Shown piece after piece: positions 1-64,000 of a stretch of DNA of 64,000 bases. The position numbers and the translations under genes were made by a program. Numbering within the stretch: the first letter of the stretch is position 1; each line of letters opens with the position of its first letter. The notes beneath the pieces are model-generated. The model had not been told where the DNA came from. It saw only the letters and a program-made list of their open reading frames with translations, and ran no database searches. Origin of the DNA: Pirellulales bacterium (GTDB lineage: Bacteria; Planctomycetota; Planctomycetia; Pirellulales; PALSA-1355); the NCBI GenBank assembly GCA_022844125.1, contig JALHMI010000010.1:124001-188000 (forward strand), given 5' to 3'.

Positions 1-2
1 CT

Positions 3-1745
3 TTCGCCGGGCCCGAACGACAGCGGATCTACCACCTGGCTTACGAACGCCGTTACCGTGGTCAGGTGCTCGACGGCCTCATCGCCCATGCGCGGCATCG
101 CGTCGCGTCGCCGACCGAGCCCAGGTTTCAGTTCGTCACTTGCCTGGATGAGCGCGAAGAATCGTTCCGCCGCCACCTGGAAGAAGCTGCGCCGGACTGC
201 GAAACGTTCGGCGTCGCCGGCTTCTTCAGCGTGGCGATGTATTACCGCGGCGCTGCCGACGCCCATTTCGTCCCGCTCTGCCCCGTGGTGATCAAGCCCA
301 AGCACTACGTCGAAGAAGAAGTTGCCTTCTCCTTCTCCGATGTCCACCGCCGCCGCTCGGAAACCCGTCGCGTGCTCGGCCGCGCTTCGCACCGCCTGCA
401 CGTCGGCACCCGGAGCGGCATCGGCGGCACGCTCGCCGCGCTCGCCGGCTCGCTGGCCTCGATCCCGCTCGTTTTCCGCGTTCTCTTTCCACTCCTGACG
501 GCCCGGGTTCGCCGACTGTTCGGCAGCTTCGTGCAGCCGCCACCGGTCACGCGGCTGCATTTGGAGCGGCACGACGAGCAGCCCGGGCAATCCAACGGCG
601 GCCTCGGCTACAGTCTCGCGGAAATGGTCGATATGGCCGAGCGGTTGCTCCGCGACATCGGCCTCACCCGAAATTTCTCGCGGCTCGTCATCCTGCTCGG
701 CCACGGCAGCTCGAGCCTCAACAACCCGCATCAGTCGGCCTACGATTGCGGGGCCTGCGGTGGCGGCCGCGGAGGACCGAATGCCCGCGCGATCGCCAGC
801 ATCCTGGCCGATCCGCGCGTCCGCGAGCAGCTTCGCGAGCGCGGCATCGACATCCCGCGCACCACGATCTTCCTGGGCGGCATGCACAACACGGCCAACG
901 ATCACATCGGCTTTTACGACCTCGATCGCCTCCCGTCCTCCCATCACGACGACTTCGACGCGGTGCGGGCGGCCCTCGACAAGACCCGTTGCCGCAACGC
1001 CCAGGAACGCTGCCGGCGATTCGAATCCGCGCCCCTCAAAGTCAGCTCCTATGCGGCACTCCGGCATGTCGAAGGCCGCGCCGAGGATCTCTCCCAGGTT
1101 CGGGCTGAACTCGGCCACGCCACCAACGCCGCCTGCATCGTCGGCCGCCGAAAGCGAACGCGGGGACTGTTCCTCGACCGCCGCTCCTTCCTCACCTCCT
1201 ACGATCCCACGCAAGACACGCCCGACGGGCAGATCCTCTCGCGCCTCCTGCAGGCCGTGATTCCGGTCTGCTCGGGCATCAATCTCGAATACTACTTCAG
1301 CTACGTCGATTCGCCCGGCTACGGCTGCGGGTCGAAGCTGCCGCACAACATCACTTCGCTCCTCGGTGTCATGGACGGCGCCGCCAGCGATTTGCGGCCG
1401 GGCCTTCCCTGGCAAATGGTCGAGATTCACGAACCAGTCCGGATCTTGTTCGTCATCGAAACGACGCCCTCCGTGCTGATCTCGATCCTGGAGCGGAACC
1501 CGCCGCTGATGCAGCTCGTGCTCAATGAGTGGATTCAGCTTGCTACGCTCGATCCCGGGTCCAGTCGCATTCAGCTTTTCCGCCGCGGCCGCTTCGAGCC
1601 GTACCACCCCGAGCGCGACGATCTGCCGCAGGTCCGCTCCTCGGCCGACTGGTTCCGCGGTTGGCGCGATCATCTGGGCCTGGCCTCGATCCTTCCGGGG
1701 CCTGTAGCCACCTCGCAGCCGGACTCCAGCAAGGCGGGCGCATGA
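3..1745 (+). CDS. dabA: DabA-type (DUF2309) inorganic carbon transporter subunit, 5' end outside window
   Basis: The frame is open from the first bases, so only the C-terminal two thirds is visible. DabA is a beta-carbonic-anhydrase-like zinc protein that works with a NuoL-like membrane partner (DabB) to take up inorganic carbon vectorially. The expected metal-site residues are present: Cys and Asp in TCLDERE (about 25 codons after the ATG at 66), then the His of LLGHGSSS and the Cys pair of DCGACGGG. The tail ends SKAGA, and its TGA overlaps the ATG of the next gene (ATGA at 1742), so the two are translationally coupled. The protein resembles the island copy at 46047-48590 but differs around the first motif (CLDERE versus CIDVRSE). 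Family assignment is firm; the substrate is inferred from the family. Confidence 0.88.
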
Positions 1746-3151
1746 GCCAGGACGTGCTCACAACCATTCTCGGTCTGACGGCGGTCGGCGCGCCGGCCAT
1801 GCTGCTGGCCATCGTCGGGCTCACGGCGCTCCTCGGCCGGCCGCTCAGCGAGCGTCTCACCGCCCGCCTGACCCAAGTCACCGTGAGCATCGGCCTGGCC
1901 GCTTCGATCGGCGTGCTCGCCGTCATGCTCACCACGGGCTCGCGCAACGTCGTCATCGACCTGGGCAATTGGGTCGCGCTCGACCAGCAGCACTTTCATC
2001 TGCATGTGAAGTTCATTTTCGATCGGCTGAGCGTACCGTTCGCGATCCTGTCGTTTGTGCTCATTGGCACCATCGGGGCCTTTGCCAAGAACTACCTGCA
2101 CCGCGAAGCGGGCTTCCAACGGTTCTTCCTGCTCTACGGCGTGTTCCTGTTCGGCATGATCGTGGCCTCGGTCGCCGGCACCATCGAAACCCTGTTCTTC
2201 GGCTGGGAGCTCGTCGGCCTTTCATCCGCGCTCCTGGTCGCCTACTTTCACCAGCGCACCGGCCCCGTCGTCAATGGCCAGCGAGTCTGGTCGATCTACC
2301 GCATCGCGGATGCCGCGTTCCTGATCGCCGCCGTTACGCTGCACCACAACACGGGCGAAGGCGACTTCGGCGTCCTGATGGGTTCCGGACCTTGGCCCGA
2401 GGGGCTGGCAGCGCTGTCATCAGATCAGGCTCTGATCATTGGCCTGCTGCTGCTCGCCGCCGCGGCGGGCAAGTCGGCCCTGATTCCGTTTTCCGGGTGG
2501 CTGCCGCGAGCGATGGAAGGCCCCACGCCTTCGAGCGCCGTGTTCTACGGCGCCTTGTCCGTTCACCTCGGGACGTTCCTGCTGCTGCGTGTCAGCCCGA
2601 TTTTGGACCTCTCGATTGTCCTCAGTGCGTGCGTCGTCGCCTTAGGCCTGGCGACCGCGGTCTTTGCCGTGATCGCCGCCCGCGTGCAGACCGACGTCAA
2701 GAGCTCACTGGCCTTCGCCTCGCTCACGCAAGTCGGCATTATCACGGCCGAAATCGGTCTCGGCTTCCGCTACGTCGCGCTGGTGCACATTATTGGCCAC
2801 GCTTGCCTTCGCACGCTGCAGCTCGTCCGCTCGCCGACTCTTCTGCAGGACTATCGCGCGCTCGAAAATGCCATCGGCGGGCACCTTTCGCTTGAGGCCG
2901 ACCCGCTCCTGCGCGGCCTGCCCGATACCTGGCGCGAACGGCTTTATCGCTTCGGACTACAGCGGGGTTACTTCGATGCCCTGATCGATAACGTCATCGC
3001 TGCCCCGTTCGTTGGCTTCTTCCAGTGGTGCAATCGGCAGGAGCTGCGCTGGGCCGAGATCCTCTCCGGCGTCAGGCCAGAGGTTCCCACCGAGGCGCCG
3101 CCGACTCCTCCGCCGCCCGAACCTGCCCTGGTCACGGAGGAGCACCGATGA
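1742..3151 (+). CDS. dabB: NuoL/DabB-like proton-conducting membrane subunit
   Basis: A 469-residue polytopic membrane protein of the complex I NuoL/antiporter family. It should form the ion-conducting partner of the upstream DabA. The family core is visible near residues 230-275: a Lys in [14 protein letters not shown], followed by [14 protein letters not shown], equivalent to the KSAQFPLHxWLPDAMEGPTPVSAL region of NuoL. The start is the ATG of the ATGA overlap with dabA, which excludes longer upstream readings in the same frame. The C-terminus is short compared with NuoL and ends in a proline-rich tail ([12 protein letters not shown]). It overlaps the next membrane gene by ATGA at 3148. No nuo genes are nearby, so a role in complex I is unlikely. 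Confidence 0.82.
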
Positions 3152-4656
3152 TCGAGTTTGCCTTCCCCTGGCTTTCGCTCGCCGTCGTTGCGCCGCTCGT
3201 GGCAGCCGCGCTTTTGCTCCGCCGGCCGCTGCCCGAACGAGTTCGCCAGATCAGCCTGGTTGCGTCGACCGTTTCCTTCCTGGCCGCCAGCGCCGCGTGG
3301 ACCGAAATGCTCGCCCGCGCAGCCACCAGCGCCGCCGATCGCTGGGACATCGGCAGCCTGCTCGGTGGTGCCCCATTGCTTTCGATCGACGCACTCAGCG
3401 CGCCGCTGCTGCCGCTCGTGGCGCTCCTGTTCGTGCTGACCGTCCTGGCCACGCTCCGCCGCAAACTCCAAAACTTCGCCTCGGCGGGCCTGCTCATTTC
3501 CGAAGGCATCCTGCTCGCCACCTTCGCCTGCCGCGAGCCGTGGCCAATCATCGCGCTGTTGGCCGCCGGCACGATTCCGCCCTGGATCGAGTTGCGGCTG
3601 AATCACAAGCCGCTTCGTATCTTCACGCTGCACATGGGCGTGTTCGTCGCGCTGCTGGTGGCGGGGCAGGGGCTTCTGAGTTGGGATTCACATTCCGTGC
3701 TGGCCGTGGGACTTCTCATGGCCGCCGTCCTCGTGCGGAGCGGCATCGCGCCGGTTCATGCCTGGCTGCCCGACCTGTTCCACAACGCCTCGTTCGGCAC
3801 CGCGCTTCTTTTCGTCACGCCGATGGTCGGCGCTTATGCCACGATGCGGCTCGTCCTGCCGATCGCGCCTGAATGGGTCCTCCGCGGCATCACCCTCCTC
3901 AGCGTCCTCACCGCGATTTACGCGGCCGGCATGGCGCTCGTGCAGATCAGGGCCCGGCGGATGTTCAGCTACTTGTTCCTCAGCCACTCGTCGCTGGTCT
4001 TCGTCGGCCTGGAAACGGCCACCACGATCGGCCTCACCGGCGCCCTTTGCGCCTGGGTCGCGATCGCCCTCTCCATGACCGGCTTCGGCATCACGCTCCG
4101 CTCGATTGAAGCCCGCATGGGCCGGATCCGGCTCGATGCGTTCCTCGGCCTGTACGAACAAATTCCCAGACTCGCCGTGTTGTTTCTGATCACGGGCCTG
4201 GCGGCAATCGGCTTTCCAGGCACGGCCGGCTTCGTCGGCGGCGAACTGCTCGTCGAAGGCGCCGTGCAGATTTACCCGCTGATGGGCGTGGCCGTCGTCG
4301 TCGTCGCCGCGCTCAACGGCATCGCCGTGCTCCGGGCTTACTTCCGGATTTTCACCGGCGCGCGTCGCCCGGTGACAGTCGATCTGCGCTTGCGTCCGCC
4401 GGAGCGTGTGGCGGTGCTGGCCCTGATTTTCCTGATGATCGGTGGCGGCCTCTACCCGCAGCCGGCCGTGATGCAGCTCTACAACGCGGCCAGCAACCTC
4501 GTGAACCAGCGCGCCGCCTACTTCGGCGTCCCCGTGCCGGCGCCCACGCTCGACCCGCACCACCACGGGGCGATCACCCCGTCGATCGAATCAGCGCCGT
4601 TTAGCCCAAAGGGATCGCCGCCGGCGCGTACCCAGCAGACACTCGCGCGTAGTTAA
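3148..4656 (+). CDS. Second NuoM/NuoL-like membrane subunit of the DAB operon
   Basis: A 502-residue, strongly hydrophobic protein of the same proton-conducting family, closer in feel to NuoM: the core motif reads [19 protein letters not shown] near residues 195-215, with a second conserved block [14 protein letters not shown] near residue 355. The ATG overlaps the preceding stop (ATGA), and a GGAGG-like ribosome site lies a few bases upstream. Having two antiporter-like subunits with one DabA differs from the two-gene island operon (one dabB, one dabA). The last 56 bases overlap the 3' end of the convergent gene 4601-5605. It is probably the third component of the chromosomal DAB complex; this is inference from operon structure. 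Confidence 0.72.
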
Positions 4657-5605
4657 GCAAACAGCCCTTCGCAAACTCCAAATCCGCCTTCGTCTGCTGA
4701 AGGCACTCCTCCACGCTAAGCTGCTTCCAACTCCCGCCGTCCAGGTACTCGCTGTGCAGCGTGAATAAACCGCGATAACCAACCTCATCGAGCCGCGCAA
4801 CATAGTCCGGAATCCGCGCAATCCCGTCCGCCAGTGGGCACTTCTTGAACGACCACTGCTGTGCTCCATGTGAGTCGCGCTCTCCTGCCTGCCACACGCA
4901 GTTCTTCAGCGACGAAATCGCGATCCACGGCGCCAGCAGGTCCAGCCCCTGCCGCCAGCCGTCGTTGCCCCCTTCGACCGTCATGTGCATCGGGTCGACG
5001 TACGCCCCCAGGTCGCGCGGCGAAAAGTCCTTGAGCAGCAAATACGCAACGGCGCCGCCGCTGGGAATCGTGTCCCCCGAGTGAATATGCACGCACGGCA
5101 GCACCCCGTGTCGGACAGCCATCTTGGCAACTCCCGCCAGCTTCGTCTTCGCGTCATCGATCTCGTGGGCCAACTCGCCGAACTTTGTGTAGCGGTAATA
5201 GCCAAGCTTGATCCGGTCGATCCCCAGTCCGCCGGCTGTCGCAATCAACTCTTCGGCTTGCGGATCGGCCTCGGTGATCGAAGTCGTCAGCATTGCGATC
5301 CGCACACCCGCGTCGCTCGCCGCCTTCGCCGCCTCGGGCAGGAGCTTCGCCGCATTCGCCGGTTCGATGTGACCGCCCGGCCGCACGGTCAGGTCGAGCC
5401 CGTCGAGCCCAATCTCCTTGAATCGCCGGCACACCTCGGGAATCGACCAGCCCTGAAAGCTCTCGCTGAAAGCCACGAACGTGGGCATCTTCTCAGAGGC
5501 CCCCTTCGGAGCATCCTCTGCTGCCGCCGCGAACCCGCGCCCACTCAGCGCGGCGGCGATTCCCAACGAACCGGCAACAAACTCCCGACGACTGAGTTCC
5601 TTCAC
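4601..5605 (-). CDS. Tat-exported sugar-phosphate isomerase/epimerase-like TIM-barrel protein
   Basis: 334 residues from a GTG at 5605 preceded by GGGAGGAG. This start places the twin-arginine signal LSRREFVAG at residues 3-11, followed by a hydrophobic stretch and an AxA-like site. The rest has the pattern of xylose-isomerase-like TIM barrels: GLDGLDLTVRPGGHIEP, a VHIHSGD strand, YVDPMHMTVEGG and a late LHSEY. These His, Asp and Glu residues are the kind that bind a divalent metal in this superfamily. Such exported TIM-barrel proteins are abundant in planctomycetes and are usually linked to sugar catabolism, but the substrate cannot be named. The 3' end overlaps the convergent DAB gene. Confidence 0.8.
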   Translation of the reverse strand: MKELSRREFVAGSLGIAAALSGRGFAAAAEDAPKGASEKMPTFVAFSESFQGWSIPEVCRRFKEIGLDGLDLTVRPGGHIEPANAAKLLPEAAKAASDAGVRIAMLTTSITEADPQAEELIATAGGLGIDRIKLGYYRYTKFGELAHEIDDAKTKLAGVAKMAVRHGVLPCVHIHSGDTIPSGGAVAYLLLKDFSPRDLGAYVDPMHMTVEGGNDGWRQGLDLLAPWIAISSLKNCVWQAGERDSHGAQQWSFKKCPLADGIARIPDYVARLDEVGYRGLFTLHSEYLDGGSWKQLSVEECLQQTKADLEFAKGCLLNYARVSAGYAPAAIPLG

Positions 5606-5874
5606 AACCAGCTCCTCCCGGTAATCTGACGACCCACTCACACCGCCGATTCTAGCACGCGGGCCCCCACCAGTGGGCGTCCGAAAATCACTCTGGCAGC
5701 CGCGATCGCAATGAAAGCGAACGCCGCCTGGAACGCATTGCAACGCGACATTCCACTAGCACTCCGGATTGCGCACATCGCCGTTGACGCTCGCCGGCCG
5801 CAAGCGCATCATTCCGCCGCCGCTGGGCCGAGCGGCACATGGGGCAAGTCACTTCCGACGGAACGGGTGACACC

Positions 5875-7425
5875 ATGGTCAGGGAGAGGCTCCTCTCCGC
5901 GCATCTGCGCTGTTTTCGTCTTTACTTCATCCATCACTGCGAACCGCTCGAAGCTCGCCTGCTGTTCTCAGGCGAAGCGCTCACCGAAGACTCCACGTCG
6001 ACCATCGCCGCCGAGTGGGGCGTCGCCGCCATTCATGCCCCTGAAGCCTGGGCCGAGGGCTACACCGGTCGCGGCGTCACGGTGGCCGTGGTCGATACCG
6101 GCATTGCACTAGCGCATCCTGATCTCACCGGTCGCTTGTGGACGAACGCCGATGAATCACCCGGCAACAGCCGTGACGACGACGCCAACGGCTTTGTCGA
6201 CGACACCGCCGGCTGGGACTTCGTCGACGCCGACAATCTTCCCGACGATCCGGCCGGCCACGGCACGCACATCGCCGGCATCATCGTCGGAGGCGTCGCT
6301 CCACCAGAAGATTCGAGTGATGGCGGGGCAGGGGAGGCGCTCGGCGTTGCGCCCGAGGCCCGCGTGATGCCGATCCGCGTGCTCGACGGCAACCTGCGCG
6401 GCGCGAACCGCGACATCGCCGCCGGCATCCGCTATGCCGTCGACATGGGCGCGGACATCATCAACCTCAGTGTCGGCGGCGCGGAGAACAGCGCCATCCG
6501 CTCGGCCATGGAGTACGCCGGCGAGCACGACGTGCTGGTGGTCGCCGCGGCAGGAAACGACCGCAGCGACAAGCCCGGCTACCCCGCCGCTTACAGCGCT
6601 ACGCTCGAAAATGTGCTCTCGGCCGGCGCTTACCGAGCGAGCGGCGAACGAGAGTCTTCGAGCAACCTCGTCGGCACGAGCGGCGCCGTCCAGGTCGACG
6701 CCCCCGGCCAGGCCATTCGCAGCACGTTCGTCACCGCGAAGTATGGCTACCAAAGCGGCACCAGCATGGCCGCGCCGCACGTGGCGGGACTGGCGGCGCT
6801 GCTGCTCTCGGCCAATCCCCGTCTCACGGCGGCCGAGCTGCGCACGATCATCGTCGGCTCGGCCGATCCGCCCGCGGCCGGTTCTGACTCGGCGGGCAGC
6901 GTGAATGCGATCGAGGCCTTGGCCCTTGCGCTCGATTCAACTCCCCAACACGTCGACGCGCCCGCGATCCCGCAGCCCGCGGCAGCCGCCCCTTTGCCGC
7001 TGGCGGCAGCACTGGAAGGTCAACCCGCGCTTGCACACACCGTCGCGGCTGTGCAAGCGCCCGCCAGAGCAGCGCTGCAACCTAGTGCCCTGATCCTACC
7101 GCCGGCAATGAACGCTCGGGCCGAACTCTCGAGCGATACGTCCACCCTCGCCCAACCGGAAGTGGTCCAGCGATCCGAGACAAGTACCGAGGCACGAACC
7201 ACGCCCCTGGAAGTGGAACGCTCGCTCCGCGACGCGGCGCTGCTGGCATATCGCCCGGACACCGCCGGCAGCGCGATGTCCTGGCCGCTGGACCAAGCGG
7301 ACCAGCCCACAGGCATAACAGGACGCAAGACACACAAACCGGGGCTTACTTCGTCCGCAGCCGAGGCTGCTGCTGCTCGCCTTCGTCCGGTCGTCGCCGC
7401 CGCACAGAAAACGGCAGCCCAATGA
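5875..7425 (+). CDS. Secreted subtilisin-like (S8) serine protease
   Basis: 516 residues from ATG 5875; an in-frame ATG at 5839 is an alternative. A planctomycete N-terminal motif CEPLEARLLFSGE sits at about residues 22-34. The peptidase domain (about 45-350) carries the full triad: Asp in VVDTGIALAHPD, His in GHGTHIAG, Ser in GTSMAAPHVAG, and an oxyanion Asn in AAAGND. Calcium-loop-like Asp/Asn-rich segments lie between the Asp and His. The last ~150 residues are low-complexity Ala/Pro-rich and probably a linker. It is closely related in architecture to 13723-15537. It converges with, and overlaps by 80 bp, the gene ending at 7346. The substrate is unknown; it should act outside the cytoplasm. 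Confidence 0.88.
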   Translation: MVRERLLSAHLRCFRLYFIHHCEPLEARLLFSGEALTEDSTSTIAAEWGVAAIHAPEAWAEGYTGRGVTVAVVDTGIALAHPDLTGRLWTNADESPGNSRDDDANGFVDDTAGWDFVDADNLPDDPAGHGTHIAGIIVGGVAPPEDSSDGGAGEALGVAPEARVMPIRVLDGNLRGANRDIAAGIRYAVDMGADIINLSVGGAENSAIRSAMEYAGEHDVLVVAAAGNDRSDKPGYPAAYSATLENVLSAGAYRASGERESSSNLVGTSGAVQVDAPGQAIRSTFVTAKYGYQSGTSMAAPHVAGLAALLLSANPRLTAAELRTIIVGSADPPAAGSDSAGSVNAIEALALALDSTPQHVDAPAIPQPAAAAPLPLAAALEGQPALAHTVAAVQAPARAALQPSALILPPAMNARAELSSDTSTLAQPEVVQRSETSTEARTTPLEVERSLRDAALLAYRPDTAGSAMSWPLDQADQPTGITGRKTHKPGLTSSAAEAAAARLRPVVAAAQKTAAQ

Positions 7426-8809
7426 TCATTCCGGCGCCAACCGCCGCGGCCGAGATCGGCTGCCCATCCGCGTGCTTCTCGGTCGCCGCGCGCTCGTCGT
7501 CCTTTGCTTTTCGGTCCGCCTTGCGAGCGGTCGCCGGCGGGGCTGCATCTGCCGCGGTCGCGACTTCGAACTCCTGGAAAATCGCCACGTCAGCATCGAT
7601 CCGCACCGGTGCCTCGCGATCCGCCAGGTGTTCACGCACTTGGCGCGGCAGCGCGTCGGCGGTTCCGCCCTCCACGGCCAGTTCCACCAATCCATCGACA
7701 ACGTCAGCATTAAACCCGGCGACCGCGCCTGGCTCGACCTGCGGCGCATCCGCGGCGTTACCCCTTGGCGACGTCGCATCGCGGCCGAACTCGCGCCACG
7801 CCTCGTTCCACGCAGACCAGGCTTGCTCGGCAAGCGTTTGCAGCTCTGTCCAGGCGTCCGGCTTACCTTCCAAGGAGTCCGCGGACTCGTCTACAAGCTT
7901 CCGGCCTTTCCGTCGCGGCGCAAGCGGGCTTTCCAGTTCAATCATGCCTTCGTCCAGCTCGGTCTTTGAAATTGCCAACTGACCGACGATTGGCGCAGCC
8001 TGTGCCGGGACAGGCTCCACCTCGCGTTCACGTGCGGAGTTATCGTCCGCCACCCACGCCGCGGTGACCCGTGCCTCCGCAGACCTCGGCGCGACCGTTG
8101 TGAAGGCCAGCGGAGTGTCGCTCGCTCGCGGCGGTGCGGTGTGACTGCTGTTCGCCGCCATGCTCGCACCAGCCGTTCCCGACGCATCGTCGCTCCGACC
8201 ATCATCCACTGTCGCGGCCGCACGCAGCACGGTTGGTTCAGCCAAGGGCTTCGGGGCAAAGCTGCGTTCGCCGCCAACCGGCTCCCGGGCGTCGGCCAGG
8301 CTGTAGCTCTGCGATCCCACGGCCAGCCCATAGATGGGCGAGGCCGTGATCACGAGCGTCAGCGCGTCGCCGCGCGACACGAGCAGACCGGGTAGTACCA
8401 GGTTCGTGCCCGACACTTGCACGCTGGCCGGAATGACGCGTGTCTCGGTCATCCGGTGAATCGCAAACTCCCCGTTGCGACTCAGCGGGCCGCGACTAAG
8501 TTCAGTCGCGCTCACGAAGACGTCCTGCTGCCGCCAGCCGGGCCCGTCGTTCGCTCTCAATGCGTCAAAGCCGCCGCTCGCGCGCGGCCAGCCGGGCTGT
8601 TGCAAGGCGGTGAACTCTCCACTGGCAGTTAACATCCGTGAGTGCTCAAACTCCGCCTCGAACTGGCGTGAGGGCGCCTCCCAGCCGAACACAAACGGAC
8701 CGAGCCCGCTGGCCGAAAGCGCGATTCGAGTCCCCAACGGCTCGAACGTAGCCATCCGACCTCGCCCCGAGCCTCGTCGCAGGTTACTCGCGCGGTTCGT
8801 ATGCATCAC
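7346..8809 (-). CDS. Large secreted or surface protein of unknown function, third gene of the sigma-kinase operon
   Basis: 487 residues without a family I recognise. The N-terminus has an LExR-like planctomycete motif (FEPLGTRIALSAS, about residues 23-35). A middle region is Ala/Glu-rich and of low complexity, and a single hydrophobic segment near the C-terminus (ISAAAVGAGMIIGLPF) is followed by an Arg-rich tail. This suggests one C-terminal membrane anchor with a basic end inside. It starts 3 bp after the kinase stop, so it is very likely co-transcribed with the ECF sigma factor and the kinase and may be their sensor, target or output. The final 80 bp overlap the convergent protease gene. 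Confidence 0.6.
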   Translation of the reverse strand: MMHTNRASNLRRGSGRGRMATFEPLGTRIALSASGLGPFVFGWEAPSRQFEAEFEHSRMLTASGEFTALQQPGWPRASGGFDALRANDGPGWRQQDVFVSATELSRGPLSRNGEFAIHRMTETRVIPASVQVSGTNLVLPGLLVSRGDALTLVITASPIYGLAVGSQSYSLADAREPVGGERSFAPKPLAEPTVLRAAATVDDGRSDDASGTAGASMAANSSHTAPPRASDTPLAFTTVAPRSAEARVTAAWVADDNSAREREVEPVPAQAAPIVGQLAISKTELDEGMIELESPLAPRRKGRKLVDESADSLEGKPDAWTELQTLAEQAWSAWNEAWREFGRDATSPRGNAADAPQVEPGAVAGFNADVVDGLVELAVEGGTADALPRQVREHLADREAPVRIDADVAIFQEFEVATAADAAPPATARKADRKAKDDERAATEKHADGQPISAAAVGAGMIIGLPFSVRRRRPDEGEQQQPRLRTK

Positions 8810-8811
8810 GC

Positions 8812-11511
8812 CTACTCCTGGTTTTCCATTCCATCCGCCAGTTTGCTAATCGCCAGCGCTTCTTCGGTTCGCCCGAGCGCGGCCAACGCCCGGCCGTAGT
8901 GATCGTAGTGTTTCGCCAGCAGCGTGCGATACCGAACTTCGTCCGGATGGCCCTCGACGGCCCGCTTCTGATGCTCGACCGCCAGTGCAAAGCTGTCAGC
9001 CGCCTCGCGGTGCTTGCCCCAACCTTGCCGGACGATTCCCAGATTGTTGGCGATGCCGCCCAAGCTGCTGTTCAATTCTGCATCGCCAGGTTGCTCGGCG
9101 ACGAGTTGCTGCTGGAAGCCGAGTGCATTGCGGAAGCACCGTTCGGCGTCGTCCGGCTCCTTGAGCCGGGCGTGGGCCAGGCCCAGGTTGTTATAAGTGA
9201 CTGCCAGGTCATGCCGGAAAGTTCTATCCAGGGGCGCGACGCGAAGCACGTGTTTCTCGATCTCGATCGCCTCGCCGTAGGTGCTCACCGCCGCAGCCAG
9301 GTCGTTTCCGCGTGCTTGCGCCGCCGCCAGATTGTTCAATGTCGTGGCCAACTCGCGTTGATACTTAAGTTCGCCGGCCTGCGATCGAACCAGTCTCCGC
9401 TGCAAGTCCGCGGCCCGCTGGTACAGCCTGATCGCTTCGCTCGGCGACTTGCTCGCTTCCAGTGCTGCCAGGTTATTGCACGCCGCCGCCAGGTTTCGAG
9501 CGACGCCAAGTTCGTCCCGCTGGCGGGCGGCCGCCAGCTCTCCGAGCCGCATCGCCTCGCGAAACTCCTCTGCCGCAAGTCGCTCTTCGCCAGCGGCGCG
9601 CCATTGCGAACCCAGGTTGTTGTGCGACAGTGCGAGCTCGGCCAGATACTGCGTCGCCTGCGGCTCGGCCTCGACTAGCCGCTGCTGCAGCTCGATCGCC
9701 CGAGCCAACTCTTGCCGCGCGTCCGCGCCGCGACCCGCATGTCCCAGCGCCAGCGCCAGGTTGTTGCGGGCGGCCGCCAACTGACTCGGCATATTGGCAG
9801 CGCGCGGCTGCTCTCTGGCCAACTCCGTCAGCAATCGCACCGCCTGCTGGTGCGATTCAATTGCCGCGCCGGCCTCTCCCATCTGATCGTGCAGCGAGCC
9901 GATCTTGGCATATGTCGTGGCCAATTCCGACCGAAGCTCGGGACTATCCTCGGCCTGCGCCACGAACTGTTGATAATAGGCCAGCGTGCCGGCCAACATC
10001 TCGCGGCGAACGTTCTCGGCGCCCGGCACGTCGGCCAACTGCTCCGCCGAGAGCGATCCCAACTGGTAGACCGTATCCTGCGCCTGCTTCAGATATCGCT
10101 CGGCCCGGGCGAAGTCGTGTTCCGCCCGCATCCGGGCACGGCCGACGACGATCATCGCCACGGTAAGCGCGACAAATGCCGCCGCGGCTGCCAATGTTCC
10201 CCAGGCCACGGCGTGTCGATGTTGCCGAGCCCACTTCGCGGTCCGATCCACGAGCGACGGACGTCTGGCAATCGGCGATTGCCCGGCGAGTAGCCGTTTC
10301 AGGTCATCCGCCAGTTCCTGCGCTGTCAGATAACGCTCGTCCCGCTGCTGAGCCAGTGCTTTACCGACGACCGTCTCCAGATCGAACGGCACTTCCGGCC
10401 GCAAGCTGCGAATACGCGGCGGCTCTGACCGCGCGGCAAGCGCCCCGGCGGCCAGGTCTTGTCGCCCAAATGCCGGCCGCAGCGTCAAAAGTTCATACAG
10501 CGTCGCGCCCAGCGAATAGATGTCGGTCCGCTGATCCACGAGCGCCGCTTCGCCGGCCGCCTGCTCGGGGCTCATATACTGTCGCGTTCCGACTATATCC
10601 CCGGTCTGTGTCAGCCCGGCATCCGCCTGCACGCGGGCCAGCCCGAAATCGGTGACCCACAGCTTGCCGCTGGCGTCCAGCAGCAGGTTCGAGGGCTTCA
10701 CGTCGCGATGCACCACGCCGAAGCTGTGCGCCGCGTGCAGGGCTTCGGCCGCTTGAATCCCCAGCCGCATCACGGATTCGAAATACTCGCGCCCGCCGGG
10801 CCACTTCGCCGAGAGCAATGATTCGCTCGCTTGCGAACTGGCCGTCGAGACTTTCGCATGCGTGCCGCCCGCCGAAAGCGCCACCGTACTCTCGTCCGCC
10901 GCGTTGGCCGCCAGCCCCGCCTGCCGCCGAAGCTGGGCAATCGCCCGATCGAGCGGCTGGCCTTCGATGTATTGCATCGCAAAGTAATGCACCCCGCGTT
11001 CCACGCCCACGGCATACACCGGCACGATGTTCGGATGCGCGAGCTGGGCCGCCGCTTGGGCCTCGTTCTTGAACCTGGCAATCTGCCTTTGATCGAGCAC
11101 GGCGGCGAAGGGCAGCACTTTGAGCGCCACGCGCCTTCCCAGCGACAACTGCCGAGCTTCGTACACGACGCCCATGCCACCGCGTCCGATCTCGCCCAGC
11201 AGCACAAAGTCCCCCAGCCGTTTTTCGTCGGGACTGGCTACCGTCTGTCCAGCCGAAACCTCGCCACCGAAGGCCGCCGCCACGTCATGCAGTCCGACCA
11301 GGCTCTCCAGGTACGCATCCAGGACCTCGGCCAGATCGGGATGCGCGGCGAGCAACGCCTCGCGGGCCGGCGGCACGCCCTGCTCGAGCGCCCGCAAATA
11401 GTCGTCCAATATGGCGCTCACGCGCGCCTTCTGCTCACGCGATAGGCTCGCCAGCATCGACGGCTCGACGCTCTCGGCAAACTCAAAACGATCTTCGGTC
11501 GATTCGAGCAT
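8812..11511 (-). CDS. Membrane Ser/Thr protein kinase with C-terminal TPR repeats
   Basis: 899 residues. An N-terminal helical region (about 1-95) precedes a Hanks-type kinase domain (about 100-390) with glycine loop GEIGRGGMGVVYEA, catalytic Lys in VALKVLPF, HRD loop VVHRDVKPSNLL, DFG in VTDFGLA and YMSPEQ. A single transmembrane segment follows (AAAAAFVALTVAMIVV, about 435-455). The rest (about 470-895) is TPR-like helical repeats, which would lie on the far side of the membrane and may bind a partner. The gene starts 4 bp after the sigma factor stop with no obvious ribosome site, implying coupling. The ECF-sigma plus TPR-kinase pair is a known planctomycete signalling arrangement in which the kinase is thought to control the sigma factor. 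Confidence 0.93.
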   Translation of the reverse strand: MLESTEDRFEFAESVEPSMLASLSREQKARVSAILDDYLRALEQGVPPAREALLAAHPDLAEVLDAYLESLVGLHDVAAAFGGEVSAGQTVASPDEKRLGDFVLLGEIGRGGMGVVYEARQLSLGRRVALKVLPFAAVLDQRQIARFKNEAQAAAQLAHPNIVPVYAVGVERGVHYFAMQYIEGQPLDRAIAQLRRQAGLAANAADESTVALSAGGTHAKVSTASSQASESLLSAKWPGGREYFESVMRLGIQAAEALHAAHSFGVVHRDVKPSNLLLDASGKLWVTDFGLARVQADAGLTQTGDIVGTRQYMSPEQAAGEAALVDQRTDIYSLGATLYELLTLRPAFGRQDLAAGALAARSEPPRIRSLRPEVPFDLETVVGKALAQQRDERYLTAQELADDLKRLLAGQSPIARRPSLVDRTAKWARQHRHAVAWGTLAAAAAFVALTVAMIVVGRARMRAEHDFARAERYLKQAQDTVYQLGSLSAEQLADVPGAENVRREMLAGTLAYYQQFVAQAEDSPELRSELATTYAKIGSLHDQMGEAGAAIESHQQAVRLLTELAREQPRAANMPSQLAAARNNLALALGHAGRGADARQELARAIELQQRLVEAEPQATQYLAELALSHNNLGSQWRAAGEERLAAEEFREAMRLGELAAARQRDELGVARNLAAACNNLAALEASKSPSEAIRLYQRAADLQRRLVRSQAGELKYQRELATTLNNLAAAQARGNDLAAAVSTYGEAIEIEKHVLRVAPLDRTFRHDLAVTYNNLGLAHARLKEPDDAERCFRNALGFQQQLVAEQPGDAELNSSLGGIANNLGIVRQGWGKHREAADSFALAVEHQKRAVEGHPDEVRYRTLLAKHYDHYGRALAALGRTEEALAISKLADGMENQE

Positions 11512-11515
11512 CGCG

Positions 11516-12163
11516 TCACTCGGCTTGGGCCGACTCCTTGAGCCGCGCGATCGCCCTCAGCCACAGCATCCGCACCGCGCCGGCGTTCCGTTGCAGCCGT
11601 TCGGCAATCTCCTCAAACGACAACCCTTGCAGGTTGCGCATGATGATCACTTCGCGATACTGCGGACGCAACCGGGCCAATTGATTGGCCACGTCAACCG
11701 CGCGCTCGCGCGCGTGCAGTGGTTCGCTCGGCGAGGCCCCCTTACCTGCCAGCATGTCTCCCAGGTTGATGGCCGAGCGATCGAGCGTGGCCGAAACCTG
11801 GTCGAGCGAGATCTCGCAGCGCATGTCGCGCATCTTGGTCTTCAGATGCGTCTCGACGGCCCGGTGCAGGCAATTGATCAGGATCTGCCGCAGCCAGGCC
11901 AGGAACTGCCGCTCGTTCTCGCCGTTGAACTGTTTGAAGTCGCGATGTGCCGCCAGCAGCGCGTCCTGCACCAGGTCCGAAGGATTCAGCCGTCTTCGCA
12001 AGCGACGATCGAACTGGGTGCTGGCCAGCACCAACAGGTAGTTGCGATACAGCGCGAGCAACTTGCCCATCGGCTCGGCGTCGCCCGCCTGAGCCGCGCG
12101 CAATAGTTGCCTCACATTGCTGGATGGCGCATCGCTGGTTGCGACGCTGCTGTCACTCATCAT
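11516..12163 (-). CDS. ECF-type RNA polymerase sigma factor
   Basis: 215 residues from tandem ATG codons at 12163/12160; an upstream in-frame start at 12247 would add a Cys-rich non-conserved leader and was not used. Region 2 is visible in LNPSDLVQDALLAAHRDFKQF and the following FLAWLRQILINCL, and region 4 in RPQYREVIIMRNLQGLSFEEIAERL with the recognition helix in NAGAVRMLWLRAIARLKE. It is first in a three-gene operon with the TPR kinase and the anchored protein, so its activity is probably set by phosphorylation rather than by a classical anti-sigma factor, which is not seen here. Confidence 0.92.
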   Translation of the reverse strand: MMSDSSVATSDAPSSNVRQLLRAAQAGDAEPMGKLLALYRNYLLVLASTQFDRRLRRRLNPSDLVQDALLAAHRDFKQFNGENERQFLAWLRQILINCLHRAVETHLKTKMRDMRCEISLDQVSATLDRSAINLGDMLAGKGASPSEPLHARERAVDVANQLARLRPQYREVIIMRNLQGLSFEEIAERLQRNAGAVRMLWLRAIARLKESAQAE

Positions 12164-12424
12164 GACCGCACCGACTTCAGAACCGAAGCACAGGATGCAA
12201 AGTGCCGCTTGTGAGGAGAGGAGCGCTGTTCCGCAGCACACGTCCATCTTAGCTGCCTCTCCGCCATCCGCAAATAGTCTCTTGGCCGGGATTTATGAAC
12301 GATTAACCGGCGGCCCGGCTCTTCATCAAATCTTCATCTAAGAAAGTGTGACAATCGCTCCCCGCCTTCTCCCTTAAAGACTGAGGCGAGGGGGAGGCAA
12401 ACGCAACAACCGGAGGCGACAACC

Positions 12425-13567
12425 ATGACTCGGAAATCGACGCAGCGGAGCAGGTTCTGGGGGTGCGAGGCACTCGAATGTCGGCGGCTGCTGACCGTCT
12501 CGGTCGAGATCGATGAGGAGGACCTGTCGCTCGCCGGCACGGCCGACGGCGCGGTCCAGATCACGGCCACCGACGACGCCGGCACCTTCGAAATCCATGA
12601 CGCCGGCGCCCTGGTCACCACCGCCACGGGCATCACCGGCACGATCAAGGTCAAACTCGACGACGCGGATGGCGCGCCCGACCATTCACTGGCGATCGAC
12701 CTCGGCGCTGCCGCGGTCGATCACGTGATGGTCGATCTCGGCGACGGCGCGAACATCTTCACGGTCACGGGCGGAACGGTCGAGCGAAGCCTCATCTATC
12801 AGGGTGGCGATGGCGCCGATAGCGTCTCGATTTCTGCCACCACCACGATCGGCCAGAATGTCCGCGCTAACCTCAAGGATGGCGACAACACGTTCGTGCT
12901 CGAAGGGACGATCGAGCGCGGACTCTTCGTCCACGCCGGAGATGGCGACGACACGGTCACCATCGCTGGCGGTGCGACCGTCGGCCGCGGCGTCGGCATC
13001 AACCTCGGCGATGGCGACAATCAGGTCTCGCTCGCCGGGCAGATTGACGGCCGCGTGATGGTCCGCGGAGGCGACGGCGACGACAGCCTGCAGGTCCTCG
13101 CCGGCTCGCAAGTCGGCGGCTCGGTGAGTGTCGCACTGGGCGACGGCGACAACGGCCTGACCAGCGCTGGCACGATCGATGGTTCGCTGAACTACGACGG
13201 TCGCGACGGCAACGACACCGTCTCGCTCACCTCCGCAGCGCTCGTCGGCGGCAGCGTTCGGGTCCGCCTGGGCGACGGCGAAAATACCTTCACGCACGAC
13301 GGCGAAATCGAAAACAACCTGTTTGTCACCAGCCAGAACGAGAGCGATACCGCCACGGTCGCCGACACGGCCATCGTCGGTGGCGAGACCACCATCGCCC
13401 TGGGCGAACAACGCGACTTCGGCTTCGGCCGAGGCCGCGGCCCGAGGCATCACCATCCGTTCGGCGGTCCCGGTTTTGGCGGCTCCAGTGGTGGTGGCGC
13501 CGCTGCCATGTGGAACTCCAACGCCAGTGCGAGCGCCGCGCAAGAACGCGGTTCGCGCCGGCGATAG
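12425..13567 (+). CDS. Secreted repeat protein with GDGD(N/D) repeats, probably beta-helical
   Basis: 380 residues starting at an ATG 7 bases after CCGGAGGC. The N-terminal motif CEALECRRLLTV (about 16-27) is the planctomycete export-type motif. From about residue 95 to 315 a unit of about 37 residues recurs: GDG(D/A)(D/N)xxxxxxGxxxG, alternating with 'GTI(D/E)' strands. These acidic Gly/Asp repeats resemble RTX or parallel beta-helix calcium-binding repeats but do not match the nonapeptide exactly. The C-terminus is His/Gly/Ser-rich and disordered, ending in RGSRRR. It lies between the sigma operon and another secreted protease. Function unknown; probably cell surface or secreted. Confidence 0.68.
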   Translation: MTRKSTQRSRFWGCEALECRRLLTVSVEIDEEDLSLAGTADGAVQITATDDAGTFEIHDAGALVTTATGITGTIKVKLDDADGAPDHSLAIDLGAAAVDHVMVDLGDGANIFTVTGGTVERSLIYQGGDGADSVSISATTTIGQNVRANLKDGDNTFVLEGTIERGLFVHAGDGDDTVTIAGGATVGRGVGINLGDGDNQVSLAGQIDGRVMVRGGDGDDSLQVLAGSQVGGSVSVALGDGDNGLTSAGTIDGSLNYDGRDGNDTVSLTSAALVGGSVRVRLGDGENTFTHDGEIENNLFVTSQNESDTATVADTAIVGGETTIALGEQRDFGFGRGRGPRHHHPFGGPGFGGSSGGGAAAMWNSNASASAAQERGSRRR

Positions 13568-13722
13568 TTGACGTCGAGAGGTGTCCCTGGGGGGACCCCC
13601 TGCGTCGTCACATCTCCTCCGTGCGGGGCGACAGATTGGCTCTGTCACTCGGTGCCCGCGGCGTTGATGTGACACGCGGGCCCCCCATTCTCCAATAACC
13701 TTCAGCACCCCCCCATACAACC

Positions 13723-15537
13723 ATGCGACGATTCGAACTGCTCGACCCGCGTCTGATGCTCGCTGGCGATTCGTGCCCGGAAGAGGAGCCGGTGCGCGAA
13801 TCGCTGGCCGAGCTCGCGGCAGTGATTGGCGACTCGATGGTCGCAGCCGACGCCGGCTCGACCTTCGGCACGGCCTACGACCTGGGAACGCTGGGCAGCA
13901 GACGCCTGCTTGGCGGCCTGGTGGGCGGCAGCGACCCGAGCGACCTGATAAAGTTCACCGTTGATGTCGCTTCAACCGTTTCACTCTCGCTCAGCGGACT
14001 GCGGGCCGACATCGACATGTACCTGTACGACAGCCAGGGCAATCAACTGGTGAGGTCGATCAACGCCAACACAACCCCCGAGTCGATCAACGCCACGCTC
14101 GGCACGGGCACCTACTATATCCTCGTGACGCCCTGGCGAACGGCGCAAAGCCCCTACAAACTCTCGTTCGCGGCCGAAGCTCTCGCCCCCACGAATCCCA
14201 GTAGTCCCGTCACCGTTCCGCCGGCCGCGGATCCACCGTCGTCAAGTCCCACGAACCCGACGACTCCCGTCACCGCGCTGCCCGACGTTGCCTATTACGG
14301 CGGCTCGAACGACTGGAACCTGAATGCCATGAACGCCCCCGAGGCCTGGGCCGCGGGCTACACGGGTGACGGCGTCGTCGTCGCGGTGATCGATACGGGC
14401 GTCGACATCAACCATCCCGAACTGATGAGCCAGCTTTGGGTAAACGCCGGAGAGATCGCCGGTAATGGCATCGATGACGACGGCAATGGTTACGTCGACG
14501 ACACCCGCGGGTGGGACTTCGCTTCGGGCGACAACAACCCTGACGACGGCAACGGTCACGGCACGCACGTCGCCGGCACGATTGCCGCAGCAGCCAACGG
14601 CACAGGCGCCACCGGCGTTGCTCCCGACGCCACGCTCATGCCCGTCCGCGTGCTCGGCAACAACGGTTCCGGATCGATGAGCAGCGTTGCCGCGGGCATT
14701 CGCTACGCTGTCGACATGGGCGCCGACATCATCAACCTTAGCCTGGGCGGTTCCTACAGCTCGCTGATTCTGGCCGCGATGGAGTACGCCGTCGCGAACA
14801 ATGTGCTCGTGGTGGCCGCTTCGGGCAACGAATACGCCGGCACGCCCGGCTACCCGGCTCGCTTCAGTTCGTCGCTCTCGAGCGTGATTTCCGTCGGAGC
14901 TTACAGCTCGGCTGGCGCGATCGCCAGTTTTTCGAACGATGTCGGCAGTAGCGGGGCCGTGCAGGTCGATGCTCCCGGCGTCAGCATCTATAGCACGTAT
15001 CCCCATGGCCGTTATGCCACGATGAGCGGTACCAGCATGGCCGCGCCACACGTGGCCGGTCTGGCGGCGCTTGCGCTCTCGGCCAACAGCAGTCTCACCG
15101 CCGCGCAGCTTCGCAGCCTGATCGTGGCCGGGGCGAACGATTCGATCAGCGGGTCCGACTCCGCGGGCGGCATCAATGCCGCGCTCACCGTCGCGCGGGC
15201 CGCCTCCGGTCAGACGTCGAGTTCCGCCAGCAGCATCTCAGCCACGGCCCAAACCGTGACGCAAGTCTCTTCGACTAGCCGGATCATGGCTTCGTCGGCA
15301 TTCACGTTCGATGCCCCGACGGACGCGGCCACCAGCGAAGGCGAGTCCGACTTCTCCGCTCAACCTTCGCAGTTTTCTACGCCTGACACGCAACACGCCT
15401 CGGCACGCCTCATCGACGCGGCGTTTGCCGCGCTGCAACTGGCTGACGACTGGGATTCCGAAGACCTCTCACACCGCGACCGGTCAGAAAACGAATCCGA
15501 AGACTGCTTCAGCGACCTGCTCGAAGCGCTTGCCTGA
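13723..15537 (+). CDS. Secreted subtilisin-like (S8) protease with N-terminal PPC domain
   Basis: 604 residues. It begins with the planctomycete motif FELLDPRLMLAGDS (residues 4-17). About residues 50-150 form a bacterial pre-peptidase C-terminal-like (PPC) domain (DLIKFTVDVAS, DMYLYDSQGN, GTYYILVTPW). After a Pro/Thr linker, the S8 domain (about 190-475) has Asp in VIDTGVDINHPE, His in GHGTHVAGTI, Asn in AASGNE and Ser in GTSMAAPHVAG. The tail is acidic and Ser-rich. It is similar to 5875-7425 but has the extra PPC domain in front, an unusual position because PPC is often C-terminal. It converges on the helicase gene, with a strong hairpin between them. Confidence 0.9.
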   Translation: MRRFELLDPRLMLAGDSCPEEEPVRESLAELAAVIGDSMVAADAGSTFGTAYDLGTLGSRRLLGGLVGGSDPSDLIKFTVDVASTVSLSLSGLRADIDMYLYDSQGNQLVRSINANTTPESINATLGTGTYYILVTPWRTAQSPYKLSFAAEALAPTNPSSPVTVPPAADPPSSSPTNPTTPVTALPDVAYYGGSNDWNLNAMNAPEAWAAGYTGDGVVVAVIDTGVDINHPELMSQLWVNAGEIAGNGIDDDGNGYVDDTRGWDFASGDNNPDDGNGHGTHVAGTIAAAANGTGATGVAPDATLMPVRVLGNNGSGSMSSVAAGIRYAVDMGADIINLSLGGSYSSLILAAMEYAVANNVLVVAASGNEYAGTPGYPARFSSSLSSVISVGAYSSAGAIASFSNDVGSSGAVQVDAPGVSIYSTYPHGRYATMSGTSMAAPHVAGLAALALSANSSLTAAQLRSLIVAGANDSISGSDSAGGINAALTVARAASGQTSSSASSISATAQTVTQVSSTSRIMASSAFTFDAPTDAATSEGESDFSAQPSQFSTPDTQHASARLIDAAFAALQLADDWDSEDLSHRDRSENESEDCFSDLLEALA

Positions 15538-15565
15538 ACGCAGCATGGCCCGATTCACACTGCCC

Positions 15566-15602
15566 CGGAAGCCGGGGGGAATACTTTCCCCCGGAACTTC
15601 CG
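15566..15602. terminator. Bidirectional hairpin terminator candidate
   Basis: The arms CGGAAG/CTTCCG enclose a second stem CCGGGGG/CCCCCGG with a small loop and a two-base bulge. It lies between the convergent protease (ends 15537) and helicase (ends 15627) genes and would fold on either strand. Confidence 0.6.
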
Positions 15603-15626
15603 CGTGCATGTAAATGCTCACCGACA

Positions 15627-17054
15627 CTACCACATCGTGGTATAGCTGTTCGGCTTCTTGGCTGGCTTCTTGCCCGTCTTCGGCCTGGCGACTGCCGACT
15701 TTGCGGCCGCATGCGGCGCCGGAACCTTCGCCGTCACGGCCTCGCGGCTCACCGAACCGCTGGCCACGACTTCGCCCGACGACTTGCTGAACTTACGGCG
15801 TCGCGAACGATGCCGACCATCGGCGGGCCCTTCGGCATGCGGCTTGCGCACGTGACGCTTGCCGCGAGCACCGCGTTCCGGCCGCTCCGCTTCACCAGCA
15901 TCGGCCGAGCCTGTCGACTTCGGATACTCCGGATGGTCTTCCAGGATCGCGGTTTTCTTGCCGAGCAGCTTTTCAATGTCACGCAGACACGCACGCTCGT
16001 CCCGATCGCAGAACGAAACGGCCTTGCCCGCCGCGCCGGCACGGCCCGTGCGGCCAATGCGGTGCACGTACGTCTCGGCCACGTCCGGCAGATCGTAGTT
16101 CACCACGTGCGAAACCTCGTCAATGTCGAGTCCCCGCGCGGCTACGTCGGTCGCAACCAGCACCGGAGGCTTCTGCGATTTGAAGTTCGCCAGCGAACGT
16201 TGCCGGGCGTTCTGCGACTTGTTGCCATGGATGGCTTCGGCACGAATGCCGGCCTTCGCCAGGCTGCGAGCGACTTTGTCGGCGCCGTGCTTGGTGCGCG
16301 TGAACACGATCACCCGGCTCATGCCATGCTCGGTGATCACGTGCTTGAGCAGCGTTGGCTTGTTCCGTTTTTCAACGAAATAGACCGCCTGCTCGACCGT
16401 GTCGGCCGCGGCATTCTTCGCCGCCACCTGCACCCGCACGGGGTCTTTCAGTACGCTATTGGCCAATTCGCGAATGTCCGCCGGCATCGTCGCCGAGAAC
16501 AGCAGCGTTTGCCGCTGGGTCGACAGTTGGCTGACGATCTTGCGAATGTCGCGGATGAATCCCATGTCGAACATCCGGTCGGCCTCGTCGATGACGAGAA
16601 TCTCGATCCCGTCGAGCTTCACGAGTCCCTGGTTCATCAGGTCCATCAGCCGCCCCGGCGTGGCAACCACAATATCCACGCCATCGCGAACGGCCCGGGC
16701 CTGCGGATGCTGGCTCACGCCGCCATAGATCACGGTCTGCCGCAATCCGGTGTGGCGTCCATAGGCCGAAAAACTCGCCGCAATCTGCGTCGCCAGTTCG
16801 CGCGTCGGCGAAAGCACCAGCACGCGGGCCTTGCGACCGCGCTCTCGCTTGCCGACGGCAGCACCCAGGCGATCCAGAATCGGCAGGGCGAAGGCCGCGG
16901 TCTTGCCGGTTCCCGTTTGTGCGATTCCCAGCAAGTCCTTACCGGCCAACACGTGGCCAATCGACTGCTGTTGAATCGGCGTGGGCGTCGTGTAGCCTTC
17001 GTGCTCGATGGCCTTCAGGAGCGACGCGTTCAATCCCATTTCTGCAAAACTCAT
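15627..17054 (-). CDS. rhlE: DEAD-box ATP-dependent RNA helicase, RhlE type
   Basis: 475 residues with every helicase motif: Q motif (YTTPTPIQQQSI), motif I AQTGTGKTA, PTRELA, motif II DEAD in VIDEADRMFDMGF, motif III SAT, motif V VATDVAARGLDI and motif VI HRIGRTGRAG. The C-terminal ~90 residues are a basic, Lys/Arg/Ala-rich tail ending NSYTTMW, as in RhlE-type helicases. An AGGAAG site lies about 10 bases before the start. It should unwind RNA in the cytoplasm during ribosome assembly or cold adaptation. It is monocistronic by context. Confidence 0.93.
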   Translation of the reverse strand: MSFAEMGLNASLLKAIEHEGYTTPTPIQQQSIGHVLAGKDLLGIAQTGTGKTAAFALPILDRLGAAVGKRERGRKARVLVLSPTRELATQIAASFSAYGRHTGLRQTVIYGGVSQHPQARAVRDGVDIVVATPGRLMDLMNQGLVKLDGIEILVIDEADRMFDMGFIRDIRKIVSQLSTQRQTLLFSATMPADIRELANSVLKDPVRVQVAAKNAAADTVEQAVYFVEKRNKPTLLKHVITEHGMSRVIVFTRTKHGADKVARSLAKAGIRAEAIHGNKSQNARQRSLANFKSQKPPVLVATDVAARGLDIDEVSHVVNYDLPDVAETYVHRIGRTGRAGAAGKAVSFCDRDERACLRDIEKLLGKKTAILEDHPEYPKSTGSADAGEAERPERGARGKRHVRKPHAEGPADGRHRSRRRKFSKSSGEVVASGSVSREAVTAKVPAPHAAAKSAVARPKTGKKPAKKPNSYTTMW

Positions 17055-17556
17055 CTAATCAATCTTCCTATTCAGGTTCTCGCGTCTGCTCCGAATGGCG
17101 CGCATCGAGCGCGACATGACATTCGGCAAACGCTGGCAGCCCTCGCCGCAGCCGCTCCGCGCGGAAAACTGCGAGCCACCGCACACAAGGCGGGGCCGCT
17201 CCGCGCAGCTCTACCAAGCTGCAACGCATCTCGGGCGTTTGTTTTGGCCGCGGCTATCGCTTGCCGGAGTAGCTAGACTCCCAGCGCAGTTGCGGCATGG
17301 CGGAAAAGAATATCTCGTCTACCACTAAAGTGTGACGAGACGAATTCGACGGGGTGTCAGGTACTTGGAGTCGCCAATCCACGTCATTTCGCGGATAAAA
17401 GCGGTCGGCTCGACCCCGGAGCAATTGCAAACGGCCGACACTTGCCAGCCGCCCTCGCTACAACTTTACAGTACTACTATAGGTCGCGGGCCACTGGCGG
17501 ACAATGCCAAAACGCCTGCCCGGGGACTGCCCCCCCTCACCAAGCTCGCCAGGCCG
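17055..17556. other. Intergenic stretch without a supported gene
   Basis: About 500 bp between the helicase start and the convergent end of 17557-18120. Short open frames here lack family features and ribosome sites. It should hold the helicase promoter, but I cannot point to a convincing one. Confidence 0.5.
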
Positions 17557-18120
17557 CTAGAATCCCGGAATATTCGTGGGTTCGATGGGTTCATTTCGCC
17601 GCGCCGTCACAATCGGCATCAGCCCCAGTTCTGTGATCGTGAGCTTCGCGCGATCCGGCCAGGCATAGAAATCCGCTCGCCGCGAGTACATCGGCCGCTG
17701 CCAGGTCCAGCGCGATTCGCCGGCATGATCGACGGGACCCCAGTTCTTGATCAGTTTTCTGAGCAGCGACTGGGCGCCTCCCTGCTTTTCGAGCCGCTCG
17801 AGTGAGTAGCTCGCCTCGAACTGATACAGCCGATCGTTGCAGAAATAGAACCGGGCCGTGTCCGCGTTGGGAAAATCCGTCACCAGGTAGCAGTTCATCC
17901 CGTGTTTCTGGGCATCTTCCCGCTGTTCCGGCTTCGCTGCCGGAAACTTTTCGAGCAGCGCCTTGCTCGAAGTCGGCAGTTCGATCCCCTCGAAGCTCAG
18001 CGTCGCCAAAGCGTCTTCATTGAGTGAAAACGGCGTCGCGGCAACTACGTTCGTGGCCACAATCAGCAGCAGCGCACTAGCAACCGGGCCTCGCGCGAAT
18101 TTCAAGACACAACGATTCAT
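17557..18120 (-). CDS. Small exported protein of unknown function
   Basis: 187 residues from ATG 18120; the longer in-frame reading to 18198 would bury the signal peptide. A Sec signal peptide is clear (MNRCVLKFARGPVASALLL then IVATNVVAAT). The mature part has an aromatic-rich mixed pattern (FYFCNDRLYQFEASYSLE; RWTWQRPMYSRRADFYAWPD), suggesting a small beta-rich periplasmic domain. No family recognised. It stands alone, diverging from the GGDEF gene at 18333. Confidence 0.65.
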   Translation of the reverse strand: MNRCVLKFARGPVASALLLIVATNVVAATPFSLNEDALATLSFEGIELPTSSKALLEKFPAAKPEQREDAQKHGMNCYLVTDFPNADTARFYFCNDRLYQFEASYSLERLEKQGGAQSLLRKLIKNWGPVDHAGESRWTWQRPMYSRRADFYAWPDRAKLTITELGLMPIVTARRNEPIEPTNIPGF

Positions 18121-18332
18121 GACCGCAAATCTCCGGCAAATGCGACGAGAAGGTTCCGCTTCAAACCTAGCTCGAACGACGATGCGAGCCCCGCGCACCA
18201 GTCCTTACTACGCGAATTGCTGTCGCTCATCCGGCACGATCGTTATACGGGTCACGACCGTCGGGTGTGCTCAGATGTGCACCGCGCCGCGCGTCTCCGC
18301 ACTGCGAAAAAGTCGCGGCGAACCTGCGGCGA

Positions 18333-19559
18333 ATGCTAACTATTGTTGTTGCGCCGGGACAGCAGAACGAATGGGGGGAGCTCGGGGTGGTGTCGCTGGT
18401 GAGGAATATCTGGGTCCGACTCGTCGATGCCCTGTCGCGCGCGTTCGTGCCAGAAAGCATGTGGCAAGATCCTGTGCGCCTGCGCGAAGGTCAACGCGTC
18501 GTCGCGTTCCACTTCTCGCTCCTCGTCTGGTGCCCGCCGTTTGCCCTCCTGACCACGCTCCTGGATGCGCACGCCAGCGCCTTCTTCCTGCTCCTGGGCA
18601 TTCCGCTCGTCCTCCTGAGTCTGATCCTGCTGCGGCTCTCCGCGAACCCAAAGCTCTGCGGCAACAGCCTGTGCTGCGTAGCCTTCGTCGAGTTCACGCT
18701 GCTGGCGATCGTCTCGGGCGGCGTGCACTCGCCGATCAATCCCTGGTTTACCTGCCTGCCGGTCTATGCGTTGTTGCTGTCCGGTGCCCGGTCCGGAGCG
18801 TTCTGGACCACCGCGGCGGCCGCCGCCGTATCCGCTCTCGTGATCGGCCACCGGCTGGACATCATGCCGCTCAGCGAACTGACGCTACGGGCCGACGAAA
18901 TTCTGTCCTACACGAGCTTCCTGGCGTTTCTCACCGTCGTGTTCCTGATGGTCTGGCTCTCGCAGGATTTCGAAAACCGCGAGCAGGAATCGCTGCGCGA
19001 AGCCAATCAGTATCTCGCCGTCGAAGCCACGACCGACACGATCACGGGTATCCCCAACCGGCGGTACTTCGATCGTCTGGCGGAACAGGAGTGGAAACGC
19101 CACGATCGCACCGAGCTGCCGCTCTCGATCGTCATTTTTGACGTCGATTACTTCAAACAGTTCAACGACGCCATCGGTCACGCGGCCGGCGACCGCTGCC
19201 TGCACTCGATCGCGCAGGGCGTGCAGGGCATGCTCAAACGCCCCGGAGATTTCGTGGCTCGCTTCGGCGGCGAGGAGTTCGCCGTGGTGCTCCCCAACAC
19301 GGGCGACCGCGACGCCGCGCGGATTGCCGAGCAAATCCGCCTCTGCGTAAAGGGGCTGCGCATTCCTCACCCCAATTCCTCGCTCAGCCCCTACGTGACA
19401 GTCAGCGTGGGTTCTGGCACAATTGTGCCCGTGCCCGGCGACTGTTATCGCGACTTCCTGCGCGAGGTCGACCGCGCGTTGTATCGAGCGAAAGCCGGCG
19501 GACGAGACCGCAGCGTTCACGTTGCCGCCGCGTTTGCCGACGCCTCGTTGCCGGTTTAG
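18333..19559 (+). CDS. Membrane diguanylate cyclase (GGDEF domain)
   Basis: 408 residues from ATG 18333; a GTG at 18390 is possible. About five to six hydrophobic segments (residues 45-210) form an N-terminal membrane sensor region, followed by a short coiled linker (FENREQESLREANQYL) and a GGDEF domain (about 235-395). The active-site motif is RFGGEEF, and the inhibitory I-site RPGD lies five residues before it, so product inhibition by c-di-GMP is expected. The metal-site residues in IVIFDVDYFKQFND and the GIPNRRYFD block are intact. It makes the second messenger c-di-GMP at the inner membrane. Signal unknown. Confidence 0.92.
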   Translation: MLTIVVAPGQQNEWGELGVVSLVRNIWVRLVDALSRAFVPESMWQDPVRLREGQRVVAFHFSLLVWCPPFALLTTLLDAHASAFFLLLGIPLVLLSLILLRLSANPKLCGNSLCCVAFVEFTLLAIVSGGVHSPINPWFTCLPVYALLLSGARSGAFWTTAAAAAVSALVIGHRLDIMPLSELTLRADEILSYTSFLAFLTVVFLMVWLSQDFENREQESLREANQYLAVEATTDTITGIPNRRYFDRLAEQEWKRHDRTELPLSIVIFDVDYFKQFNDAIGHAAGDRCLHSIAQGVQGMLKRPGDFVARFGGEEFAVVLPNTGDRDAARIAEQIRLCVKGLRIPHPNSSLSPYVTVSVGSGTIVPVPGDCYRDFLREVDRALYRAKAGGRDRSVHVAAAFADASLPV

Positions 19560-19647
19560 GCTGCGTGCGACGCGTTTAGGCTGGGTGCCATGGGTGCTGC
19601 GCAGCAGTCACCCGTGCCTCGCGGTGCCCGACCAGTTCGACTATGAA

Positions 19648-19678
19648 CACAGGTGAGCCGCTTTAGCGGCCACCTGTG
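19648..19678. repeat. REP-like palindrome, copy 1
   Basis: The imperfect palindrome CACAGGTG-A-GCCGC...GCGGC-CACCTGTG has an unpaired A in one arm that gives it an orientation (here 'direct'). The same element occurs four times around the RAYT transposase at 25.9-26.9 kb. It is preceded by a second hairpin-prone stretch (GGTGCTGCGCAGCAGTCACC, about 19590-19610). It sits just upstream of the Ldh-family gene. Confidence 0.8.
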
Positions 19679-19748
19679 TGGCACCGGACAAGCAATTACG
19701 AAGTTCCTCTTGCCGACCATCGCAAATCCGACCGGAGTCGCCCCAACG

Positions 19749-20804
19749 ATGCCCAGCTTTGCGCCCGAAGTTCTCGAAACCTTCGCCACCAGGCTCCTGC
19801 AGGCGGGCAGTTTGGGAGACGATGAAGCCGCCCTCGTCGCCCGCAGCCTGGTCGGCGCGAACCTCCGCGGCCACGACTCGCATGGCGTGATGCGCATCCC
19901 CAGCTATCTGGATATTTGCCGCAAGGGCGAGGTCGTCCCCGGCGCCGAGTTCTCCGCGCTCCAGCGCACGCCCACCATCTTCACCGCCGATGGCAATTGG
20001 GGCTTCGGTCAGTCGCAGGCCCAGCGGCTCACACGCACTCTGATCGAGATGGCCACCGCGTCGGGCCTCGCACTCGGCACGCTCATCCGTTCCAGTCACG
20101 TCGGCCGTTTGGGCGAGTATTGCGAAATGGCGGCAGGCGCCGGACTCGTCTCGATCGTGATGGTCAACACGCACGGCCACGCCCGCCGCGTCGCGCCTCC
20201 CGGCGGTATCGCGCCGCGCCTGGGCACCAACCCGCTCGCCATCGGCGTGCCCGCGCCTGAAGGTCCGCTCGTGCTCGACTTCGGCACCAGCGCCACGGCC
20301 GAAGGCAAGGTGCGCGTCAAACGCATCGCCGGTCAGCTCTGTCCCGACGGCTGGCTGCTCGACTGCGAAGGCAAACCCACCAACGATCCCACGACGCTTT
20401 ACGGCAATCCGCCCGGCACGATTCTGCCGATGGGCGGTGACCAGGCCTACAAGGGTTTCGGCCTGGGCCTGATGGTCGAGATCTTCGCCGGCGCGCTCTC
20501 GGGCGGCGTCTGCATTCGCGAGAAACCGATCAATCAAAACGGCAACTGCGTGTTCATGCTGCTCGTCGATCCCGCCCACGTCGGCGGCCGCGAGCACTTC
20601 GCCCGGGAAGTGGCCGGGTTGGACGAGTTCGTGCGAAGCTGCCCGCGCGCGCCCGGTGTCACGGAGATCCTGCTTCCCGGCGATCCCGAGCGTCGCACGC
20701 TGGCCCAGCGCACCGCCACCGGCATCCCGCTGGACGACGGCAACTGGAACGAGCTCGTGAAGCTGGCGGCAATACTCGGCGTGCCAGTGCCGCAGGCACT
20801 CTAG
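19749..20804 (+). CDS. Malate/L-lactate/ureidoglycolate dehydrogenase family (Ldh2/YlbC type) oxidoreductase
   Basis: 351 residues from ATG 19749; the frame extends upstream through a REP element, so the longer start is rejected. Family hallmarks are visible: the catalytic His region RGHDSHGVMRIP (about 44-55), SSHVGRLGEYCE, the NAD(P)-binding TNPLAIGVPAPEGPLVLDF block, and MGGDQAYKGFGLGLMVE. These enzymes reduce or oxidise 2-hydroxy acids with NAD(P) in the cytoplasm and do not have a Rossmann fold. The exact substrate cannot be read from sequence. It converges with the carbonic anhydrase at 20957. Confidence 0.88.
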   Translation: MPSFAPEVLETFATRLLQAGSLGDDEAALVARSLVGANLRGHDSHGVMRIPSYLDICRKGEVVPGAEFSALQRTPTIFTADGNWGFGQSQAQRLTRTLIEMATASGLALGTLIRSSHVGRLGEYCEMAAGAGLVSIVMVNTHGHARRVAPPGGIAPRLGTNPLAIGVPAPEGPLVLDFGTSATAEGKVRVKRIAGQLCPDGWLLDCEGKPTNDPTTLYGNPPGTILPMGGDQAYKGFGLGLMVEIFAGALSGGVCIREKPINQNGNCVFMLLVDPAHVGGREHFAREVAGLDEFVRSCPRAPGVTEILLPGDPERRTLAQRTATGIPLDDGNWNELVKLAAILGVPVPQAL

Positions 20805-20819
20805 CGCAGCGCAGGAAAT

Positions 20820-20895
20820 TCACAACCCGACGCGTGAGCGAGGCGAACAACCGAGTCGCTCGGTACTTCATCCTCGCTCACGCGTCGGGTTGTGA
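20820..20895. repeat. Long perfect inverted repeat between convergent genes (terminator or mobile palindrome)
   Basis: 24-bp arms at 20820-20843 and 20872-20895 are perfect complements (CACAACCCGACGCGTGAGCG.. type). A smaller stem (ACCGAG/CTCGGT) lies in the loop. It sits between the stops at 20804 and 20957, so it could stop transcription from both sides. The arm length and high conservation also fit a dispersed repeat. Confidence 0.75.
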
Positions 20896-20956
20896 TCAGA
20901 ACACCTCAAGATCAAAATGTGACGGAGCACGTGTATCGACTCCGACTCGCCCTCCC

Positions 20957-21667
20957 TCACGCCACGATCTCAACCTTCCCGGTGCTGAGCTCATACACCC
21001 CGCCGATAACCTTGAGCTTCCCAGCATCGACGGCCCGCGACAGGATGGGGCCCGTGCCTTTGACTCGCGCCACGCAGCGTTCAACGTTCGCGCGAATCAC
21101 GTTGTCCAGCTTATTGCCTGGTCGACCCTGTGCCGCGAGCACCGCCGGCTTGATCAGGTCGATCAGCGGACCGATCGCGCCCGGCAAAGCATCCTTCGCG
21201 TCGATGTGTTCGATGGCCGCCGCCACGGCCCCGCATTGGCTGTGCCCCAGCACCATGATGAGTTGCACGCCCAACTCGGCCACGGCGAACTCCAGGCTCC
21301 CCTTCACGATTGCTCCGGTCCCGCTCACCAGGTTGCCCGCAGCGCGACACACGAACAGGTCGCCCACGCCCTGATCGAAGATCAGTTCCGGCGGCACGCG
21401 CGAATCGGCGCAGCCCACGATCGCCGCCAGCGGAGCCTGCCCCTTGGCATCGGTGGCAAAGTCGGCCGGCGTGCGGGCGCGCTGCTGCGGTTGGCCGGCG
21501 ACATAACGGGCATTGCCATCTAACAGCCCTTTCAGCACCGCGTCCAGATCACGACTCGCCGGCTTGTCTTCCGCGGTCGCTTGCGTGCCTGCCGTAAGCG
21601 CACTTGTTCCAACGGCAATTCCCGCAATTCGGATAAAGTCTCGGCGCGAGGGTTGGGGGGCGTTCAC
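20957..21667 (-). CDS. Tat-exported beta-carbonic anhydrase
   Basis: 236 residues from a GTG at 21667 with AGGAG about ten bases upstream; an upstream GTG at 21697 is possible. The twin-arginine signal PSRRDFIRIAG lies at residues 5-15, followed by a hydrophobic stretch and an ATAED-like cleavage region. The beta-CA zinc site is complete: Cys, Asp and Arg in GCADSRVPPE, then HSQC in VLGHSQCGAV. It interconverts CO2 and bicarbonate, predicted outside the cytoplasm. It is divergent from the Tat protein at 21916 and about 16 kb from the chromosomal DAB operon, and could supply that system with the preferred carbon form (inference). Confidence 0.93.
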   Translation of the reverse strand: MNAPQPSRRDFIRIAGIAVGTSALTAGTQATAEDKPASRDLDAVLKGLLDGNARYVAGQPQQRARTPADFATDAKGQAPLAAIVGCADSRVPPELIFDQGVGDLFVCRAAGNLVSGTGAIVKGSLEFAVAELGVQLIMVLGHSQCGAVAAAIEHIDAKDALPGAIGPLIDLIKPAVLAAQGRPGNKLDNVIRANVERCVARVKGTGPILSRAVDAGKLKVIGGVYELSTGKVEIVA

Positions 21668-21915
21668 TGCCAAATACTCCTGGTTTGGTTGAGCCACATC
21701 CGCCGATCACTGTGCTGACAGCAATCCAGCGCTTGTTCGAGCAATGTTTAGTCTGCCGTGCAGCCGGCGAGCAAGCCCAATCCATCGCCTCGGACCACAA
21801 AAGCGTGGCTGGCAATGTCGCCGAGTGCTAAGATTGCAACTGCCCGTTGCGAAGGCAGAACGGCGAACCGCGGGCTCGCCAGACCTTGGTCCCCAATTTC
21901 TCATGGGAGGCGGCC

Positions 21916-23469
21916 ATGAACACCGCACGCACGCGTCGCGAGTTTCTCACAACGGTCGGGCAGGGGATGCTGGTCGTCAGCGTCGGCACACAACTGGCCG
22001 GCGATCTCGGCCTGGCGAAAGCCAACGCAGCCGAGAATGACGCGCCTGACTCGATCAACTTCGGTTCGCTCGAGCCGCTTGTCTTGCTGATGCAAGAGAC
22101 GCCCATCGAACGGCTGCTCCCTTCGCTCAACGATCAACTCAAGCAGGGCACGCCGCTCAAGTCGTTGGTCGCGGCCGCGGCGCTGGCGAACGCCCGCACT
22201 TTCGGTGGCGACGACTACGTCGGATATCACACGCTGATGGCCCTCGCCCCGGCCTGGCAGATGGCCCAGCAGCTGCCGACCGAGCGGCAGGCCCTTCCGG
22301 TCTTTAAGGTGCTGTATCGCAACACCAATCGGATTGGCGAGCACGGCGGCCGCGCGAGCGAAGTGCTGCATCCGGTTCAGCCTGTCGACCTTAGTCCCGG
22401 CGAAAGCAGCCGCGATGCCCTGCGTGCTGCCGTCAAAGCCGGCGATCTCGAACGCGCTGAACGCACGTTTGCGGCCATCGCGCAGCACGATCCACGCGAC
22501 GCCTTCGACGAGCTGCTCTATACGGTCCAGGACGACACCCAAGTTCATCGCACGGTACTGCCGTATCGGGCCTGGGAACTGCTCGGCCTCGTTGGCCCGG
22601 AGCACGCTCACACGATGCTGCGTCAGTCGGTTCGCTACTGCGTGCGCGAACGGCCACGCGGCGAACCTGCCAAAGTGCTGGCCCAAGTCCTCGAGGGGCG
22701 CCAGCTCATGGGTCGCGCCCCCGGCGATCGCACCGCGGATGACAGCTGGATCGAATCCATGAGCATGACGATTTTCGGCTCCACGCCTGAGCAGGCGGCC
22801 GACGCCGTGGGTGCGGCTTTGGCCGAGGGATTCTCGCTCGACACACTCGGCGAAGCGATCGCTCTGGCTTCCAACCAGCTCGTCCTGCGCGACACAGGCC
22901 GCACCGCTCGCCAGGAGTGGCCCGGCAAACCGATCGGCAGCGTCCACGGCGACTCGGTCGGCGTGCATGCCAGCGACTCGGCCAACGCCTGGCGCAACAT
23001 GGCTTCAGTCGGCCGCCCGCGAAATCAGTTCGCGTGCCTTATCCTCGGCGCGTACCAGGTTGCCCAGGATCGCATGCAAGGTGGCGGCGACTATCTCAAC
23101 CTGCCGCCGCTGCCGCTCGATCTGCCGTCGAAGAAGGTCAAGGAGAACTCGCCGGAAAAGCTGCTTGCCGAGCTCGAAACCTGCGTTCGCGAGAACCTGC
23201 AGGCCCAGGCTACGAACATCGTCAGCCATTACGGCCAGCGCAACCACGATCCGGCCGCGGTTTTCGACCTGCTGCTCAAGTACGCGATCAGCGAAGACGG
23301 CGCATTGCACGCCGAGAAGTATTATCGCACCACGAGCGAAGAGTTCGCCCGCACGCGTCCCGCCTTCCGCTGGCGGCATGCAATTTCGCTGGCCCGCGTC
23401 ACGGCCAGCGAATTCGGCCGTCCAGCGCCGGGATATGCCGAAGCCTGCGAGCTTTTGAAGCTCGGCTAA
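21916..23469 (+). CDS. Tat-exported protein of unknown function
   Basis: 517 residues from ATG 21916, six bases after GGGAGGC. It has a twin-arginine signal (ARTRREFLTTVGQ, residues 4-16). The mature protein is largely alpha-helical and His-rich: NARTFGGDDYVGYHTL, NRIGEHGGRAS, SVHGDSVGVHASDSANAWRN. The spaced histidines could bind a metal or haem, but I do not recognise the family. It diverges from the exported beta-carbonic anhydrase with a 248-bp shared upstream region, so joint regulation is possible. The 3' end overlaps the convergent desaturase by 4 bp. Confidence 0.75.
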   Translation: MNTARTRREFLTTVGQGMLVVSVGTQLAGDLGLAKANAAENDAPDSINFGSLEPLVLLMQETPIERLLPSLNDQLKQGTPLKSLVAAAALANARTFGGDDYVGYHTLMALAPAWQMAQQLPTERQALPVFKVLYRNTNRIGEHGGRASEVLHPVQPVDLSPGESSRDALRAAVKAGDLERAERTFAAIAQHDPRDAFDELLYTVQDDTQVHRTVLPYRAWELLGLVGPEHAHTMLRQSVRYCVRERPRGEPAKVLAQVLEGRQLMGRAPGDRTADDSWIESMSMTIFGSTPEQAADAVGAALAEGFSLDTLGEAIALASNQLVLRDTGRTARQEWPGKPIGSVHGDSVGVHASDSANAWRNMASVGRPRNQFACLILGAYQVAQDRMQGGGDYLNLPPLPLDLPSKKVKENSPEKLLAELETCVRENLQAQATNIVSHYGQRNHDPAAVFDLLLKYAISEDGALHAEKYYRTTSEEFARTRPAFRWRHAISLARVTASEFGRPAPGYAEACELLKLG

Positions 23470-24482
23470 GCAATCCGCTCAGCGGCCGGAGTGTTGACAG
23501 GCACATGCGGCTGGTTGATCGCCTCGTTGGCACGCTCATCACCCTTGCGCGCATGACGCGGCACCAGCGGATGCTTCACGACGTTCGTCGCCAGGCCCAC
23601 CAGCTCCAGGGCCTGAATCGTCAGATACGTCACATCGAACTCCCACCACTTGTGCCCGTGGGCGGCGCAGTTCTGATGCGCGTGGTGATTGTTGTGCCAG
23701 CCGTCGCCATTGCTCAAGAGCGCGAAGATCCAGTTGTTGCGGCTCGAGTCGCCCGTCTCATAGTTCTGGTAGCCGAAGATGTGCCCCAGCGAATTCACGG
23801 TCCAGGTGATGTGCCACACGAGCACCGTCCTGAGCAGCACGCCCCACACCAGCAGGCTCGCCCCGAACTGGACGCCAGTCATGTACACGCCGCTCATGGC
23901 CCAACCAATCGCCAGCCCCGCGACGAAGTACGCCACGGCGTGCGCCAGGTACACCCAGAACCAGTGCAGTCGCCGTTCGAGCCACATGTAATAGGGGTCG
24001 CGGAGGATGTCACGGCAGTAATGCTCGAAGTGCATCGTCCGGTCGTGACCCGTGCTGCGCACAAACACCCAGCCGACGTGTCCCCAGATAATGCTGACCA
24101 GCGGGCTGTGCGGATCGTCCTGCTCGTCGGAGTGCTGGTGATGCTGGCGGTGGATCGCCACCCAGCGGGCGGGCGAATCCTGCAAACAGCACACCGCCAG
24201 CGTCGCAAACGTGTACTCGAGCCACCGCGGCACCTTCAGAGAGCGGTGCGTGAGCATCCGGTGAAACGCCAGGTTGATCCCCAGCGTGCCGAACACATAC
24301 AGCCCACCCAGGCACAGGACCACGCCGGTCCAACTGAAAAACCACGGCACCAGCGCCAGCAGGGCCAGCAGGTGAATCGCCGCGATATTGATCGCGTACG
24401 TCCAGTAGATCTGCAGCGGCTCGGTCGCTTCCGGCCGCGCCAGCGCGCGGTCGCCTACGGCCCGGGTGGTGGTGCTCGCCAT
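23466..24482 (-). CDS. Membrane acyl-CoA/fatty-acid desaturase (delta-9 type)
   Basis: 338 residues from ATG 24482. The three histidine boxes of the diiron membrane desaturases are present: HRMLTH (about 95-100), HRQHHQHSD (about 130-138) and HNNHHAHQ (about 260-270). About four hydrophobic segments flank them (VPWFFSWTGVVLCLGGLYV; HAVAYFVAGLAIGW). It should insert a double bond into saturated acyl chains to control membrane fluidity. A longer frame upstream (to 24680) is non-conserved. It stands alone, convergent with the preceding gene. Confidence 0.9.
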   Translation of the reverse strand: MASTTTRAVGDRALARPEATEPLQIYWTYAINIAAIHLLALLALVPWFFSWTGVVLCLGGLYVFGTLGINLAFHRMLTHRSLKVPRWLEYTFATLAVCCLQDSPARWVAIHRQHHQHSDEQDDPHSPLVSIIWGHVGWVFVRSTGHDRTMHFEHYCRDILRDPYYMWLERRLHWFWVYLAHAVAYFVAGLAIGWAMSGVYMTGVQFGASLLVWGVLLRTVLVWHITWTVNSLGHIFGYQNYETGDSSRNNWIFALLSNGDGWHNNHHAHQNCAAHGHKWWEFDVTYLTIQALELVGLATNVVKHPLVPRHARKGDERANEAINQPHVPVNTPAAERIA

Positions 24483-24741
24483 GATGTCCTGCTCTGTTCG
24501 GCGTTTCGCGGCGCGGTTAATCGAACGGCTTACGCTTCGTGCGTGCCAGCCGAATCGAACTACGAGGGGAAGACCATAGTACCGCGAACAACAGCGGCCC
24601 CGCAATTGATTAAATCGCCGCCAGGCGGAATTGCGATGGTTTTCGGGAGTGGTCGCCGAGCGACCAGTCAGAATGCCCACTTACCGCTCGCTAGCTGGCG
24701 ACTCAACAGCGCGTGCGAGGTGCTTTCGGACAGGGCTGGTC

Positions 24742-25239
24742 TCACAGCATGAGCTGCATCGTGATCACGTCCAGCCGCTGGCCGAACTTGAGCGCCACTT
24801 CGCGCATCAAGCCCACCCGCTCGAAGCCCAGCCCTTCCTGCAAAGCCAGGCTCGCCGTCTGCTCGGCGCTCACCCCGCCGATCAGCGTATGGAACCCGAT
24901 CGCCCGCGCCCGCTCGATGAGATGGGCCAGGATCATTCGCCCCAATCCGCGGCGATGATGGTCCGCGGCGATGTAGACCGATGCTTCCGCCGTCGGAGCG
25001 TAGCCCTCGCGGGGGTGAAACTTCGACAGCGATCCCCAACCCACCACGCGGCCTTCGCTCTCGACCACGACCACAGGATATCCGTCCGGCGAGTGCGCGC
25101 GAAACCACGCCTCGCGCTCGGCGAGCGTATCCGGCTCGAGCTGATACGTGCACGTCGAGTTCAGCACGTAGTAGTTGTAGATCTCGCGAATCGCCGGTAC
25201 ATCGACCGCGGCCGCGTCGCGGAGGTTGAATTCACTCAT
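24742..25239 (-). CDS. GNAT N-acetyltransferase, phosphinothricin/amino-acid N-acetyltransferase type
   Basis: 165 residues from ATG 25239. It has the typical order of this subfamily: IREIYNYYVLNSTCTYQLEP near the start, the beta-4 strand VVGWGSLSKFHPR, the acetyl-CoA loop HHRRGLGRMIL (about 96-106), and FHTLIGGVSAEQTASLAL with GFERVG near the end. Such enzymes acetylate the amino group of methionine sulfoximine or phosphinothricin-like compounds; the natural substrate here is unknown. Confidence 0.85.
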   Translation of the reverse strand: MSEFNLRDAAAVDVPAIREIYNYYVLNSTCTYQLEPDTLAEREAWFRAHSPDGYPVVVVESEGRVVGWGSLSKFHPREGYAPTAEASVYIAADHHRRGLGRMILAHLIERARAIGFHTLIGGVSAEQTASLALQEGLGFERVGLMREVALKFGQRLDVITMQLML

Positions 25240-25280
25240 CAGACCAGCACCTTGTCCGCTTGTTACGCCCGCTGATCGGA

Positions 25281-25541
25281 CTATCCCAGCCACTCCGGCC
25301 GCAGCAGCATCACCAGCCCCAAGGCCAAGATCACGACCGCACTCAGCAGCTTCAACCAGCGGCCGTGAACCTCCTGCATCTTCGGATGAGCCAGCGTCGC
25401 CACCACGCCCAGCACCATCAGCGTGTCATCGAACATGTATGCCAGGATAGACAACCCCAGGTAGAGATACTCTTGCCACCTCGGCAATTGCTGCATCGTC
25501 AGGATCTGCGAGTATAACGCCGGCAATCCGGCAGTACACAG
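25281..25541 (-). pseudogene. C-terminal remnant of a polytopic membrane protein
   Basis: The last ~86 codons before the stop at 25281 read as the end of a membrane protein (LCTAGLPALYSQILT, YLGLSILAYMFDDTLMVLG, VVILALGLVMLLRPEWLG), a pattern I associate with redox-linked CcdA/DsbD-like membrane proteins. The open frame continues upstream to 26102 but is Arg/Pro-rich and non-membrane and runs through two REP palindromes, so the front of the gene appears to have been lost, perhaps when the RAYT/REP unit arrived. The family identity is tentative. Confidence 0.45.
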
Positions 25542-25862
25542 CGCTTGGCAGGTGCTTCGTTGCCCCAAGTGCACGGCGTCGCAGCAGCGATCACGAGCAG
25601 GCACAGCGACGCCCGTAACGGAAGTGTGCCGTGACACGATCAGACCTCCCTGTTGACCAGAAGTCCGCGGGCCTTCAGCCACGCTATAGCGCGGACCACG
25701 CTTAAGTCGGCTCTGGCGGGCACCCCGGTCAAACCACATCAAGGCAAAACCGGTGCCGCCACTGAACACCGGCCATCGGCTGCGTTCCTGGCTCGTCAGG
25801 CGCACTATTCGCACGCGGTCCAAGCCTAAACGCACACCGCTGGGTGCCAGGCGACCGTGTGC

Positions 25863-25893
25863 CACAGGTGGCCGCGCCAGCGGCTCACCTGTG
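25863..25893. repeat. REP-like palindrome, copy 2 (inverted orientation)
   Basis: CACAGGTGGCCGC...GCGGCTCACCTGTG, the same element as copy 1 in opposite orientation. With copy 3 it forms a head-to-head doublet upstream of the transposase. Confidence 0.85.
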
Positions 25894-26039
25894 CGCCGTT
25901 GGATTCTCAACTTGGCACCCTTCACGTTGAGGTGGTCGTTGTCCGGAAGAGATGCTCCAGACCATATCCCTCTCTTTACCGAATACTGTAGTCCATTACA
26001 GTGGCATCTAGGCGCGTTCTGCACATCACTCAACCTCAG

Positions 26040-26069
26040 CACAGGTGAGCCGCCACGCGGCCACCTGTG
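26040..26069. repeat. REP-like palindrome, copy 3 (direct orientation)
   Basis: CACAGGTGAGCCGCCACGCG followed by the complementary arm ending CACCTGTG. It is followed by GGCACCCAA, which also follows copy 5. It ends about 30 bp before the transposase start. Confidence 0.85.
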
Positions 26070-26100
26070 GCACCCAAGTTTCAAGCAATGGACCACGGCC

Positions 26101-26685
26101 ATGGGCCAACCCGTTCAATATAAAACTCTTCAGCGAGTCCACGACCCGGGCGATTGCCACGAACTCACTTTCTCATGCTTTCAGCGGCTTCCACTGTTGA
26201 ACGAAACTCGGCTTGCACTCTTGGCCGAATGTTTGACCAACGCTCTGCGAATTTGCGACCTGAATCTCGTGGCCTTCGTATTTATGCCTGAGCACGTGCA
26301 CCTGATCGTCTATCCTGAGAACCCTGCAAAGCCCCAAATCTCGCGGTTCCTGAAGGCACTCAAGCAACCGGTCTCCCAGCAAGTTCGAAACCGGCTGATC
26401 GGTGAAAAAGACCCGCTGATCAACCGGCTGACTCTCAAGCGACGAACCGGCAAGTTGGAATTCCACTTCTGGCAGCAAGGCCCCGGCTACGATCGGAATC
26501 TCAATAGCGTCGATGCCGTGCTGGCCGCGATCGACTACGTGCATCTCAATCCGGTTCGACGCGGCCTATGTACCAGGCCAGAAGACTGGCTGTGGTCAAG
26601 CGCCGCCCACTATGCCGATGTGACAGCTCCCAAAGACAAACGTCTGCCGCCGATCCATGGATTGCCAGGCACGTTTTTGTTTTGA
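26101..26685 (+). CDS. REP-associated tyrosine transposase (RAYT), Y1/IS200-like
   Basis: 194 residues from ATG 26101. The HUH metal-binding motif is in FMPEHVHLIV (about 62-71), and a C-terminal family block reads YVHLNPVRRGLC..PEDWLWSSAAHY. Upstream of that block the family has a helix with the nucleophilic Tyr; here it reads FLKALKQPVSQQVRNRL with no Tyr, so activity may be lost or use another Tyr. The gene is bracketed by REP doublets on both sides, as expected for enzymes that domesticate and spread REP palindromes. RAYTs cut single-stranded REP DNA. Confidence 0.85.
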   Translation: MGQPVQYKTLQRVHDPGDCHELTFSCFQRLPLLNETRLALLAECLTNALRICDLNLVAFVFMPEHVHLIVYPENPAKPQISRFLKALKQPVSQQVRNRLIGEKDPLINRLTLKRRTGKLEFHFWQQGPGYDRNLNSVDAVLAAIDYVHLNPVRRGLCTRPEDWLWSSAAHYADVTAPKDKRLPPIHGLPGTFLF

Positions 26686-26728
26686 CTGGGTCTCCCACTG
26701 AACAACTGGGTGCCATGCAGCCGTGTGC

Positions 26729-26758
26729 CACAGGTGGCCGCGTCGCGGCTCACCTGTG
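26729..26758. repeat. REP-like palindrome, copy 4 (inverted orientation)
   Basis: CACAGGTGGCCGCGTCGCGG then CTCACCTGTG, preceded by GTGCCA as in copy 2. First member of the doublet downstream of the transposase. Confidence 0.85.
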
Positions 26759-27709
26759 TCCGTTGGATGTTCCGTCTGACTGACATCGCTCATCCCTGGA
26801 CAATCGGACACAGCAGACCAATATGACCGTTACGTAAACCCACACCGAGATGAAACCGACAATCGAGCACAGGTGAGCCGCGACGCGGCCACCTGTGGCA
26901 CCCAAACTTACCTGCGGCTCAGTCCCCGCTCGCCAGCCCGCGCACTGAGACAATTTCACCCCTCGCGGCGCCCTTGCCCGCGTCAGCTGGCGTAGCTCTT
27001 GAAGGCAACCAGGGCGCAACTCGGTTTCGGGGGGCAAGCCAATCGTAAGAGAACGCAAGTTGTGTAACTCGGCAACCTGCACCAGGCCATTTGCGCTAAT
27101 ACAAGTATCGCCAAGAACTAAAGACTGCAGTCGACGCAGCCGCACCAAATAAGACAGCCCAAGATCAGAAATCTGTGCCGTCTCAACCCACCGGTTGCCA
27201 ATAGTCAGGGAACGTAATTGCCCTAGTGACGACAACTCCTTCAGGCCCGCATCAGTTATATCCGCGCCGTAGAGCCTCAGTTCTTCCAAATGGCGAAGCC
27301 CGGCTACAATCCGCACATCCTCATCGGTGACGGGCGACTTATGTAAGACCAATGCCTTCAGACTTTGAAGATCGCAAAGCGACTGCAGCTCGTTTTCCCC
27401 TACTCGCCCATCCCAGTCGCTGATCTCAGCGCGTTCAGGTGTACGAAAACATTCCTCTCCGATGAGACTGTGCAACCAGCGTGGACCAGGCGTCGCAATC
27501 TGCTGGTTGTGCCATCCCGGTGTATTGGTCATCCTCTGGTGTACAAAGTAGATGGTCCCTCCCAGCCGCTCGACCATCTCCACCGCACGCCGCTGCCGCG
27601 CAACCCGATCGCCCTGCCACCCCAGCAGCAGGCACAGCAGCGTGATCACCAGCAGCATTCCGCCGAGACTGAACTTCAGCCATCGGCGGCGTGGTTTCGT
27701 CGGTTCCAT
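26750..27709 (-). CDS. Membrane-anchored leucine-rich-repeat protein, C-terminus altered by repeats
   Basis: 319 residues in the open frame. A short basic N-terminus (KPRRRWLKF) precedes one transmembrane segment (GMLLVITLLCLLLGW), a common planctomycete anchor. From about residue 105 leucine-rich repeats follow: LQSLKALVLHKSPVTDEDV, LRHLEELRLYGADITDAGL, LGQLRSLTIGN, LRRLQSLVLGDTCIS and LHNLRSLTIG. After about residue 235 the reading runs into a dispersed repeat (26924-26983) and REP copies 5 and 4, so the last ~80 residues are not native sequence; the original end was probably near 27000. Function unknown, probably protein binding at the membrane. Confidence 0.65.
   Translation of the reverse strand: MEPTKPRRRWLKFSLGGMLLVITLLCLLLGWQGDRVARQRRAVEMVERLGGTIYFVHQRMTNTPGWHNQQIATPGPRWLHSLIGEECFRTPERAEISDWDGRVGENELQSLCDLQSLKALVLHKSPVTDEDVRIVAGLRHLEELRLYGADITDAGLKELSSLGQLRSLTIGNRWVETAQISDLGLSYLVRLRRLQSLVLGDTCISANGLVQVAELHNLRSLTIGLPPETELRPGCLQELRQLTRARAPRGVKLSQCAGWRAGTEPQVSLGATGGRVAAHLCSIVGFISVWVYVTVILVCCVRLSRDERCQSDGTSNGHR
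26868..26897. repeat. REP-like palindrome, copy 5 (direct orientation)
   Basis: CACAGGTGAGCCGCGACGCG followed by the complementary arm and GGCACCCAA. Second member of the downstream doublet, mirroring copy 3. Confidence 0.85.
26924..26983. repeat. Dispersed repeat, copy A
   Basis: About 60 bp (core CGCACTGAGA, then CCCCTCGCGGCGC, CTTGCCC) closely matches 27968-28028 in the same orientation with a few changes. The two copies bracket the LRR gene. Confidence 0.65.
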
Positions 27710-27878
27710 GTTCGTTATTGTAATTCGGAATCGAGGCCCGGGTGCAGCGAAGAGCTACCGAGGAGACGCAGCCAGTGTCATACGCATCCACCGTTTCGCG
27801 GCTCACATTTGCACTGCAGGCCACGGCACACGGCGTGTGCCTGCTACTTTCTCATCCTGCCACTCTCATTCGTATTTG

Positions 27879-27915
27879 CTCTGTGCCTCTGCGCCTTGGT
27901 GGCTCTGTGTTAAAA
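27879..27915. repeat. Dispersed 'CTCTGTGCCTCTGCG' type repeat
   Basis: The stretch CTCTGTGCCTCTGCGCCTTG continuing GTGGCTCTGTGTTAAAA has the look of short intergenic repeats found scattered in many bacterial genomes. Only one copy is seen in this window. Confidence 0.4.
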
Positions 27916-27967
27916 TTCTTTCCCTGCCTCCCCGCGGCTTGGCGTCTCCGCGTTTTGGCATTTCCCA

Positions 27968-28028
27968 ACCCCGCTCCGCAGTCCACGCACTGAGAAAAAT
28001 TCGCCCCTCGCGGCGCTCTTGCCCACCT
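27968..28028. repeat. Dispersed repeat, copy B
   Basis: Matches copy A at 26924-26983 (core CGCACTGAGA, CCCCTCGCGGCGC, CTTGCCC). Confidence 0.65.
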
Positions 28029-28511
28029 GTGTGACTGGCTCGCTACGTAAGTCGTTTGCTCTCGCCGCGCTCGCATGCGCACCGCGCACACTGCCCACGT
28101 GTCCACCACGCCTGGAAATGTGGCCAGGATTTCGGATAGGGTAAGGTCACGACACTAGATAGAGAGCGAGACACAACCATGACGCCTGCGACCGCGACCG
28201 TGAACCTGGAGAAAATGCAAAGCCCGCAGGGTCGCCAAGAGGGCGTGTGTGTGGCGCTGAGACATCATTTGCGCGCTTTTCTAAATCCACACGCACGAAA
28301 TCTTCGCACGCCGGAAAAAGCCACCCAAGACAGCGAACTATTTTTCGGTCCCGAATCAGGGCGTGCCAGTTCAGCCCGCTTTACCGCGGAAACCGCCTCG
28401 CCACTGGAAAAAGGTGCGAACCGCCCAGCCAGCCGTTACGATGTTGAGCGAGCTGATTACGTCCCTTGCCAACCAGCAACAAACGCGAACCATCGCCAGC
28501 GAGTGACCACC

Positions 28512-30809
28512 ATGTTCCCATCTCACGCACGGCTCCTCAGCATCCTTACCGCCTTGCTGCTCGTCGCCGGCGCTGCCACCGCCGCCGAGCCGCTCCCCGT
28601 CGTCACCGAGGTCGAGTGGCAGCCGCTGGCCGCGCAAGTGAAGCGCGTCGTGCAGGCCCTGGAGCTTGTCGGCTCGCCGCTCCAGCCCCGGCAAAAGGCG
28701 GCGATCGACAAGGCGCTGGCCGAGACCGACGAAGTGCAGGCCGCCCAAGCGGTGCAAGCCGTGCTCGATCCCTTGTGCCTGGCCGGCGTGAACATCAATC
28801 CCGAGAGCCGCGTCAAAGTCGCGCCCGGCGAGGCGAAGCCGATGCTGCTACAGCAAGGCCGCCGCGTGTTCCTCATCAAGGTGCACAACGAGGCGGGCGT
28901 GACCGCCCCATTGCGCGTTTCCAGTCCGAATTCGGAGCCGCTCGTGAAACGCTCGACTGGCAGCGCCGATCCCGAGCTGGCGATCAAGCCGCACGAAGTC
29001 GGCGAGCGGTGGCTCGACGTGGCAATGCTCGACGGTCAGCCGCTCAACAAAACCCTCTCCGGCCTGCCGCTTGAATACCGGCTGATCGAACTTTACAGCC
29101 GCGACGTCGGCCGCCGCGAAGCGAAGCTGCTGTTCGACGTGGGGCAGGGGACCCAGGATCTGGGCTTCCGCAATGAGGTGAACATCCTCTTCAATTGCGA
29201 GCCGGCCGTTGAAGTCACGCTCGAGATCATCGACGAAGATGCCAAGCCCACCACGGGGCACTTCGTCATCCGCGATTGGCAAGGCCGCGTCTATCCCGCG
29301 CTGTCGCGGCGACTCGCGCCCGACTTCTTCTTCCACGAGCAGATCTATCGCCACAGCGGCGAAAGCGTCCTGCTGCCCCCCGGCAAGTACACCGTCAAGT
29401 ACGGCCGCGGACCCGAGTATCACGTCCTCACCAAAGAGATCACCGTACCCGACTCGGTCTCGCACAAGGAGCGTTTCGACCTCAGGCGGTGGATCAAGCT
29501 CACCGAGCACGGCTGGTTCTCGGGCGATCACCACATTCACGCCGCGGGCTGTGCTCACTACGAGTCGCCGGCCGAGGGCGTGCAGCCCGTCGACATGATG
29601 CGGCACATCCTGGGCGAAGACCTGAACGTCGGCTGCGTGCTCTCCTGGGGCCCGTGCTGGTACTTCCAGAAGCAGTACTTCGAGGGCAAGGTGCACGAGC
29701 TCTCGCAGCCCAACAACCTGATGCGTTACGACGTCGAAGTGTCCGGCTTCCCGAGCCAGCACTGCGGCCACCTGTGCCTGCTGCGGCTCACCGAAGACGA
29801 CTATCCCGGCACGACGCGGATCGAAGAGTGGCCGAGTTGGGACTTGCCGATCCTCAAGTGGAGCAAAGAGCAGGGGGGCGTCGTCGGCTTCTCGCACAGC
29901 GGCTGGGGACTGGAAGTGCCGGCCAAGAGCCTGCCGACGTATGACATGCCCAAGTTCGACGGCATCGGCGCGAACGAGTACATCGTCGACGTGGTGCATG
30001 ACGCCTGCGATTTCATCTCTTCGGTCGACACGCCGATCGTGTGGGAGCTGAACATCTGGTATCACACGCTCAACTGCGGCTACACCTGCCGGATCAGCGG
30101 TGAAACCGATTTCCCCTGCATCTACGGCGACAAGGTCGGCCTGGGCCGCGCCTACGTCAGCCTGCCCAAGGATGAGCCGCTCGACTACGACCGCTGGGTG
30201 ATGCGGCTGAAGGACGGCGCCAGCTACTGCGGCGATGGTCTCAGCCATCTGATCGACTTCAAGGTGAACGAGCTCGGTGTTGGTGAGAAAGGGGCGGATG
30301 GTCGCGCAAGTGTCCTGGCCGCCAAGACTGGCCAGCCGCTCCAGATCAGCGTCAAAGCCGCGGCCCTGCTCTCCGACAAGCCCGACGAGGAGATCCGCAA
30401 GCGTGACCTCGACGAGAAACCGTACTGGCACGTGGAACGGGCGCGCGTCGGCGACTCGGACAAAGTGCCGGTCGAGCTGATCGTCAACGGTCACGCCGTG
30501 GAGCGGCAGGAGATCGTCGCCGATGGCAAGATTCACGACGTGAAGTTCAAGCACACGCCCGACCGATCGAGCTGGGTGGCCGTGCGAATCTTCCCCACTT
30601 CGCACACGAACCCGGTCTTTGTCGAGCTGGATGGCCAGCCGATCCGCGCCAGTAAGAAGAGCGCCCAGTGGTGCCTCGACGCGGTCGACGTCTGCTGGAA
30701 CCAGAAGGTCAAACGCATTCGCCCCGAGGAGCAAGCCGCCGCTGCCGAGGCGTTCGATGTCGCCCGCCGGGCCTATGCCAAGATCCTGGCCGAGTCGAAG
30801 GAGGACTGA
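28512..30809 (+). CDS. Exported CehA/McbA-like metallohydrolase-family protein
   Basis: 765 residues from ATG 28512, where a Sec signal peptide begins (MFPSHARLLSILTALLLVAG then AATAAEP). The first ~320 residues look like beta-sandwich domains (VFLIKVHNEAGV; LPPGKYTVKYGRGPEYHV). The hydrolase domain starts near residue 335 with GWFSGDHHIHAAG, the His-x-His metal motif of the PHP-like CehA/McbA family, followed by VGCVLSWGPCWYF, FSHSGWG and a Gly/Asp-rich end. CehA hydrolyses carbaryl, but family members have varied or unknown roles. The domain probably sits in the periplasm. It is followed by a small secreted protein gene that may be co-transcribed. Confidence 0.78.
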   Translation: MFPSHARLLSILTALLLVAGAATAAEPLPVVTEVEWQPLAAQVKRVVQALELVGSPLQPRQKAAIDKALAETDEVQAAQAVQAVLDPLCLAGVNINPESRVKVAPGEAKPMLLQQGRRVFLIKVHNEAGVTAPLRVSSPNSEPLVKRSTGSADPELAIKPHEVGERWLDVAMLDGQPLNKTLSGLPLEYRLIELYSRDVGRREAKLLFDVGQGTQDLGFRNEVNILFNCEPAVEVTLEIIDEDAKPTTGHFVIRDWQGRVYPALSRRLAPDFFFHEQIYRHSGESVLLPPGKYTVKYGRGPEYHVLTKEITVPDSVSHKERFDLRRWIKLTEHGWFSGDHHIHAAGCAHYESPAEGVQPVDMMRHILGEDLNVGCVLSWGPCWYFQKQYFEGKVHELSQPNNLMRYDVEVSGFPSQHCGHLCLLRLTEDDYPGTTRIEEWPSWDLPILKWSKEQGGVVGFSHSGWGLEVPAKSLPTYDMPKFDGIGANEYIVDVVHDACDFISSVDTPIVWELNIWYHTLNCGYTCRISGETDFPCIYGDKVGLGRAYVSLPKDEPLDYDRWVMRLKDGASYCGDGLSHLIDFKVNELGVGEKGADGRASVLAAKTGQPLQISVKAAALLSDKPDEEIRKRDLDEKPYWHVERARVGDSDKVPVELIVNGHAVERQEIVADGKIHDVKFKHTPDRSSWVAVRIFPTSHTNPVFVELDGQPIRASKKSAQWCLDAVDVCWNQKVKRIRPEEQAAAAEAFDVARRAYAKILAESKED

Positions 30810-30996
30810 TTCGGAGGAGGAGGCCGGCGATGGCTATCGATCGAATGGGTTGTATCGTACGCCTGCTGCCGGTTATGCCCAATGCAAAGTCCAAGAGCCA
30901 TGCCCGCAACCGAGACTGGCCGAATGGTCGATGGAAGTGAATAATGCTGCGCAAGCTGTTGAGCATGTCGCAGAGTCAACGAGGGTGGTACTGCAC

Positions 30997-31494
30997 GTGA
31001 ACGCTCGAATCCTCACAATTGCCTGTGTCCTGGTGCTCTTCTCAGCTCCGGCATTGCTGGCCGGCATCGACCAGGAGTCGAACACCGATGGCTTCGATCC
31101 CGCCGCCGACAGCTACCGGATCAACGAGGCTCGGCGACAGAACGCTATCGCTCGGCAACTCGAGCTGAAGTACCGAATGATGTGGGAGTTCGGCGTAGAC
31201 CCGGCCAACCCGCCCGTCGATCAACCGTTCGGTCACGAATCGAAGCAGATCGGGCCGAACAAGTGGATCTATCGGCCGATCTATTCGGACGAAGTCGAGA
31301 TCGAATCGGTTCCGGCGGATGGTCCGGAATTGTTGCCCGCTCCCAACGCGAATGCGCCTTTAAACATTGGACCGGTAGCGCCCACTCGAAAGGTTCCGCA
31401 AGTGCTTCCCAAGCCTGCGGATGCTCAGCCGCGGGATTTTATTCCGCCGCAGAAGACGCCGCCCTCGAAGCGGCGCGGCCCGCGGGAACTCTGA
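30997..31494 (+). CDS. Small secreted protein of unknown function
   Basis: 165 residues from a GTG at 30997, chosen because the signal peptide follows directly (NARILTIACVLVLFSAPALL, then AG). An ATG at 30931 gives a longer N-terminus without a ribosome site. The mature part is Pro-rich and charged (DPAADSYRINEARRQNAIAR; LPAPNANAPLNIGPVAPTRK) and probably extended. No family recognised. It ends shortly before the convergent gene 31529-33370. Confidence 0.6.
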   Translation: MNARILTIACVLVLFSAPALLAGIDQESNTDGFDPAADSYRINEARRQNAIARQLELKYRMMWEFGVDPANPPVDQPFGHESKQIGPNKWIYRPIYSDEVEIESVPADGPELLPAPNANAPLNIGPVAPTRKVPQVLPKPADAQPRDFIPPQKTPPSKRRGPREL

Positions 31495-31528
31495 ACCCGC
31501 GCGACGTGATAACAGAATTCTTCGACAA

Positions 31529-33370
31529 CTAACCCTTCGTCGCGGCTGCCTTCTCGCGCACCGGCGGTGAGGACGGTGGCCCGACGGGGTCGATCGGCGG
31601 CTCGCCGGGCTTTCGCTCTGCGGGCCCCGTGGCAGGAGTATCTGTTGCAGGAGGCTCAGTTGCAGGGGAGTCAGTCACCGCTGGATCGGCGGCGGCGGCC
31701 GGCTTGTCCGCCGCCGGTTCCGGCTTGGCGTCCGGGTCCATCGTTTTGCCAACGCCCTGCACGAACTGGTAACCGGAGTAGATCGGCAGATGTCGGTAAT
31801 AGACCTCGAGCATGAAGATCGACAAACAGGTCACGTACAGTCGACCGTTGGTGCCCCATTTGTCGCCGTCGGGATCCCAGCTTCCGGCTTCTGGTCCCTT
31901 CTTGACTTGCTTCGAGGGAACTTCTTGTCGCATCACGCTGTTCCAGTCTTCCCAGATCTTCCCCTCCATGTGATGCGCGGCCTGCGTGCAATAGTACCAG
32001 TAGTAGACGTCCCGGTCGCTCTGCGACGTGTAGGACAGCGGCACTTTCTTGACCAGAAAGCCAATGCCCTCCACCAGCCGCGGATCGTTCTGTCGCCAGC
32101 CGAGATACTGCCGGCACAGCAGCCCCTCGGCGGTAACGGCAGCGGTCCGTTCGCGCTGCGGCTGGTAGGTGTAGGCCCGGCCGTCTTCGATTTGCACTTT
32201 GTCCAAGAACGTGCCGGCACGCTGCATCACGGTCGGCGGCACCGACAGCTTCGCCATCCGCGCACTCTGGAACGCCATCACGAACCAGCCCGTGACCGAC
32301 GTATCGGAGTCGTAGCGTGGCTGGTAACGCCAACCACCCAACCGCTGGTCCTGGGCATTGGCCGCATATCGCAGCGCCTTCATCGCGGGCTCATGATAGT
32401 GGCTGTCGCTCGTCATGCCGTAGAGTTCGCAAACCGCGATCGTGCACTGGGCGTGCGTGTACAGAATTTGATTTTCGAGCGACATGTCGCCGAGAAACTG
32501 CCCATCCGCCCGCTGCAGCTTGAGCAGTGCCTCCCAGCCTTTGCGGACTGTTTCCTTGTACTGTCCCGTCTGGTGGGTATCGCCGTGGCCCTGGAAAGCC
32601 AGCAGCGCCATCGCCGTGGCGGCCGCAGTGTTTTCGTAAGGCGATCCGTCTTCATAAGGCCCAACCATGCTCCACAGGCCGTCTTCGCGCTGCTGCTTGA
32701 CGAGCCAGGCCAAACCGGCCTCGACCGCGCGCTCCGTCTCGGCAGTGCCGCCATACTTCTTCAAGAGCGCCGCCCGGCTGCCGATCTCGCGCCCTTTCAG
32801 GGCCAGCCCGATAGGCGCGCCGGTAATCCGGTCGTCAATCGTGGCCGTCGTGGCCGGCAAATTCAAGTCGATCTCGGCCAACTCCGGCGGCATTGCCAGC
32901 GGATCGTCGACAGGTGCGAGATCGGGTGGTGTGATAATGTTCTCCGGCTCTGTTTCGAGTTCGAGGCCATTACTCTCGAGCATCGATGGGTCGGTGAGCT
33001 GCTCGCCGAGACTTTCGGCGTAGGTTACCTCAACTTCCAGCTCCTGATCGCGGTTCGTAACCGCGTAGGCCCACAGGCCGAGCATGATCAGGAGCAGCAT
33101 GTGGAAGACGGTACTGACCAGCCAGGCGGGAGCATTCCGAAGGATCTCCCGCAGGTCCGTGTCCTCCTGCTCCTCGTCGTCATCCTCATCGTCGTCGTGC
33201 TCGGGAAGTTCCGATCGCGGCTTCAGCAGAATCGGACGATTGGAGTAGCTGCCACCCCCGAGCGGTTGAGGCCGATTGCCGATTCCTCCGACGGGCTGTG
33301 GCCGATTGCCAGCGGAGCCCGAGACGGACAAGCGACGCTTGCCGGGCAGATCGTCCTCGGGCAAGACCAT
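31529..33370 (-). CDS. Membrane-anchored prenyltransferase/squalene-oxidase-repeat protein
   Basis: 613 residues from ATG 33370. The N-terminus is cytoplasmic and acidic (EHDDDEDDDEEQED, about 60-75) and is followed by one transmembrane segment (WLVSTVFHMLLLIMLGLWAY). After a linker, an alpha/alpha toroid region (about 240-540) shows prenyltransferase/squalene-cyclase-type repeats: AVEAGLAWLVKQQREDGLW, ALLKLQRADGQF, ALRYAANAQDQRLGGWRYQP, VEGIGFLVKKVP. The C-terminus is a Pro/Ala/Thr-rich tail. These repeats alone do not show enzymatic activity; planctomycetes have many such proteins of unknown role, perhaps binding polysaccharide or partner proteins. Confidence 0.82.
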   Translation of the reverse strand: MVLPEDDLPGKRRLSVSGSAGNRPQPVGGIGNRPQPLGGGSYSNRPILLKPRSELPEHDDDEDDDEEQEDTDLREILRNAPAWLVSTVFHMLLLIMLGLWAYAVTNRDQELEVEVTYAESLGEQLTDPSMLESNGLELETEPENIITPPDLAPVDDPLAMPPELAEIDLNLPATTATIDDRITGAPIGLALKGREIGSRAALLKKYGGTAETERAVEAGLAWLVKQQREDGLWSMVGPYEDGSPYENTAAATAMALLAFQGHGDTHQTGQYKETVRKGWEALLKLQRADGQFLGDMSLENQILYTHAQCTIAVCELYGMTSDSHYHEPAMKALRYAANAQDQRLGGWRYQPRYDSDTSVTGWFVMAFQSARMAKLSVPPTVMQRAGTFLDKVQIEDGRAYTYQPQRERTAAVTAEGLLCRQYLGWRQNDPRLVEGIGFLVKKVPLSYTSQSDRDVYYWYYCTQAAHHMEGKIWEDWNSVMRQEVPSKQVKKGPEAGSWDPDGDKWGTNGRLYVTCLSIFMLEVYYRHLPIYSGYQFVQGVGKTMDPDAKPEPAADKPAAAADPAVTDSPATEPPATDTPATGPAERKPGEPPIDPVGPPSSPPVREKAAATKG

Positions 33371-33757
33371 AAGCCAACTCTCCAATCCCGCTGCCTGCTG
33401 CGCGATGATCGGCGCATTGCGAGAAGCGCCGAATCGAGCGAGAGTGCCCGCAGTCGCACGCAGGGGAATGCTTCTTCTCGGTTCACAATCCCCACCTGCG
33501 AGTTTAGCAACCAGCCAGTCCATGCGCCAAGCAATAAGATTCGAGCCGGTCGCGGGACGGAGCAATCGCTACTCTGGGCCGAGTGGAAGTCGATGTTTCT
33601 CGGAGAAATACCCTGGCGGATGTGCCGGATCTAACGAGCGTCTGCTTATGCGAACCCTTGAAAAAGAAATCCGGGGCCCTCGACCGATATTCTCCCTGCC
33701 GGTACAATGCATCTCTCGGCGGGACAAGCACGCAAGTGCCCGCCGGACACCATACAT
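33371..33757. other. Intergenic stretch upstream of the tRNA
   Basis: 387 bp with no supported gene. The frame of the preceding gene remains open leftward but lacks homologous features. It presumably holds the promoters of the tRNA and of the divergent repeat-protein gene. Confidence 0.45.
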
Positions 33758-33837
<80 letters not shown>

Positions 33838-33908
33838 ACTAAAGCCGCTGAAACATAGGACTTACTTACCTGCCGATGGTCGGCAGTGCAGCCTGAAAAC
33901 CGGAAGCG

Positions 33909-33930
33909 CAAAACGGTACATACCGTTTTG
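33909..33930. promoter_or_regulatory. Inverted CAAAACGGTA pair, probable integrase/excisionase arm site
   Basis: Perfect 10-bp arms CAAAACGGTA and TACCGTTTTG are separated by two bases, between attL and the integrase start. The same half-site recurs at the other end of the element (44515-44566). Confidence 0.6.
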
Positions 33931-33950
33931 GCACAACGGAGGTTGCACAA

Positions 33951-35228
33951 ATGCCGCGTCTCACTCGGTCAATCCCCAGGTATCGTAAGCACAAGGCGAG
34001 CGGCAAAGCCGTCGTCGCTCTCTCCGGCCAAGACTTCTATCTTGGCCCCTACGGCACGAAGATCAGCAAGCTCGAATACGATCGCGTCGTCGTGGAGTGG
34101 CTGGCTCGTGGGAGGACTCCCATCCTCGACGAAGATCGCGACGGCGAGATTACGATCGTTGAACTGATCGCCGCCTATCGCAAGCACGCCGAGCGGTACT
34201 ATCGCAAGGCCGGCAGAGTCACCAACGAAGTGACGGCCATTCTCTCCGCCGCTGGCATCGCCAAGCAGCTATACGCCCGCGATCCGGCCAGCAGTTTCGG
34301 CCCGCTCAAGCTACAGGCCGTGCAACAGACGATGATCCGCGCCGGCTGGTCCCGCCGTCACATCAACAAGCAGATCAGCCGCATCGTCCGCATGTTCGGC
34401 TGGGGCGTCTCCCAGGAACTTGTCCCCGGCGCTGTGGCCCATGCTCTCCGCGAGGTCAAAGGCCTGCACAAAGGCCGCACCGAGGCCCGCGAAACCGCCC
34501 CCGTGATGCCCGTCGAGGATAGCGTCGTGAATGCCACCCTCGAGCACCTGCCCGCCGTCGTGGCCGATATGGTTCGCATTCAGCGCCTCACCGGCTGCCG
34601 CCCTGAGGAAGTCTGTTTGATCCGGCCGTGCGACATCGACACCACCACCGCCGAGGCCTGGCCGTATCGTCCTATGTCCCACAAGACGGAACACAAGGGC
34701 CGCGAGCGCGTGATCTTCATCGGCCCCAAGGCGCAGGCCATCCTCCGGCCGTACCTACTCCGCGATAAGCAGACGTTTTGCTTTTCACCGGCCGAGGCCG
34801 AACGGAAGCGGCTAGCCCAGCGGCACGAAGAACGCACGACCCCGCTTTCCTGCGGAAACCGCCCAGGAACCAACCGCAAGGCCCAGCGCGAGCGGCCGGC
34901 CGGCGAGCGGTACACCACTGGCAGCTATCGTCGCGCGATCCACCGCGCTTGCGAGATGGCTTTCCAGATGCCGCCAGCACTTCGCCGAGGCCCCAAGGGC
35001 GAGACGCTCGAGGGCAAGGCCCAGCGGATCAAGCTGGCCCGCGAGTGGCGCGCTAAGCACACGTGGCACCCCAACCAGCTAAGGCATTCTGCCGCCACGG
35101 AAATCCGCAAACGCTTCGGACTGGAAGCGGCGCAGGTCACGCTTGGCCACGCCGCCGCAGACGTAACCCAGATTTACGCCGAGCGTGATCTGCTACAGGC
35201 CGCCGCCGTCATGGCGCAGGTTGGCTAA
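33951..35228 (+). CDS. int: Tyrosine recombinase/integrase of the phage-satellite-like element
   Basis: 425 residues; GGAGG lies eight bases before the ATG. The N-terminal region (about 1-60) is arm-binding-like, a core-binding SAM-like domain spans about 65-165, and the catalytic domain about 185-425. Catalytic residues are visible: Arg in TGCRPEEVCLI, His-x-x-Arg in HPNQLRHSAAT, His in LGHAAADVTQ and the nucleophile Tyr in QIYAERDL. It should recombine the tRNA-Met attachment site. It is oriented away from the tRNA, directly beside attL. Confidence 0.95.
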   Translation: MPRLTRSIPRYRKHKASGKAVVALSGQDFYLGPYGTKISKLEYDRVVVEWLARGRTPILDEDRDGEITIVELIAAYRKHAERYYRKAGRVTNEVTAILSAAGIAKQLYARDPASSFGPLKLQAVQQTMIRAGWSRRHINKQISRIVRMFGWGVSQELVPGAVAHALREVKGLHKGRTEARETAPVMPVEDSVVNATLEHLPAVVADMVRIQRLTGCRPEEVCLIRPCDIDTTTAEAWPYRPMSHKTEHKGRERVIFIGPKAQAILRPYLLRDKQTFCFSPAEAERKRLAQRHEERTTPLSCGNRPGTNRKAQRERPAGERYTTGSYRRAIHRACEMAFQMPPALRRGPKGETLEGKAQRIKLAREWRAKHTWHPNQLRHSAATEIRKRFGLEAAQVTLGHAAADVTQIYAERDLLQAAAVMAQVG

Positions 35229-35345
35229 TCGGTTAGAATGATTCTCATTGCTGGCTTTGGGGAGTAGCTACCCCGTGGCTGGCCGCATGATGCGGCGCAT
35301 ACCCCGTATCGTGCGGCTGGCCGAGCCGGCGGAAAGGTATGCGAC

Positions 35346-35909
35346 ATGAGGGAATTACAGTTTCCGTATGAGTACGGCTCTGATCTTCATTGGCTTTGGG
35401 GGTGGGGAGCCCGACTTGAGGCCGCAGTCCTCGACGACCTGCCAATCTCACGGCACGTATGGTTTCTGCTGTACCCCGACCGGAACGCCAAGGACGCAAT
35501 GGCCCGGTTCAGCATCAAGTACCCGCTGATCATCAAGCAGGTACAAGACTGCCTCGACTTCGCCGATCGGCGGTACGACGAGTTTCGTGCCGAGGACACA
35601 GAGGACACGCAAGCCAATCTTGCCGATGCAATGTTCTCACTCTGCGGACGGATTCTCTCATGCTCGAAGATCATTGCCGAACACGAAACACCAGCCACGC
35701 CGCCCGTCGCACCGTCAAACGATGCGCGCGATAAATGGCTGTACGAAAATCGAAAGAAAGGCATGGGCTGGCAGTCGCTCGAGATCGCCCTGAGGAAGAA
35801 GATTACGAGCCAGAAGAAGCACCCCTGGGAACCGATCGGAATGTCCGCCATCCGGCAGGCCGTCGATCGTTACATCGCCCGCCACAATCTGCCGCCGCTT
35901 CCGCAATGA
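35346..35909 (+). CDS. Element protein of unknown function
   Basis: 187 residues. A GGCGGAAAGG site precedes the ATG at moderate distance. The N-terminal half is aromatic-rich (YEYGSDLHWLWGWGARLE) and the C-terminal half basic (NRKKGMGWQSLEIALRKKI; IRQAVDRYIARHNLPPLPQ), possibly a DNA-contacting region. No family recognised. The position right after the integrase fits an accessory or regulatory protein. The 118-bp gap before it has several small hairpins. Confidence 0.6.
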   Translation: MRELQFPYEYGSDLHWLWGWGARLEAAVLDDLPISRHVWFLLYPDRNAKDAMARFSIKYPLIIKQVQDCLDFADRRYDEFRAEDTEDTQANLADAMFSLCGRILSCSKIIAEHETPATPPVAPSNDARDKWLYENRKKGMGWQSLEIALRKKITSQKKHPWEPIGMSAIRQAVDRYIARHNLPPLPQ

Positions 35910-35931
35910 AAACGCGGCCGTCGCGCTGGCG

Positions 35932-35972
35932 GTTAAATTGCAGTTAAATTGCACTGCCAAAGCGTGCAATTT
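35932..35972. promoter_or_regulatory. Operator-like tandem and inverted AAATTGCA repeats
   Basis: GTTAAATTGCA occurs twice in tandem (35932-35942, 35943-35953). The second copy also forms an inverted repeat, AAATTGCAC (35946-35954) with GTGCAATTT (35964-35972). It lies about 65 bp before the DUF1580 gene and is a candidate operator for an element repressor. Confidence 0.5.
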
Positions 35973-36037
35973 TCGTTTGCCAACATCCTCGCAAAGATGC
36001 GTGCATGGTCACGTTTTCAATTGCGAGGAATAACAAA

Positions 36038-36319
36038 ATGGCAATCGACATCAATTCTGAAACGCTCATTCCGTTGAGCGAGGCCCCTGCTGAAATCCCG
36101 GGCCGCCCTTCTCTCTGCACGCTTTGGCGATGGCGCCTCAAAGGTGTGAAGGGCCGCAAGCTGGAATCGCTGGCGCTGGGCGGGAAAATTTTTACCTCCC
36201 GCGAGGCAATCAAACGGTTCGTCCAGCACCAGGGCGGCACCGAGGCCTCGAAGATCAGCACACCGGCCAAGCGCGAGCGATCCATCGCTCAGGCCGAACG
36301 GGAACTAGCTGACATCTGA
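36038..36319 (+). CDS. DUF1580-family small DNA-binding-like protein
   Basis: 93 residues from ATG 36038, with GAGGAATAAC just upstream; an in-frame ATG at 36005 is not supported by a ribosome site. It follows the planctomycete DUF1580 pattern: MAIDINSETLIPLSEAPAEI, then GRPSLCTLWRWRLKGVKG and FTSREAIKRFVQ. This resembles a MerR/excisionase-type helix-turn-helix reading of a sequence-specific site. A role as excisionase or regulator of the element is likely but not shown. Confidence 0.75.
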   Translation: MAIDINSETLIPLSEAPAEIPGRPSLCTLWRWRLKGVKGRKLESLALGGKIFTSREAIKRFVQHQGGTEASKISTPAKRERSIAQAERELADI

Positions 36320-36391
36320 TCACCACACGCCCGCACCGATCGGGCAGGTGCGCGCCGTGATTCTCATCGCCCGAAGTATGGAGATGAAGTT

Positions 36392-36781
36392 ATGGAAACG
36401 AGCAAGATTCGCCCAATCCTCGAACTGACCGACGGCTGGAACATCCTGCCGAAAGCCGACGCCGAAAAGCTCGGCGTTCCGAAAAAGCTGATCAAGCGAC
36501 TGTACAAGCGCCATCAATCACGGCCTACGATCGGCGGAACGATCATCTTCGATGGTCGCGAGGTTGATCACTTCAACGGAGTGCACGGCCTCGATCTTCT
36601 CGAAGCAATCGCGGACATGATCGGCGCTGATCGGAGGGGCGTGATTGCCTACGGCCGTGGCGCTCGCGCCGAGCAACTGAAGGCGGCAATTCTAGTTCGC
36701 CTCGACGAGATGGAACTCGAAGCCGAACTATCGGCCGGCGTCACCCGGGCGCATGCGTATTCGGAAGGGGGTGCGGCATGA
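36392..36781 (+). CDS. Small element protein of unknown function
   Basis: 129 residues, with a GGAGATG site seven bases before ATG. It contains a possible helix-turn-helix-like segment (GWNILPKADAEKLGVPKKLI, followed by KRLYKRHQSRPTIGG) in the first 50 residues, suggesting DNA recognition, and a helical acidic C-terminus. The stop overlaps the next start (ATGA at 36778). Confidence 0.55.
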   Translation: METSKIRPILELTDGWNILPKADAEKLGVPKKLIKRLYKRHQSRPTIGGTIIFDGREVDHFNGVHGLDLLEAIADMIGADRRGVIAYGRGARAEQLKAAILVRLDEMELEAELSAGVTRAHAYSEGGAA

Positions 36782-37011
36782 ACTACCCCGTCAACACGCC
36801 GCCGATCAAGGCCGAGGCCGCGTCCAAACTGAACTTCTTTTTGCTGACCGTCAACGATGAGCCCCTCAGCCTGTTTGAGACCTTGGAGGATGCACTCAAA
36901 GGCGCCGATGAAGCGCAAACAGAAGGCGCGATCAACATCTACGAGGAGCATTGCGAGATCTTCGAGTTCAAGGCCGGCATATGCGTTAGCTGTACCGGCG
37001 ATCTTTTCTAA
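36778..37011 (+). CDS. Small acidic element protein
   Basis: 77 residues, translationally coupled to the previous gene by ATGA. Acidic, with alternating strand-like and helical segments (LNFFLLTVNDEPLSLFETLE, IYEEHCEIFEFKAGI) and three Cys near the end. No family recognised; coupling and codon use support it as real. Confidence 0.5.
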   Translation: MNYPVNTPPIKAEAASKLNFFLLTVNDEPLSLFETLEDALKGADEAQTEGAINIYEEHCEIFEFKAGICVSCTGDLF

Positions 37012-37035
37012 CCACCAAGCGAAGGAGTTTTTCAG

Positions 37036-37503
37036 ATGACTACGAAAGAAGAAGTTTCGATGCCAAAGGTGCCGGACTGGGTGAACGATCACAACACCGA
37101 TTGTGTGTTGGTAGATGGCGAATGGAATCGCAACCCCTGGTGCGATCAAGAGGCTCGTTCGATCGGCCGGGAGGCTGCCGCCGATTACCCGTTCCGACTG
37201 ATTCCGGTGCGTAGCTTCGGCGCCGATCCGATTATCGTCGGGCTCAACCTAGGAAGCCTGCTGTTCTGGTGGGCCGAGCAACAGGCGAGGCAGCGTGCAT
37301 GGTGGGCCGACGAATTCCACCTCGTCTCACCGCACGGCGTGGCTCGAGTCGGGTTTTCTCACAGCGACAACGGATCGCTGGCCAGCCTCTGGATTAGTAC
37401 CGAAAGCGTTGACGAGCGTTCGGCGTTTAATCGTGCCATGCATCAAGTGGCGGACATGACGCTGGAATGCTTTGGCCCCAAGCGCGTCACGTTTGAATTC
37501 TGA
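37036..37503 (+). CDS. Small element protein, Trp-rich, unknown function
   Basis: 155 residues; AAGGAG lies 11 bases before the ATG. Trp-rich segments (WNRNPWCDQEA, LLFWWAEQQARQRAWWADEF) and a final FGPKRVTFEF. No family recognised. It is followed by a stable hairpin that may end this transcript. Confidence 0.55.
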   Translation: MTTKEEVSMPKVPDWVNDHNTDCVLVDGEWNRNPWCDQEARSIGREAAADYPFRLIPVRSFGADPIIVGLNLGSLLFWWAEQQARQRAWWADEFHLVSPHGVARVGFSHSDNGSLASLWISTESVDERSAFNRAMHQVADMTLECFGPKRVTFEF

Positions 37504-37519
37504 TCACCCATCAAAGGCG

Positions 37520-37544
37520 GCGGCCTCCGTTGCAGGGAGGCCGC
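37520..37544 (+). terminator. Hairpin terminator candidate
   Basis: Perfect nine-base stem GCGGCCTCC / GGAGGCCGC with a seven-base loop, 17 bases after the stop of the preceding gene, followed by a pyrimidine-rich run (CCCCTCTTTCTC) and not a clean T tract. Confidence 0.5.
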
Positions 37545-37572
37545 TGCCCCTCTTTCTCAAGGAAACAAGAGC

Positions 37573-37899
37573 ATGAAATATCCTACCGCAAAATCGCCGC
37601 CCCGCCACCTCCTTTGCGAAATCGTTCTCGATCTCTTGGCCCTCGATCGCGCCGGCCGTCTCGGTGAAGCTTACGAGCGATGCAGGCTAGCACTTCGAGA
37701 GTACCAAGAGCATGCCCGAGGTCGAACCATCGGCGCCGGCGTGACCGTCGATTTACTAGCCCTCGACGTAGCCCGGCTGGTCGGTTGCGAGATCGGCATT
37801 GTTCGATCAGCAGCTCGCGAGGCCTTGATCGACTCCCCGGCCGGCGCCGTGGCCCGCGAACTTCGCCAGATGAGGCAGGAGCGGAGGGGCAATCGATGA
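37573..37899 (+). CDS. Small helical element protein coupled to the DUF3987 gene
   Basis: 108 residues, with AAGGAAA upstream. Two similar helical halves (LDLLALDRAGRLGEAYERC and VDLLALDVARLVGCEIGI) suggest an internal duplication. The stop overlaps the start of the DUF3987 gene (ATGA at 37896), implying that the two act together. Confidence 0.55.
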   Translation: MKYPTAKSPPRHLLCEIVLDLLALDRAGRLGEAYERCRLALREYQEHARGRTIGAGVTVDLLALDVARLVGCEIGIVRSAAREALIDSPAGAVARELRQMRQERRGNR

Positions 37900-39362
37900 C
37901 CAATCAGCCCCATGCGTGTGACACAACCCCAGCGAATCCCGCGAAAACGGAGGTTGTGTCACTGTCACACTATAGAGAGTTTCCAATTGAGGCCCTGCCG
38001 GACCCCTGCCGGGTGTTCATCTCGGAAGCATCAGCCGCGATCGGATGTAACGCGGCTTATGTCGGTGTCCCGCTACTGGCCACGCTGGCAGGGTCGATCG
38101 GTAACTCAGCAGTGATCGAATTGAAACGTGGCTGGTGCGAGCCGGCGGTTATCTGGTCCCTCACGATCGGTGAGAGCGGAACCACCAAAAGCCCCGCGCT
38201 TGATCGTGTGCTGTCACCACTCCACCGCACGCAGCTTGATCTAGTCCGCGATCACCAGCACACGATGGCAGACCATGAGCAGGCGCTCGCCTTGCACGCG
38301 GCCGACTTTGCATCCTGGAAGGCCAAAGGCCGCGCCAAGGGCGGGCCACCACCGGAGGAACCACCCGAGCCGACCTGCCCGCGCATCATCGTCAGCGACA
38401 CGACCGTCGAGGCGCTGGCCGTGATCCTGGCCGAGAATCCCCGAGGCCTACTGCTGGCCCGCGATGAACTGGCCGGCATGCTGCTGGGCATGAATCAATA
38501 TCGAGGCGGAAAGGGAGCCGACGCGCAGCACTTCCTGACAATGCACGGGGCGAGGCCCCTAGTGATCGACCGCAAGGGTGCGACCGGAGGCGGCAAAAAG
38601 CTGATCACGGTGCCGAGGGCCGCCCTCTCGATCACCGGAACCATTCAGCCCACGATCTTGCGCCAAGCCCTAGGGCGTGATCACTTCGAGAATGGATTGG
38701 CCGCGCGTTTCCTGTTCGCGGCGCCACCATCCAAGGCCAAACGCTGGACGGAGGCCGAACTCTCGGAGGGGACCGAACGCCAGTTGGCCGAACTTCACAA
38801 GCGTTTGTTATTCCAAGGGGGCGAGCCCGACGAGTGGGGCGAAATCCAACCGCAGGTTCTCTCCCTGACTCCCTCCGGGCGCGCCACTTGGGTTTCGTTC
38901 TACAACGAGCACGCCGAACGCTTGGCCGACCTCTCCGGGGACTTGGCCGCCACGTGGGCCAAGCTCGAAGGGTACGCCGCGCGGCTGGCCCTGGTGGTCC
39001 ACCTGGTCCGCCGTGAGTGGTTCGATCTCTCCCTCGAAGCCCAGGACGCCGTAGACGAGGCCAGCGTCAACGCAGGCGTCACGCTGTCCCGCTGGTTCGC
39101 CGGCGAGGCCCAAAGACTGTTTGGCCTGTTCCATGAAACCGACGACCAGCGTGAGCAGCGCGAGCTAGTCGAATGGATCAGACGCAAGGGCGGAGTGGTC
39201 GGTAATCGCGAGGCCCAGAGATCACGCAGATTCGCCAACAGTGAAGAATCGTACAAGGCGCTAGTGGCCCTGGTTGATGCAGGCCTTGGCCATTGGCAGG
39301 AAGTTCCCACTACCGAACGAGGCGGCAGGCCGAAAAGCGTATTCGTCCTACGTGACAGGTGA
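37896..39362 (+). CDS. DUF3987 (P-loop NTPase-like) replication protein of the element
   Basis: 488 residues from the coupled ATG. A P-loop-like segment GESGTTKSPALDRV (about 90-103) and a hydrophobic-acidic Walker B-like strand LLLARDELAG (about 184-193) match the DUF3987 family. A trailing region with HFENGLAARFLFA, TWAKLEGYAARLALV and a C-terminal winged-helix-like end (NSEESYKALVALVDAGL) follows. Such proteins are common in phages and integrative elements and are thought to act as helicase-like or primase-associated replication factors. Inverted GTGACACAACCCC repeats lie inside the first codons and directly after the stop. Confidence 0.8.
   Translation: MTNQPHACDTTPANPAKTEVVSLSHYREFPIEALPDPCRVFISEASAAIGCNAAYVGVPLLATLAGSIGNSAVIELKRGWCEPAVIWSLTIGESGTTKSPALDRVLSPLHRTQLDLVRDHQHTMADHEQALALHAADFASWKAKGRAKGGPPPEEPPEPTCPRIIVSDTTVEALAVILAENPRGLLLARDELAGMLLGMNQYRGGKGADAQHFLTMHGARPLVIDRKGATGGGKKLITVPRAALSITGTIQPTILRQALGRDHFENGLAARFLFAAPPSKAKRWTEAELSEGTERQLAELHKRLLFQGGEPDEWGEIQPQVLSLTPSGRATWVSFYNEHAERLADLSGDLAATWAKLEGYAARLALVVHLVRREWFDLSLEAQDAVDEASVNAGVTLSRWFAGEAQRLFGLFHETDDQREQRELVEWIRRKGGVVGNREAQRSRRFANSEESYKALVALVDAGLGHWQEVPTTERGGRPKSVFVLRDR
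37918..37962. repeat. Inverted repeat GTGACACAACC / GGTTGTGTCAC at the start of the DUF3987 gene
   Basis: Perfect 11-bp arms at 37918-37928 and 37952-37962, within codons 8-23. The left arm with its extension (GTGACACAACCCCA) is repeated exactly at 39359-39372. Confidence 0.7.
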
Positions 39363-39403
39363 CACAACCCCATAAACCGCGAGAGAAATGGGGGTTTTGT
39401 CAC
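39359..39403. repeat. Inverted repeat GTGACACAACCCCA / TGGGGGTTTTGTCAC after the DUF3987 gene
   Basis: The left arm (39359-39372) contains the stop codon and is identical to 37918-37931. The right arm (39389-39403) is complementary with one mismatch and one extra base. It may serve as terminator, operator or replication repeat. Confidence 0.65.
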
Positions 39404-39425
39404 AAACCATAGGAGATTTAATCCA

Positions 39426-39728
39426 ATGACCAAGAAAACCTACTCCCTGTTTGCCGTTCACGGAACCCAGCACTACGTCCGGTTGTGGGCGGTTATGAGC
39501 CCGGCCGCGGCGCTGATCGACGGCGTGCCCTTCGTCCAGTTTGGCAAAGACACCACGCCTTACTTGGCCCTAGAGCAAGCCATCGAGTGGGCCGAGCGTG
39601 AGGCAGAGCGTAACCCATCGTGGGCCACGTCCAGCAGCAACGCCAGCGGCATACCCGGCAAGGAACTGATCAAGGCGCTGCGCATCGCACGCGAGAAGCT
39701 CAACGCGGGCAGCTACACGGAGCAGTAA
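39426..39728 (+). CDS. Small element protein of unknown function
   Basis: 100 residues with a strong AGGAG eleven bases before ATG. A strand-rich front (KKTYSLFAVHGTQHYVRLWA) is followed by helical C-terminal segments. No family recognised. Confidence 0.55.
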   Translation: MTKKTYSLFAVHGTQHYVRLWAVMSPAAALIDGVPFVQFGKDTTPYLALEQAIEWAEREAERNPSWATSSSNASGIPGKELIKALRIAREKLNAGSYTEQ

Positions 39729-39731
39729 GCC

Positions 39732-39998
39732 ATGACCCGCTATCAAATCACCGTCCTGGCCGACTCGACAGCCTGCCTCACCGCGCTCCGTGCCGCTGCT
39801 GCTGATCAAGGCGTGACAGTCAAGTCAATCGAGCCCGAACGCCCGCGCTGTCCCAACTGTGGGCGTGCGTGCGTCGTGGTGCGATCACAGCCCGGTGAGA
39901 TTTTCATGAAACAGGAGTTCGGCTGCCGCGCGTGCAAGTACCTCTCGAGCGTCACGCGCCGCGTTCCGCTGAGTGAGTGCAACCGTCACAAGAAATAG
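39732..39998 (+). CDS. Small Cys-motif (zinc-ribbon-like) element protein
   Basis: 88 residues starting 3 bp after the previous stop, so probably co-translated. A Cys4-like arrangement, CPNCGRAC near residue 40 and GCRACKY near residue 65, suggests a zinc ribbon. An ACT-like N-terminal strand-helix pattern precedes it. Role unknown; such small zinc proteins often bind nucleic acid. Confidence 0.6.
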   Translation: MTRYQITVLADSTACLTALRAAAADQGVTVKSIEPERPRCPNCGRACVVVRSQPGEIFMKQEFGCRACKYLSSVTRRVPLSECNRHKK

Positions 39999-40344
39999 TC
40001 GCTACTGCAGTAGCAGACATAGGGTGTATCGCTGTGGAAGTTAATCAGCATTTTGCGACAATGAACTACGTGCTCGGAGCACAATCACCAGCCAACGCGA
40101 CCGCAGTCGTCTGTTCTTCTCCGTTCCGGCGGCTGCGGTTCGCGACGGTGACAAGGGGGTCAGGGGGAGCGCCGATTTACACAGCATCGAGCCCACGAAC
40201 GCCGCTAAGTTTCGCTCACGGCATCAAGGGTATTGAGGGTGGGGGTAAGAGCAAGAGCGCCGATTTACCAGGACTAAGCGCCCCCGAACGCCCCCAAGTC
40301 GCCGAACCTCGCGTACATTTCTGACGATTCCGACGAACTGTTGC
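39999..40344. other. Gap between early and structural gene blocks, no supported gene
   Basis: About 345 bp with only non-conserved short frames. It separates the replication-type genes from the packaging/capsid genes and probably contains a promoter for the latter; no clear consensus seen. Confidence 0.45.
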
Positions 40345-40980
40345 ATGCTGAAAACTCTCGACACCACCGCCTTGCGTTCCATCTTCGAGCCCGAGCGGGT
40401 GACGAACGACCAGATGATTAGCGAAGGTCGCACGATCCGCTCGAAGGTAGACCGCCGCCGCTTCGTGACGGTGCGGAACGCCAGCCGAGCGGCACAGCAA
40501 ATCGGAAAGCTGCCGACCACCGGCGAAGTTGTGCACCTCCTCCTCCGTGCAAATTCGTTTTCCTGTTTCGATGTTTTGCCCGCGATGATTGAACTCGCCG
40601 GACGACCAGCGGACGACGTGGTTCTCGCCACGCTTGGCGTCAACGAGCGGGCCGCCGAAGAACTCGACCGACTGGGCACCAGCGGCACCATCAAGAACTG
40701 CCGAATGATTCTCAGCCACTACTTTCGGTCGGTTGACCCTCAGCCCTTCGCCGTTACCTCCCAGGTATTCCAGCGGCACCACTGGCAACTTGGCGTGTGC
40801 CGGTCTCACGCCAAACTCATCATGGCAAGGTTCGGACGCGACCACTACGTCGCCGCCGGTTCTGGAAATCTTCGAAGCTGCCGCAGCGTTGAAAACATGG
40901 ACATCAGCAACGACCGCCGCTTGTACAAGTTCTATGCAGACTTTGTTGACGAGATGCTCGCCGGAGGGGATGCCCGATGA
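40345..40980 (+). CDS. Phospholipase D-like (HKD) protein
   Basis: 211 residues. The segment CRSHAKLIMARFGRDHYVAA followed by GSGNLRSC (about 152-180) fits a PLD-superfamily HxK(x)nG(S/G)xN motif. Only one HKD copy is present, so activity would need a dimer. Phage-linked PLD-like nucleases sit beside terminase genes, as here. The stop overlaps the terminase start (ATGA at 40977). Whether it is a nuclease, DNA-end processing factor or defence/anti-defence protein cannot be decided from sequence. Confidence 0.65.
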   Translation: MLKTLDTTALRSIFEPERVTNDQMISEGRTIRSKVDRRRFVTVRNASRAAQQIGKLPTTGEVVHLLLRANSFSCFDVLPAMIELAGRPADDVVLATLGVNERAAEELDRLGTSGTIKNCRMILSHYFRSVDPQPFAVTSQVFQRHHWQLGVCRSHAKLIMARFGRDHYVAAGSGNLRSCRSVENMDISNDRRLYKFYADFVDEMLAGGDAR

Positions 40981-41441
40981 AGGGACGCAAGCCGACTCCG
41001 CCCCAGGTTCACAAACTACGGGGCACGTTCAAGAAGTGCCGACACTCAGACACGCTCGACTTACCCACCTCGACGCCGGAACCGCCGGAGCACCTCGACG
41101 ACATCGCCCTCGACGAGTGGAACCGCCTCGTCGGTGAACTAGCCCAGGTCGGAACGCTTCACAAGCTCGACCGAACCTTGCTCGCCACCTACTGCGTGCT
41201 GTGGTCCCACCTCACGCAAGCCGAACGTGGAATTAGAGAGCACGGACTCGTCATCAAGGGAGCGACAGGAGCCGCACAGGCGAGCCCCTACTATTCGGTC
41301 GCGATGCGTGCTGCTTCACAGCTCACACGGATTGCCGCCGAGCTAGGACTCAGCCCGTCGAGCCGTGCCCGCCTGAAGGTGCAGCCGCCCGCAGACCAGG
41401 ACGACGAGTTTGAGCGAATGCTCAACGGGATGACCGCATGA
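40977..41441 (+). CDS. Phage terminase small subunit, P27 family
   Basis: 154 residues. It begins MKGRKPTPPQVHKLRGTFKK, the basic GRKP..K...G opening of P27-type small terminases, followed by PEHLDDIALDEWNRLVGELA, LDRTLLATYCVLWSHLTQAE and SPYYSVAMRAASQLTRIAAE with LGLSPSSRARL near the end. It should recognise the packaging site of element DNA. No large terminase follows, so packaging would depend on a helper phage or is defunct. Coupled by ATGA overlaps on both sides. Confidence 0.88.
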   Translation: MKGRKPTPPQVHKLRGTFKKCRHSDTLDLPTSTPEPPEHLDDIALDEWNRLVGELAQVGTLHKLDRTLLATYCVLWSHLTQAERGIREHGLVIKGATGAAQASPYYSVAMRAASQLTRIAAELGLSPSSRARLKVQPPADQDDEFERMLNGMTA

Positions 41442-41683
41442 ACATCGACACCATCGAAGCTACCGCAGGAGCCCTACGCCTCGCGAAGCTGATGCACTTC
41501 ATCCTCGAACGCAAGAGCGACGAAATGCTGCCCGATTGGAATGGCTTCATCGCATTCATGCACGACCAGTTTATCGCCACCGCCGAACAACACGGACTGA
41601 CAGACGACGAAATCGACCGCGAATTAGACGACGTGGACCGATGGGTCGCAGACCGCCGCAGAGAATTGATTGAACGCAACTAA
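41438..41683 (+). CDS. Small acidic element protein between terminase and capsid
   Basis: 81 residues, start overlapping the terminase stop (ATGA). Helical and acidic (DDEIDRELDDVDRWVADRRR). No family recognised; position fits a packaging or morphogenesis accessory. Confidence 0.55.
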   Translation: MNIDTIEATAGALRLAKLMHFILERKSDEMLPDWNGFIAFMHDQFIATAEQHGLTDDEIDRELDDVDRWVADRRRELIERN

Positions 41684-41716
41684 CAACATCGTGAGCACGG
41701 GGAGAAAGATGCCACG

Positions 41717-42781
41717 ATGTCCAAACACACATCGCCCAGGAACTTTATTCCGCACCGAGGGCAAGCTGTTGACGCCTTAGCCGCCAGAGCTTGGCTCAAC
41801 CATCAATGCACCAGCTCGCCGGGTGGTGAAGAAGCTGCCGCCAGCCTCCGCCACTACCGGGTGAACCCCGAGAATCGAAACCTCGCGCTTGAACTTCCGC
41901 GAGCCCATGCTCGACGAGAATTTTTCAACGCGCTGAACGGTGCCAGCCTTGCAACTGGCGGTGTGCTGTTGCCCGAGGGCTTCATCGGCGGCTGGATTCG
42001 TGCTCAGAGTGCCGTCGGCGCGATCCGCAACGCCGCGACAGTCTATCGCGTCGGGCATGGCGGAATCTGGAATCAGCCGTGGTGTGACGGCCGCGACATC
42101 GAAGGCGAAATCCTCGTCGAGAACAGGCCGAGCACACCCGACGACGATGTTGAATTCGCCCGAGGCACGTATCGCCTGCACAGATTCGCCTCACGCTCTA
42201 CCCGCGTGCCCAATTCGTTGCTTGAAGATTCGCCCGGCTTCGATGAGCAACTCGGCTACGAGCTTGGCGAGCAAGTAGCACGCCGCCGGAACCGGGCTTT
42301 CACGCACGGAACCGGCGTGAACGAGCCAGTCGGTATCGTCCCCCATGCCGTACAAGTGCCAGCAGCATCAACCGGCGACGTGACGCTAACCGACCTTAAG
42401 AATTTGCTTAAGGCAGTCGGTGACGCCCACGCAGATCCGAGCACAAGCGCGCTGATGGTTCACAAAGACTTGTTCGCTTCGCTGTGCTGTGCAGCCACGA
42501 GCGACGTTGCCGTCCGGTTTCCGTTCCGCGACGGGAAATTATTCGGCCTGTTTCCGGTGTTGTTAAATCCAGCGATGGACTCGACCGCCGAGAGCGGCAA
42601 GAAAACGGTGGTGTTCGGAAACTTCGCGCGATACGGCATCGCGGAAGCCGGAGCCGTCGAACTGCAAGCCGCGAAAGAGACGTACATCGAATACAACCAA
42701 ACCGTTTTCCGTGCCGTGCAGCCGTGTGATGGAAAAATCATGCAGCCCGCCGACAATCCGTTCGCCGTTCTCGTTCACTAA
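41717..42781 (+). CDS. HK97-type major capsid protein
   Basis: 354 residues. A short N-terminal region (about 60 residues, no long scaffold-like delta domain) is followed by HK97-fold signatures: ATGGVLLPEGFIGGWIRAQS, AIRNAATVYRV, HRFASRSTRVPNSLLEDSP, GFDEQLGYELGEQVARRRNR, AFTHGTGVNEPVGIV and a closing P-domain/A-domain end with VVFGNFARYGIAEAG. It would assemble the icosahedral head. In this element it precedes the protease gene, the reverse of the usual protease-then-capsid order. Confidence 0.85.
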   Translation: MSKHTSPRNFIPHRGQAVDALAARAWLNHQCTSSPGGEEAAASLRHYRVNPENRNLALELPRAHARREFFNALNGASLATGGVLLPEGFIGGWIRAQSAVGAIRNAATVYRVGHGGIWNQPWCDGRDIEGEILVENRPSTPDDDVEFARGTYRLHRFASRSTRVPNSLLEDSPGFDEQLGYELGEQVARRRNRAFTHGTGVNEPVGIVPHAVQVPAASTGDVTLTDLKNLLKAVGDAHADPSTSALMVHKDLFASLCCAATSDVAVRFPFRDGKLFGLFPVLLNPAMDSTAESGKKTVVFGNFARYGIAEAGAVELQAAKETYIEYNQTVFRAVQPCDGKIMQPADNPFAVLVH

Positions 42782-42794
42782 GGAGCCGATACCA

Positions 42795-43034
42795 ATGTCG
42801 AAACTGAAAGATTTGACCGCCGTCGTCCGCAACGCCACGCATAAACCCACCATCGTGAGGTTCGCTCAAAGCGTCGTGACCAATCGAGAATTCTTCGAGC
42901 CAGGTTCAGCGTACGAACTGCCCGCTGGGCAGGCGAAAGACTTCATCAATGCGAAGTTCTGCCGCGAAGTTGTCGATGCGGACGAACTGACATTTGCCCG
43001 CAACGAAATCGCACGCCGCCAAACAATCGACTAG
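42795..43034 (+). CDS. Small protein between capsid and protease genes
   Basis: 79 residues; AGGAG lies nine bases before the ATG. A strand-rich pattern (KPTIVRFAQSVVTNREFFEP, AYELPAGQAKDFINAKFC) may be a capsid accessory or decoration protein. No family recognised. Confidence 0.55.
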   Translation: MSKLKDLTAVVRNATHKPTIVRFAQSVVTNREFFEPGSAYELPAGQAKDFINAKFCREVVDADELTFARNEIARRQTID

Positions 43035-43044
43035 GAGCACCATC

Positions 43045-43818
43045 ATGGTTGCAAACGCACGAAGCGGCGAGCTAGCGATTCGCCGTGATATCGAATATGG
43101 CGATGGCGAGAAATTCGCCGCCAAGCTCGACGAACTGGGCGACGTGGACGAGATTCACCTCGCGATCAATTGCCACGGCGGAAGTGTTTTCGAGGCGCTG
43201 AGCATCGCGCACCAGTTGAACACGCACCCGGCCTACGTCGTGATCACGATCGAAGGCATCGCCGCGAGTGCCGCGAGCTATCTGGCCACGGCCGGCGATG
43301 AAATCGAGATCGCCGAGGGCGGGCTGTTCATGATCCACCGCGCGTCTACTGGCTCGATTGGCAACGCTGAGGATATGCGAAAAACCGCCGACCTGCTGGA
43401 GAAGATCGACCAGGAGATCAGCGGCATGTACGCCCGACGCACTGGCACCAGCCCACGCGATTGGCTCGAAGCCATGCGCCTCGAAAGTTGGTTCAACTCC
43501 GAGGAGCTGGCGAGTATCGGACTGGCCAGCGTGATTCCCTCGAAGCGAGCGCCGCAGGCCACAACCGCCCGAGCGATGCGACGGCCAGCGGCACGCACGG
43601 CCGCAACATCGGCCATCGTGAATAGGCTGCTGGCCACCAGCACGCCACGGCGACAAGCTGCGCCCCGATCTGTCACGGAGCAACTATCAGCCCTGGCCCG
43701 CCGTGCTGCGGAAGTCTCCGCGAGAGAGCGAACCGACGCGCGACTGTTGAACCGCGAGAACATCGTGCGGAACGCAGACGACCGAGAACAGGCCTTACGC
43801 TACCTCAAATGGAGTTGA
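43045..43818 (+). CDS. ClpP-like head maturation protease
   Basis: 257 residues from ATG 43045 with AGGAG upstream. ClpP-fold motifs of phage prohead proteases are visible: DEIHLAINCHGGSVFEALSI, the nucleophile Ser in IEGIAASAASYLATAGD, and the catalytic His in LFMIHRAST. The C-terminal ~75 residues are Arg/Ala-rich and could act as scaffold. It would process the capsid shell during maturation. It lies after the capsid gene with one small gene between. Confidence 0.85.
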   Translation: MVANARSGELAIRRDIEYGDGEKFAAKLDELGDVDEIHLAINCHGGSVFEALSIAHQLNTHPAYVVITIEGIAASAASYLATAGDEIEIAEGGLFMIHRASTGSIGNAEDMRKTADLLEKIDQEISGMYARRTGTSPRDWLEAMRLESWFNSEELASIGLASVIPSKRAPQATTARAMRRPAARTAATSAIVNRLLATSTPRRQAAPRSVTEQLSALARRAAEVSARERTDARLLNRENIVRNADDREQALRYLKWS

Positions 43819-43823
43819 ACCCC

Positions 43824-44189
43824 ATGCAAGTCGAACTGCGACGCATCCGCGCTGTGGGCCGCCCTGGCGACGACACGAGCGCCATCAAGGCCGCTCACCT
43901 GAAACACCTGCAAGGCATGGCGCAATCTGCGGCCGTGCTCAATCAAATTCACCAACTTGAAACCGAACTCAAGGGACCGAACATGACCGGAACTGTTATT
44001 CGCCTAGTGCTCGACAAGGGATTCTGTTTTCTCAAACGCGACGACGACGGCACGGATATTTTCCTGCACTGCAACGATCTCGGCGACGACGTGGCTTTCG
44101 ATGAGAGCCTATTTCAGCGACGGCTGACGTTCGACGTGACCGACGGCAAAGGCGGGAAGCAACGAGCCATCAACGCGAGGGCGACGTGA
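43824..44189 (+). CDS. Cold-shock-domain protein with N-terminal extension
   Basis: 121 residues from ATG 43824 (GGAGT just upstream). An internal ATG at 43984 with AAGGGA upstream would give a bare ~68-residue cold-shock domain. The domain starts MTGTVIRLVLDKGFCFLKRD, with GFCFL in place of GYGFI and DIFLHCNDL in place of DVFVHFSAI, both usual nucleic-acid-binding patches. The first ~50 residues are helical. The gene follows the protease by 5 bp. It may bind single-stranded DNA or RNA of the element. Confidence 0.65.
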   Translation: MQVELRRIRAVGRPGDDTSAIKAAHLKHLQGMAQSAAVLNQIHQLETELKGPNMTGTVIRLVLDKGFCFLKRDDDGTDIFLHCNDLGDDVAFDESLFQRRLTFDVTDGKGGKQRAINARAT

Positions 44190-44380
44190 TGAGCGAAGCC
44201 GACGGAACAATCTGCCGGCGGTATGTCGCACGCCAAGTATCACCGGCGGTAGAGGCTGGCCGACTGCGGCAAGACTTGTTGAACGTGGAAGCGGCGCTTG
44301 AGCAGGCCGAACGGCACGCCCGAAGCATCCGAGACACGCGCGACACGCTGCTGGCTCAACTCGTGAACCTGGACGACTGA
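44189..44380 (+). CDS. Small coiled-coil-like protein
   Basis: 63 residues from an ATG overlapping the preceding stop. Mostly helical with heptad-like leucines (LRQDLLNVEAALEQAERHAR). Last gene of the element before the attachment site. Unknown role. Confidence 0.5.
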   Translation: MSEADGTICRRYVARQVSPAVEAGRLRQDLLNVEAALEQAERHARSIRDTRDTLLAQLVNLDD

Positions 44381-44514
44381 GGGCGGTTCGCCAGCGGGCG
44401 ATCACCAGATCGCGATTCCAAGGGCCGACTCCGCCAATGGCCCAACACTCAGGCCGCGTATTGATCGTGCGGCAGACGCGAACCTATGCGATCGCGATCA
44501 CTTCGCGCTGATCC

Positions 44515-44566
44515 CAAAAACGGTAAAATCACGTTTCTACCGTTTTGCGTTTTCGACATACCGTTA
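44515..44566. promoter_or_regulatory. Repeated (T)ACCGTT half-sites at the right end of the element
   Basis: CAAAAACGGTA at 44515-44525 and TACCGTTTTG at 44538-44547 face each other, and a further TACCGTTA lies at 44559-44566. The same half-site forms a palindrome beside the integrase (33909-33930). Probable recombinase arm sites. Confidence 0.55.
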
Positions 44567-44581
44567 TTCTTCGAAGAATAA
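44564..44581. repeat. 18-bp perfect palindrome
   Basis: TTATTCTTCGAAGAATAA lies directly after the arm-type sites, about 100 bp from attR. Candidate binding site of an element regulator or excision factor. Confidence 0.5.
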
Positions 44582-44678
44582 GGGAATGTAGTGAAAGCGA
44601 TTGAAATGCCCCCGCAGAGCATTAGAATGCTCGAAACGCCCGCGTTTTCAGGCCTTTTCAGCGGCCGCCCAGTTCAAA

Positions 44679-44726
44679 CTCATAACCTCGAGGTCACAGG
44701 TTCGAATCCTGTCCCCGCTATTTTGA
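44679..44726. repeat. Attachment site attR/attM (48-bp repeat of tRNA-Met 3' end)
   Basis: Exact copy of 33790-33837. It contains the anticodon-loop-to-3'-end portion of the tRNA without the 5' half, so it is not a functional tRNA. It marks the right end of the satellite-like element and the left end of the DAB island. Confidence 0.93.
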
Positions 44727-45294
44727 CTAGTTGCGAGAAATCACCACTACTCGCAAGCCCCGGCAGACCCGGGGCTTTTTCTTGCGCGGTGGCTATGGTT
44801 TGCGGCTCCGTGCTCGCCACTGCGTGCGCTTGCTGCGCCGCATTCTGCGCCACCCCTGCACCCTTCGACTCCTCTCCAATGGCCCGGGCGAAATGCTCGT
44901 CGGTGGTCATCAGGTAGTGCTGCATCGCCACCTTTGGCGTGTTTCCTAGCCAAGTTGTGACCACCTGGACTGGAAATGACTCAACGAGCTCCGTTTCACG
45001 GCTGGCGCGCAGATTGTGGAATAGCCTGGGCCAGGGCTGCAGTCCTGCGCGACGGACGATCTTTTTCGGCAGGCCTCTTCGCAATTCGTGGGGCCGGGCC
45101 CGCGCCCCATTTGCCGATTCTGCGTCCATCGGCCGATTGAGTAACTTGCCTTCAAGCAGTTGCTCGACGCGGTTCTTTACGCTCTCGGCCGCTCGTTGCG
45201 ACACCTTGCCCAGCCGAATTGCCGGACAAGTGCCATAAGGGGCAACAAACAGAATCCGCCGTTTGCCACCAGGATCGTCTGCAATACTTGCCAT
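44680..45294 (-). pseudogene. Internally deleted tyrosine integrase remnant
   Basis: 204 codons. The first ~58 residues look like the N-terminal part of an integrase (ILFVAPYGTCPAIRLGKVSQ, then RAAESVKNRVEQLLEGKLLN). The sequence then jumps to the end of a catalytic domain: WPRLFHNLRASRETELVE and TTWLGNTPKVAMQHYLMTT, with HxxR and the nucleophile Tyr. About 200 residues of core, including the first catalytic Arg, are missing. The last codons (GTGFEPVTSRL) are the antisense of the tRNA repeat, so this integrase belonged to an element lying to the right and using the same tRNA. Confidence 0.75.
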
Positions 45295-45414
45295 CAATCA
45301 ACTTCCCAAAGCAACCTCGCCGTCGGGACGTACCAGTTCACGACGGGCGGTCAACGTGGCGGGTGGAAGATCGATTGGCAGAGAGAACATCGACTACAAC
45401 CTAAAGACTACGTG

Positions 45415-46050
45415 TCAACGATCGACGAAGATAAGCGACGGGCCGTGCAAGGCTGCGGTGGCCCGGAGCCACCGTATCTTCTCACCTTCGACAACTGCTC
45501 CATGCAGTGCTATGTCTTCAGCATGGACTTGACAGTTAACGCTGGGCGAACGTATGAGCTGATCAAGTTGAAGGCAGACGTTGACCTCTGCACACTCTTG
45601 ATTGGACAGCCTCAGCCCTTGCTTCCAGCGCCGATGGGCCAAGTGCCTGAGGTCCGTAAGTGACGCATCTCGCAGATGCGAGCATCCGCTTGTTTTTGGG
45701 CTCCTGCCGAGCACAGTCTTATCCAGGAAACTACACGGCGTGTGGCCTACCACGAGGATGTCGCTTACCGGAAAAAGAGCCAGGGATACCTCAACCGGAC
45801 TGGCAGCACCCGGTTCCGCGGGCTCGACCAGATTCCCAAAGTTCTGGAGGACGAATACGGGGAACCTCTTGTCGATCAGCGTGAACGGATCCCCCCGCAA
45901 GTCTGAACAGGTGATCACGAGAACGCCTGCGCGCGGCGGAGTCGTACCAGCGAGCAAACCCTGCGTGTTACCAATCGCTTGGCTGAGCAATTGGACTTCG
46001 GGGTTGCCGTTAAATGAGAAACGAGATCGTTGCGGGAAGTCTCCTTTCAT
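45415..46050 (-). CDS. Beta-carbonic-anhydrase-like protein encoded with dabA
   Basis: 211 residues from an ATG that overlaps the dabA stop (ATGA), with AAGGGGG seven bases upstream; a longer frame into dabA is rejected. The beta-CA zinc site is complete: Cys48, Asp50 and Arg52 in VITCSDLR, then His103 and Cys106 in VVGHTPC; QNFGNLV matches the usual AGN block. No signal peptide is seen, so it should be cytosolic, unlike the Tat-exported enzyme at 20957. The C-terminal half diverges from standard enzymes. It either equilibrates CO2/bicarbonate in the cytosol or works with DabA directly. Confidence 0.8.
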   Translation of the reverse strand: MKGDFPQRSRFSFNGNPEVQLLSQAIGNTQGLLAGTTPPRAGVLVITCSDLRGDPFTLIDKRFPVFVLQNFGNLVEPAEPGAASPVEVSLALFPVSDILVVGHTPCSFLDKTVLGRSPKTSGCSHLRDASLTDLRHLAHRRWKQGLRLSNQECAEVNVCLQLDQLIRSPSVNCQVHAEDIALHGAVVEGEKIRWLRATAALHGPSLIFVDR

Positions 46051-48590
46051 GCCGCCCCCTTCCAGGAGCCATTCGGCTGATATTCGAAGTAGTTGTGGCC
46101 CTCGGCTGACACAAGTCGTACCCATTTGTTCAGAACCAAGTCGCGGACCATCGTATGCTTGGCGATGACCTGGTTGATCGCTGAGCGCGGCGCTTCGATG
46201 ACAACGAGCAGGCGCAAAGGTTCATGGCGGTAGGATACGCCATCGTGCACCGATTGCATCGGGAGGCCGGGCCGTAGATCGCCACCGTTACCTAGCACGA
46301 CTCCCAGTTTTCCAACAACATTGTGAAGCACCTTGTCGCCGCTGCCAAAAAACCGGTTGTCGACGGTCGCCGCAAAGTACTGCATGTTGATCCAGTTCGT
46401 GACGATCATCGGAGCGGTCATGATTAGCTCCAGGACCTTGCCGTCGGGGTCGCGGGCATGTTCGTAGTTGTGCAAGAACGTGCGTCCTCCCAGGTTGAGG
46501 CCGGCGGTCCGCTGACGCGAGCCCACGATGAACGCGGCGTTTCCGGCGAGTCCCCATTCGGGCCGCACCTCCGACCAGTCCCGGCTCCGCTTCAGTAAAT
46601 CGTTTCCCCTTCGGCAACCGAGCAGGCGAGCCCGTTCGTCGCGGGTGCGTGCACCGGCTAGTTCAAGCCATCTCCGGAGATCACGCCAGATCCGTTGACT
46701 TGTGGGCTGCGAGGGAGTCGTGGTGAATCGGACTTCGTCGGTCGTCGTGTCGTGCACTGCCGACAAAAAGACGGTGTCCTCGGGAATTTCAATGGCCTGC
46801 GTAAGGAGTCGCTCGCGAACACATTTGTCGTTCAGGATAGCGGCCGCCAACATCGCATTGGCCTGTCCGGACTTTCCGCCGCAGGCGCCACAATCGAGGC
46901 CGGCACGGAACGGATTGTTAACGGTCGAACTCTCATGGCCGCAGAGCACGACAATTCGAGCGAAGTCCTGGATCAGCCCCAAGTTCTGCAGAATCGCACG
47001 CGCGATCTCAGCGCGCTCATCGATCGTCAATCCAAACGTCCCGTGCTTATCTAGCACAGGAGCCAGAGCGTGGCGCAAGTGCCTTGGAACGCCGTCAAAC
47101 TTCCCATTCACTACCGGCTTCGTAATGCTCAACGAGTCGGTGGCAAGCCTGGCTGCGAACAGTAGCCCGGTGGACTCGACATAGGCGAAGCATGAAGTTG
47201 CAGAGGTCTTGAAGTTTTTCCAGACCGCTCGCCAGTCGCGCACCGCCTGCCTCCGCGCGATGGCATGGTCACATGCACCGGCGTCAGCCTGGGGTATTCC
47301 CTCGGCAATCCGGTACTTGGGTTTCAACAGCACCGGGCACTGCGCAAGTCCGTCCTTGTCGCCAAGTGGCACGTACTCGAACGGAATTCCGAAAAACCCG
47401 GCGAAGCCAAGCGTCTCGACTCGGTCGCTGGCGCCCTCCAGATTGCGTCGAAACGGCTCGGAGCGGACGTCGATGCAGAATACGATCTGAACGTCCTTCC
47501 GTGCGGCACTAGCATAATTGCTGTTTGAGTTGCAGCGAATGTTGTGCAACAGCTTTCGGCGGTACGCAATTTCGCAAGCGGCCTGACAGACATAGCGGAT
47601 AAACTCGTCTTCCTGCGGGGCCGAATGATCTTGCGACCTGCTCCGCTCCATGAGTGCGGTCCAGCCTTCCAGTGCTGTCGTCGATCCGACACTTACGACA
47701 AGTGCTCCTTCGTAGGCGAGGCGAATGGCCAGCAGACCCAGCAAGTCTTCGTTCGCGAACTGATTGGACTCATCTCGATCATCCAGTCCCTTGAGGTAGC
47801 AAGCCCAACCAAAGCTGGCGTATAAATGCCTGGTCAGATACGGGCGCCATAAAGCGCTAGGAATCCCCAGCAGCGTAAGCACGTATCGGATGCAGCCCTT
47901 CGCAGTGCTGGGCAATGTTTCGACAAACGAGCGGAAACCGCGAAGTCCGAGGAGCTCCAATCGCTGGTCCAGTGAGGCAGCTTTTTTCCAGGCGGCATAG
48001 AACGACAAGTGCTGCCAGGGGCTGCTCCAGATGGACTGACCCTCGTCGAAATGAGTCGCTAATTGCTTGGCAACTTCTTCATCAAAATGCGAACTCCACT
48101 CCGTTCGTTGCTCTCGATCGAGCAGTTCCGAGATCGTGCGGAACGGCTCCTTGTCGCGAGTTGCCTGGTCCGGTGCGCTGCGGGCAGTCAATCGCTCGGC
48201 AATCAGCTGCGGCGTGGCGGAGAAAGGCTGAAGTCCATCCAGTTCTAGGCATTCTTCGAGAGCTTCCGCGACATCTGTGAGCTCAAACTTCCCTGACGCG
48301 AACGCTTCTCGGAAATAGTCCATCGACATCAGCAACTGGGCACCAGCGTGGTGTCGGAGGTGCTGATGCACGTTCAGCAGGCTCTCGTTCGACTGGGACA
48401 CGAAGGGATTGACGGCCACGAATTCGCTTAGCGGCCAAAGTGGCGGAATCTGCCGGGCCAGAGTCTGTAGTAAGTCATCCAATATTTCGGGCTGGCTGGC
48501 TACTGTCGGGTGTCGAACGATAGGTCGTGCGCAGTTCTGTTCATCCATAGTGGAAGTCGGCCGGGGCTGGAGATTCGAGACGATCATCAT
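46047..48590 (-). CDS. dabA: DabA (DUF2309) inorganic carbon transporter subunit, island copy
   Basis: 847 residues, full length for the family. N-terminal family block PPLWPLSEFVAVNPF (about 49-63). The zinc-site residues are Cys372 and Asp374 in FCIDVRSEPF, His552 in CGHESSTVNNP, and Cys567/Cys570 in DCGACGGK. Late blocks include GDLRPGLPMQSVHDG and LVLNKWVRL. It is a peripheral, beta-CA-like subunit that should convert CO2 to bicarbonate coupled to ion flow through DabB. It lies 31 bp after dabB and is translationally coupled to the following carbonic anhydrase gene. Base composition looks less GC-rich than the chromosomal copy at 3-1745. Confidence 0.92.
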   Translation of the reverse strand: MMIVSNLQPRPTSTMDEQNCARPIVRHPTVASQPEILDDLLQTLARQIPPLWPLSEFVAVNPFVSQSNESLLNVHQHLRHHAGAQLLMSMDYFREAFASGKFELTDVAEALEECLELDGLQPFSATPQLIAERLTARSAPDQATRDKEPFRTISELLDREQRTEWSSHFDEEVAKQLATHFDEGQSIWSSPWQHLSFYAAWKKAASLDQRLELLGLRGFRSFVETLPSTAKGCIRYVLTLLGIPSALWRPYLTRHLYASFGWACYLKGLDDRDESNQFANEDLLGLLAIRLAYEGALVVSVGSTTALEGWTALMERSRSQDHSAPQEDEFIRYVCQAACEIAYRRKLLHNIRCNSNSNYASAARKDVQIVFCIDVRSEPFRRNLEGASDRVETLGFAGFFGIPFEYVPLGDKDGLAQCPVLLKPKYRIAEGIPQADAGACDHAIARRQAVRDWRAVWKNFKTSATSCFAYVESTGLLFAARLATDSLSITKPVVNGKFDGVPRHLRHALAPVLDKHGTFGLTIDERAEIARAILQNLGLIQDFARIVVLCGHESSTVNNPFRAGLDCGACGGKSGQANAMLAAAILNDKCVRERLLTQAIEIPEDTVFLSAVHDTTTDEVRFTTTPSQPTSQRIWRDLRRWLELAGARTRDERARLLGCRRGNDLLKRSRDWSEVRPEWGLAGNAAFIVGSRQRTAGLNLGGRTFLHNYEHARDPDGKVLELIMTAPMIVTNWINMQYFAATVDNRFFGSGDKVLHNVVGKLGVVLGNGGDLRPGLPMQSVHDGVSYRHEPLRLLVVIEAPRSAINQVIAKHTMVRDLVLNKWVRLVSAEGHNYFEYQPNGSWKGAA

Positions 48591-48621
48591 GGGATCCTTT
48601 ATGCGAATTTCGTGGCTTGAG

Positions 48622-50220
48622 TCAGGGGTTCAGTGGCTTCTTCCAGATTGCGCACACCGCCTTACGCATCGGGATGTCCAAGTAAAACCCGTTGTGCGCA
48701 TGTACGTAGAGCGATTCGAGCAGTGGAGAAGAGGTCCCGTCGGCAATTGCCGATTGAAGCACGAATAGCAATCCGAAGCCGATGGCAACGATTACGGCGA
48801 TCCCAATGTCCACCGCAGAGGTTGAGACGGTCAACGAGCTACCGCCGCCCGCCAGCAAAAGGTCGAAGCCACCGACTAAGGTCCGGTAGGAGAATGCGAC
48901 CGCCAGCATCACCAGGAAGCCAGTGGCTATGACCGGAACTCGGGCCACGCGGAGGGCGTTCCACATAATGCCGGTCAAGGCGATTCCCAAGATGAGTCCG
49001 AGGGCAATTCCTCCGGCGCTGACGCCACTGGATCGATTGAGAACCTGGGCGCTCAGCGTCGCAACCGCGACGGCAGCCGCGATGGCGATCGGGAGTTGCA
49101 AATAACGTCGAAGACTGCTTCGATTCGGTTCTCGAAGACCAGCAACTGGAGCTGCTTCGAGGATGCCGCCCGAGCTGAGGAACGCGTGTGCCTTGTAGAG
49201 CGAGTGTGCGACGATATGAAGCAGGGCAGCGCCGAAGGCCCCAAGTCCGCACTGGAGCATCATGAAGCCCATTTGAGCCATGGTTGAATAGGCAAGCGCA
49301 CGCTTCACGGTAGGCTGGGTCAGCATGACGACGCTGCCGAGCACGGCGGTCACGGCTCCGACAATCGCCAAGAGATCCAGCGCCAGATGGGACAACGTGA
49401 TCAAAGGACTCAGCCGGATCACGAGAAACCCGCCCGCGTTAATGATGCCTGCATGCATCAGGGCGGAGACTGGTGTGGGCGTTTCCATCGTGTCTGGAAG
49501 CCAGCTGTGGACGGGGAACTGGGCCGACTTGGTCATCGCACCGAGGACCAACAGGGTGGCCGCGACGGACAATATCCAGCCGGGCGATTCCGAACCCGCG
49601 TGCAGCTGTTCGGCGGTGGTGAAAATCGTGGAAAAGTCTGTCCCGCCGATCGTGAAGTAGATCAGTGCCACGGCTGCGATCAGAAGCACGTCCCCCAGGC
49701 GGCTGATCAAGAATTTCTTACGAGCTGCCATTAGCGCACCGGGCCGCTCGCGGAAATGCGTCAACAGTTGATGCAGTCCAAAGCTGGTCAGCACCCAGGC
49801 AATGGTGAACATGACCAAGTTGGCCGAGAGCACGAGTGTGAGCACAGCCCCCAGCGTGAAGTTGATCCATCGCAGGAAGCGGCCCTGCCGGGGGTCGCCA
49901 TCCAAATAGCGGACTGAGAACCGCGCAATAACCAGGCCCACAAATGCGATCAACAGCATCATGATGGCCGAAAGGGGATCAAGGTAAATTCCCCAGCCGC
50001 TCGCGATGCTGAGTGATACAGTTGTCGGTTGGCCCTGCCTATGTGCGACGAAGAGCCCTGCTGCCACCACGAGGGCTGTGCCGAACGCGAAGGCGGCAGC
50101 CATTCGCGTCGCAGTTCCGAGTGCGACCGCGTGGCGATTGGCCCAGCGACTGGGAACGCAACCGAGGATGAGTAACAGCAGGGGGCTCGCGGCGGCGAGA
50201 TAGGCGGTCCAGATGGTCAC
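48622..50220 (-). CDS. dabB: DabB (NuoL-like) membrane subunit, island copy
   Basis: 532 residues from a GTG at 50220 with CAGGAG upstream. Around 13-14 hydrophobic segments. NuoL/antiporter core: MTKSAQFPVHSWLPDTMETP, TPVSALMHAGIINAGGF (about 226-262) and ALAYSTMAQMGFMM (about 310-323). It carries the ion translocation that drives DabA. First gene of the operon dabB-dabA-CA, transcribed leftward from the 50221-50442 region, which it shares with a divergent winged-helix regulator. It is a single antiporter subunit, whereas the chromosomal operon has two. Confidence 0.9.
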   Translation of the reverse strand: MTIWTAYLAAASPLLLLILGCVPSRWANRHAVALGTATRMAAAFAFGTALVVAAGLFVAHRQGQPTTVSLSIASGWGIYLDPLSAIMMLLIAFVGLVIARFSVRYLDGDPRQGRFLRWINFTLGAVLTLVLSANLVMFTIAWVLTSFGLHQLLTHFRERPGALMAARKKFLISRLGDVLLIAAVALIYFTIGGTDFSTIFTTAEQLHAGSESPGWILSVAATLLVLGAMTKSAQFPVHSWLPDTMETPTPVSALMHAGIINAGGFLVIRLSPLITLSHLALDLLAIVGAVTAVLGSVVMLTQPTVKRALAYSTMAQMGFMMLQCGLGAFGAALLHIVAHSLYKAHAFLSSGGILEAAPVAGLREPNRSSLRRYLQLPIAIAAAVAVATLSAQVLNRSSGVSAGGIALGLILGIALTGIMWNALRVARVPVIATGFLVMLAVAFSYRTLVGGFDLLLAGGGSSLTVSTSAVDIGIAVIVAIGFGLLFVLQSAIADGTSSPLLESLYVHAHNGFYLDIPMRKAVCAIWKKPLNP

Positions 50221-50246
50221 GACGCGCTCCTGTAAGTGCCCACAAA

Positions 50247-50290
50247 TTGCGATTTACAATACGCGATTTATAATATGCGATAACTATGTC
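50247..50290. promoter_or_regulatory. Three tandem 14-bp repeats over a divergent promoter region
   Basis: GCGATTTACAATAC, GCGATTTATAATAT and GCGATAACTATGTC follow one another at exactly 14-bp spacing from 50249. TTGCGA at 50247-50252 and TATAAT at 50269-50274, 16 bp apart, could be a rightward promoter for the regulator gene. The dab operon starts on the other side at 50220. Candidate operator for the regulator at 50443. Confidence 0.55.
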
Positions 50291-50442
50291 GTCAATTGCA
50301 GCTCAGTGGTTTTTTCGGCTCGACAGGCCGCGTCTCTGAAGACAACAGCCTTCCAATACGCGAATCTGATTTCGTAATTGCCAGAACGCATTTCCTGGAT
50401 TAGACTTAGGAGTTGACGCCAGACATCTACGGAGAACGCCCG

Positions 50443-50829
50443 ATGCCCGATGTAGCTGCCAGCACTTCACGCCGTCGGTCCTCGCGGAAGCTTTTGGATG
50501 CGAAGCACGTCAAAGCTCCAAAACGCCCCGTGCCAGGCCAGGGCGAGCCCGGCCACCCCTGGACGTTTCTCACCAACCATGCCCACGTGTTGATTCTGCT
50601 GTCGCGCGAGGGCGCGCTCGTCATGCGCGAGGTGGCGCAACGAGTTGGGATCACCGAGAGAGCCGTCCAGCGGATCATTCGGGATTTAGAGGTGGGAGAC
50701 TACCTGCAGAGGGATCGAGTCGGCAGGAGGAACACCTACCGAATCAATCCGCGCAAAGCCCTGCGACATCCGATTGAGAATCATCGCACGATCGGGGATT
50801 TATTGGCCCTCGTCGATCCGCGAGGTTAG
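50443..50829 (+). CDS. Winged-helix transcriptional regulator, MarR/ArsR-like, beside the dab operon
   Basis: 128 residues from ATG 50443 with ACGGAGAA upstream. A basic N-terminal stretch ([20 protein letters not shown]) precedes a helix-turn-helix domain: [38 protein letters not shown], then a wing [17 protein letters not shown]. It diverges from dabB, so it most likely controls that operon and itself through the tandem repeats between them. Ligand unknown. Such one-domain regulators are known near carbonic-anhydrase and DAB genes, but I cannot name an orthologue. Confidence 0.75.
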
Positions 50830-50895
50830 CTGTCGACAATTCTGGCGGGATTTTGCCCCGCAGAGTTGGTCGATCGTGCCGACGCGGGATGCGCC

Positions 50896-52680
50896 TTACT
50901 GACCCCTTACCGCCTCGCGGACTCGAAGCCCGTCAAGTCCAAGGGCGGCATGATAGTCAGCGGTAGCATTGAAATAGGCGAGCAGCGCATCCACTTCTAA
51001 AGCAGCCGCATCGCGCGTGTCTAACTCTCTGAGATTCAGCACGAATAGGTTGGAGTCGCCCAGTTCGTATTTTCGCCGCTCGGCGACTTCCATCCGATAA
51101 GTGAGTTGGACCGCTTCTCGCCGCGGGCGTAGTTGCGAATAAGTTGCGACGAGAGCCGATACTGTGTCCTGAACGTCGGCAGTTATCTTATCCTGATACC
51201 ATCGAGTCTTCGCGCTCACTTGTGCCAATGCCGCCTGCGCTGCCCGCGCACTGCCGATAGCAGCACTTCTCTCCAATGGCACACCGCCGACGAGGCCTGC
51301 TTCAAGCTGAAACGGGGTCTTGTCGATCGGCGGACTCTCCGTTCCAAGATCCTTGGCCACTTTCGTATAACTATCGAGTTGGGGTAGCGTTTGGTTCTGA
51401 GCCAAGCTCAACTCGACGGAAACGGACTGGCGTTTCAGGGCCAGTTCCCGTAGTTCAGGGCGAAATTGGATCGCAAGTTGGACATCACGTCCGAGCGCTT
51501 CGGGAAATGCAGGTTGTGGCGTCGGGAACTCTTGCGGAAGTTGGATTGGATCGGGTAACGCGGGTAGACCTTCGGGGTCTCGAAAAAACAGCGACAGCTT
51601 TATCGCTGATTCCTGAAACTTACGACCGGCCGCGATTAGTTTAGCCTCTCGATCCACGACGATTCGCTGATTGTCAGTCTGCTCGATTTCAGCAGCATCG
51701 CCCCTGCGCACGCGTTCTTCGAGGACTTTGTTCCGCTCGACGGCGGTCCGCAGAACTTGCTGCGCGATGGCGTACTTTCGTCCCGCAGCAACCCATTCCC
51801 AGTAGGCGATCGCCCCAGCTCGCATGAAATCGATGCGCTGGCCAATGATGACTGGTTCGGCGATCGCTCGAGCGATCTCCGCCTTGCGAAATTCTGCACG
51901 ACGTTTGTCGATCGCCAGACCTTGCAGTAGAGACTGCGTGTACCCGGCCCGAAATTCACCACCCGTATTCGTCTCCAAATCCCCAAACCAGATCGGGAAC
52001 GTTGGCCCTGTGCCGATCCGATAGCCGGCAAAGGACTTGCCACCTCGCCAGTTCGCCTTCTCCAGGTACATGTCCCCAATCGTGTATTGATAGAACCCTA
52101 GCGGTACACTTTTCCCCTCGCCAACCAGGTTCGTATTAAACGGCCCCTCGGCCGCAACTAATTGCCCTGCAGTTATGCCGCGCTCCTGGAAGACCGCGGC
52201 AAGTAACGGGTAATCGTTCTCCACGGAACGTAATACAGTTTCCAGCGACAAGATGGGCGGAGGTGCCGGAACTTGCTCTCCCTGCTCATCGATTCTGTCA
52301 ATCGCAGGCGCGGGCAGCTCATGCAACATCGAGGGCGGTGTGCCCACGATGGCTTCAGGGTCTGTGTACGGCAGCGGCTCGACGGGGGGCAGTCTTGGAA
52401 GGCGAACACTTGGCGCGTGCGGTACTGGCAATGAGATGGAATTCGCAGCAGGTAGCCGCTCGATCGCCGGCGGAGGCAAGGATTCCGCTGCAGCGGACAA
52501 GTGCAGGGCCTGACGCTCTTGTTTTCGCGAGGATGTTGCTGCTGATTGTTGCGCAGCGGCAACGCTCTGAACGCAAATCGACAGAGGCAAAGCCGCGTTT
52601 GCGATGAGAACGGCGCGCAGCACTTGCGATCGATTCAGCGCTGCTTCTAGTCGACGTCTTGCTTGCGATCGCACATCCAT
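50896..52680 (-). CDS. TolC-like outer-membrane efflux protein
   Basis: 594 residues. Signal-like hydrophobic segment near residues 20-42 (RAVLIANAALPLSICVQSVA), then a Pro-rich linker (about 60-130). The TolC-type helical barrel region follows in two repeats: ILSLETVLRSVENDYPLLAA with AAGRKYAIAQQVLRTAVERN, and LRELALKRQSVSVELSLAQN with TADVQDTVSALVATYSQLRP. It would form the outer-membrane exit duct for the ABC/HlyD pair upstream. Last gene of a three-gene operon (ABC, HlyD, TolC), 21 bp after the adaptor gene. Confidence 0.85.
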   Translation of the reverse strand: MDVRSQARRRLEAALNRSQVLRAVLIANAALPLSICVQSVAAAQQSAATSSRKQERQALHLSAAAESLPPPAIERLPAANSISLPVPHAPSVRLPRLPPVEPLPYTDPEAIVGTPPSMLHELPAPAIDRIDEQGEQVPAPPPILSLETVLRSVENDYPLLAAVFQERGITAGQLVAAEGPFNTNLVGEGKSVPLGFYQYTIGDMYLEKANWRGGKSFAGYRIGTGPTFPIWFGDLETNTGGEFRAGYTQSLLQGLAIDKRRAEFRKAEIARAIAEPVIIGQRIDFMRAGAIAYWEWVAAGRKYAIAQQVLRTAVERNKVLEERVRRGDAAEIEQTDNQRIVVDREAKLIAAGRKFQESAIKLSLFFRDPEGLPALPDPIQLPQEFPTPQPAFPEALGRDVQLAIQFRPELRELALKRQSVSVELSLAQNQTLPQLDSYTKVAKDLGTESPPIDKTPFQLEAGLVGGVPLERSAAIGSARAAQAALAQVSAKTRWYQDKITADVQDTVSALVATYSQLRPRREAVQLTYRMEVAERRKYELGDSNLFVLNLRELDTRDAAALEVDALLAYFNATADYHAALGLDGLRVREAVRGQ

Positions 52681-52701
52681 GCCTTTGAACGGAAGGAGTT
52701 A

Positions 52702-54057
52702 CTACTTCTTCAACTTCTTGACTTCCTTGTCAGCTTTTGCGCCTGGCGGGCCATCGGCAATCGTGGGCGGGAAGCCATTTAGCTTTCGCCAGACCTCATA
52801 CCACAGTGGCACCTGGTTGAGAAGTACCCAGCCGTTCACCTTCACTCCCTGGCGCAGATACGGATCGCCCGGCCATGGATCCTCGGCCTCGTCTGGCAGG
52901 ACCAAGACCCGAAAGGCGCCTTGTCCGTTATCCGTCGCATCAACCAAGTCGACTACGCCGCCGAACGTTCCGACTGCGACGGACGGCCACCCTGCGAACT
53001 GCACCCCAGGAAAGCCTTCAAACACGAGTCGTACCTTACTGCCAGGCTCAATCAGAGTGGCATCATTTCCGTCCACCCAGATCTCGACAGCACGGTGAAA
53101 GACGTCCGGTACGACGAGAAACAGAGGATCGCCGGCCTTGACCTGATCACCCGTCGCCGCGGCCTGAAGTCGCAAAATAGTCCCGTCCACCGGCGAGTTT
53201 ACTTCCTGTGTCGACTGCCTCGCTAGATCCCGACGCGCATTGAGCAACTCTTTCTCGGCGAGCGCCACCTCGCCTAAAGCATCTTCTCGCTCCGCTCGGG
53301 CCTTGGATATTTTGGAATCCCCTTCCGAACGATAGCTGTCGCGGGTTGATTCCTTGGCTGCTAACTCGGCTTTCGCCGCCTCTAAATCGGCGGAGTACTT
53401 TTCGACGTTTGTCTTCGCGACGGTCAATTCCCGCGTGGCAATGTCGACAGCTCGATCTGATTCATAACCCTCGTCGGCGAGCGGCTTTTTGCGATCATAG
53501 TTGAGGCTTGCGGCCAGGAGCTCCGCTTTAGCAGCCTCGAGCCCTTGCTGAGCGGATTTGATCTTCTGCTTGGCGCCCTCGAGAACACTGTTAGCCGCCT
53601 CGATCGTGAAATCGCGATACGCTTCAAGTTGCAGAATATGGAAGTCATACTCCTCAACCTTCGTTTTTGAAGCGGCGACTTTCAGTTGGGCTTGCTCCAC
53701 TCCCTGCTGTAGTCGCGACAGGTATTCCGGATCGTTGTCCTCAATCTGGACGACAATCTCTCCTTTCTTGACACGCGAACCCTCGCGGTGCCCATACCAA
53801 TTAACGATCCGGCCCGTAATCGGAGCGGGGACTGCTTGGGTGCGTTCAAGGGGAGAGTATGCGGTAACTTGCCCAGTCCCGGTTGCGGCTTGCTGCCAGG
53901 GCAGGAACAGCAGTGCCAGAGTGGTCAACAGCAGGACTGCCAAGAGCATCCTTGCCAGTCTGCGAGGGGCATTCGGCGAACTAACGAGCCGTAACGCCGA
54001 CATGTCCGATGTCACCGTCTCCGGAACGCCTGAGAGTTCTTGATTTGGCCGAAGCAT
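52702..54057 (-). CDS. HlyD-family membrane fusion (adaptor) protein
   Basis: 451 residues. One N-terminal transmembrane segment (LARMLLAVLLLTTLALLFLP, about 34-53). The biotinyl-lipoyl-like half motifs are AVPAPITGRIVNWYGHREG with KKGEIVVQIEDNDPEY, and VNSPVDGTILRLQAAATGDQ, around a long coiled coil (about 115-300, rich in Ala, Glu and Lys). A beta-barrel end follows. It should bridge the inner-membrane ABC protein and the TolC-like duct. It starts 7 bp after the ABC gene. Confidence 0.88.
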   Translation of the reverse strand: MLRPNQELSGVPETVTSDMSALRLVSSPNAPRRLARMLLAVLLLTTLALLFLPWQQAATGTGQVTAYSPLERTQAVPAPITGRIVNWYGHREGSRVKKGEIVVQIEDNDPEYLSRLQQGVEQAQLKVAASKTKVEEYDFHILQLEAYRDFTIEAANSVLEGAKQKIKSAQQGLEAAKAELLAASLNYDRKKPLADEGYESDRAVDIATRELTVAKTNVEKYSADLEAAKAELAAKESTRDSYRSEGDSKISKARAEREDALGEVALAEKELLNARRDLARQSTQEVNSPVDGTILRLQAAATGDQVKAGDPLFLVVPDVFHRAVEIWVDGNDATLIEPGSKVRLVFEGFPGVQFAGWPSVAVGTFGGVVDLVDATDNGQGAFRVLVLPDEAEDPWPGDPYLRQGVKVNGWVLLNQVPLWYEVWRKLNGFPPTIADGPPGAKADKEVKKLKK

Positions 54058-54064
54058 AGCTTAC

Positions 54065-56233
54065 CTAGGCTGCGAGATCAGAAGCTGCAGTACCCAGCAG
54101 TTTGATTGATTGTCCACAGCGGTCTCGAATCGACATTTCGTTGGATACCAATATCACGGTCCAATTAGCGGCCGGACTAAGAATGACATCCATGATCTGC
54201 TTGCGAACTTCTGCGGACATCCCGTCGAGGAGGCCATCGATTAAAAGCAGACGCGGACGTCCCACCAGTGCCCGCGCCATAACGACCGCCAAGACTTGGC
54301 TGCGGGAGAGAGGCTTGCCGGTCTGCGTTAACATCGTATGAAGGCCTGCTGGCATCTGTAGCACCGTATCGAGTAGTCCGACCGCACTCAGCGCACCACT
54401 GATTTCAGCGACCGTTAGATGTGCTCGACCCCAGCGCACGTTTTCAAGGATGGTACCTGCCTTTATGTCTGGCTGCTGTACCAGGGCGACTTCGTTCCGC
54501 AGACTCGCAAGATCCATTTGCCGCAAGTCGACGTTGTCAAACTTGATGTACCCGCCACTTGGGACGCGCGCGCCATAAAGCAGTTCGAGCAGAGTGGATT
54601 TGCCGCTCCCGGAGGAACCGATCAGCGCAGTGACACTCTGTGGTGGTAGCACGGCATTGAGATCTTCAAATAGATCGCGGCCCTGCGGAAACCGGAAGCC
54701 CAAGTCCCTAATCTCCACTGCCAGCGCCGCCTGCGCAGGTGGCACGACTTCCCCGGATCTGCGCTCTTGTGGCAGGTCGAAGAGATGTCCTAGTTTGTCC
54801 GTGGCAGCGAGCAGGTCGTAGAAAGACTCGAAGTATTTCCCAAACTTAGCGAAGGCGCGTGCAATATTGCCGACGATCAACTCGGCCGCGACGAGCTGCC
54901 CGAGAGTCAATTCACGTTGGATCACCAACCAGCCACCAAGTCCCAACAAGACGGTGCTAGATATCACCTGCAGTCCGTAGGACGCGATGATTTGCCGAAT
55001 CAGAATCTTAAAATGGGCAGCACGTGCATTCAGGTATCGCTTGGCGAAATGATCTGCCGTTTGGATTGCCTGAGCTGGTCCTCCCCCCATCTTGATCGAG
55101 ATGGGCAGTCGCGATAACTCTTGAAGCTGTGCAGCTGTATCGTATTTCGCCCGGGACTCCTCAATTGCCGTGTCGGTGGCGCCGCGACCCAGAACGAATA
55201 CAATCCCGGCAATCATCGCCAGCAGGACCACATCGTAGCCCAACAGGTATGGATGGTACGCGGCCAGTACGAGCATGCCAACGGACGCCTGTAAAGCGAT
55301 AAACAAGCCATCTAGCAGGAGCGTCGCGAGTGCCTTCTGAAAGATCGCGACATCCAGAAATCGGTTGACGATTTCCGGCCCATATTGCCTGTCATAGGCA
55401 GCAATTTGCACTCGAGGAAGGCGATAGGCGAGGTCTGCCACGCACCGTACAAACAGTCTGCGTTGGATCGACTCAACCACCACCGTTTGAATCAGTTGCA
55501 TGCCTGCCACGAAGGCCAGGCAGATGAACAGAATCAGCGACAACACGAGGACTGGCTGAACTAAGCTGCCGAATGCAATCGAATTGACAAGCAACTCAAC
55601 AGCGATTGGCGTCGCGAGACTCAAGATGCCCACGCCGATCGCGAATACCAGAATTACCCACAGATCTCGCGCATCGAGTCGCAGGATGCGAATCAGTCGG
55701 CGCAATGGTGGCAACGCGTGCTCACCGTGCGAACTGGCACTAGCTTCCCGATGAGCGTCTTGGTCGGCTCGAGACGACGTGGCGGCAGCATAAGGAGCCG
55801 CAGGCTCAACTGCCAAATACTCTATTTCTGGTACTGGTATGGTTCGGCGAAGATCGCGCAGCAGTTTCTTCAACGATATCCAATTCGCCGAAGCTCCGTT
55901 TCGGCCAATCAGTAGCTTTCTGGCTCTCCGGTCGTATATCGTGAGAAGCTCTGCCTCGGACGTGATTCCTTTAGCGAAGATGATTACCGGCGCCCCATGT
56001 CGCGCGTGCCGTAAAACATCTGGTAGCGCACCTCTCCGGCGCGAGCAGCTGAGCGAAATTGTCACCGCTGCCGCACCAAGTCGGTCGGCCCAGGTTGACT
56101 CCCAGTCGCCTGGATGATCCAGAACGGAACGCTCCAGAGCAACATGAAGATCGCGCGAGTCGCAAGCTACACCTGCAGCCTCGGCAACCGACTGCAGCAC
56201 GTCATACGCAGCGGTAGTCGATAGGCTTGTCAT
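54065..56233 (-). CDS. ABC transporter of type I secretion/peptidase-containing exporter class with degenerate ATPase site
   Basis: 722 residues from ATG 56233; a longer frame to 56326 lacks support. An N-terminal ~165 residues resemble an inactive C39-peptidase-like domain without an obvious catalytic Cys motif. A six-helix membrane domain (about 190-500) follows, then the nucleotide-binding domain (about 505-722). Walker A is intact (GSSGSGKST) and the Q-loop reads VQQPD. The signature is LSRSQ in place of LSGGQ, the Walker B strand LLLIDG lacks the catalytic Glu, and the switch His is replaced (VSNEMS). It heads the operon with HlyD and TolC. ATP hydrolysis may be slow or absent. Substrate unknown. 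Confidence 0.83.
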   Translation of the reverse strand: MTSLSTTAAYDVLQSVAEAAGVACDSRDLHVALERSVLDHPGDWESTWADRLGAAAVTISLSCSRRRGALPDVLRHARHGAPVIIFAKGITSEAELLTIYDRRARKLLIGRNGASANWISLKKLLRDLRRTIPVPEIEYLAVEPAAPYAAATSSRADQDAHREASASSHGEHALPPLRRLIRILRLDARDLWVILVFAIGVGILSLATPIAVELLVNSIAFGSLVQPVLVLSLILFICLAFVAGMQLIQTVVVESIQRRLFVRCVADLAYRLPRVQIAAYDRQYGPEIVNRFLDVAIFQKALATLLLDGLFIALQASVGMLVLAAYHPYLLGYDVVLLAMIAGIVFVLGRGATDTAIEESRAKYDTAAQLQELSRLPISIKMGGGPAQAIQTADHFAKRYLNARAAHFKILIRQIIASYGLQVISSTVLLGLGGWLVIQRELTLGQLVAAELIVGNIARAFAKFGKYFESFYDLLAATDKLGHLFDLPQERRSGEVVPPAQAALAVEIRDLGFRFPQGRDLFEDLNAVLPPQSVTALIGSSGSGKSTLLELLYGARVPSGGYIKFDNVDLRQMDLASLRNEVALVQQPDIKAGTILENVRWGRAHLTVAEISGALSAVGLLDTVLQMPAGLHTMLTQTGKPLSRSQVLAVVMARALVGRPRLLLIDGLLDGMSAEVRKQIMDVILSPAANWTVILVSNEMSIRDRCGQSIKLLGTAASDLAA

Positions 56234-56466
56234 GACTGACCCGTCGAAGCGGAATGGGGACGCAGGTTTGGCAGCGGGAAAGTGGACAGCAATTCGAGAA
56301 ACATGGCTGACTCTGCGAATCGCCACTTACCCATCATCGTCAAGCAGGAGCAGGCGCATCCAAAGAATCGACAATCTTTACCTGGTCCTTCGGGAGCGCT
56401 TGATCGATACCGCCGAATCGCTGGTGTGCGAATTAGCTCACTCGCTACCGGCAATGTAAAGAGAAC

Positions 56467-56838
56467 TTAATGCCGCCCCATGCGGACGTCTGGGTCGAAC
56501 GAAATGGACATATTTTGCCGTCCGGCAGGACGGAGTGCCCGCTCAATTTCCAGGCGCCGAGCTACCGTTCTTCCGAGCCGATCCGTGGAGCGGCCAAGCA
56601 GTGATAGCAAGTTAGAGTCCTGGTCCTGGATAACCACTGGTTGCTGACCAGGCAGTGAAGCGACCATGCGGCAGGCTTTGTCCACGCCGCCTTTTCGGGA
56701 ATTCTCGTCCGAGAGATAGACGCTGACACGTTGCACGCGAGTTGCGAATCTTCCCAGCGCAAAGTGCAATCGTTCTTCCAGGAGAGACCTCTGACCGGTC
56801 GAAAGCCGGATACCTTTACCGCGGATCGCGATTTTCAT
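56467..56838 (-). CDS. Ribosome hibernation promoting factor / RaiA-family protein
   Basis: 123 residues with GGAGCAAGCC before ATG. The HPF/RaiA fold pattern is visible: MKIAIRGKGIRLSTGQRSLL, EERLHFALGRFATRVQRVSV, DKACRMVASLPGQQPVVIQD and LLSLLGRSTDRLGRTVARRL. The family binds the ribosomal decoding region in stationary phase or stress. It lacks the C-terminal dimerisation domain of long HPF, so it is a short form. Divergent from the LysR gene at 56962 and located in the DAB island, an unusual setting for this factor. Confidence 0.8.
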   Translation of the reverse strand: MKIAIRGKGIRLSTGQRSLLEERLHFALGRFATRVQRVSVYLSDENSRKGGVDKACRMVASLPGQQPVVIQDQDSNLLSLLGRSTDRLGRTVARRLEIERALRPAGRQNMSISFDPDVRMGRH

Positions 56839-56936
56839 GGCTTGCTCCGAGTGGTATTTTGTCGAAACGAATCCTTACCATGGGAATATACGGCAGCCGC
56901 AACCCATCGCTGCATCGGATTCAAACGCGCAATACA

Positions 56937-56955
56937 TCGGATTTTCCGATATAAT
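56937..56955 (+). promoter_or_regulatory. LysR T-N11-A box overlapping a TATAAT element
   Basis: TCGGATTTTCCGA (56937-56949) is a dyad of the LysR-binding type. It overlaps TATAAT at 56950-56955. The expected transcription start falls at or next to the ATG at 56962, so the mRNA may be leaderless. It fits autoregulation. Confidence 0.5.
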
Positions 56956-56961
56956 TGGGGT

Positions 56962-57855
56962 ATGAGCGAGACTCCGTATCGAAACCTCCAAACCTTCTGG
57001 ACGGTCGTCAAGGAAGGAAGCATCAGCCGAGCTGGCCGGAAGCTTCACCTCGCCCAACCAACCATCAGCGGCCAGATTCGACATTTGGAGAAGACCTTCG
57101 GTCAGCAACTCTTCACCCGAGTCGGCAGGAATCTCGTGCCCACTCAGATGGGGCAGATCGTCTTTCGGTATGCCGAGGAAATCGTTTCGCTCGGCAATGA
57201 GCTTCGCGAAGTGATGGGCGGCATTCCTGTCGATCAGCCAGTACGGCTGCGCGTCGGTGTGACCGACGCACTTCCCAAATCGGTCGCTACCCAATTGTTG
57301 CAGCCGGCGCTGGACGCAGGGCAGTTCCGCCTGATTTGCCGGGAAGGGCGAGCTGAGCAGCTTGTCGCCGATCTGGCTGTGCATCAGTTGGATGTGGTGC
57401 TATCTGACGCGCCTTTAGGCTCGAATGTTAAGGTCAAAGCCTACAGCCACTTACTCGGCGAGTGCGGCGTGGCAATCGTGGCCGGTGAGTCGCTAGCAAG
57501 AACCTACCGGCGGAATTTTCCCGAGCGGCTAGACCTAGCGCCTTTCTTTCTGCCCACAGAGAACACGGCACTCCGGCAATCGCTCGACGCTTGGTTCGAA
57601 TCAAGCGGCTTTCGACCTAAGATTCTGGCTGAGTTTGAAGATAGCGCGCTCATGAAATTCTTCGCCCGAGAAGGTAAGGCGCTGTGCGTTATTCCGGATG
57701 TCGTCGAAAAGGAAGTGTGCCAGCAGTTCAATCTTCGACTCGTGGGGCGAGTTGCGACAGTTCGCGAAAGGTTCTTTGCAATCTCCGTTGAGCGGCGGAT
57801 TACCCATCCGGGTGTCCGCGTGATCTCTGAGCTCGCAAGAAAGCACTTGCGCTGA
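56962..57855 (+). CDS. LysR-family regulator, NhaR-like
   Basis: 297 residues from ATG 56962. N-terminal helix-turn-helix: YRNLQTFWTVVKEGSISRAG, RKLHLAQPTISGQIRHLEKT; then a periplasmic-binding-like effector domain (VRLRVGVTDALPKSVATQLL, AVHQLDVVLSDAPLG). The sequence FWTVVKEGSISRA and the effector domain pattern resemble NhaR, activator of Na+/H+ antiporter genes. Since DabB belongs to the antiporter-like family, control of the island genes by ion or pH signals is plausible. A longer upstream frame is rejected because it runs through the intergenic region with HPF. Confidence 0.82.
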   Translation: MSETPYRNLQTFWTVVKEGSISRAGRKLHLAQPTISGQIRHLEKTFGQQLFTRVGRNLVPTQMGQIVFRYAEEIVSLGNELREVMGGIPVDQPVRLRVGVTDALPKSVATQLLQPALDAGQFRLICREGRAEQLVADLAVHQLDVVLSDAPLGSNVKVKAYSHLLGECGVAIVAGESLARTYRRNFPERLDLAPFFLPTENTALRQSLDAWFESSGFRPKILAEFEDSALMKFFAREGKALCVIPDVVEKEVCQQFNLRLVGRVATVRERFFAISVERRITHPGVRVISELARKHLR

Positions 57856-58224
57856 GTAACGAGACGCAAGCGCGCTCGCCTTACCCGGTCCGGACATGGT
57901 CGTCAGTGAGTAGCGGAGCGTTGATTTCTCGTTTGCGATCCAGTGATTTTTTCCGGCCCCTGTGCTGCATCACGCTTAGACGATCCTGCTGACGACACAT
58001 GCCCCACTAGGAATCCAGATTGGTGTTCAAATAGACGTCCGTACCAGCGCGCGAGTCTCCTTTCGGATTGAGGCCGGCAGATGCGGCCATGCCTGGATCA
58101 CCGCCACGAGACCCACGTCGATCGCGGCGGCGGGCGGAGCTCCATTTCCGGCCCGCTCACAAACTACGCCGCTTTCTGCGCCACCTCGCGGCGGGTTCGG
58201 CGACTTCCCCGCAAATTAGCTCAG
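57856..58224. other. Right edge of the island, no supported gene
   Basis: About 370 bp between the LysR gene and the degenerate att-like repeat. Short frames do not show family features. It probably includes decayed element DNA. Confidence 0.45.
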
Positions 58225-58249
58225 GGTTCGAATCCTGTCCCGGCTATTT
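58225..58249. repeat. Degenerate tRNA 3'-end repeat, candidate outer attachment site of the DAB island
   Basis: GGTTCGAATCCTGTCCCGGC then TATTT matches 33810-33834 of the tRNA-Met end at 24 of 25 positions. It is preceded by AAATTAGCTCAG, which looks like a D-arm piece, so an alternative reading is a decayed tRNA of another type. Chromosomal-looking genes resume just to the right. Confidence 0.55.
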
Positions 58250-58311
58250 CAAGCAAGGCCGGCGTCCGACGAAAGCCGGCCGTTCGCTCTTTCGCCGGTC
58301 ATCGCTTCCGC

Positions 58312-59784
58312 CTATTCGCCGGCGTTTTGGGACGCTTTTCCCGCTGGCGGATCTCGATATGTCAGCGGCGGCTTCTGATCCTTTTCTAGGAGCGTGCGAT
58401 AGGGCGTCTCCTTCACCCGGTCGGCCAGTTCTTGCTTCGCCGCGGCTACAAGCTCGGGCTTTGTGTAAAGGTCCCACGCCGTCGCCGCCATCACCTTGCT
58501 CGCCAAGAGCATTCCCTTGCGCGCGATCGTCGTGCCGCCTGCAGCCACGGCCTGCCAGGAATGCCCCGGCGTGCCCGGCGCCCAGCAAACCGTGCTGAAG
58601 CCTGTGGTCGGCGTCACCCAGGAAACGTCCCCCACGTCGGTCGAGCCGTGATTAACCGAGCCTTTGCGATCGAGCACTTCCTCGATGCTCGAAAGCGGCT
58701 TCGGCTCGGCAAGCGTTTCGGCGATGCGGCTGGCGAACTGGGCTTCCTCAGCGGTGAACTCGATGTCGTTTAACGCTTCCAGGTTCGCCAGCGTCACCCG
58801 CGACAGCGTGTCGTTGGGCAGGATTTCTGCGGTGCCTCCCTGGTAATCGACTTCCAGCCGCGTCTCACTGGCCATGGCGCCTGCCTTCGCGCACAGCACC
58901 AGCCGCTCGTACAGCTCGCGCACGGTATCGCTCTTGGGATGGCGAACGTAATAGTACACTTCGGCAAAGTCGGGCACCACGTTCGGCGCCCTGCCCCCAT
59001 CCGTAATCACGTGATGGATCCGGGTGCTGTCTGGCGTATGTTCGCGCATCAGCTCAGCCGCATAGTTCGTGATCTCGACACCATCGAGCGCACTCCGCCC
59101 CTGCTCGGGCGCACCCGCGGCGTGCGTACTGCGGCCACGAAAGCGAAATTTCACCGCCGCCCGCGACAGGCAAGTGGCATCGCCGGCCGCGTTCCGACTG
59201 CCGGGATGCCAATGCAGGGCGGCGTCACAATCCTTGAACAATCCATCGCGTACCATGAACACTTTCGCCGCGCCCCCTTCCTCGGCCGGGCAGGCAAAAA
59301 ACCGTACCGTTCCCCGAATCGTTCCGGCCTTGATCTGCTCGGCAATAGCAATCGCCGCGCTCGCGCTGGCCACGCCAAACACGTGATGTCCGCAGGCATG
59401 ACCGTATCCGCCAGGCTCGCGGGGTTTCGGCTGCGGGACCGCGTCCTGCGACAAGCCAGGCAGGGCGTCAAACTCGCCGAGAAACGCGATCACCGGCGAT
59501 CCTTCACCGTAACTGGCGATGAACGCTGTCGGCATGCCCGCGACGCCGCGATCGAGTTTGAAGCCCGCCGCTTCCAGCATCGTTGCCAACAGTTCTGAAG
59601 ACTTCGATTCCTGGTAGCCCGGCTCGGCCAATCGCCAAATCTCGAGTGCCGTTTCCCAACACTTGTCGGCGCGCAGGTCGACGCTCGCGTAAAGGTCGGG
59701 TTTCTCCGCAACCGCCGAAGCCGTCACCAGCGTCAGAATCCAGCAACCGACAATTGCTCGTGCTTCTAAGTTCGCGAAGCGCAT
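58312..59784 (-). CDS. Exported M20-family amidohydrolase (AbgB/aminobenzoyl-glutamate hydrolase-like)
   Basis: 490 residues from ATG 59784, with a Sec signal peptide (NLEARAIVGCWILTLVTASA). M20 metal-site segments are visible: FLGEFDALPG, GGYGHACGHHVFG, CPAEEGGAAKVFM, HWHPGSRN and GSVNHGSTDVGDVSW. The inserted dimerisation domain carries RGRSTHAAGAPEQGRSALDG. This pattern is closest to the AbgB-type di-zinc amidases. It hydrolyses an N-acyl or amide bond of an unknown substrate, probably in the periplasm. First gene right of the island region. Confidence 0.88.
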   Translation of the reverse strand: MRFANLEARAIVGCWILTLVTASAVAEKPDLYASVDLRADKCWETALEIWRLAEPGYQESKSSELLATMLEAAGFKLDRGVAGMPTAFIASYGEGSPVIAFLGEFDALPGLSQDAVPQPKPREPGGYGHACGHHVFGVASASAAIAIAEQIKAGTIRGTVRFFACPAEEGGAAKVFMVRDGLFKDCDAALHWHPGSRNAAGDATCLSRAAVKFRFRGRSTHAAGAPEQGRSALDGVEITNYAAELMREHTPDSTRIHHVITDGGRAPNVVPDFAEVYYYVRHPKSDTVRELYERLVLCAKAGAMASETRLEVDYQGGTAEILPNDTLSRVTLANLEALNDIEFTAEEAQFASRIAETLAEPKPLSSIEEVLDRKGSVNHGSTDVGDVSWVTPTTGFSTVCWAPGTPGHSWQAVAAGGTTIARKGMLLASKVMAATAWDLYTKPELVAAAKQELADRVKETPYRTLLEKDQKPPLTYRDPPAGKASQNAGE

Positions 59785-60004
59785 GCGCGAATCCTCGTCC
59801 AGTACAGAACTACCAGCGACACACAATGCCGCCCCGCCTGGGGCCTCGGCCGTTCGCCTAGTATAGTTTCGCTGTCGGCGCAATGCACGGACACGGACCG
59901 TCGTCCATCGACCCGTTTTCCATGCAGACAGTTCGGGACGGGCAATCTGCTTGTTGACCGACCAAGTGCTCGCACGCCGCGGCGAAAAGCGCGCTCGAAG
60001 TTGC

Positions 60005-60393
60005 TCACGAGGGAAAACTCGCGACTTGGCCACGACGACCGCCGACCGTGGGCTTCGTATTATTTCTCGTCACCGCCGAGGTGACATACATGCGATCACC
60101 CCACACGACCGGCTGCGAACAGCCGACGCCAGGAATCTCGACTTTCCAGGCGGTGTCTGTTCCGGGCCCCAACTCGTCGGAAGCTGGCTCTGCGTCACCA
60201 CACCACTGGCGGCAGGTCCGCGGAACTGTGGCCAATTCTCCCCGTGAAGTGAACTATTGACGGCAAGAAGCACGCCGAGGGCCGCGATGACGCCGAACCG
60301 TCGCCCAGTGAAATTCCGCAACGCCCTGGCATCCCCGTCTTGAGACCACCGATCAAAATCGCGGTAAGCACCGCTTGCTCGATTGAACCCCAC
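60005..60393 (-). pseudogene. Decayed N-terminal fragment of an exported PQQ-like beta-propeller protein
   Basis: One frame gives a signal-peptide-like start and ENWPQFRGPAASGV...LPTSWGPEQ. A second frame continues with AWKVEIPGVGCSQPVVWGDR then MYVTSAVT. Together they match the opening of planctomycete PQQ-repeat proteins, so a frameshift lies near 60170, and the remaining propeller is absent to the left of 60005. Non-functional remnant. Confidence 0.65.
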
Positions 60394-60446
60394 GGGAGCC
60401 AGGTGGTTCCGAGCGCACGACTGCCGTCACTTTTTGCGCGGCGCCC

Positions 60447-61046
60447 TCATCGCCGTTGCCGAGCCGCTGCTGGGGGGAAATGCTGGGCGATCACTAGTTC
60501 ACCCAGTCGCCTGGCGACATTAATCGTGTTTTGGTCACCGGTCACGTGCCGCGTGACATAGGCCCCTTCGATGATCAGGCAAAGTTCTCGGGCGAGTGCC
60601 TCAGGATCGGCCGCACCACCGCGGGCCGCGATATCCCTCACTACGTCCTCGAATGCTCGCTTGGCTCGAGCAGCAGCCTGGTGTGCCGGATCGTGCGGCA
60701 ACGGAAACTCCATTGTGGCGTTTACGAAGATGCAGCCGTGCCACTCGTCGCGTTCGATGACTTGTTCGACCAGGTCGAAAAGTGCCCTTAGTTGACTGAC
60801 GGCCGTGTCACCACCGTGCTGCTGGATCTGGGCCAGCAGCATCTCTTCGAACTGTGATCGCTGGTCGTTCAACACCGCCAGCATGAGATCTTCTTTGCTC
60901 TCAAAATGTTTGTAGAACGCTGTTTTGCTGATGCCCACTTCGCCATAGACCTGGTCGATGCCGACGTTGCGAAAGCCATCGCGATAGAACCGTCTGACAG
61001 CCACTTCAATCAGTCGGTCGCGGGTCGATTTTTCGGTGGTCTTCAT
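60447..61046 (-). CDS. TetR-family transcriptional regulator
   Basis: 199 residues from ATG 61046. Helix-turn-helix: STRDRLIEVAVRRFYRDGFR, NVGIDQVYGEVGISKTAFYK, HFESKEDLMLAVL, then an all-helical ligand domain with a TetR_C-like segment (WHGCIFVNATMEFPLPHDPA). Inverted repeats overlie its own promoter region (61075-61109), 29 bp upstream of the start. It is divergent from the mddA-like gene (61222) and probably represses it. Confidence 0.88.
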   Translation of the reverse strand: MKTTEKSTRDRLIEVAVRRFYRDGFRNVGIDQVYGEVGISKTAFYKHFESKEDLMLAVLNDQRSQFEEMLLAQIQQHGGDTAVSQLRALFDLVEQVIERDEWHGCIFVNATMEFPLPHDPAHQAAARAKRAFEDVVRDIAARGGAADPEALARELCLIIEGAYVTRHVTGDQNTINVARRLGELVIAQHFPPAAARQRR

Positions 61047-61074
61047 GGCCGTATGTCCATCAGGTGGACCGCTA

Positions 61075-61109
61075 GTACACCCCGAAAGTGTACCACAAGT
61101 CAACTTGTG
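61075..61109. promoter_or_regulatory. Paired palindromic TetR operator candidates with tetR promoter
   Basis: GTACAC-N7-GTGTAC (61075-61093) is followed directly by CACAAGTCAACTTGTG (61094-61109). On the minus strand TTGACT lies within the second palindrome and TGTACT within the first, 18 bp apart, giving a -35/-10 pair for the regulator covered by both operators. Confidence 0.6.
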
Positions 61110-61221
61110 ACCCGAGTCGGCTGAACGATATTTCACCGTAGGCGGCAACGGTGTCTGCCATCTTCGAAGAACTGGAAATCAAACCCGATCCACCACTCAA
61201 TACGACTAACAGGAGCATCCC

Positions 61222-62040
61222 ATGAAACGCTGGCTCTACCTGTCATACGGCCTCGCTATGTATCTCATGTTTCTGGCTGTCTATGCGTACTTTGCCGGCT
61301 TCGTGGGCAACTTCCTGGTGCCCCGGTCCATCGACGCACCGGTGACTAGCACAACCGCCGTTGCCGTCGCAGTCAACTTGCTGCTCGTCGGTGTATTCGC
61401 CGTCCAGCATTCGGTCATGGCTCGTCCGGCGTTCAAGCGCTGGTGGACGCGTATCGTTCCCCAGCCCATCGAGCGCAGCACCTACCTGTTGGCGGCAAAC
61501 CTGGCGACGATCCTGCTGATCTGGCAATGGCGCCCCATCGACACCGTGGTCTGGGACGTTCAGCAGCCCGTCGCTCGCGCCGTGCTGTGGGCGCTGTTCG
61601 CCGTCGGCTGGCTCTCGGTACCGGCGGTAAGTCTGCTGATTAACCATTTTGACCTGTTCGGCCTGCGACAAGTTTGGCTGCACTTTCAGGGTCGCGCGTA
61701 CACGCCGTTACCTTTCCGCACGCCGTTGGCTTACGCCCATGTCCGACACCCGCTGTACCTTGGCTGGGCGTTGGCCTTCTGGGCCACTCCCACGATGACT
61801 GTCGGTCACCTGCTGTTCGCCGGCTCGCTCACCGTTTACATGGCCTTGGCTGCGGTCGTGGAAGAGTCCGATCTCATCGCTCATTTTGGGCATCACTACC
61901 ACCATTACCGGCAGCAAGTGCCGATGTTTGTTCCGCGATTACGTCCAGTGCGGACACTGGAGGGCAACTCCGCGGAGTTCGAAGTCAACCTTTCCTCTGG
62001 CCACGAGCGAACGAGCAAGGTGCAGCGTGTCGACGTCTAG
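61222..62040 (+). CDS. mddA: Methanethiol S-methyltransferase (MddA-like), membrane
   Basis: 272 residues; AGGAG eight bases before ATG. About six hydrophobic segments. Blocks typical of MddA within the NnrU/isoprenylcysteine methyltransferase superfamily: FAGFVGNFLVPRSIDAP, LLLVGVFAVQHSVMARPAFK, RWWTRIVPQPIERSTYLLAA, LINHFDLFGLRQVWLHFQGR and AHVRHPLYLGWALAFWATPT. MddA methylates methanethiol with S-adenosylmethionine to form dimethyl sulfide. The gene is divergent from a TetR regulator and overlaps the following small membrane gene. Function is by family pattern. Confidence 0.8.
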   Translation: MKRWLYLSYGLAMYLMFLAVYAYFAGFVGNFLVPRSIDAPVTSTTAVAVAVNLLLVGVFAVQHSVMARPAFKRWWTRIVPQPIERSTYLLAANLATILLIWQWRPIDTVVWDVQQPVARAVLWALFAVGWLSVPAVSLLINHFDLFGLRQVWLHFQGRAYTPLPFRTPLAYAHVRHPLYLGWALAFWATPTMTVGHLLFAGSLTVYMALAAVVEESDLIAHFGHHYHHYRQQVPMFVPRLRPVRTLEGNSAEFEVNLSSGHERTSKVQRVDV

Positions 62041-62539
62041 GATTAACTCGCAAGTGTTCCGCGATCCAAGCTGGCTGCACTGGGCTACGACGATCCCGCT
62101 GCTCGCGGGTCATATCGCCGGGATCGACGGCTGCCTGGAAGTTGCCATCACGTTTTGTGTCTGCATGGCACTGGCAATGTGGACCCGCACGCGCAGCGTG
62201 GCAGCCATGCCAGTGCAAGTTCGCATCGCGTATGCCGCACTGCTCGCGATCGGAACCTCGCCCGGCATGTTTTGGGTCTACTATGTTAAACTGGTCGGCA
62301 CGATAGCGATGGTCCTGTTTGGCTATTGTCCACTCGTGCGACTGCTGACACTGCTCCCTTGGAACCGCACGCAACGAATCAACAGAACTTGGCTCACGCG
62401 ACTCATCCTGGCACCAGCACCGGGGGGACTATTCGACTGGTCGAACTCGAGCCATGCCAAAATCGCCGCCTCATGCTCCTGTTCCTGCGCCCTTCCACCT
62501 CGTCCTCAGCCGCCGGGTCGCGTCGCTCCGTTGGCTTAG
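62027..62539 (+). CDS. Small integral membrane protein overlapping mddA
   Basis: 170 residues from a GTG at 62027 (AAGG upstream), overlapping the mddA end by 14 bp. Three to four hydrophobic segments: ATTIPLLAGHIAGIDGCLEV, VAITFCVCMALAMWTRTRSV, RIAYAALLAIGTSPGMFWVY and VGTIAMVLFGYCPLVRLLTL. After about residue 125 the reading becomes low-complexity (Ser/Pro/Cys-rich), so the original end may have been lost by a frameshift. The role is unknown; the overlap suggests co-expression with mddA. Confidence 0.6.
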   Translation: MSTSRINSQVFRDPSWLHWATTIPLLAGHIAGIDGCLEVAITFCVCMALAMWTRTRSVAAMPVQVRIAYAALLAIGTSPGMFWVYYVKLVGTIAMVLFGYCPLVRLLTLLPWNRTQRINRTWLTRLILAPAPGGLFDWSNSSHAKIAASCSCSCALPPRPQPPGRVAPLA

Positions 62540-62707
62540 GCCTGGGGCATGGCTCAGCCACCGCTTCATCACAGCTTCAGGCTGAATCTGTCAGTCTGGA
62601 GTACTGACCGACGGGGTCAATTCAGTTTCGCGCGATTGACGTTGATCTGGTACGATAAACGCGTCGTGCGAGCCCTACTTCAAGCGAGTTCTGCGGAGGT
62701 CGGCATC

Positions 62708-63373
62708 ATGTCCACGGGTCCTTACATCTTCACGCGACGCACTTTTCTAGGCACGATGGCTGCCGGTTCGTTTGCCTGGGCGGCGCCTGGCGCTCTGGCC
62801 GAAGAACTCGCCCGCACACCGCACCAGACCGAGGGCCCGTTCTATCCCGATCGCCTGCCGCTGGATACCGACAACGATCTGTTGATTCTGAACGACAGCC
62901 TATCGCCGGCGGTAGGTGAAATCACGCACCTTACGGGTCGCATCCTCAGCGGTAGCGGCGAACCTCTCCGCAACGCCGTGGTCGAAATCTGGCAATGCGA
63001 CTCGGGCGGCGCGTACCTGCACAGCCGCACCGGCAACGCCGACAAACGCGACAGCAACTTTCAGGGCTTCGGTCGTTTCCTTACCGACTCCAAGGGGCAG
63101 TACTACTTCCGCACGATCAAACCCGTCCCCTATCCCGGCCGAACACCGCATATTCATTACAGGGTGAAATACCCCGGCCAGGAAGAATTCACGACGCAGT
63201 GCTACATCAAGGGGCACCCGCAGAACGAACGTGATTTCTTATTCAAAGGGGCCGGCGGCCAGAAGGAGCGCAACCTGCTCTGTGCCGACTTCCAGCCGCT
63301 GGAAGGCTCCAAAGTTGGCGAGCTCCGGGCTAGCTTCGACATTGTCCTGGGCTACTCGCCGCGGCAGGGTTAA
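62708..63373 (+). CDS. Tat-exported intradiol ring-cleavage dioxygenase-family protein
   Basis: 221 residues from ATG 62708, which places the twin-arginine signal FTRRTFLGTMAAGSF at residues 8-22. The dioxygenase core shows EGPFYPDRLPLDTD, LTGRILSGSGEPLRNAVVEI, WQCDSGGAYLHSR and FRTIKPVPYPGRTPHIHYRV. The Tyr residues and the His-x-His give the non-haem iron(III) ligands of catechol-type intradiol dioxygenases. Exported members are common in soil and aquatic bacteria, acting on lignin-like or unknown aromatic diols. Stands alone before ispG. Confidence 0.87.
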   Translation: MSTGPYIFTRRTFLGTMAAGSFAWAAPGALAEELARTPHQTEGPFYPDRLPLDTDNDLLILNDSLSPAVGEITHLTGRILSGSGEPLRNAVVEIWQCDSGGAYLHSRTGNADKRDSNFQGFGRFLTDSKGQYYFRTIKPVPYPGRTPHIHYRVKYPGQEEFTTQCYIKGHPQNERDFLFKGAGGQKERNLLCADFQPLEGSKVGELRASFDIVLGYSPRQG

Positions 63374-63512
63374 GTTGCCGAGTCACCCGCGGTTTTGACC
63401 AGGCAGGCTCGCCGGCCGAGCGGCGCAAGGTCCGATCAATCGCGCTCGCCCGCCGGCGTGCCTTTTGCTACGCTGAAGGTGCGTTTCACATGCCCTTTGG
63501 AGCCCGAAAATC

Positions 63513-64000
<488 letters not shown>

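Follow-up and report, generated by a model that had tools for sequence, protein, structure and literature searches.

Phage satellites and satellite-like elements have been described in several forms. In the mycobacterial element phiBN42_1, an integrase, an excisionase, a primase, a protease and a capsid protein are reported as the only assigned genes (PMC3986857), and the phiRv elements have been termed PICI-like (PMC10654092). The satellite SaPIbov5 encodes the capsid homologue Ccm, which is about 355 aa long. Its HK97 fold occupies residues 83-355 and its delta domain lacks 44 residues relative to that of the helper; Ccm shrinks the helper heads and cannot replace the helper capsid (PMC5052747). 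Portal, large terminase (TerL) and connectors, together with an HNH endonuclease, are all encoded by the cf-PICIs (PMC10690885, PMC13230959). In those PICIs and SaPIs that encode a small terminase (TerS), this protein redirects the packaging of the helper (PMC6092414).

Here we analysed a planctomycete stretch of 64,000 nucleotides (the window), which contains an integrated element with its own capsid, head protease and TerS genes. To our knowledge, descriptions of phage satellites concern mainly Proteobacteria, Firmicutes and Actinobacteria, as well as cyanobacteria or other marine bacteria. A search of a limited literature collection, in itself weak evidence of novelty, found no paper pairing 'phage satellites' with planctomycetes.

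The element is bounded exactly by two identical, perfect 48-bp direct repeats 10,889 bp apart, and these reproduce to the base the extent of 33838-44726 (about 10.9 kb) drawn in the first-pass annotation. The left repeat includes the 3' half of the tRNA-Met gene at the integration site, so that the tRNA stays intact after integration, and the same tRNA-Met was found in 37 of the 39 genomes searched. The att repeats, the tRNA-Met target and a PF00589 integrase together indicate site-specific integration with an integrase of its own, as in PICIs (sensu lato), and the replication module expected of such elements is represented by the DUF3987/phrog_2373 helicase. Downstream of attR, the minus strand carries a fragment of an integrase (205 aa, 44680-45297) akin to the integrases of loci L056 and L058. 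Near 58223-58252 the tRNA end occurs for a third time, in degenerate form, and the region between attR and this copy holds DabA/DabB-type and transporter genes. Because of the integrase fragment and the third tRNA end, the stretch from attR to about 58223-58252 probably represents an older island integrated into that tRNA.

Table 1. Features of the element and its integration site (positions in the window).
Feature	Position	Strand	Evidence or remark
tRNA-Met (CAT), integration target, intact	33757..33832	+	ARAGORN
attL, 48-bp direct repeat	33790..33837	+	repeat comparison
Tyrosine integrase, 425 aa	33951..35228	+	PF00589 1.4e-9, phrog_1 6e-21
187-aa protein	35346..35909	+	profile searches; homologue in L074, E 1e-9
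DUF1580 protein	36005..36319	+	PF07618 1e-11
129-aa protein	36392..36781	+	no family from profile searches
77-aa protein	36778..37011	+	4-bp overlap with preceding gene
155-aa protein	37036..37503	+	no family from profile searches
108-aa protein	37573..37899	+	no family from profile searches
DUF3987 replicative helicase	37896..39362	+	PF13148 5e-66, phrog_2373 DNA helicase 5e-35
100-aa protein	39426..39728	+	no family from profile searches
88-aa zinc-ribbon-like protein	39732..39998	+	weak matches only
PLD-type (HKD) nuclease, 211 aa	40345..40980	+	phrog_16945 endonuclease 3e-11
P27-type small terminase TerS	40977..41441	+	PF05119 1e-25, phrog_83 5e-45
81-aa protein between TerS and capsid	41438..41683	+	profile searches
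HK97-fold major capsid protein, 354 aa	41717..42781	+	PF05065 1.4e-29, model and Foldseek
79-aa protein between capsid and protease	42795..43034	+	ORF listing, profile search
ClpP-like head maturation protease	43045..43818	+	PF00574 2e-23, phrog_94 4e-54
Cold-shock-domain protein	43809..44189	+	PF00313 9e-7
64-aa protein	44186..44380	+	no family from Pfam
attR, 48-bp direct repeat	44679..44726	+	repeat comparison

The genes named at first reading, namely the integrase, DUF1580, DUF3987, PLD-like, P27 TerS, HK97 capsid and ClpP-like protease genes, were all recovered by Pfam and PHROGs profiles (Table 1). As judged by eye, the catalytic motifs appear to be kept both in the integrase (R, HxxR and H...Y) and in the protease (Ser and His motifs), and the PLD-type ORF shows an HxK...GSGN motif. 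We infer that the DUF1580 protein, the sole HTH candidate regulator in the element, is a probable excisionase or HTH regulator. The DUF3987 protein is 43% identical to its counterpart in locus L039 and is without the N-terminal part seen in that copy. No primase, initiator or origin was identified in the element, and no recognisable lysis genes were found in it. The short gaps reported earlier include five 4-bp start/stop overlaps, among them PLD/TerS and TerS/81-aa protein, and the longest gap was given as the 298 bp before attR. Such tight overlaps show what reads as a compact, translationally coupled gene set without deletion scars. The 81-aa protein was considered as a detached scaffold domain and rejected because its profile score lay among those of shuffled controls, at about rank 280 of 1000; a defence role for the small proteins was likewise dropped, as PADLOC gave no convincing match.

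What the element does not carry is equally characteristic. In Pfam and PHROGs searches of 20 proteins, portal, TerL and tail families gave no match at E<=1, the sole exception being a marginal 'minor tail' match (E 0.011) from TerS itself. The largest unassigned ORF on either strand has about 210 aa, whereas planctomycete portals have 380-596 aa (n=10) and TerL proteins 518-639 aa (n=11). This difference in size makes the absence firm; portal and TerL profiles built from planctomycete prophages could miss very divergent types. Thus, the lack of portal, TerL and tail genes proposed at first reading withstood the profile searches suggested there, with no ORF large enough to hold them, and the element does not contain the set that makes a complete prophage.

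To place this plan in its class, up to 297 genomes, one per species, were surveyed for capsid, TerS and portal families and the loci were then read, some of which stop at contig ends. The loci fall into three kinds. Ordinary prophages with TerS, TerL, portal and capsid are represented by L035, L037, L038, L040, L042, L044 and L061. At least six elements have TerS and capsid without TerL or portal, and five of them are bounded by repeats: L066 (9,857 bp, 45-bp repeats, tRNA-Lys), L087 (9,159 bp, 44-bp repeats, tRNA-Lys), L068 (9,462 bp, 45-bp repeats, tRNA-Arg), L069 (9,840 bp, 47-bp repeats, tRNA-Thr) and L065 (6,538 bp, 25-bp repeat); L067 has a serine integrase. Neither portal nor TerL was found when the main proteins of L065, L066, L067, L069 and L087 were scanned against PHROGs; a 143-aa protein of L067 gave weak matches to tail proteins. 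The third kind has TerS only, as in L063 (integrase, DUF3987 and TerS between 39-bp repeats, tRNA-Arg) and in L058, where an integrase and TerS are accompanied by a primase-polymerase-like ORF at tRNA-Met. The search for the same set at planctomycete tRNA genes, advised in the first-pass annotation, thus returned the plan at two tRNA-Lys, one tRNA-Arg and one tRNA-Thr gene, and the idea of a singular planctomycete case has to be given up, as the plan recurs in several elements of the class.

Further loci resemble these elements. L072, L074/L075 and L039 have a capsid and an integrase and no recognised portal, and the IMG/VR contig L133 (9,950 bp) combines TerS and a capsid with a serine recombinase and shows neither TerL nor portal. 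The nearest relative of the window element is L039, the same contig as JABISG010000079.1 from a Planctomycetaceae MAG; this contig ends within the capsid gene and the absence of portal and TerL is seen only up to there, and no PF04860 portal was found anywhere in its genome. L032-L034, with no PF04860 or PF03354 nearby, were considered as satellites and set aside as tail-bearing or unclear; by eye, a tape-measure-like ORF was seen in L032 and a tail-tube-like one in L033. Scans based on DUF3987 yielded 25 genome loci, of which most were planctomycete elements with neither capsid nor TerS, and no match in IMG/VR.

A maximum-likelihood tree built from 37 capsids places those of L065, L066, L067, L069, L072, L073, L087 and L133, for which no portal was recognised, in one group (support 95/85). 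The window capsid pairs with that of L039 (95/88) and is nested inside planctomycete prophage capsids (100/98), with the reservation that several tips, including that of the window, are long and make the exact placement uncertain. No close relative of the window capsid was found in IMG/VR, and the phage records among the matches listed were all below 30%. Because the window capsid stands apart from the all-satellite clade and amid prophage capsids, the strategy of doing without a portal seems to have more than one origin, with the window element as a separate capture from prophages.

The window capsid is also unusual in its N-terminal region. In an alignment of 22 capsids, its conserved core is preceded by 80 residues, compared with 128-224 in the other 21, except for L034 at 275, where the called start is probably too far upstream. 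The stop-to-stop frame of the window capsid has 365 codons, just 11 beyond the called gene, so the short N-terminal region is not a start-site error. An AlphaFold model (mean pLDDT 71) has the HK97 fold, with residues 1-82 mostly poorly defined, and Foldseek matched it to capsids of a gene transfer agent (top), phages, the cf-PICI EcCI2 (9gyi), HK97 and encapsulins. A shortened N-terminal delta domain is the mark of Ccm, to which the window capsid (80 aa against at least 128 in its relatives) is likened by published length and fold. By this analogy, the short region suggests a role in head size.

We suggest, with a probability of roughly 0.6, that the element is an integrative PICI-like phage satellite that would form small heads of its own and use the TerL, portal and tail of a helper. 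This reading of the gene content, already put forward at first pass, agrees with the intact ends, the kept motifs, the coupling of the genes, the recurrence of the plan and the mostly satellite-only capsid clade. A shell, a protease and a TerS of its own without the other packaging and tail parts mean that the element most likely spreads by borrowing these from a helper. In the main rival mechanism, the capsid might instead act like Ccm of SaPIbov5, co-assembling with the helper capsid and shrinking or poisoning helper heads, with TerS directing the packaging. The size of Ccm, the start of its fold at residue 83 and its shortened delta domain (PMC5052747) fit this, as does the contrast with nearly all of the 21 relatives, the closest included. 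However, we consider such a role unlikely: the element has a head protease, which Ccm-type elements were not reported to need, the likeness is one of published length and fold, and other planctomycete satellites have full-length N-terminal regions.

The position of the capsid among those of prophages whose loci hold TerS, TerL and portal might also be taken as a sign that the element is a deleted prophage that kept its ends, TerS, capsid and protease, and most of the plan would result if TerL and portal had simply been lost from the interval between TerS and capsid. Yet the capsid-before-protease order, rightly singled out in the earlier reading, is opposite to that in prophages, since L037 and L040, with the same protease family, run portal-protease-capsid. 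Neighbouring genes adjoin closely, some overlapping by 4 bp and none showing scars, the ends and ORFs are intact, and the 187-aa protein is common to another portal-less element, L074. Because the same plan recurs in independently integrated elements, and in view of the intact ends and coupled genes, a prophage remnant is quite improbable. The gene transfer agent capsid at the top of the Foldseek list and the encapsulin matches would agree with a domesticated capsid island serving the host in the manner of an encapsulin or a gene transfer agent, but HK97-fold matches are common to all such capsids, the integrase, att sites and TerS mark a mobile element, and there is no cargo-enzyme pair. We give this last reading hardly any weight.

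If the element is a PICI-like satellite, its cycle would begin with helper infection or induction of a helper prophage, upon which the integrase and the DUF1580-type factor would release the element by recombination at the 48-bp repeats; replication would then be driven by DUF3987. TerS, perhaps with the PLD nuclease, would mark the element DNA and recruit the helper TerL. The element's capsid protein, matured by its own ClpP-type protease, would build small heads around the helper portal, and helper connectors and tails would complete the particle. Candidate helper genes lie elsewhere in the same genome, namely three TerL genes and a tailed prophage (L078, contig C5) in which portal, protease and capsid genes occur together with an adaptor and a tape measure; the protease of this prophage belongs to a different family from that of the element. 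No second P27 TerS was found in the genome, nor a helper with a closely matching TerS/TerL pair, and since there is no other P27 TerS, the helper may come from outside.

For planctomycetes as a whole, we see an even chance that they harbour a widespread, undescribed group of satellites of 6.5-11 kb, mostly integrated in tRNA genes, with TerS and their own capsid and without portal or TerL, whose capsid lineage has long been separate from phages, the window element being a second, independent origin with a shortened scaffold domain. Such elements raise the questions of whether a satellite shell can accept a foreign portal and motor and whether the length of the N-terminal domain determines how large the head becomes. 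In addition, they provide profiles for detecting satellites that existing finders may overlook.

Compared with the known systems, the nearest in gene content are the mycobacterial phiRv1/phiRv2 and phiBN42_1 elements (candidate PICIs), likened here by gene content as described. The window element shares with the phiRv1/phiBN42_1 type a size of about 9-11 kb, a site-specific integrase, a replication gene, a prohead protease and a major capsid protein, and it likewise has no tail or portal in its approximately 10 kb. In contrast, it belongs to a different phylum, uses DUF3987 rather than a primase, has a P27 TerS and a PLD nuclease, and places the capsid before the protease. The likeness to SaPIbov5, a cos-type SaPI with Ccm, lies in a capsid homologue of the HK97 fold whose N-terminal domain is shortened and in packaging that relies on a helper (PMC5052747), as predicted for the window element; to this the window element adds a head protease and its own TerS. 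The TerS-type PICIs and SaPIs, which share the integrase, replication gene and TerS, rank after the phiRv type in gene content, beside the Ccm-type SaPIs. Classical PICIs use the helper capsid, and no Stl- or AlpA-type regulator was identified in the window element, where the DUF1580 protein may take this role. As for the earlier view of a capsid-forming satellite, the own capsid, head protease and TerS, the absence of tail genes and the fold shared with the EcCI2 capsid speak for it, but the element is not a cf-PICI in the strict sense, because those carry a portal, TerL and connectors, all of which, like the HNH endonuclease, are absent here. Elements with TerS and capsid and without portal or TerL are thus intermediate between classical PICIs and cf-PICIs.

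Two of the comparison loci, L074 and L075, are capsid elements without a recognised portal that reside in a single genome, and their capsids are near-identical whereas their integrases and remaining genes differ. A viral contig of 9,950 bp (L133, IMGVR_UViG_3300032053_004114) carries a small terminase (TerS), a capsid and a serine recombinase; no large terminase (TerL) or portal was found on this contig, and its capsid groups in the capsid tree within the satellite clade.

A conserved protein of 126-130 aa is common to the portal-less elements L067, L068 and L072, where its gene adjoins that of TerS or the capsid, and in both L067 and L068 the capsid is followed by a 143-aa protein. It is possible that these two proteins constitute a satellite-specific cassette. 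Two P27 TerS genes, neighbouring and alike, were found in tandem in locus L064.

Paired TerS-TerL genes occur in several genomes (L082, L083, L091 and L092), and within the stretches retrieved for these loci our profile set matched no portal, capsid or integrase. They possibly represent a further element type, or prophages whose portals are unfamiliar.

Downstream of attR, the window probably contains an older island at the same tRNA-Met site as the element. The G+C content is about 0.55-0.60 in this island and becomes higher again beyond 58 kb.

Coordinates of the regions discussed (local to each locus)
Locus	Position	Feature
L068	7179-10325	126-130-aa/143-aa proteins
L067	9508-12599	126-130-aa/143-aa proteins
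L072	9487-11645	126-130-aa protein
L064	10559-11436	tandem TerS
Window	44680-58252	probable older island
Window	left end of island, adjoining attR	integrase fragment
Window	within island	DabA (PF10070) and DabB-like antiporter
Window	within island	outer-membrane efflux, HlyD and ABC transporter genes
Window	right limit of island	degenerate tRNA-end copy
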